DNA from: a virus
Reading direction: 5' to 3' (one strand)
DNA: 22,140 bases
Virus record (IMG/VR): IMGVR_UViG_3300042549_003888
Coordinates: 1 to 22,140 of that record
The position numbers and the translations under genes were made by a program. The notes under the pieces were generated by a model. The model was not told where the DNA came from. It made no database searches and was given only the letters and a program-made list of their open reading frames with translations. Below, one piece after another: positions 1 to 22,140 of this stretch (its first letter is position 1; every line of letters begins with the position of its first letter).

Positions 1-2
1 CT

Positions 3-89
3 TGGGATGAGCCAAAGCAGCGCGCAACTGGCGCAACTCGAACGGACGCGCTGCTCGCGCTGACTGCCGCACTGGAGTCACGTGACTGA
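3..89 (+). CDS. C-terminal end of an upstream gene, unknown (partial)
   Basis: An open frame runs from the left edge (first full codon at 3) to a TGA at 87-89. It encodes a 28-residue tail containing TDALLALTAALESRD, whose last part looks like an amphipathic helix. The stop overlaps the GTG start of the next gene by 8 nt, the same tight packing seen through the rest of the window. That is the main reason to treat it as the end of a real gene. Too little is present to name a family, and a chance open frame of this length is possible. Confidence 0.45.
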   Translation, partial: WDEPKQRATGATRTDALLALTAALESRD

Positions 90-570
90 CCTCGCACCAG
101 TCCTCACGGGCTGCCACGTCTGCCGCAGCCCTCTGGTCGACACCATCAACAAGAAGATGAAAGACCAGATCCCAGACAAGGTCATCTCGGCATGGCTCAA
201 GGATGCTGGGCACTACGTCAGCCGAATCACCCTTGGCAAGCACAAGCGTGAGCACCTCACTGATCCGCACGAGCGTGCCAGGATCGAAGCCACCAGGGTC
301 ATGAAGAAGCAGCAGAGCACGCTCAAGGTGACTGGCGATCTCGCCAGCCTTGTTCGCGACTACGTCCACACTGCCGTCCAGGAAGGCGTCATGACGCCAA
401 CACTAGCCGAGGGCTTGCGAGCGCAGGAAATGATCGACCGACGTCAGGAGAAGGGCGCAGACCGAGAAGTCGCCCTTACGCTCGCCGCGATTCTCGGTGG
501 AGGCGACGCCAGGTTCCAGGTACTAGAAGCAAAGCAGGTCGAAGCCATAGAGGTCGGGGAAGAGGAATGA
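82..570 (+). CDS. Putative DNA-binding protein, possibly terminase small subunit
   Basis: This 162-aa protein starts at GTG, with GGAG at 74-77 four bases upstream. Residues 11-14 are CxxC (CHVC). Residues 31-60 read like a helix-turn-helix ending in GKHKREHL, so C11, C14, H54 and H58 could bind a metal. Small phage DNA-binding proteins often combine a CxxC, a short helix-turn-helix and a final H-K-x-x-H-L. The C-terminal half is helical and contains LRAQEMIDRRQEKGADRE. From memory, the pattern RAQ..DRR.EK.ADR recurs in small-terminase-like proteins of actinophages. The large terminase lies about 3.4 kb downstream rather than next door, so small terminase is an inference; a regulator is the alternative. 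The coding call is firm, the function is not. Confidence 0.75.
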   Translation: MTDLAPVLTGCHVCRSPLVDTINKKMKDQIPDKVISAWLKDAGHYVSRITLGKHKREHLTDPHERARIEATRVMKKQQSTLKVTGDLASLVRDYVHTAVQEGVMTPTLAEGLRAQEMIDRRQEKGADREVALTLAAILGGGDARFQVLEAKQVEAIEVGEEE

Positions 571-1275
571 TTGCGGTACGCACTTTCTTTAAGTCTACTT
601 CTACTCGTAAGCCTCGCGCTTCCAAGGTTCGTTCTAGCGAACCAGCAGGAGATCTGGTGCGGGGGAACGAATCCGTACACGGGGGAATGGAAACTATGGG
701 GTCCATTCTGGTGGGCAGACGAACCCGATCCTTGGACGCAGATCTGTCTGCCGAATCGACCGTGGGACCCAACTCCAGTGGAGCCGACCCCATCGCCGAG
801 CGAGAGTGCGGAGCCTAGCGTTGAGCCGACACCGAGCCCTACACCCGAGCCAACGCCCGAGCCGACGCCACCGACGACGCCAGAGCCGACTCCTGATCCT
901 ACGACAGAGCAAACTCCAGAGCCAACGCCTACTCCGACTGAGAGTCCGAGCCCAACTCCGACTCCTCGGCCAACGGTAGCGCCAACTCCACCACCTCCGC
1001 CTCCGTCGCCAACGGAGCCGCCACCCACACCAACGGAACCGCCACCAACGCCAACGGAGCCACCTCCATCCCCAGTGGCTCCGCCCCCTGATCCAGTAGC
1101 AGCAATCTCAGAGAGCATCGGACAGGCCGTTGCAGCGATCACTAATCTAGGAAAAGATCTCTCGGTCGAGGAGAAGGAAAAGGCAGCACCAGTCGCGGTG
1201 GCAATCATCGTAGGCCAGGTAGCCCAAGCAGCAGCGGCTGCTGTCGCAGCCTCGAGCACAGGGAGAAAGAAATGA
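571..1275 (+). CDS. Secreted Pro-Thr-rich protein with C-terminal membrane segment
   Basis: This 234-aa protein starts at TTG, directly after the preceding TGA, with AGAGGA at 561-566 upstream. Residues 1-23 are a clear signal peptide: a basic start, a leucine-rich core and VLA before a predicted cut at A23. There is no lipobox cysteine at the cut. Residues 24-66 form a small Trp-rich segment with two cysteines (C30, C59). Residues 66-175 are Pro/Thr/Glu/Ser repeats that should be extended and exposed. Residues about 205-228 are hydrophobic and end in GRKK, which suits a membrane anchor. It lies upstream of holin-like and lysin genes, so a role in lysis (a spanin-like envelope-spanning part) or at the host surface is possible. 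No family was recognised and the function is unassigned. The next gene starts in an ATGA overlap. Confidence 0.8.
   Translation: MRYALSLSLLLLVSLALPRFVLANQQEIWCGGTNPYTGEWKLWGPFWWADEPDPWTQICLPNRPWDPTPVEPTPSPSESAEPSVEPTPSPTPEPTPEPTPPTTPEPTPDPTTEQTPEPTPTPTESPSPTPTPRPTVAPTPPPPPPSPTEPPPTPTEPPPTPTEPPPSPVAPPPDPVAAISESIGQAVAAITNLGKDLSVEEKEKAAPVAVAIIVGQVAQAAAAAVAASSTGRKK
1012..1074 (+). repeat. Three tandem 21-nt repeats encoding TEPPP(T/S)P
   Basis: Three in-frame copies at 1012-1032, 1033-1053 and 1054-1074 encode TEPPPTP, TEPPPTP and TEPPPSP (residues 148-168 of the Pro-Thr-rich protein). The copies differ mostly at third codon positions, so they are not very recent duplications. They sit inside a longer irregular Pro-Thr-rich tract. 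Confidence 0.85.
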
Positions 1276-1442
1276 TTTCACGCATCATTAATGATCTAGT
1301 CGGTGGGTCATGGACGATCCTCGGACTTCTCTTCGCAGTCGTGGTGCTCCCAGAGGGCCAGACCCAGAGCACGATGGCAGCGATCTTTACGGGCCTCACA
1401 GTCGTTTGGCTGGTGACTGGCCCACTTCGATGGAAGGATTAA
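1272..1442 (+). CDS. Small two-helix membrane protein, holin-like
   Basis: This 56-aa protein starts at ATG, overlapping the previous stop as ATGA, and ends at TAA 1440-1442. GGAG at 1262-1265 lies six bases upstream. Two hydrophobic stretches at residues about 14-27 and 35-52 are separated by a short polar turn (PEGQTQST). The C-terminus is basic (LRWKD). Two membrane helices, a tiny size and a position just before a lysin gene fit a class II holin, which forms membrane lesions that release or activate the lysin. Family identity was not recognised. Another phage membrane protein, such as an antiholin to the holin-like domain downstream, is equally possible. The start codon of the lysin follows three bases after the stop. 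Confidence 0.7.
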   Translation: MISRIINDLVGGSWTILGLLFAVVVLPEGQTQSTMAAIFTGLTVVWLVTGPLRWKD

Positions 1443-1445
1443 GCA

Positions 1446-2609
1446 ATGCAGTATCGGGTCAAGTCGCAACTCTATTCCGACGCAGAGGCGCAACTAAAGG
1501 GCGGCAAGCAGATCCTTGATGACTGCACCTGGTCATCCTGTGCCGCCGCAGTCTCGTGGGCTTCTGGCTACACGGTCGACTACAGCGCCGCTGACGGTGT
1601 AGCAGCAATGAAGAAGGTCACTGGCCGCAAGGATATTCAGGGCAAGTCCGACAACGGCGGCTCTCTGCCTGAGGCTGCGAAGGTCATCGCGCACCTAGGT
1701 GGCAAGGCTCGATACGCCAAGTCGTGGGCTGATGCAGTCGCGGCAGCCAAGGCTGGCGCTGCTCTACAGATTTGGGTGCAGCAGCCAGTCGGCTACCCAG
1801 CAGGCGTACCAATCAGCAAGTGGCACGACGGATGGCGACGATACTGGACGAAGAAAGACGCTAAGAAGATTACCGACGGCTACGGCCATATGACTTCCGC
1901 TGGCTGGTGTGCAGACCACGGCTGGCAGTGGGCGTGCCCCACGCGCGACGAGAAGGTCGCCGCTGAGAAGTACGGCGTGCCAGTGACCGAAGAGCAACTC
2001 CGCCAGATCGCCAGCAGCAAGTCCAAGGCAAAGAAGGCTGGCGTTGACTACAAGTGCATCCTGATCGTCACCCACCCAGGCAAGGCCGTCGCGCCAGCCC
2101 CAGTGGCTGCTCCAGTAGTGGCTCCTGTCCCAGTAGTTGTTCCTGCTCCAGTGGTCGCGCAGGTAGCCCCCACAATCAACGTAGAGGCACCTAGGAAGCC
2201 CGTAGAGGCTCGAAAAGTAGAATCTGGTACTAAGAGACCATCCGAACTAGATTTGGCCGTAAAGGCCCTGGAAAAGGCGGATTGGGCATCAATCGGAGCA
2301 AAGGGTCTGGCTCTGGCAGGAAACGCGGCTGAGGCCGCTAAGAAGGAGAAGACCATCATGGGTAAGATTGGCGCATGGTTCAAGTACATCACAGACAATA
2401 GCAAGATTGACGAGATGCTGCTCGATGCAGTTCGGACGTTCCTCACCGTGTCGATCTCGGTCGCACTTGGTTTGGGCATCCCCCTGCTTGACATTAATGG
2501 CGGCGACTTCCGAACGATCATCAGCGCAGGCCTTGCGTCTGCCCTCCAGATCGTCGTGAAGGCCCTTGATCCTAACTCGACAGAGTACGGCGTCCAGAAG
2601 AAGAAGTAA
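1446..2609 (+). CDS. Cysteine-peptidase-like endolysin fused to a holin-like domain
   Basis: This 387-aa protein starts at ATG with AAGGA at 1434-1438, seven bases upstream. Residues about 20-165 look like a C39/papain-like cysteine peptidase. QILDDCTWSSCAAA carries the likely nucleophile C27 (C32 is an alternative), GGSLPEAA at 71-78 matches the usual second element, and GYGHMTSAGW carries the likely histidine H148. This fold serves as a peptidoglycan endopeptidase in several actinophage lysins. Residues 211-250 are a Pro-Ala-Val linker. Residues about 320-380 hold two hydrophobic stretches (328-347 and 356-373) ending in KALDPNSTEYG, which looks like a short actinophage holin. There is no signal peptide. 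Fusion of lysin and holin is unusual; an internal start at 2358 may also release the holin part. The peptidase call rests on motifs only. Confidence 0.75.
   Translation: MQYRVKSQLYSDAEAQLKGGKQILDDCTWSSCAAAVSWASGYTVDYSAADGVAAMKKVTGRKDIQGKSDNGGSLPEAAKVIAHLGGKARYAKSWADAVAAAKAGAALQIWVQQPVGYPAGVPISKWHDGWRRYWTKKDAKKITDGYGHMTSAGWCADHGWQWACPTRDEKVAAEKYGVPVTEEQLRQIASSKSKAKKAGVDYKCILIVTHPGKAVAPAPVAAPVVAPVPVVVPAPVVAQVAPTINVEAPRKPVEARKVESGTKRPSELDLAVKALEKADWASIGAKGLALAGNAAEAAKKEKTIMGKIGAWFKYITDNSKIDEMLLDAVRTFLTVSISVALGLGIPLLDINGGDFRTIISAGLASALQIVVKALDPNSTEYGVQKKK
2343..2360 (+). promoter_or_regulatory. Internal ribosome-binding site and in-frame ATG inside the lysin gene
   Basis: AAGGAG at 2343-2348 is followed after nine bases by ATG at 2358-2360, in the frame of the lysin gene (residue M305). 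The spacing is within the usual range for translation initiation. The start falls just before the holin-like domain and after the Pro-Ala linker, where an independent holin gene would begin. Confidence 0.5.
2358..2609 (+). CDS. Candidate nested holin (internal start product, 83 aa)
   Basis: Starting at the internal ATG, the frame encodes 83 residues identical to residues 305-387 of the fusion protein. It begins MGKIGAWFKYITDNSKIDEM, has two hydrophobic segments (about residues 24-43 and 52-69 of the short product) and a basic end (KKK). Size, hydrophobicity and layout match a free-standing phage holin. In-frame internal starts are known in phage lysis genes (dual-start holins, shorter lysin products). 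Whether both products are made cannot be decided from sequence. The AAGGAG could instead be coincidence in a KKEK-encoding stretch. Confidence 0.4.
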   Translation: MGKIGAWFKYITDNSKIDEMLLDAVRTFLTVSISVALGLGIPLLDINGGDFRTIISAGLASALQIVVKALDPNSTEYGVQKKK

Positions 2610-3037
2610 TGTCCGACGCGTGGGTCTATGTCGGCGGGACATTTGACCTCTTCCATTATGGACACGCAAAGTTCCTCGAGCAGTGCAGCAAGCACGGCAA
2701 GGTCATCGTCTCGCTCAACACAGATGACTTTGCTTCCCGCTACAAGCGAGAACCAGTACTCTCCATCGGTGAGCGCATCGAGTCGCTTCGATCCTGCAAA
2801 TGGGTCAGCGACATCTGCGTCAACATTGGGGACGAAGACAGCGGCAGGACAATCGAAGGCCTAGGCGACAAGAACATTAAATTCATCGCCCACGGAGACG
2901 ACTGGTCTGGGGATTCCCTGCTAGAGCAGTTGGGCATCGACCAGGACTGGCTGGAGAGTAAGGGCATCAAGATGCTCTACGTCCCATACACGGCTGGCAT
3001 CTCCACCAGCGAGATTATCAAGAGGGTCCAAAGTTGA
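2609..3037 (+). CDS. Cytidylyltransferase, TagD/glycerol-3-phosphate type
   Basis: This 142-aa protein covers the whole length of a short cytidylyltransferase. Residues 9-19 (GGTFDLFHYGH) hold the HxGH nucleotide-binding motif (H16, H19). K46 and P49 lie in the substrate loop before GERIESL. HGDDW at 95-99 and ISTSEIIKR at 131-139 match the conserved HGDDW-like and IST.I motifs. The family moves CMP from CTP to a small phosphate acceptor such as glycerol 3-phosphate, releasing pyrophosphate. The true acceptor here is unknown; a sugar or ethanolamine phosphate cannot be excluded. The start overlaps the lysin stop by one base (TAATG). The glycosyltransferase downstream begins inside its stop, which suggests they work in one modification pathway. 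Confidence 0.88.
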   Translation: MSDAWVYVGGTFDLFHYGHAKFLEQCSKHGKVIVSLNTDDFASRYKREPVLSIGERIESLRSCKWVSDICVNIGDEDSGRTIEGLGDKNIKFIAHGDDWSGDSLLEQLGIDQDWLESKGIKMLYVPYTAGISTSEIIKRVQS

Positions 3038-3669
3038 AACTCGCAGTCATCATGACGATGTACAAGCGGCACGACAAGACGCTCCCGCTGCTTGATCGAG
3101 TGCTCAACTCCACCAAGGCCCCAGACGAACTCTGGATCATGTGCGAGGATGAGGATGACGTTTTTGTCGCCGAAGAGTCGCTGAAGGAACTGGGCAGGGA
3201 TGACATCAAGCCAATTCTCTGCCAAACCCCACGGAACGGCGAGCGCTACGCTCTAATCCCCTACTCCAACAAGATCAACTACGCGCTGGACCGCACCGAG
3301 GCCGACGCCATCGTCTACGTAGACAATGGGTCCATGCCATCAGAGCGTAAGTTCGAGGTTATGCTCCAGGCGCTAGTTGACAATCCCGATTGGGGTGCTG
3401 TATACTGTACGCAGCAGCGTACAGGGTATCGAGAAGAAACCCATGGTGCCGACAAAGTCGTCCAGAATGGACACGGCATCCTGAACTATACGCAAGTCAT
3501 GCACCGACCAACCACTGCGCGTTGGACCACGGACACGCGACATGCCAATCCAGATCTTGCAGATGCTATTTTCTGGCAAGACCTCGGAGGCCCGTTCTAC
3601 CCAGTAGACGAAACAAACATTCATGATGTTCATCATATGAACTCGGCTTCCGCCGAAGGAGTTATCTAA
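3034..3669 (+). CDS. GT-A glycosyltransferase (family 2-like)
   Basis: This 211-aa protein starts at TTG (TTGA overlap with the previous stop), with GAGGG at 3022-3026 seven bases upstream. The next Met, residue 7, would remove most of the first strand (KLAVIMTMYKR), so TTG is preferred. Residues 70-110 follow the GT-A layout: NGERYALIPYSNKINYAL, then DAIVYVDNGSMPS, where VDNG takes the place of the usual DxD metal site. A later ADAIFWQDL (177-185) resembles the acceptor-side region. The enzyme would transfer a sugar from a nucleotide-sugar donor; donor and acceptor are unknown. It sits between a cytidylyltransferase and the terminase block, so modification of virion or host envelope is plausible. 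Confidence 0.75.
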   Translation: MKLAVIMTMYKRHDKTLPLLDRVLNSTKAPDELWIMCEDEDDVFVAEESLKELGRDDIKPILCQTPRNGERYALIPYSNKINYALDRTEADAIVYVDNGSMPSERKFEVMLQALVDNPDWGAVYCTQQRTGYREETHGADKVVQNGHGILNYTQVMHRPTTARWTTDTRHANPDLADAIFWQDLGGPFYPVDETNIHDVHHMNSASAEGVI

Positions 3670-3968
3670 TGCCAAAGAGCGCCGCATGGCAACGTAAAGA
3701 AGGCAAAAACCCAAAGGGCGGTCTCAACGCCAAGGGCCGCGCTTCTTACAAGGCGCAGACTGGTGGCACGTTGAAGGCGCCAGTCAAGAGCGGGGACAAC
3801 CCGCGACGTGCTTCTTTCCTCGCCCGCATGGGCGGAATGCCTGGTCCAGAGCGTGACGAGAAGGGTCGTCCGACACGCCTGCTCCTAAGCCTTAAGGCTT
3901 GGGGCGCCAGCAGCAAGGCGGATGCCCGCGCTAAGGCAGCCGCGATCAGCAAGCGCAACAAGGATTGA
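3669..3968 (+). CDS. Small basic phage protein, DUF6321-like
   Basis: This 99-aa, strongly basic protein starts at ATG (TAATG overlap), with AAGGAG at 3656-3661 seven bases upstream. It is rich in Lys, Arg, Gly and Ala and holds the blocks NPKGGLNAKGRASY, RRASFLARMGGMPGP and RLLLSLKAWGASSKADA. I recall near-identical small proteins next to terminase genes in marine and freshwater phages, filed under DUF6321; this is from memory and was not searched. Its charge suggests nucleic-acid binding. Position directly before the large terminase would fit a DNA-packaging helper, but no function is established from the sequence. The terminase start lies inside its stop. Confidence 0.8.
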   Translation: MPKSAAWQRKEGKNPKGGLNAKGRASYKAQTGGTLKAPVKSGDNPRRASFLARMGGMPGPERDEKGRPTRLLLSLKAWGASSKADARAKAAAISKRNKD

Positions 3969-5464
3969 AGCAGGTCGACAGCGCAATTGCCTTTGACCTC
4001 GCACGAGGTCGTGGAGACATCGAGTTCTTCGCAGAACGTTGGCTCGGCATCAAGGGAAACCCTGGTCAGGTAGAATGGTGGAAAGCCTGCGCCGACCGCG
4101 ACGAGAGCGGGTTCAGGCCGAAGTACATCACCACGGTGGTGTCGGCAGGTAACCGAGCAGGTAAGACGCTTGCGATGGCTGTAGTCTGCTTCCATCACGC
4201 GCTCTACAAGTTGGGGCTGGCTAATCCTACCCCAGGCGACATGGAGTCAGCGCGGCGTTGGACAGATACCCCATACGAGTGGTACCATGTTGGCATCCAG
4301 CAGGAGACCGCAGAGTTGGTCTTCCGAGAGATCGAGACGATCCTCAATGGTGCCCACCCAGCCCAGAAGGGCCGTGGATGTCCTATCATCAAAGAACTCG
4401 GCAAGATCGTCGAGACCACCAAGAAGTATCGCGGTGAGTATCCGTGGATTAAGTTTAACTCCGTCGTAGGCGGGGCGAACATCCACTTCCGAACCACGCA
4501 GGATCGAGCCAAGGCTCTCCTCGGTAAGGACATGAACGGCATCTCGTTCGACGAGGCGGCGTTCGAGCCTCACTTGCTGATGATCTACCAAGAGGTACTC
4601 AACCTCCGACGACTCTCCACTGGCGGACCGCTCCACTTCATTGGGACGCCAACCGAGGGAATCAACGACTACTCCGACCTCTGGGAAAAAGGTAACCCAG
4701 AGAATCCAGAGAAGGACGAGAAGTTCATCTCCTTCCGACTCTCGACTCGGTCCAACATTGGGTACGGCCTAACGCAAGAAAACTTCGACGACGTTGTTCG
4801 GCAACAGGCTCCCTACCTAATCCCACAAAACATTGACGGTTACTTCATCGAAGCCAGGGATTCATTCTTCTGGTCGGTGTCAGTGCAAGCAGCATTTAGG
4901 AACGAAGTCGAAGAGCAAGGCCCGAAGCGCCACCATCGGTACGTCCAGGGCGTTGACCCTGGTATTTCACATGACGCAACCTGGGCCATTACGCTCGACA
5001 CTACGGACCGCCAGCACATGACTGGTACCCGCGTCCGCAAGCGCGGAGGCAAGCAGAGCATCTCAGCCGTGGTCAACATGGTACGAGAAGGACATCTGCT
5101 CTACAACGAAGATGGTGCGTCGGCAACGACCATCGTTGACTCGACTGGACTGGGCGGACGCCTCTTCCAGCAAGAGTTCAGCATCATCAGGCCGATCCGA
5201 GGTTTTGACTTCGGCGGCACAAAGTCCAAGAAGGTCGAACTTCTAAACGACCTGAAGGCAGTGATCGATAAGGGTCAGATCAGTTTCCCTGTGGGGGGCG
5301 CGTGGGACGAGTTGCGAAGGCAACTTCTCGCGTACAAACTAGACGATAAAAAGTTGGAACAGGACGCAGTGATGGCACTGGCAATCGCTGTACGTCATGC
5401 AATCCGCAACCCAGAGAAGCCCGTGAACGACCCAGTGTTCACATATTTTGGAGTGAGTGACTAA
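3965..5464 (+). CDS. terL: Terminase large subunit
   Basis: This 499-aa protein has the full large-terminase layout. The ATPase half has Walker A SAGNRAGKT (60-68), Walker B GISFDEA (192-198, D196-E197) and a coupling motif FIGTPT (225-230). The nuclease half has GVDPGIS (329-335, D331), VDSTGLGG (391-398, D392) and QDAVMALAIA (466-475, D467), the usual acidic triad. It drives ATP-powered packaging of DNA into the prohead through the portal and cuts the concatemer. The start is TTG in a TTGA overlap with the previous gene. The nearest in-frame upstream stop is 3932-3934 and the next Met lies beyond Walker A, so no better start exists. There is no good ribosome-binding site, so translation is probably coupled. 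Confidence 0.96.
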   Translation: MKQVDSAIAFDLARGRGDIEFFAERWLGIKGNPGQVEWWKACADRDESGFRPKYITTVVSAGNRAGKTLAMAVVCFHHALYKLGLANPTPGDMESARRWTDTPYEWYHVGIQQETAELVFREIETILNGAHPAQKGRGCPIIKELGKIVETTKKYRGEYPWIKFNSVVGGANIHFRTTQDRAKALLGKDMNGISFDEAAFEPHLLMIYQEVLNLRRLSTGGPLHFIGTPTEGINDYSDLWEKGNPENPEKDEKFISFRLSTRSNIGYGLTQENFDDVVRQQAPYLIPQNIDGYFIEARDSFFWSVSVQAAFRNEVEEQGPKRHHRYVQGVDPGISHDATWAITLDTTDRQHMTGTRVRKRGGKQSISAVVNMVREGHLLYNEDGASATTIVDSTGLGGRLFQQEFSIIRPIRGFDFGGTKSKKVELLNDLKAVIDKGQISFPVGGAWDELRRQLLAYKLDDKKLEQDAVMALAIAVRHAIRNPEKPVNDPVFTYFGVSD

Positions 5465-7719
5465 TGGCTGAAAAAGTACGAAAGATCCCCGCAGCGTTCG
5501 AAGGAACGCGGGCGATCCCAGCACAGTACACGACCGACCCAGATATTGCGACGCCAGAGCAGATCGCCTCTATTGGCACTGCCACCGACAAGGCACGCAA
5601 ACTAGCGAAGGGCCAGGTCATTGTTACAGCCCAGCCGAAGAGCAAGCCGTTGGCGACCGCGCCAGTTGGCACTTCGGCAACCCGACGCGCCCTGCGTTCG
5701 GCACGCACCCTCAGCAACGCTGGTGTCCAGAGCGGCACTGAGCGCGGCATTGCGGATCCATCACTCACCGTTCGCAACCGTGCTGCAACCAAGATCAAGC
5801 CAAACATCGAGCGCCTCACCCTTGGAGAGAAGAACTCCATTAAGATGCTCGAGTCCTCGCTTACTGGTCGAGCGGAGAACCCAGGCGAGAACGAGGAACT
5901 CCTCCTCCTCCAGGAGATCCTTGGTCGCAAGCAGATGGTCGAGCCAGAGCAGAATCGTCTCCGCTCGCTCTTCCGACGCATGGACAACCTCTACCACCCA
6001 GAGACCATGACCCTCGGTGGTGCAGACCACTGGGCAGAGGATCCAAGCGCACGCCTTGCTGGCCGCGCCCACGTCTCGGTCAACATCCACCACGCCTACG
6101 TCCAGATCCCTGCTGCCATTCAGGCAGTGCGTCCAGTCATCAACTACATCGCCACTGGCCCAACGCCAGAGGAGCGACAGACTGCGCAACTCCGAGAGCG
6201 ACTTTACTTCCGCTGGTGGGATGCCAACGACATGGACCTTACCCACGAGCATGCCGCACTCCTCAAGGAGTTGTACGGACACACGGCAGCCAAGGTCTAC
6301 TGGGATCCAGTTGCTGACCTGCCAAAGGTTTCGATCATCGAGCGCCCAGAAAACCTCTACCTCGGCTTCGGATCAAGCGACTACAATCGCCTAGATTGGG
6401 CCATCTACACCTACGGCATGTCGCCGCAGTCTGTACAGGAAGATTACGGCGTTGAAGTCATTCCTGTGAAGCAGGGAGAGAAGTGGTTCCCATACACCAC
6501 TCGTGGCACACACGCCGATCCAATCGGCAACGTTTGGATGAACAGTTTTGAGCGAAACCCACTTCGACGAGAGTCTGCCTACGAGCAGATGCAGATCGAG
6601 GTGTATGACTATTGGTACAAGGTGCCGACCAAGCCTGGCGATGCGCCGCTTGTGTACAACGCCATCTTCGTTGGCAACACGCTTGTTAAGAACGATCCAC
6701 ATCCTGAGTACCAGGGACAGATCCCGTACATTCACCTTCCAAACGGCAAGATCCCTGGCAGCCCATACGGCAAGCCAGCCCTCTACGACGCCGAACAACT
6801 CCTTCGCGAGAAGGACGAGCGGATCACTGCCATGGCGCAGATGATCCAATCCGTTGTCGGTGGACAGATGTGGCAGTTGGTCGGTGCCGAGGCGCCTGAC
6901 GAGGTTCCTGCTAATGCGCTGCCAAAGCCTGGACGCGTCGCCACACCTGGCCCTGGCAACGAACTCCGCGCCATCCAGCCGTTCATTCCTAACTTCCAGA
7001 TCGAGCAGTACATTGGGCGCATCGACCGCGAACTCGCGGTTGCTACGGGCCTCAATGACCTGCTCCTCGGTCTGGCGCCGTCGCAGGTGCTCGGTTCGTC
7101 CCGAGCCATCGCTGCGCTCATTGCTAACTACGAGGCACGCCTCGCTCCGAAGCGCAAGGTCTTCTACTCCTGGATGCGCCAGGTCTGGGAGATGTGCGCA
7201 CGTATCTGGGAAGTCAAAGACCCAGCGGTCAGGGAGATCATTGACGGCGAATACCGCATTGAGATCGTTGCCCCTGAGTTGACCCCTCGCGATACGCTTG
7301 AACTTGCTTCGACCGCGATCAACCTTGTTCAGAACCGAATCTGGAGCGCTGAGCGTGCTATGGATCGCGTGGGCGTGGAAGATCCAGTCGGCGAGAAGGA
7401 ACTCATCCGTGACGAGCAGACTGACGCAACGCTCAACCCGAGCGCTGTGGCCACGATGGCTCAGGTCATGAACATGATGAAGCAGATGCAGATGCAGGAA
7501 CAGCAGATGCAAGCACAGATGGGCGCCGCAAGCGACCAAATGGCGCAGGCTCAGAACGCTTCCCGCACGCAGAACCCGCCAGTCCCTGGAAGCCAGGCTC
7601 TAAACCAGCCAGAAAACCAGCAGCAGGCGCCAGCCGAGTCGCTACCAGCGAACGCGGCGGCTCCTGGTGAGCAGAATCTTCTCCCCGCTCCAACGGGGAC
7701 CAATGAGGTACCCGCCTAA
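5464..7719 (+). CDS. Portal protein
   Basis: This 751-aa protein follows terminase directly (TAATG overlap). Residues 205-300 show a portal body pattern: VSVNIHHAYVQIPAAIQ, a helical stretch with RLYFRWWDAND, then HTAAKVYWDP. Residues about 510-590 hold the typical crown-side element ATGLNDLLLGLAPSQVLGSS followed by a long helix with LIANYEARLAPKRKVF. Portals form the dodecameric ring at one capsid vertex through which DNA enters and leaves. The first about 165 residues are an extra, Ala/Arg-rich and probably disordered extension. The last about 100 residues are Met/Gln-rich and then Pro/Ala/Asn-rich. This makes the protein longer than most portals (about 450-600 aa). Confidence 0.9.
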   Translation: MAEKVRKIPAAFEGTRAIPAQYTTDPDIATPEQIASIGTATDKARKLAKGQVIVTAQPKSKPLATAPVGTSATRRALRSARTLSNAGVQSGTERGIADPSLTVRNRAATKIKPNIERLTLGEKNSIKMLESSLTGRAENPGENEELLLLQEILGRKQMVEPEQNRLRSLFRRMDNLYHPETMTLGGADHWAEDPSARLAGRAHVSVNIHHAYVQIPAAIQAVRPVINYIATGPTPEERQTAQLRERLYFRWWDANDMDLTHEHAALLKELYGHTAAKVYWDPVADLPKVSIIERPENLYLGFGSSDYNRLDWAIYTYGMSPQSVQEDYGVEVIPVKQGEKWFPYTTRGTHADPIGNVWMNSFERNPLRRESAYEQMQIEVYDYWYKVPTKPGDAPLVYNAIFVGNTLVKNDPHPEYQGQIPYIHLPNGKIPGSPYGKPALYDAEQLLREKDERITAMAQMIQSVVGGQMWQLVGAEAPDEVPANALPKPGRVATPGPGNELRAIQPFIPNFQIEQYIGRIDRELAVATGLNDLLLGLAPSQVLGSSRAIAALIANYEARLAPKRKVFYSWMRQVWEMCARIWEVKDPAVREIIDGEYRIEIVAPELTPRDTLELASTAINLVQNRIWSAERAMDRVGVEDPVGEKELIRDEQTDATLNPSAVATMAQVMNMMKQMQMQEQQMQAQMGAASDQMAQAQNASRTQNPPVPGSQALNQPENQQQAPAESLPANAAAPGEQNLLPAPTGTNEVPA

Positions 7720-10514
7720 TGGCACGACGAGGACGATTCACCAATCCTAACGCTGGCGGTCAGAACCTTAGTTCCCTAATCGTTTCGCTCCTTCGCGAAC
7801 GAAAGAACGCTGAGGAGCAGTTGCTGCTAGAAAGATTCCGCAACAAGGAAGTTAGCGCGGAAGAGGTCCAGGCATTCTACGATAACTGGGCGTCTACTTC
7901 TGGCTTCACTGAGGGTACGCTCGAGTTTGATCAGTTGAACCAGCGCAAGAAGAACGCGTACGATACTGGTATCAAGTACCGATACGACGAATTGCTTGCA
8001 GAGTTTAACAGCAACGGCGGAAAAAATTACTCGGAGTTGATGGACTTCCTCAACGGAACAGCCCAAACGGTCAACGACAAGAATAACGCCCAGCAATACT
8101 TGGACCTGCGCAAGAGCATTACGAACAACTTCATCAACGAGGCATCAAGCCAGTTGCAAATGGGCCAGATGACGATTGATGAGTTTAGGTCGCAAGTTGA
8201 CGCTGGAATTAACTCATCCTTTGCCAAGGGTTCCAAGGAGTACAACGACTCTAAGTACGCAGCCTTTGTTGCTGAATACAACGGAGAGTACACCAAGTAC
8301 CAGAACCGAATCAAGGCTGGAAAGAGCGGAGCATACTCTGGCTTTGTTAACTTCCTAAACCAGATGAAGAGCCGAATGTCCACAGAGGGCATTGGTGGGG
8401 AACTTCTTACGCGAATTGACGCGGATATTGTTTCGACCAGGGCATCTGGCGCTGCCGCTGCTGGCGGAGCACAAGTTGACAGGGTACTTAAGTCACAGGG
8501 AATCCTTTCGGAACTATACGCAGAGGCCTTGTCGACAAGTGGAATTATGGGGGCAGAGTTGACTGCCGAAGACATTGCTGCTGGGAAAACCTACTCAATC
8601 GCTAACATTGCAAATAATCCAGGCGCACTAGAGACCTGGATTACCATGATCGAGAATGGCACTGCTCAGATTGACGCAGAATTGGCAAAAAAGTACGACA
8701 TTGACAGCCCAGACGACATTCGCAGAATTCTGGACGTTGAAGTACGAAGTATCGAAGTTGCTGGCGCTGCCGCAAATCGCCTAAACCCTACTGAGAATAA
8801 CGCAGCATGGGCATCACTTGGCAAGACCCTTTCCCGAACGATTGGTAGCAGAACCCTAGTTGACGATGTCTCCGAGGGGATGAACCAGTACGCATCAGAC
8901 CTCCAGAGGGCTGGTGCATCTGGTGACGACATTGCTATTGCACGAGCAACCAGCGAATGGCAGAAGTTCTTGGCTGGTCAGAAGTCAGCGTATGGAGAAC
9001 TCCAGGGAGATGCAAACCGAGGCCTTACTGGTCGTCAGGTTCTTGACGAGCAACTTGCGACCTACGGCGTATACGGAACTGCCTTTAAGGCTGCATTGTC
9101 CAATACCGAAAAGGGAATCGCTGGGAACGTTCTTGGAGTTGGTGACCAGACGCTAGAGGACTTCTTCCAGGTGCCTGCTGGGTTTAGCGGCGATGGCGTA
9201 GTGACATTCGGTGCAACCTACTCCAACGGAAGCATCCCAGAAACACTAAGGAACTACGACGACCTAGTAAGCGGACGTAAGGTTCAGGTAGTCACAAGGA
9301 ACCCACAGACTGGTACCGTTACTAAGGTAACAACTGACCCGATTGCTGTTGGTCCAAGTGGAAGACTTGGTAACACTCAGATTGCAAGCAAGGATGGCGG
9401 ATACCTTTCGGTCATTGCGTACGTTGACGGGCCAAACGGAGAAAGAGTTCCAGTTATTCAATCTATTAAAGCAAGTGGTACAATTCAAACTGCTGCTGGT
9501 ACGGCAACCACAACGTGGGGATACCAGTACGAAATGGAAAGCGGCAAGGTAGTTTACGTCTCTACCAGTGGTCAGGCGTATGACGAGAATCCATTTGACA
9601 AACCGCCAAGGCTTCTGGAGGGCGGCGTTTACTTTGTCGAGGGCGGAACCTCTGGTGGCGCTCAACCGCTGAAGTCAGCACCATCAATTGACATCAACTC
9701 GGCTCTGAATGGCGCCGATCCAAAGTCGTTTTACGCACTGAACCAAATTGCCGAAGGACTTACCAAACTAGTCGGAGAAAACTCTGAATGGTTGCAGACT
9801 CTTGGCGCTGTTGACCGAGCAAACATTGTTGGTGAGATTGGCCAGATCGAATCAAAAGCCAAAGAGGCCCAACTTAATAGCACACAGATTCTTCTTAGGA
9901 ATGCTACGCGACAGGGAGCAGACTCTAATTATATCCGTAGCCTACAGGCACAAATTGTCGAACTGAAAACTGGTGGTTCCCAGGTAACCCAGTTTAATCT
10001 TGTTCGGGAAAATTCCCAGAGTTACGAAGAGATTGAGCCAGGTCTCTACAAGTTGCGACAGCCAACTGGACCAGGGGGAAGTGTTGGTGGATACGCTCTT
10101 GGGTTTGGCCAAGACTACAATATCGACGAGCAGGGAAGGGAACTTCCAGATGTTGTCGACATCAGAATTCAGGCTCCAAAGCCAACCCCAGGAATTACGG
10201 GTGCTGGATATTCACCATATCTTGCTAACGCTATGGCTTTGCAAGGTTACAAACCTGGAACCCAGAAGTCACCAGACTTCTTTAGGAATACTCCAGCAGC
10301 AGCGCCAGTCAATTCTTCGTACCTGGCATTGGCTGGATATGCTGGGGGAGCGCCAACAACTCCAACCGCTACGGCACCAGCGCCAATTGTTCCAGCGGCT
10401 ATGACTCCGTTCGTTGCCGATGATCGAGAGGCTAGGCGAGCACTAATTGCCCAACAGAGCCAGACAACGCCGCCGCCACCAACAGTTAAGCCATTCCGTA
10501 TTGGAGGTCGCTAA
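7719..10514 (+). CDS. Large structural-region protein of unknown function (931 aa)
   Basis: The family was not recognised. The start ATG overlaps the portal stop (TAATG); GAGG at 7705-7708 is a modest ribosome-binding site. Residues 1-400 are mostly helical. Residues 39-113 and 145-216 appear to be two divergent copies of one unit, each with an acidic helix, a G(T/S).E(F/Y) element and an ending near (M/V)(D/N)FLN. Residues about 480-660 are rich in Gly, Thr and Val and look beta-rich. Residues about 820-931 are Pro/Ala/Thr-rich and probably disordered. There is no signal peptide or clear membrane helix. Position between portal and an even larger protein suggests a virion component, perhaps an internal or ejected protein. 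Hand GC counts of about 48-53% in several 60-nt lines are lower than in the portal gene. Confidence 0.85.
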   Translation: MARRGRFTNPNAGGQNLSSLIVSLLRERKNAEEQLLLERFRNKEVSAEEVQAFYDNWASTSGFTEGTLEFDQLNQRKKNAYDTGIKYRYDELLAEFNSNGGKNYSELMDFLNGTAQTVNDKNNAQQYLDLRKSITNNFINEASSQLQMGQMTIDEFRSQVDAGINSSFAKGSKEYNDSKYAAFVAEYNGEYTKYQNRIKAGKSGAYSGFVNFLNQMKSRMSTEGIGGELLTRIDADIVSTRASGAAAAGGAQVDRVLKSQGILSELYAEALSTSGIMGAELTAEDIAAGKTYSIANIANNPGALETWITMIENGTAQIDAELAKKYDIDSPDDIRRILDVEVRSIEVAGAAANRLNPTENNAAWASLGKTLSRTIGSRTLVDDVSEGMNQYASDLQRAGASGDDIAIARATSEWQKFLAGQKSAYGELQGDANRGLTGRQVLDEQLATYGVYGTAFKAALSNTEKGIAGNVLGVGDQTLEDFFQVPAGFSGDGVVTFGATYSNGSIPETLRNYDDLVSGRKVQVVTRNPQTGTVTKVTTDPIAVGPSGRLGNTQIASKDGGYLSVIAYVDGPNGERVPVIQSIKASGTIQTAAGTATTTWGYQYEMESGKVVYVSTSGQAYDENPFDKPPRLLEGGVYFVEGGTSGGAQPLKSAPSIDINSALNGADPKSFYALNQIAEGLTKLVGENSEWLQTLGAVDRANIVGEIGQIESKAKEAQLNSTQILLRNATRQGADSNYIRSLQAQIVELKTGGSQVTQFNLVRENSQSYEEIEPGLYKLRQPTGPGGSVGGYALGFGQDYNIDEQGRELPDVVDIRIQAPKPTPGITGAGYSPYLANAMALQGYKPGTQKSPDFFRNTPAAAPVNSSYLALAGYAGGAPTTPTATAPAPIVPAAMTPFVADDREARRALIAQQSQTTPPPPTVKPFRIGGR

Positions 10515-13500
10515 TGCCAATTAAGGGTCTAGGACCATCATCTCAGGCTTCGGTCGGCCCACAGGCTGACGTACCAACGAGGCCGCTGGGTGGAGCAGCA
10601 TCAAACCTGTCCACGATGGGCAAGTTTAACCTAGACATTACAAAGCCAGCCGAAAGCCTTGGCGGTACTGCCGAGGGATTTGCTGGTGGCATTCAGGCTG
10701 TCGGAAAGGCTGTGGTCAGCGTTGTCGAAAACATTCCAATTGCTGGTCTTGTTACAAAGCCAGTAATTGGCGCCGTGGGTGCGGTTGCTGACGCAACTGT
10801 AGGTCAGGTCGTCAAGGGAATCTCATCTGGTCCAATCGGCAAGGCTGCAAATGACGCCGCTGGTTTTGCGTTTAATGTAGCAACTCTTCCGCTACAGGGT
10901 GCCCTTAAGGTACTTACCGTGCCAGGACAGGAACTCGCGAAAAAGGCCATGGAGGCCCGAATTAAGTCCACCGCTATGGGCAAGAAGGACATCGCAACGT
11001 TCCTTTGGTCCGAGGCTCCAAGGGACGCGATTCGTCGGTATAAAGATGGTGAGTCAGCAGAAGATATTGCTGCCGACTACGTTGGCCAGTTTGGTATTGG
11101 TGAAGCAAGTAAGGGAGCCTACAGCCAGGATGCGCTGGCTAACTTCCTGTGGACTATGTTGCTAGACCCAATTAACATTGTTCCAATCACTAAGCCATTC
11201 ACTGTTGGAGCCAAGGCCGCTCGTCTTTCTGCCGCTGGTGTAGATGGGCTTAATGCCGCAGCGAAGATCGCCAAACAGGATGCTTCCGCAGCACTTAAAC
11301 TGGGGAACAAGGAACTTGCAAAGAGGCTAACTTCAGAGGCTACACTCCGAGCAGAGGAAGCCGTCTTCCTGCAAAAGTACGACTGGGCTGGAAAGATGTA
11401 CACCGCAACCTGGGGCAAAGTTGCAGATAAGTGGTCTCAGGTGACTGGCGGTCGACTGAGCAAAGAACTTGCACAGCAGCCAGAGCGAATCGTCGGTGGC
11501 AAGGCAACCACTGCAATGCTTGACGAACTTACCGCCACCACTGGAAAGCAGAACGTAGATGAGGCACTGGGAAACGCCGTCCTAACCACCGTCAACGCAA
11601 ACAAGGCAGCCGTAGCCGAAACGCTTGTAAGCACGCAGCGAAACGTCTGGCGTGCCTCCAGCCAGAACCTCGTCAAGACCCTGTACGCCGCTATTGGAAC
11701 TGGGTCGAAGGGCGCTGACTCGCTTCTTGCCGTCCAGTACGGCAGCGAGAGGACCATTAAGGACTTCCTCACTGACCTTGGATACTCCAGCGCAGACCAG
11801 GCTCGGATCGTCACCGCTGTGGAGAATGCCTACACTCCAACCGTTAAGGCATTCTATGGCAGCGACGCTGTTGCCAAAGTTTATAGCGAACTAACCGATG
11901 TTATGTCCCGAATCGACGTGAAGGCTCGACCAGACTTCTACGTCAATGCCGCCGAGGCGCTTGGTAAGTCCAACCTTCGCTATGCCGTTGACGCTGGCGT
12001 TGAACTCATCCAGCGAAACAAGTTGAACCTCATCCGCTTTGCAGGAGACGAGACACAGTTCGTCGACTACCTAAGCCGAACGTTGCAGTTCGGTTTCAGG
12101 GTTTCCGCCGACAAAGCCCAGGAGATTGCACGAAATCAGTGGGCAAAGAACGCTGGAAATACCAGAGACCTTCTGAATCTTCTCGAGACTGGTCGCATGG
12201 CTGCGTTCGGTCGCTCGATGCGCGAGATTGCGCTGGAGCGCGCCAAGGAGTCCGACGGGCTTGCTGCTATTGAGAAGGCCGCCGCTGGGCGACACGAGGC
12301 TGTGGCAAAAGCGTACTTCCCAGAACTTTCAGGAGAAGAAGCGATTGCCGTCGGTAAACTGTTTGACCAAGTGGCGATTACTGGCGCGGCTCGAGAAGGC
12401 TTGACGCCCAACCAGTGGTACGCCAAGTACACCTATGGTGTCTCTGGACTGAGCGAAACAGATGCTGCCGTATCGCTCGTCGACGAACTCTACAGCACAA
12501 CGGAGTTGACTAAGGCCGCGTTCAGGGAGGCAAAGACCCCTGCCGAGATCCTTGAAGTTGCAAAAACGATTAAACCAACCAAGCGCATGGTTGATGCTGG
12601 TCTTGGTGGCCAGTTGGCAGTTGAAACGGTTGATACGGCCAAGGGAGCATTTGCTCTCCCTGGAGGAACTGCCGCACTCGACGATCTAACGCCGTACAAC
12701 ATCATTGACGAGGTCGTTATCGCCTCGCAACCTTACGAAATCATTGAGGCCTTGCCTGGAGACATTCGGGTAAAAATGCACTTAAAGATGACTGCCTCAA
12801 AAAGCATTGACATGTCCGATCCGATTGCCGTGGCAAACAGGGTTGTGTTCTCCTTACTATCACCTCGTCGCAATCTGTCTGGAAACGCTGCCGTATATCA
12901 GGCTCTACGAATTCGTAACGCGGATGATCTTGCAGCATTTGTCGAAAGGTATGGCAACGATGTTAAGAATCTTCCAAACCTCGACGCTGGAGCATCTGCT
13001 CGACTTGGCAAGAGGATTGCCGAGGACTTTGGCTTCGACATGGGAGCAAAAGATGGAGATGTGACTGGGATTATCTCCCACTTGTCTGACGCCGCAAGAG
13101 TCCTAGTTCTTGCAAAAGAAAACCCTGAATTCTTCCTAATTAAAAATGGCGAAAGCCTAACCCAATTTGCCGAAAGGTTGACACTTCTTAATGGCGTGCA
13201 ACTTAAGGTCGGATCGTTTGCTGTAGAGTTGATGCGAGCATCCGACGCAGCAGTCGGCGCTATTGATGCCCAGATGTCTGGTGGTGTTCTTAAATGGGCT
13301 ATGGACAACGGTATTGACGGTAACCTTATCAAGGAACTCCGAGACATCGGTACTAAGGAATCAAATAAATACGCAGACGAACTGGAGTCTCTGATCCCAA
13401 GGCTTAAGGCTGGGGAGAACGTGTATGGTCCTAGCGCCAATGGAGCAGAGTCAACTTTGGGACCAAAGACTATTGATGGATCAAACGCCAGTCCATTTAC

Positions 13501-16500
13501 CAAGGCTTCGGTAGGAACACTTCCAAACTGGTCAACTACTAAGGCGACATCTGCAAAAGTTACCTTGCTAGAGGGAAGTTCTTTCAAGGTCATGAACAAG
13601 TACGTTAGCATGATGGCAGACCAGTGGTCAACCGTTGGGCGAATTGCAGATAACGGAGAAAGAATCGTTTACACTGGGCTGGACAAGATGTCTGGAGGAC
13701 AAAAGCAATGGTTTATTTGGGATATTTTCCGAAAGCAGTTGGAGCCACACCAGTGGCTACATCGAGATGCTGATAAGTTGGCAAAGCCAACTATTGATCA
13801 GGTTCGGAATGCGATTTCCTCAATTCGTTCTTCTGGTGGGTTCACTACTAAGAGGCAGTTTGATGGCGTAGACCCACGCGTAATGTCCGAGTTCCTTGAG
13901 GAGCGCGGCGGTCAGGTACTTGGCAAGGCTAAGTTCTACCGCAACGGAAAGTCAGCAATCGAACTCTTTAAAGGCGCAGACGTCACGACGGCGATCCACG
14001 AGATCGGCCACATCGGACGACGACATCTCTCCGATGTTGATCAGCAGGTCGTCCTCGAGGTTTATGGTGCCAAGGGTGGCTGGACCACAGAACTCGAAGA
14101 GAAGTTTGCCAAGGACTTTACTAACTACATGTACACTGGACGGGCACCAACGCCTGGCCTAGTCGACCTATTCAGCAAGATCCGTCAGTTCATGGCAGAC
14201 CTTTGGTCCAAGGTAAGCAAAACCGAGCAGATTCACCCAGAACTGCGTGACGTCTTTGATCGCATGCTGAGCCACAACGGCCCACAGCCGCTGCCAGATG
14301 CAGACACGTGGTCGCGCATTACGCTCATCAGCGAGCGAAGCCTAACTCAGAATGCACGAGACGCCGTTTTAAAGCGCGTCGGCATGATCCTTGGCGAGAC
14401 CGACGGTAGCGAAACGCTCCGCTCGGTCGATGACGCCGCAGTAGATCTGACGCAGCGCATTGACGACGGTGTGGTCGTTCGTGGCGACGGCGCAACGTTC
14501 AACCCAATCCGAAACACGGTTCAGGTTGCTGGTAAGGACTTTGGCTTCATGAACTCACCATTCCTGAGTCGAAGCGTTGTCCTGAAGGGTGCAGACCGAG
14601 AGCGATTCCTTACGGACAAGGCGTTCCAGAAAGAAGTCCTCGGCAAGTACCTCAAGAGCAACGAGGATCTACTATCACTCGACAACCACTACATCGGGCT
14701 TTATGATGACGCCAAGATCGACACGTACTACATCGATGTCTCGATTAAGTACGACAGCGTCCAGGAAGCAATCGAGGCTGGTACTCGAGCGCAGCAGCAG
14801 TCGGTATTCAGGCTCAACGACTACGGCAAGTACTTCCTAGACACGCCGCTTGGTCGACTCGGGGCAGAGCGGGAAAACGCAAAGATCACTCGATCCGCAC
14901 TAGACATCAGCCCTGGCGAGATTGAGAAACTGAGCAAGCCTCGCATGGGTGCTGATCAGTTGGAATCCGCGCTCCGACCAATCGCTGACGAACTTGTCGA
15001 GAAGTACGATGACGTTGCTGCGGTCTGGTGGAACAAGGGCGGCTCTGCTGCTGACATCGTTGACTGGGTACGAAACCACCCAGAGATCACCGTACGAGAA
15101 CTAACGGAGACCGAGGCTCGGCTCTTGCCAGACGGGTTCAAGGCCCGACAGGCTGACATTGCCCTCGGAGGCTACCGATACGGCGTTGCCCCCAAGGGCG
15201 GCATCATCGAGCGCACCACTCGTGTGTCCGATGGGTTCGGCGGTACCCGAATCGCAACTTCAGCGCAACCATTCGTCGACCTGCTTGACACGACGGCAAT
15301 AAACAAGTTGGATGAGGTAACCGCTGGTGTCAATAAGCGTCGCGGATTCCTCGACAAGTTCAGGGACAACATGACTCGCGAGTACGGACCTGACGTGGTC
15401 AGGACGAACTACGTCGAGCGATTCGTCACCGACATTACCAAGAAGACCATGATCACCGCACGAGAGGCTGAGATCATCTTGGCCCGCGTCGGCAACCTTG
15501 CCGCACGCAAGGAGACCACGATGCGCGGCCTGTGGTTCGAGCGCGATCAGGTACAGACGATTTTCCGCGAGGTGCTCGGTGACGCCGAGTACTTCAAGTA
15601 CATCGAAAACAATGATCCGCTCACTGACCTCTTCACTGCTGCTGCTGGCGACGTAAGCGTCGTCGGCCTGCTTCCTGGCTTCAGCGGTCGGGCCAAGGCG
15701 TGGAAGCCCGTTATGGGCGCGGTCACCGACCGTGCGTTCCCGCTCTTCCGCTTCGGTAAGGGCAACCCGTTCTTCCGCCAGATCCTTGAGCCAATCGAGA
15801 CCAAGATGATGGGCCTGATCGACAGGATTAAGGCTGATCAGGTCGATGAGTTCCTCGGCGACAAGCCATCGAAGTTGGTCCGCCGAATGACCGAGGACAG
15901 CCGATCAGTAACGAACGAGATCGCCGAGTCCGTATTCTATGACCAGGAGAAGGCCGCAGTCGCTGCAATCTCCGCAGTACGCGAGAAGCCAGCATTCAAC
16001 AATGCCGTGTCTCGAGTGCTCAAGGCAAAGGGCGCGATCAAGGACGGCGTCTGGGCGATCAATAACCCAGAAGAGTACAAGTTGATGATCCGCGACATCA
16101 TGGCATCCGAGTGGGCCGTGAACGAGATGTACGACCTCCTTAAGAAGGCAATGCCAGAGACATTCGAGCAGTTCGCTGAGGCTGGCCTCACCGACGGTCG
16201 AACCGTCATGGCTCGCATCCTTGAGGACGGCATGATCCAGTCTAGCCCAGAGGCATTCGCTGCGGTACTCCGACGCGATGCTGGCCCGACCATCGGGCTA
16301 TGGGGCAGGGCACTTGCTGAATCTGGCATCCCTGAGTCGAAGGCTCGAGAAATCGCAGCCGCCGCCCACGGTGTCTTCACTGACGCCATGATCCGTGGAA
16401 CGCGACGTGCCAACAAGTACCAGTTCTTCAGTTCCTACCGCTCATGGTTCGAGCGTTCGATCAACCATCCGTTCCTCGGAATCTACCCGTACTCGTACAT

Positions 16501-16954
16501 GACGCAGAAGGCGATTCCGTGGATGCTCAAGATGATGTTTGCTCCGAAGATCGCTGGACACGTCCGACCTGGATTTGGGTACATCAATGCCATGCGCCTG
16601 CAAGAGGCACTCATCGTTGATGCCAACACAGACCGTGGATTCATGACGTCCGTCGCAGAGGCACGACCTTTGTGGTATGCTTTGAACATCATGGTTCCCG
16701 CGACGCCCACGAACCTGGGCTTCGCCGCTCCGTACTGGCTACGCAAGGGCGTCCTCGAGCCAGCGCAGCGCAACCAGCCGCTCACGTTTGAGCAACTTTC
16801 CAAAGTTCCGCCACTTGTTGGCGAGACCATCATGCGCGGCACCGTGCTCGGTCAAGGTGCTGCACTCCTCGGCGGCGTTGGCGCTCTAGGCAACGCAATA
16901 GAGGAAGACCTGAGCGACATCCAGGTTGATGTCAACAGGTTCTTTAATCCGTAA
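10514..16954 (+). CDS. Giant multidomain phage protein with HEIGH zinc-protease motif (2146 aa)
   Basis: ATG start with GGAGG at 10503-10507, six bases upstream. Residues 45-150 are Gly/Ala/Val-rich with hydrophobic stretches (AVVSVVENIPIAGLV, KPVIGAVGAVADATV) that could insert in membrane. Residues 150-1100 are mostly helical and unassigned. Residues about 1118-1250 look like a zincin: IHEIGH with H1162, E1163, H1166 and a downstream ELEEKFAKDF with a candidate third ligand (E1195/E1196). Residues about 1330-1445 (GFMNSPFLSRSVV, NHYIGLYDD, QQQSVFRLNDY) recall a small domain seen in MuF-type proteins of actinophages. Residues 1960-2010 (RSWFERSINHPFLGIYPYSY) begin an aromatic-rich end module. 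Sited after portal and before scaffold, where minor head proteins are encoded, it is probably virion-packaged and may be ejected into the host; a tape-measure role is less likely there. Confidence 0.85.
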   Translation: MPIKGLGPSSQASVGPQADVPTRPLGGAASNLSTMGKFNLDITKPAESLGGTAEGFAGGIQAVGKAVVSVVENIPIAGLVTKPVIGAVGAVADATVGQVVKGISSGPIGKAANDAAGFAFNVATLPLQGALKVLTVPGQELAKKAMEARIKSTAMGKKDIATFLWSEAPRDAIRRYKDGESAEDIAADYVGQFGIGEASKGAYSQDALANFLWTMLLDPINIVPITKPFTVGAKAARLSAAGVDGLNAAAKIAKQDASAALKLGNKELAKRLTSEATLRAEEAVFLQKYDWAGKMYTATWGKVADKWSQVTGGRLSKELAQQPERIVGGKATTAMLDELTATTGKQNVDEALGNAVLTTVNANKAAVAETLVSTQRNVWRASSQNLVKTLYAAIGTGSKGADSLLAVQYGSERTIKDFLTDLGYSSADQARIVTAVENAYTPTVKAFYGSDAVAKVYSELTDVMSRIDVKARPDFYVNAAEALGKSNLRYAVDAGVELIQRNKLNLIRFAGDETQFVDYLSRTLQFGFRVSADKAQEIARNQWAKNAGNTRDLLNLLETGRMAAFGRSMREIALERAKESDGLAAIEKAAAGRHEAVAKAYFPELSGEEAIAVGKLFDQVAITGAAREGLTPNQWYAKYTYGVSGLSETDAAVSLVDELYSTTELTKAAFREAKTPAEILEVAKTIKPTKRMVDAGLGGQLAVETVDTAKGAFALPGGTAALDDLTPYNIIDEVVIASQPYEIIEALPGDIRVKMHLKMTASKSIDMSDPIAVANRVVFSLLSPRRNLSGNAAVYQALRIRNADDLAAFVERYGNDVKNLPNLDAGASARLGKRIAEDFGFDMGAKDGDVTGIISHLSDAARVLVLAKENPEFFLIKNGESLTQFAERLTLLNGVQLKVGSFAVELMRASDAAVGAIDAQMSGGVLKWAMDNGIDGNLIKELRDIGTKESNKYADELESLIPRLKAGENVYGPSANGAESTLGPKTIDGSNASPFTKASVGTLPNWSTTKATSAKVTLLEGSSFKVMNKYVSMMADQWSTVGRIADNGERIVYTGLDKMSGGQKQWFIWDIFRKQLEPHQWLHRDADKLAKPTIDQVRNAISSIRSSGGFTTKRQFDGVDPRVMSEFLEERGGQVLGKAKFYRNGKSAIELFKGADVTTAIHEIGHIGRRHLSDVDQQVVLEVYGAKGGWTTELEEKFAKDFTNYMYTGRAPTPGLVDLFSKIRQFMADLWSKVSKTEQIHPELRDVFDRMLSHNGPQPLPDADTWSRITLISERSLTQNARDAVLKRVGMILGETDGSETLRSVDDAAVDLTQRIDDGVVVRGDGATFNPIRNTVQVAGKDFGFMNSPFLSRSVVLKGADRERFLTDKAFQKEVLGKYLKSNEDLLSLDNHYIGLYDDAKIDTYYIDVSIKYDSVQEAIEAGTRAQQQSVFRLNDYGKYFLDTPLGRLGAERENAKITRSALDISPGEIEKLSKPRMGADQLESALRPIADELVEKYDDVAAVWWNKGGSAADIVDWVRNHPEITVRELTETEARLLPDGFKARQADIALGGYRYGVAPKGGIIERTTRVSDGFGGTRIATSAQPFVDLLDTTAINKLDEVTAGVNKRRGFLDKFRDNMTREYGPDVVRTNYVERFVTDITKKTMITAREAEIILARVGNLAARKETTMRGLWFERDQVQTIFREVLGDAEYFKYIENNDPLTDLFTAAAGDVSVVGLLPGFSGRAKAWKPVMGAVTDRAFPLFRFGKGNPFFRQILEPIETKMMGLIDRIKADQVDEFLGDKPSKLVRRMTEDSRSVTNEIAESVFYDQEKAAVAAISAVREKPAFNNAVSRVLKAKGAIKDGVWAINNPEEYKLMIRDIMASEWAVNEMYDLLKKAMPETFEQFAEAGLTDGRTVMARILEDGMIQSSPEAFAAVLRRDAGPTIGLWGRALAESGIPESKAREIAAAAHGVFTDAMIRGTRRANKYQFFSSYRSWFERSINHPFLGIYPYSYMTQKAIPWMLKMMFAPKIAGHVRPGFGYINAMRLQEALIVDANTDRGFMTSVAEARPLWYALNIMVPATPTNLGFAAPYWLRKGVLEPAQRNQPLTFEQLSKVPPLVGETIMRGTVLGQGAALLGGVGALGNAIEEDLSDIQVDVNRFFNP

Positions 16955-16961
16955 ATAAAGT

Positions 16962-16980
16962 CCCTGGCACTGTGCTGGGG
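16962..16980 (+). terminator. Hairpin after the giant gene, weak terminator candidate
   Basis: CCCTGGCA (16962-16969) pairs with TGCTGGGG (16973-16980) around a three-base loop CTG. The stem has eight pairs, two of them G-U type. It begins eight bases after the TAA stop. The downstream bases (TGGGTTGTAG) contain no T tract, so it may be a transcript-processing or attenuating structure rather than a full terminator. Confidence 0.4.
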
Positions 16981-16992
16981 TGGGTTGTAGAA

Positions 16993-17008
16993 AAGGAGAA
17001 ATGCTGTG
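16993..17008 (+). promoter_or_regulatory. Ribosome-binding site that selects the GTG start of the scaffold gene
   Basis: AAGGAG at 16993-16998 lies seven bases before GTG 17006-17008. An ATG at 17001-17003 is only two bases from it, in another frame, and meets a stop after seven codons. The spacing therefore decides for GTG. Confidence 0.8.
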
Positions 17009-17557
17009 GCTGAAGAAGTCGTGAACAGCACCGAAGTCCAGTCGCCTGAGGTGGCCCCCGAGGTCGCCCCGACCACTGAGAACGAGGGTGACGTCACCAC
17101 TTGGAAGAAGCGCCTAGCAGGTAAGGATCAGGCACTAACCGCAACCAAGAAGGAACTTGATGACCTCAAGTCCCAGGCTGCGGAACTCGCTCGCTGGAAG
17201 GCGGAGCAGGAGCAGTCCTCGATGACTGAGTTCGAGAAGGCGCAGGCGCGTATTCGAGAACTGGAATCGAAGGCTGCTGCTGTCGAGGCTGCGGCACGCG
17301 AGGAGCGCCTAGCAAAGGAGTTCCCACTCGCTCATCAGTTTCAGAAGGACACAAGCGGTCTGGATGAAATCTCACGCATCGCTGCGCTAGAGAAGTTCAT
17401 CCGCGACGCTGCCGTGGCCACTGCCCCTGTCGAGTCGGAGCCAGCGCCAGTAGATCCAAATAATGCGCGACGGGCAACCGCTGCGCCAATTGTCAAGCCC
17501 GATTCCAAGAGTATCAAAGAGAAACTCGCGGCATTGGGAAATCCATTCGCTGAGTAA
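17006..17557 (+). CDS. Capsid scaffolding protein
   Basis: This 183-aa acidic, Ala/Glu/Lys-rich protein lies just before the major capsid gene, the usual place for a scaffold. Residues 1-30 are acidic and Pro-rich. Residues about 31-100 are strongly helical and probably coiled coil (KKELDDLKSQAAELARWKAE and RIRELESKAAAVEAAA). A Pro/Ala linker (about 135-160) leads to a short C-terminal module SKSIKEKLAALGNPFAE, which may be the capsid-binding tail common in scaffolds. Scaffolds guide capsid assembly and leave or are cleaved before packaging. No protease domain is visible in this protein. Assignment rests on position, size and composition more than on sequence identity. Confidence 0.82.
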   Translation: MAEEVVNSTEVQSPEVAPEVAPTTENEGDVTTWKKRLAGKDQALTATKKELDDLKSQAAELARWKAEQEQSSMTEFEKAQARIRELESKAAAVEAAAREERLAKEFPLAHQFQKDTSGLDEISRIAALEKFIRDAAVATAPVESEPAPVDPNNARRATAAPIVKPDSKSIKEKLAALGNPFAE

Positions 17558-17573
17558 AGGAGTAGCATAAATG
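17556..17573 (+). promoter_or_regulatory. Strong ribosome-binding site of the major capsid gene
   Basis: AAAGGAG at 17556-17562 overlaps the end of the scaffold stop and lies eight bases before ATG 17571-17573. It is among the strongest initiation signals in the window, as expected for the most abundant virion protein. Confidence 0.8.
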
Positions 17574-18542
17574 GCTACCACAACGACCAGCACTACGGGT
17601 TTTGCAGCCCTCGTACAGGAACTTGTTTCTGCCCGAGCGCTCGAGGAACTCCGCGCACGTGCTGTACACGCGATGCCAGGGCTTTACGTCCCTGCTCGCT
17701 TCATTAAGGGCACGAACACCCTCCGCTACGCTCGTTACGCTGACCTCGCGGTCAACACGACGCCGCTTACGGAAGGCGCCCCACCTACTGACCAGGAACT
17801 GACGATTTCGTCCGAGTTCTTTACTGCTGTGCAGTACGGCTCGACGGTCGCAATCTCCGACCTGGCCAACATTGACTCGCCACATGACCTTGTCAGCATT
17901 GCTGCCGAGCGTGTAGCGTATCAGGCAGTTCGCTCGATGGACCAGATCGTCCGCGATAACATCCACAGCACCGCTCTCACGAGCGCTGTCTTTGGTGCTA
18001 CCGCTTCGGGCACGCTGACCCAGAACGCCGCCAACAGCGCAGTTGCTGCTGCTGGCCTCCTGAACGGTGCCTTTGTCAAGCAGATCGTTGCTCGACTTAA
18101 GGGTGCCAACGTTCCTCAGTTCGCTGATGGCACGTATCGCGCAATCATCCATCCTTCACAGGAGTATGACTTGATCAGCGATACGGCTGTAAACGGCTGG
18201 ATCGAGTCGCGCAAGTACGTGAACAACACCGACCTGCTTACGGGCGAAATCGGTATGTTCGCTGGCGTGCGCTTCATCGTGTCTTCGGACGCCAAGGTCT
18301 ACGCGACCGCTGGCGCTTCGTCAGGCAACGTGTACGCCGCAACTTTCCTTGGTCCTGACGCCTACGCAATTGGCGACAGCCAGACCCTCCAGTCGTACTT
18401 CGTTGCGCCTGGTGGTGACCACACCGACCCACTCGCACAGAAGGCGTTGGTCGGTTACAAGATGCGCTTCGGCTCCCTCCTCCTCGATGAGGCAGGCGCT
18501 CGTTATCGCATCGTCAAGACCCAGGCTACGGTCGGAGTCTAA
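17571..18542 (+). CDS. Major capsid protein, N4-gp56-like HK97 fold
   Basis: This 323-aa protein has the pattern of the N4-gp56-type major capsid family. An N-terminal helix (LVQELVSARALEELRARAV) leads to VPARFIKGTNTLRYARYADL. Next come LTEGAPPTDQELT and a long spine-helix region with VAYQAVRSMDQIVRDN (about 112-127). Later FADGTYRAIIHPSQEYDL (184-201) and GEIGMFAGVRFIVSSD (226-241) are typical of the central fold. About 323 aa is within the usual size for the family. It assembles into the icosahedral head around the scaffold. No N-terminal propeptide is obvious. The gene ends 18 nt before a very stable hairpin, which suggests that transcription is set separately here. Confidence 0.92.
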   Translation: MATTTTSTTGFAALVQELVSARALEELRARAVHAMPGLYVPARFIKGTNTLRYARYADLAVNTTPLTEGAPPTDQELTISSEFFTAVQYGSTVAISDLANIDSPHDLVSIAAERVAYQAVRSMDQIVRDNIHSTALTSAVFGATASGTLTQNAANSAVAAAGLLNGAFVKQIVARLKGANVPQFADGTYRAIIHPSQEYDLISDTAVNGWIESRKYVNNTDLLTGEIGMFAGVRFIVSSDAKVYATAGASSGNVYAATFLGPDAYAIGDSQTLQSYFVAPGGDHTDPLAQKALVGYKMRFGSLLLDEAGARYRIVKTQATVGV

Positions 18543-18548
18543 TCGGTT

Positions 18549-18597
18549 AGGGCGCCGATACCCCCGCCTGGTCCCATGGACTGGGCGGGGGAGCCCT
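18549..18597 (+). terminator. Strong hairpin after the major capsid gene
   Basis: CCCCCGCCTGGTCC (18561-18574) pairs with GGACTGGGCGGGGG (18578-18591) around a CAT loop. This gives 14 continuous pairs, two of them G-U type. An outer stem AGGGC (18549-18553) with GCCCT (18593-18597) adds five pairs. There is no T tract after it, so it fits the stem-only terminators common in high-GC bacteria or a transcript-stabilising end. It begins seven bases after the capsid stop. Confidence 0.72.
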
Positions 18598-18605
18598 GCT
18601 AGAAT
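18577..18605 (+). promoter_or_regulatory. Candidate sigma70-type promoter overlapping the hairpin
   Basis: TGGACT (18577-18582, four of six matches to TTGACA) is followed after 17 bases by TAGAAT (18600-18605, five of six to TATAAT). The bases TGC just before make it an extended -10 (TGCTAGAAT). The -35 element lies in the right arm of the hairpin. It would give a leader of about 70 nt ahead of the GT-B gene. Short promoter matches arise by chance, so confidence is moderate. Confidence 0.45.
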
Positions 18606-18652
18606 CAACGGAGAGGCCTGCCAGACGAGCAAGGAGCCTCGAAAAGGGTCAG

Positions 18653-18684
18653 GGTGGTACCTAGATACCCCCAGAGGGTCGAAT
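18653..18684 (+). promoter_or_regulatory. Leader hairpin and ribosome-binding site of the GT-B gene
   Basis: GGTGGTA (18653-18659) can pair with TACCCCC (18666-18672) around a six-base loop, with one mismatch. AGAGGG (18673-18678) follows at once and lies six bases before ATG 18685. A stem abutting the ribosome-binding site could modulate translation. The nonamer GATACCCCC occurs here (18664-18672) and at 18557-18565 by the capsid hairpin. Confidence 0.3.
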
Positions 18685-19917
18685 ATGCTGAAAGTCCTAG
18701 TTTGGGGACACGTCGAGGACGGTCCTTGCGCCTACTTCCGTGGGCACCAGTTCACCGAGGAACTCAAGAAACTCGGAGTTGAATACAGAGGACTGAACAA
18801 GGTCAATTTCAACGTTAAGCCTGGCGGCGAAAAGATGCTAATGCCAGAAGCCTTCAATAAGGGATTCATTGAGTTCGACTCCACGGACGTTGACTGGGCT
18901 GACGTCGTGGTCTTCCGACGATATTACAACACAACGCTCTCCTGCGTGGATGAGAACTGCCCATTTGTTACATTTTCGTATCCTGATGCAATCAACCATC
19001 CGCATGGTTGGAAGGAACGAGACCTCATTACCCGCCTGCTCTGGCCAGCATTTAGATTTGCTGCCCACAACAAGGCGATTGTCTACGAGACCGACGACGA
19101 CCACTTCAACATCAAAGACTGGAACGGCTACAAGAAGGACGTCCTTCCAGAATTGTCGATGATTGAAGAGATGGCCCAGCGTGCTGATCTGGTCACTACA
19201 TCAACAGATGTTATCGCAAAGCGCTACGCACGATTTAACGACAACATCAGGGTTATTCGCAACGCGGTTGACCCAGAACTCTACAAGGCAACTGCCGAGC
19301 GCCCAGTATCGGACAAGCCGCGCATGGTGTACTACGGTAGCACCGCTCGCATCCGCGACTACGCTGGGTTCCCAGAGGGTCCACGCGGCAAGATCGTTGG
19401 CGGATACGCTGGCAAGGCAGTCGAGGATCTCAAGAAAGAGATGACCCGCGTCTTCATCGGCGTTAATCCTGGAACCGAAAACATCATTACCCCGCTCTTT
19501 GACGAGCAGGTTCCCTACGTAGAAGGCATCGCCAAGTTCTGCGAGACGCTTGCGAACAGTCACCCAGACATCGGCATTGCGCCGCTGATGGGCGACGACT
19601 TCGACCAGGCCAAGTCAGAACTTCACTGGTTGGAATACGCCATGGTTGGCGGTGCGTTCATCGGAGAACGAATGCGTAACGGTGGACCCTACGAGGTAGT
19701 CCGAGACGGCGTTGACGGACTGCTTGCCCGTGGTCGTGGCGAGTGGTACGAGGCGATGAAGAAATTAACACGCAGCAAGGATTTGCGAGAACAACTCGCA
19801 GGTGCGGCGCGTGAGCGTGTGCTAAAGGAATATCACTACAAAGATCGAGCAAAGGAATGGGCTGACGCCTTCAAATGGGCAGCCGAGAATAAAGGCAAAG
19901 GAGCCAAGATCGCATGA
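18685..19917 (+). CDS. GT-B glycosyltransferase (family 4-like)
   Basis: This 410-aa protein starts at ATG 18685. The frame is open further upstream through the capsid gene, but MLKVLVWGHVEDGPCAYFRG is a natural first strand, so this start is chosen. The N-terminal half has VDWADVVVFRRYY (69-81) and IVYETDDDHFNI (132-143), as in GT-B acceptor domains. The C-terminal half has RVIRNAVDPELY (189-200), RMVYYGST (213-220), DIGIAPL (295-301), LHWLEYAMVGGAFIG (313-327) and GGPYEVVRDGVDGLL (333-347), the donor-binding pattern of family 4. It would move a sugar from a nucleotide-sugar donor. It stands between capsid and adaptor genes behind its own candidate promoter, so glycosylation of the virion is a reasonable guess. 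The next gene overlaps by four bases (ATGA). Confidence 0.88.
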   Translation: MLKVLVWGHVEDGPCAYFRGHQFTEELKKLGVEYRGLNKVNFNVKPGGEKMLMPEAFNKGFIEFDSTDVDWADVVVFRRYYNTTLSCVDENCPFVTFSYPDAINHPHGWKERDLITRLLWPAFRFAAHNKAIVYETDDDHFNIKDWNGYKKDVLPELSMIEEMAQRADLVTTSTDVIAKRYARFNDNIRVIRNAVDPELYKATAERPVSDKPRMVYYGSTARIRDYAGFPEGPRGKIVGGYAGKAVEDLKKEMTRVFIGVNPGTENIITPLFDEQVPYVEGIAKFCETLANSHPDIGIAPLMGDDFDQAKSELHWLEYAMVGGAFIGERMRNGGPYEVVRDGVDGLLARGRGEWYEAMKKLTRSKDLREQLAGAARERVLKEYHYKDRAKEWADAFKWAAENKGKGAKIA

Positions 19918-20558
19918 GTACCACATTTTCAAGCCTTCTAACCTCGCTGAGGCTGTCGCTCCGTGACCCAAACGGGACGACGTGGTCAGACGCCCAAGTC
20001 GGCGAGTTGATCAACCGTGGCATCGACGCCATCGGCTCCGTGTACCCGAACGAGACCATTGACTCGGTTGCGTTTACGCAGCCAATCAACGGCTCCATGT
20101 TTACCGTTGCTCTAACCACCGTGTCTTGGCCAATCCGCGTAGACGTCTACGACGGCGACGGGAAGTACCGAGAGACAGTCTACCCAGCAAACGGCGAAGG
20201 ACCAGACTCTGGCTGGGAGATCCACGCAGGTATCCTGTACCTGCCGACTCGCTACACCCTAGCGGTTGGTGAGGGTACCTTTAAAATCTTTGGATACGGA
20301 GACTGGACACAGATCAACACCGCCCAGACATCCTCGATTACCAACCTTGACGTTACCGCCGCGAACGCGGTCAAGGTGTTCGTTGAGGCCGAATCCCTGT
20401 CCATGCTCACGTTCGACCGCGCACAATTCCAGCAGTGGCAGGTTGGGTCTGGTAACTCAGACGTTACCGCCCTCGGCATGAACAACCTTGCGATGAGCGC
20501 CCAACAGCGCTGGCGCCAGGAGAAGGCTCGTATCCGCCGCTTCCGAAAGAACGGTTAA
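19914..20558 (+). CDS. Head-tail adaptor (connector) protein
   Basis: This 214-aa protein starts in an ATGA overlap with the GT-B gene, with AAAGGAG at 19897-19903 ten bases upstream. The N-terminus (FSSLLTSLRLSLRDPNGTTW, then SDAQVGELINRGIDAI) matches the opening helices of phage head-tail adaptors, which usually read as 'L...R..L.D....W.d..L...in.a'. A middle beta-rich part follows (VDVYDGDGKYRETVYPANGE). The C-terminus is helical (VKVFVEAESLSMLTFDRAQF and SAQQRWRQEKARIRRFRK), with a basic end that could touch DNA or the portal. Adaptors dock under the portal and receive the tail. The assignment is by pattern and position. Confidence 0.72.
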   Translation: MSTTFSSLLTSLRLSLRDPNGTTWSDAQVGELINRGIDAIGSVYPNETIDSVAFTQPINGSMFTVALTTVSWPIRVDVYDGDGKYRETVYPANGEGPDSGWEIHAGILYLPTRYTLAVGEGTFKIFGYGDWTQINTAQTSSITNLDVTAANAVKVFVEAESLSMLTFDRAQFQQWQVGSGNSDVTALGMNNLAMSAQQRWRQEKARIRRFRKNG

Positions 20559-20560
20559 TC

Positions 20561-21460
20561 ATGGACTTTAGCAAAGCGATCCAGATCGCTACTGGCACTG
20601 CGTCCACCGCCTTCATCAACCTCAATAGCATTACGGCTGCCCCGACGGTTGGTACGCCATTCTCTGGGTACCTCGTAGAGAACGTCTCTTACGCAAACGC
20701 TGGCATTGGTGGATTCACCGAGGCCCTAGCCCAACGCGACGGCGTTGAGGCCGACATTGCCTTGCTTGGGGCACGTCAGGTCCAGATGGTCGTGCAGGTT
20801 TATGGCTCTAGCCTGGCGGACTTCTACGACAAACTCAATGCGCTCAACGGTTCTATGCACCCATACCCATCTTACGCCACATCCGACGACGGGTTCCGAG
20901 AGTTGCGCTTTGTTCAGCCAACCGCTATCACGACGTCAAACAACACTACTGGCTTGCTCAACTTGCTGATGAAGGTTCGCCCTACGGCGCTGCCATCGTA
21001 CCAGTTGAACAACGACACGGTTAGCCCGCAGACAAGTGACCGAGGCGTCTCGACCCGCGCCTCGGTCACTCTATTCTCCAAGGACCCTCGCAAACTGTCG
21101 CAGTCGACTCGGACTGCCTCGCTCAACGTCTCGGCGTCAACGTCGACGACCTCGACCGTAGCAAACGACGGGAACTACAACGTCTACCCAGACGTGACGT
21201 TCGTCAGCACGCATGGCAGTACGCAGACGGCGACCATCTCGACTAGCCTGTTCACCACGTCGCTGGTGATCCCAGCAAGCACGACTGTAACAATTAGTGG
21301 TGACGAACGCACGGTTACCGCTGGCGGTGTTTTACGAATGGATCTCGTCCTTGCTGCAACGACCATCCTGCCGTACATGGTTGCTGGCGACACGACCGTA
21401 ACGGTCAGCGCTCTAACGTCTACTACGGTTTCCCTTGCATACAAGGAGGCTTGGCTTTGA
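20561..21460 (+). CDS. Distal tail (Dit-like) protein
   Basis: This 299-aa protein starts two bases after the adaptor stop. The N-terminal part has the tail-tube-like pattern of Dit proteins. LAQRDGVEADIALLGARQ (55-72) leads to a long loop ending in FRELRFVQPTA. VSTRASVTLFSKDPRKLS carries the usual 'v.f...DPr.y' turn. The C-terminal part (NDGNYNVYPDVTFVSTHGST, then TVTISGDERTVTAGG) matches the second, galectin-like domain, with the N.G....P.v motif. Dit rings close the distal end of the tail tube and hold the hub. Tail-tube protein is the main alternative. The hub gene begins inside its stop, which supports the baseplate assignment. Confidence 0.72.
   Translation: MDFSKAIQIATGTASTAFINLNSITAAPTVGTPFSGYLVENVSYANAGIGGFTEALAQRDGVEADIALLGARQVQMVVQVYGSSLADFYDKLNALNGSMHPYPSYATSDDGFRELRFVQPTAITTSNNTTGLLNLLMKVRPTALPSYQLNNDTVSPQTSDRGVSTRASVTLFSKDPRKLSQSTRTASLNVSASTSTTSTVANDGNYNVYPDVTFVSTHGSTQTATISTSLFTTSLVIPASTTVTISGDERTVTAGGVLRMDLVLAATTILPYMVAGDTTVTVSALTSTTVSLAYKEAWL
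21442..21459 (+). promoter_or_regulatory. Ribosome-binding site supporting the TTG start of the hub gene
   Basis: AAGGAGG at 21442-21448 is a full match to the anti-Shine-Dalgarno core and lies eight bases before TTG 21457-21459. The TTG overlaps the previous stop (TTGA). The strength of this site makes the TTG start convincing. Confidence 0.8.
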
Positions 21461-22140
21461 GCGATCAGAAGAAGTTCCGCATTACGCTTTGGCAACTGGA
21501 TACAAGCACGGGCTGGAGAAGTTCTAGCGCCAAAGCCGTCGTCTACGACGCCATGTCTATTGGTGTTAACGAGAACGCCAACGACGTCGGATCTGCCTAC
21601 TGGACGCTCAACAATGACCATCCTCAGATTAGCAAGTTTACCCCACTCGAGACGCATTATGAGATCGCTCGATGGTCGCTCGCGCGCAGCCGCTGGGAGT
21701 TCGTTGCTGCTGGTATCCTAGACGACTACAATGTTACAGAATACCAGACCACGTTTAGTGGACTAGATTACATGGCTGTAATGAACCAAATCTTTACGCC
21801 GTTGAGCAATATTACGTTTGCCAGCGTTAGCCCCATCAACCCGAACCTTGCCACCGTCCAAAAGACGACCATCTTCAACTCAACCGACGGCGTTGAGGGA
21901 ACCGACCAGGTGTTCGGTACTTCCTTTGACATCAACGGCAGGGTAAACTTTGACGTTATTGACTCAATGACTGTTTCGTCAGCGACAGTCTCCGCTTATG
22001 CAAACACCACAAAAACCATTAGCATTACCTCTGGAACATCTACGTACACCGCATCGGTGCAAACTCCCTATGTCCAGTTGACATACAGCCTAGAGTGGAC
22101 TGGCGCAACATCGCTTTCTGGGGGTGCTACTGGTACTTTC
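21457..22140 (+). CDS. Tail hub / minor tail protein, N-terminal part (partial)
   Basis: The frame is open from TTG 21457 to the right edge, giving 228 codons without a stop. The N-terminal region reads FRITLWQLD, then NDVGSAYWTLNNDHPQISKF, LETHYEIARW, RWEFVAAGILDD and YQTTFSGLDYMAVM. This is the layout of siphophage hub proteins of the ReqiPepy6 gp37-like type: a beta-domain taking a position statement, W...G, then a 'f.G.Dy' element. Hubs close the tail tube and often carry cell-wall or receptor-related domains further on. What follows (ITFASVSPINPNLATVQKTT onward) is Thr/Ser-rich and beta-like. The C-terminal domains lie outside the window. Confidence 0.72.
   Translation, partial: MSDQKKFRITLWQLDTSTGWRSSSAKAVVYDAMSIGVNENANDVGSAYWTLNNDHPQISKFTPLETHYEIARWSLARSRWEFVAAGILDDYNVTEYQTTFSGLDYMAVMNQIFTPLSNITFASVSPINPNLATVQKTTIFNSTDGVEGTDQVFGTSFDINGRVNFDVIDSMTVSSATVSAYANTTKTISITSGTSTYTASVQTPYVQLTYSLEWTGATSLSGGATGTF

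Follow-up and report, generated by a model that had tools for sequence, protein, structure and literature searches.

One gene in the window, the whole 22,140-nucleotide stretch of viral DNA that we analysed, likely codes for both a cysteine peptidase fused to a two-helix membrane domain and, from a start nested in the same frame, the membrane domain as a free protein. Holins and endolysins are normally encoded by separate genes, and one controls the release of the other. We read the gene as the source of two lysis products, a tethered peptidase and a free holin-like protein that would assemble together, and we give this reading a probability of roughly 0.6. Comparison with relatives establishes, at the level of sequence, the fusion, the existence of split relatives and the retention of the internal start.

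A peptidase, a linker and a membrane domain in one frame

The ORF at 1446-2609 on the + strand opens with ATG and runs in a single frame for 387 aa. When we read the DNA directly, we found this ORF, the C27 and H148 residues of the peptidase motif, the AAGGAG at 2343-2348 and the in-frame ATG at 2358 exactly where the earlier note had placed them (Table 1). Relatives are encoded on 177 stretches in IMG/VR. Among virus contigs, 104 unique sequences retain the fused form, while the two parts are separate in other relatives, so that the proposed fusion of a peptidase with a membrane domain in one gene holds. The carriers are a group of uncultured phages. A tblastn search of 50,697 phage records gave zero matches, whether the query was the fusion gene, the peptidase of a split relative, the free holin-like gene, the L203 membrane domain or the terminase, and a search of genome contigs returned one MAG contig labelled Rhodobacteraceae, which we did not count as host evidence.

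Table 1. Positions in the window of the fusion gene, its parts and its upstream neighbour.
Feature	Position	Strand	Evidence
56-aa two-helix membrane protein, possible second holin or antiholin	1272..1442	+	hydropathy, conservation
Whole fusion gene: cysteine-peptidase domain, linker and two-helix membrane domain	1446..2609	+	relatives
Papain/C39-like cysteine peptidase domain, putative lysin, residues 1-210	1446..2075	+	AlphaFold2, Foldseek, L117 profile match
Q8, invariant; candidate oxyanion-hole Gln	1467..1469	+	fused and split relatives
C27, candidate nucleophile, DDC motif	1524..1526	+	invariant in fused and split relatives
H148, candidate catalytic His, YGHM	1887..1889	+	invariant in fused and split relatives
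Linker, residues 211-304: Pro/Ala/Val-rich, then helical up to the internal site	2076..2357	+	alignment
Putative internal ribosome-binding site AAGGAG	2343..2348	+	DNA, relatives, pairing energy
Internal start codon ATG (M305)	2358..2360	+	ATG 60/81, GTG 11/81 at aligned column
Nested ORF, free 83-aa two-helix holin-like protein	2358..2609	+	a gene of its own at 27 loci
Predicted membrane helix 1, residues 332-350	2439..2495	+	hydropathy; model helix, low confidence
Predicted membrane helix 2, residues 353-371	2502..2558	+	hydropathy; model helix, low confidence

In structure prediction, the N-terminal domain takes the form of a papain/C39-type cysteine peptidase. Residues 1-210, modelled with AlphaFold2 from 23 relatives, reached a pLDDT of 89 and a pTM of 0.89, and Foldseek matched this model to staphopain, the peptidase domain of ComA, the C39-like peptidase 3erv and PeiR, a pseudomurein endoisopeptidase (probability 0.95-1.00, E about 1e-3 to 1e-2, TM about 0.4-0.6). 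C27, H148, Q8 and D168 are unchanged in an alignment of 23 diverse relatives, and the first three are likewise invariant in the split relatives. Searching PDB, Pfam and PHROGs with the window protein gave no significant match. The split relative L117 covers nearly the whole Peptidase_C39_2 profile (PF13529) with an E of 2.3e-4 and 22.2 bits, just below the curated cut-off of 24 bits; the window protein has no match to this profile and no record exceeds its cut-off. The third catalytic residue is uncertain because the usual position of the catalytic Asp reads ACP in most fused genes, that of the window included, with Cys164 in the third place, and ADP, with Asp there, in L117-type relatives as well as in L094 and L114. 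Peptidoglycan is the putative substrate. Diverged DDC..H peptidase domains joined to closely related linker-membrane modules were observed in L094, L111, L114 and L125.

The linker is variable in sequence in the alignment of 23 diverse relatives. Its dN/dS of 0.35 (0.23 in the peptidase, 0.21 in the membrane domain) is a sign of constraint, and the entire frame is therefore translated as protein. Cleavage of the linker, by the protein itself or by a host protease, could free lysin and holin after translation and leave the internal start a secondary role, and the flexible, variable linker and the cysteine-peptidase fold of the N-terminal domain itself would both suit such a scheme; we consider it quite improbable, however, since the aligned linkers showed no conserved cleavage motif and the retention of a Shine-Dalgarno (SD) sequence and start codon would be left unexplained.

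Both predicted membrane helices follow the Pro/Ala/Val-rich linker, with mean hydropathies of 1.96 for the first and 1.22, only moderate, for the second. The full-length AlphaFold model is poor beyond the peptidase, and we drew nothing from it for the membrane part. The domain shows the small size, the two predicted helices and the adjoining lysin-like gene by which holins are recognised. The earlier note had expected residues 320-380 to score as membrane helices and to match a holin: hydropathy does predict two hydrophobic helices there, while comparison with Pfam and PHROGs returned no holin family. A homology to r1t holins, which we suspected from an ExxxRTF-like pattern, was dropped when hhalign gave a score of 15.0, at the level of reversed controls (mean 14.9, maximum 15.8). 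The names lysin and holin thus fit the C39/papain fold, the two helices, the position in the gene cassette and the lack of CHAP and Amidase_2 domains among 12 related records, but not the curated family thresholds, and because neither part reaches such a threshold we infer both labels; they are the best reading of the two parts, with indirect support.

The internal start in the window and its relatives

Nine bases separate the AAGGAG at 2343-2348 from the ATG at 2358, from which 83 aa remain. The calculated pairing of this site with the 16S tail is -9.7 kcal/mol, and nearly all of the window's gene starts that we compared pair less strongly: the one exception is the gene of a 2146-aa protein (-10.5), the fusion gene's own first start at 1446 scores -8.9, and no more than 1% of the 287 ATGs on the + strand of the window reach the strength of the internal site. 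A within-gene synonymous shuffle was not significant for the window type (p about 0.5-0.7) because Lys-Glu codons often spell AAGGA, so that the evidence beyond chance for the internal site comes from the relatives. The SD codons show only a mild reduction in synonymous diversity (rank 26 of 175).

When we aligned 81 fused genes, the M305 column held ATG in 60/81 and GTG in 11/81, valine at this column being always encoded by GTG, and in the remaining 10/81 an ATG was found one codon earlier or three codons later. As in lysis genes with internal starts, an SD sequence and an in-frame ATG or GTG are conserved at the domain border. The earlier note had held that fused homologues without the border site and its Met would refute a nested start. 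Such homologues exist in one clade, the KASNG type, from which both are gone, but there the linker carries a stronger site, AAGGAGGTTCCA or AGAGAGGAGTTCT, a few bases 5' of an ATG or GTG. The amino acids that spell this site differ (KEVP, ERSS, KEAS), and the predicted product of the linker start has about 141 aa. Given this stronger site, we regard the nested start as moved in the KASNG-type clade and not as refuted. L203 bears another two-helix domain, with an AAGGGAG and an ATG of its own just upstream of that domain. In the KVKG clade (L069, L072, L075, L076 and L079), the site is weak or oddly spaced.

The best linker site was stronger than those of linkers with shuffled codon order across 18 lineages (Fisher combined p 2.9e-8, an optimistic value as the lineages share ancestry and are not fully independent), while an equal-length control on the peptidase domain gave p 0.98. 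Of the in-frame ATG and GTG codons, 13/75 in linkers and 0/125 in peptidase domains had a strong ribosome site before them. Taken gene by gene across the relatives, synonymous shuffles were mostly not significant alone. Their outcome in many genes, sites nearly as strong as the natural ones, is what would be expected if AAGGAG and ATG were a chance product of Lys/Glu-rich codons. This explanation is disfavoured and strikes us as very improbable in the face of the codon-order shuffles with their peptidase-domain control, the split relatives and the relocated site of the KASNG-type clade.

At 27 loci, a peptidase gene is followed by a separate, neighbouring two-helix gene. These split loci form four groups on the peptidase tree, L213 being one of them, and to account for the fused and split forms, at least four changes are needed on that tree and at least three on the tree of the membrane domain. 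We left two loci out of the count: L198, where the peptidase is followed by unrelated sequence, is a likely chimeric contig, and L179 runs to the end of its own contig. At most split loci, the AAAGGA-type ribosome site and the ATG of the free membrane gene fall, in the alignment, on the internal site of fused genes, as is the case in the L117, L130, L131 and L148 types. For example, in the L117 type AAGGAAAAGAAATGAGC follows the peptidase stop, and the aligned place in the fused L021 reads AGAAAGGAAAAGGGTATGAAC. The free start of L133-type split genes is preceded by another, different site. In L213 (1558-2648), which is close to fused relatives, the peptidase ends in a stop and the linker and membrane domain lie in another frame, a natural split inside a fused clade. 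The proposal of a nested start at the domain border is thus upheld among the relatives, where the site is retained or re-created across the fused lineages and a start homologous to M305 occurs in most split ones.

The split relatives with the same site would also be expected if two adjacent genes had fused and the old ribosome site and start merely lingered, the full-length protein alone being of importance, and the weak codon-level conservation inside the genes agrees with such a fossil. However, the M305 column tolerates only ATG or GTG in most lineages, one clade has its stronger site elsewhere and in other amino acids, L203 has its own site before another membrane domain, and the linker-site signal holds over 18 lineages. 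We therefore find a fossil site improbable and favour a nested start that is in use. In L094, a nearly identical linker-membrane module stands behind a different DDC..H..ADP peptidase, as if the module had been swapped between enzymes.

Gene surroundings and proposed mechanism

The fusion gene lies a few genes upstream of those for the terminase and portal. Directly upstream of it is the gene of the 56-aa protein, which shows good conservation in some clades, the window's among them, but was not detected upstream of the fusion gene in many other relatives; this protein could be the holin, instead of the C-terminal domain of the fusion. Its presence next to the fusion gene, the membrane domain's lack of a holin family match and the peptide processing that is common among C39 peptidases would all agree with a membrane-anchored peptidase that has no role in lysis (it might, for instance, act on surface peptides of the host by processing or degrading them), its C-terminal helices being a mere anchor. 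An anchor, however, would not need the free gene of the split relatives, and no Amidase_2 or CHAP domain was found in 12 related records, so that we hold this to be an unlikely account. In one related record, G001 (L218-L220), which at 41,373 bases with identical 127-base ends is probably complete as a genome of this phage group, no wall-hydrolase family match was found among the proteins scanned, a set smaller than that of all its ORFs.

Other genes were observed around the fusion. The 234-aa protein at 571-1275 has a signal-like helix at the N-terminal end, a hydrophobic helix at the C-terminal end and a long stretch rich in Pro and Thr, and it has the look of a wall-spanning protein, either a surface protein or a lysis accessory. 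The 2146-aa protein at 10514-16954 carries a HEIGHIGRRH zinc-peptidase motif. Sugar-nucleotide and glycosyltransferase genes (a cytidylyltransferase, a GT2 and a glycosyltransferase) lie beside or inside the structural region at 2609-3666 and 18349-19917, and G001 has sugar genes, including dTDP-sugar ones, at L218:119-1788 and L218:4413-4973. The position of such genes near the structural region suggests glycan modification.

We infer that both products are made, that they act as lysin and holin, and that events take the following order. Translation from 1446 would give the C39/papain-type cysteine peptidase, a putative peptidoglycan hydrolase, followed by the flexible Pro/Ala linker and the two-helix membrane domain, while translation from 2358, directed by the AAGGAG at 2343-2348, would give the membrane domain alone as a free holin-like protein. 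The free two-helix protein may form lesions in the membrane, and fused copies may join its assemblies, which would retain the peptidase at the membrane up to the moment when the assembly opens and presents the tethered enzyme; the ratio of the two products may exert control. More tentatively, the gene may encode a lysin that carries its own holin, in which fused and free copies co-assemble, opening exposes the peptidase at the hole, and the linker-membrane cassette is exchanged between peptidases. If this were true, release would be independent of the diffusion of free enzyme. The natural split and fused forms would allow a direct test of whether a tethered lysin works, and they would offer a way to learn how lysis time depends on the ratio of two products and how a fusion of genes can spare a regulatory start. 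They also provide a putative lysis module for a phage group with no isolate match among the 50,697 phage records.

Comparison with known lysis systems

We found no description of a peptidase-holin fusion with a nested start in the open-access literature that we searched. The peptidase shares its fold and the placement of Cys and His with Peptidase_C39_2 and papain-like peptidases (staphopain, the ComA peptidase domain, PeiR), but the window gene falls below the curated Peptidase_C39_2 cut-off and differs from L117-type relatives in its third residue. The membrane domain is similar to r1t-type actinophage holins in size, in its two helices and in its position beside a lysin gene, although the profile comparison was no better than reversed or shuffled controls.

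Dual-start holins such as lambda S and phage 21 S also give two in-frame membrane products from one gene, which can tune lysis; their products differ by a few residues, whereas here the difference is a 304-residue enzyme and linker (PMC9671378). In EpicDab, a holin-major capsid fusion has been proposed, which likewise places a holin-like membrane part inside the gene of another protein, but there the partner is a capsid protein and release by a protease is proposed, while here the partner is an enzyme and the free form would come from an internal start (PMC9671378). The natural holin-endolysin fusion of the TpeE type in Clostridium sporogenes similarly unites holin-like and lysin parts in one polypeptide; it has a one-helix holin with the endolysin C-terminal and occurs in six genomes, whereas the order is reversed in our gene, with a two-helix domain C-terminal to the enzyme in about 100 unique phage sequences (PMC9527704). 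The passages of that study consulted here mention no internal start, in contrast to the nested start proposed for the window gene (PMC9527704).

Internal starts are known from the endolysin genes of mycobacteriophage Ms6 (lysA), CTP1L and LysIME-EF1 (PMC3111421, PMC4777826, PMC7098653, PMC9430671). As proposed here, one lysis gene yields two in-frame products, the shorter from an internal SD sequence and start at a domain border; in those systems, however, the internal start yields a wall-binding domain or a smaller lysin, whereas in our gene it would yield a two-helix membrane protein.

Follow-up and report, generated by a model that had tools for sequence, protein, structure and literature searches.

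A HEIGH motif lies from base 13997 within a 2146-aa protein encoded among the head genes of a virus contig, which raises the question of whether a metalloprotease is built into that protein and, if so, what it would cut. The window, meaning the whole stretch of 22,140 bases that was analysed, is a virus record comprising an entire contig and represents a 22-kb fragment of a genome. The domain type, its occurrence in giant phage proteins, and its proposed roles are already in print (PMC3650047, PMC5512222). What is new is the conserved terL-portal-p931-giant-scaffold-like-MCP setting of the module in this clade.

The giant gene within a conserved head block

The genes of the window run in the order terL, portal, p931, giant, scaffold-like (183 aa), major head protein (MCP), glycosyltransferase, a 214-aa protein, and Dit-like (Table 1). 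From terL through the giant (3965-16954), successive genes share one base, and each junction reads TAATG. These one-base overlaps suggest that portal, p931, and the giant are translated in a coupled manner, and with the gene order they link the giant gene to those two upstream genes. The block is kept in nine related contigs (L002-L006 and L012-L015), with L014 and L015 being near-copies of one phage. Homologues of portal, p931, and the giant were found in 9/9 and of terL in 8/9, and the scaffold-like and MCP genes have homologues in all seven of these contigs whose stretch extends that far. In each of the nine, the giant homologue lies between portal/p931 and the scaffold-like gene. With portal on one side of the giant gene and the scaffold-like and MCP genes on the other, the head-region location claimed in an earlier note on this DNA, made from the sequence alone, was found to hold.

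Table 1. Coordinates of the head-block genes and of the features within the giant protein
Feature	Position	Strand	Basis
Large terminase (terL)	3965..5464	+	phrog_2, E 5.5e-17; stop overlaps portal start (TAATG)
Portal	5464..7719	+	phrog_156, E 4.1e-09; stop overlaps p931 start (TAATG)
p931, 931 aa	7719..10514	+	homologues in all nine related contigs; stop shares a base with the giant start (TAATG)
Giant protein, 2146 aa, bearing the zincin module	10514..16954	+	ORF; homologues in nine related contigs
Variable stretch preceding the module, residues ~931-1030	13304..13603	+	lowest conservation mid-protein; high dN vs L002 and L005
Zincin module, residues ~1132-1254	13907..14275	+	phrog_9880, residues 1130-1253, E 2.7e-15; model
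HEIGH, residues 1162-1166	13997..14011	+	invariant in A2 (37 rows) and A6 (87 rows); model helix 1157-1170
E1196, likely third metal ligand	14099..14101	+	invariant in A2 and A6; model helix 1192-1208
Scaffold-like protein, 183 aa, charged/coiled on reading	17006..17557	+	probable, from composition and from preceding MCP
Major head protein (MCP)	17571..18542	+	phrog_1357, E 5.2e-42

Queried as DNA, the region matched nothing in the phage collection, and a tblastn search of terL against named phages gave no match, while the same search with MCP reached 52 records, every one below 60% identity. The Dit match falls under the curated score (PF22768, E 8.8e-05; phrog_202, E 7.5e-06), and this sub-threshold sequence match makes long tails likely. 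Genes that may modify sugars of the virion or the host flank the head genes at 2609-3666 and 18349-19917; one is cytidylyltransferase-like, another matches glycosyltransferase 2 weakly, and the third is the glycosyltransferase gene. The start assigned to the ORF at 18349-19917 falls inside MCP and is probably too far upstream. A 99-aa gene at 3669-3968 carries DUF6321 (E 9.8e-25), a domain that in PHROGs is also found C-terminally in several longer phage families.

A zincin-type module in the giant protein

HEIGH is the sole HExxH of the 2146-aa protein, for which the composition-expected number is 0.0063, and 116 of 20,000 residue shuffles contained any HExxH. The motif is short, and HExxH is reported to occur often by chance, with many such occurrences (PMC3650047). 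Taken alone it is modest evidence, and the case rests on conservation. This was evaluated in two alignments, A2 and A6. The second drew on a set of at least 120 matches to the Glu helix only, chosen without regard to HExxH. Among the 120 matches listed, 95 had HExxH within 75 residues; 75 of these were retained after spacings above 60 and cut ends were excluded, 61 after near-duplicates were removed, and 60 were used. A further 27 of the 37 A2 rows were included, while the other ten were removed manually as near-copies, truncated rows, or rows with long inserts; each of them has HExxH. Rows L016 and L124 are one contig, so that the 87 rows of A6 represent 86 distinct places.

The only residues invariant in A6 are H1162, E1163, H1166, E1196, and P1212. 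The Glu helix that the earlier note had described some 29 residues past the motif is present as ELEEKFAKDF, in which E1195 and E1196 stand 29 and 30 residues past H1166. Either glutamate had been offered as a ligand. E1196 occurs in 87/87 rows, while the E1195 position holds Glu in only 17/87 and His in 57/87; we therefore rejected E1195 and take E1196 to be the probable third ligand. The T1203 position is Glu in 79 of the 87 rows, a departure of the window clade. Homologues lacking the second histidine had been named as a sign against a protease, and they were looked for in both sets. A6, which was partly selected on HExxH, has no row that lacks this histidine. In the Glu-helix-only set, five of the 120 listed matches had fewer than 75 residues upstream and were hence not assessable; among the 115 assessable matches listed, HExxH was found within 250 residues upstream in 111, HExxxH in one, and neither in three. 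The spacing from the second His to the Glu among the matches listed ranged from 29 to more than 200 residues. Insertions of more than 200 residues separate HExxH from the Glu helix in L072, L112, L164, and L174, and L140 has HEFTGH, an active site of the HExxxH form, which has been described (PMC5512222).

A tblastn search with the 130-aa domain reached 22 of 50,697 phage records and 2 of 72,556 plasmid-collection records, of which 11 and 1, respectively, were examined in detail. When ORFs from the window and from L002-L050 were searched with a profile, 50 copies emerged, one per source and all with HExxH (50/50); L002-L050 are relatives that had been gathered in part by a pattern that includes HExxH. 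A scan of genome contigs gave at least one relative. All 87 A6 rows match phrog_9880. Pfam showed nothing above cut-off in the giant protein, and Pfam and PHROGs together showed no second known domain. The Pfam families M48, M78, M3, and others were not used: even at E <= 0.1 none matched more than 3 of 37 members, and the match of the window row was below cut-off. NCBIfam gave no match for the window row, and M3_fam_3 and mod_HExxH matched two rows each. Sequence searches of the PDB found no credible relative. Within the clade, the module is strongly constrained, with dN/dS of 0.022 vs L003 and 0.037 vs L005, and the C-terminal part of the giant is about as constrained. The variable stretch at residues 931-1030 reaches a dN of 0.81 vs L005. 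In more distant pairs, dS is nearly saturated.

An AlphaFold model of residues 1100-1262 was built from A6, with a mean pLDDT of 80 and block means of 86-96 at model residues 41-140. Strands were predicted at 1137-1141 and 1147-1151, followed by the HEIGH helix, a helix at 1174-1184, the E1196 helix, and a helix at 1214-1234. The predicted core is confidently zincin-like, with its elements in zincin order and two strands seen. Foldseek gave no PDB match for this trimmed model at E <= 0.001 and six matches in the viral library at the same threshold, three of them unnamed and the others annotated as ART-PolyVal-like, crystallin motif-containing, and large polyvalent protein associated. A second structural comparison placed lethal factor chains first (best Z 5.0, rmsd 4.1 over 85 residues, model residues 33-124), tied with a globin-domain row at Z 4.8 and followed by phycocyanins at ~4 and PPEP-1 at 3.6; the Z values of this comparison are weak by the tool's own note. 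We take the lethal factor and PPEP-1 rows to represent family M34, and the likeness to these gluzincins (the catalytic part of anthrax lethal factor, PPEP-1) is a weak structural match with no sequence match. An earlier model covering residues 952-1337 had a mean pLDDT of 55 and was of poor quality. Foldseek gave no match for it at E <= 0.001, and in its second structural comparison phycocyanins ranked first (best Z 4.1); gluzincins, ACE among them, scored Z ~3.

The module thus has the identity of a known domain with four conserved residues, H1162, E1163, H1166, and E1196. Conservation and the predicted structure support a zincin-type domain of the gluzincin arrangement, with HExxH on one helix and a Glu, the likely third ligand, on a second one, as the earlier note had proposed. 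By analogy, H1162 and H1166 would be metal ligands and E1163 the general base. A chance HExxH in an unrelated helical protein was rejected as highly improbable, given the shuffle rate, the model, and the fact that the H, E, and H of the motif are conserved along with E1196.

Relation to Bbp10-type giants and other phage proteins

The module is of the Bbp10 type (phrog_9880), with 134 profile columns aligned at E 1.4e-19 and both the HExxH and the Glu helix shared. Giants of both kinds are ~2000 aa or more. When the profile of the window clade (8 rows) was compared with that of 11 Bbp10-type giants (8 from named phages and 3 from contigs), the module alone aligned. In slices, the module gave E 5.1e-30, while the best of four flank comparisons gave E 0.0087 with a probability of 4.6%. 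Outside the module, hhalign of the flanks thus detected no relation to Bbp10-type giants, and either the module was transferred among unrelated giants or the flanks have diverged past detection.

Gene setting also differs. Bbp10-type genes follow tail genes and lie behind internal virion and lysozyme-type genes, whereas the window giant lies between portal/p931 and MCP. An endolysin, lysozyme, or lysis protein is annotated directly upstream of the giant in 8 of 11 phage records (BPP-1, CP2, Ab9, Carin1, PfDIW6, Jess A, AF, and HU1), while 7 of 11 have an annotated internal virion protein close upstream (BPP-1, vir555, CP2, MD07, Ab9, PfDIW6, and AF). Pfam and PHROGs scans found no confident family for p931, so the lysozyme that neighbors Bbp10-type giants was not seen at that position. 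Bbp10 carries LPD22 and PBECR1, and Pfam found neither in the window giant. In L019, ART-PolyVal is in the same chain as the module; the locus (L019:6548-20386) is a 4613-codon open frame running to the locus end, with zincin, ART-PolyVal, and RNase H-like domains. The 2,986-residue gp16 of OANV1 also resembles Bbp10 (PMC9239159).

Residues 700-1000 of Bbp10 were a seed of CLCA_X, a zinc-protease family predicted in 2013 (PMC3650047), and this seed stretch includes the module. The CLCA_X consensus is HExxHxxxD (PMC3650047), whereas the window has R1170 in place of the Asp, four residues past the second His. At this position the A6 rows have mostly Glu (46) or Arg (18) and Asp in 3/87, and Bbp10 itself has Glu (HESGHFFLE). 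Since the consensus Asp is absent, we did not file the module under the CLCA_X consensus.

According to a 2017 description, no domain is more common in polyvalent proteins than zincin metallopeptidases (MPTases) (PMC5512222). As in the window, these have an HExxH helix and a Glu on the next C-terminal helix, and they occur in phage giants with portal-terminase genes. They are reported to have a three-stranded sheet with an N-terminal and two C-terminal helices (PMC5512222), while the window model has the helices and two strands. Polyvalent proteins hold several unrelated domains per chain, as do the relatives Bbp10 and L019; in the window giant, Pfam and PHROGs found none besides the module. 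The module could not be assigned to any of the 12 MPTase clades of PMC5512222. N4 vRNAP, whose C1 domain has HExxH (PMC12633501), and P1 DdrB are packaged phage proteins with HExxH domains. Their active-site stretches align with A6, but there is little likeness past the motif (hhalign probability 12-13%). The passages and search listings consulted showed no activity assay for a protease of the Bbp10 type, though one may exist; PMC10386132 gave nothing about a protease.

What the module may act on

We give a probability of roughly 0.45 to the reading that the module is a gluzincin in a packaged and delivered giant, most likely cutting its own polypeptide. Within residues ~1132-1254, H1162, H1166, and E1196 would hold a metal and E1163 would activate water. 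The giant would be made along with portal and p931, would enter the head, as its gene position suggests, and would be delivered with the DNA. The module would cut the polypeptide that carries it, in cis or between copies, freeing parts before or after delivery. The invariance of E1163 matches that of the three putative ligands, which argues for catalysis, and the module is kept while its carriers differ, which would suit a protease whose substrate travels with it.

Published analogies point both ways. Polyvalent MPTases have been proposed to self-process or to act on host proteins, and P1 DdrB is processed before packaging (PMC5512222), both of which favor self-processing. Against it, N4 vRNAP is packaged unprocessed despite its HExxH domain (PMC5512222), and in P1 it is the prohead protease Pro, and no protease belonging to DarA, that cuts the packaged DarA (PMC12810830). 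The DarA result points to a separate protease doing such work in P1, and we hold our confidence no higher partly because of it. The lack of a PDB Foldseek match at E <= 0.001, the globin tie, the two strands, and the lack of a second known domain also count against the reading as far as models and domain scans can tell.

The host option of PMC5512222 would make the module an active protease delivered into the host for the early cutting of a host protein, either a defence or an envelope target. It accords with the effector-like domains that Bbp10 and L019 bear in the same chain, but Pfam and PHROGs found no other effector domain in the window giant and no target is known; we regard it as unlikely and rank it after self-processing. 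More doubtful is a metal-binding or structural domain with no protease work in the virion cycle. The HExxH-domain region of N4 vRNAP is needed for encapsidation even though the protein is packaged unprocessed (PMC5512222), which would fit such a role, yet a purely structural metal site has no need of a general base, and E1163 is kept as strictly as the ligands.

Ranked last of these roles is a head-maturation protease that cuts scaffold or capsid protein in assembly, which we consider improbable. The giant gene occupies the interval between portal and MCP in which many phages encode their prohead protease, and the window ORFs scanned with Pfam and PHROGs, from a 22-kb fragment, contained no prohead protease family. 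Equally improbable is the fuller form of this idea, in which the zincin of the portal-co-translated 2146-aa protein in this Dit-encoding clade would cut scaffold and itself and replace the prohead protease. Speaking against head maturation, sequence reading shows no long N-terminal extension on MCP, the scaffold-like gene stands in front of it, and in BPP-1 an annotated protease gene, bbp18, adjoins MCP although Bbp10 holds the module; with the window a fragment, a separate protease gene may also lie elsewhere in the genome. Cleavage of the capsid, a function that the earlier note had considered, becomes less likely given the form of MCP, the coiled scaffold-like gene that precedes it, and the presence of the module under other gene orders.

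The window places a known protease module in a new setting, a conserved head block and a giant with no detected relation to Bbp10-type giants outside the module. Were the module active, giants of this kind would amount to cargo that processes itself.
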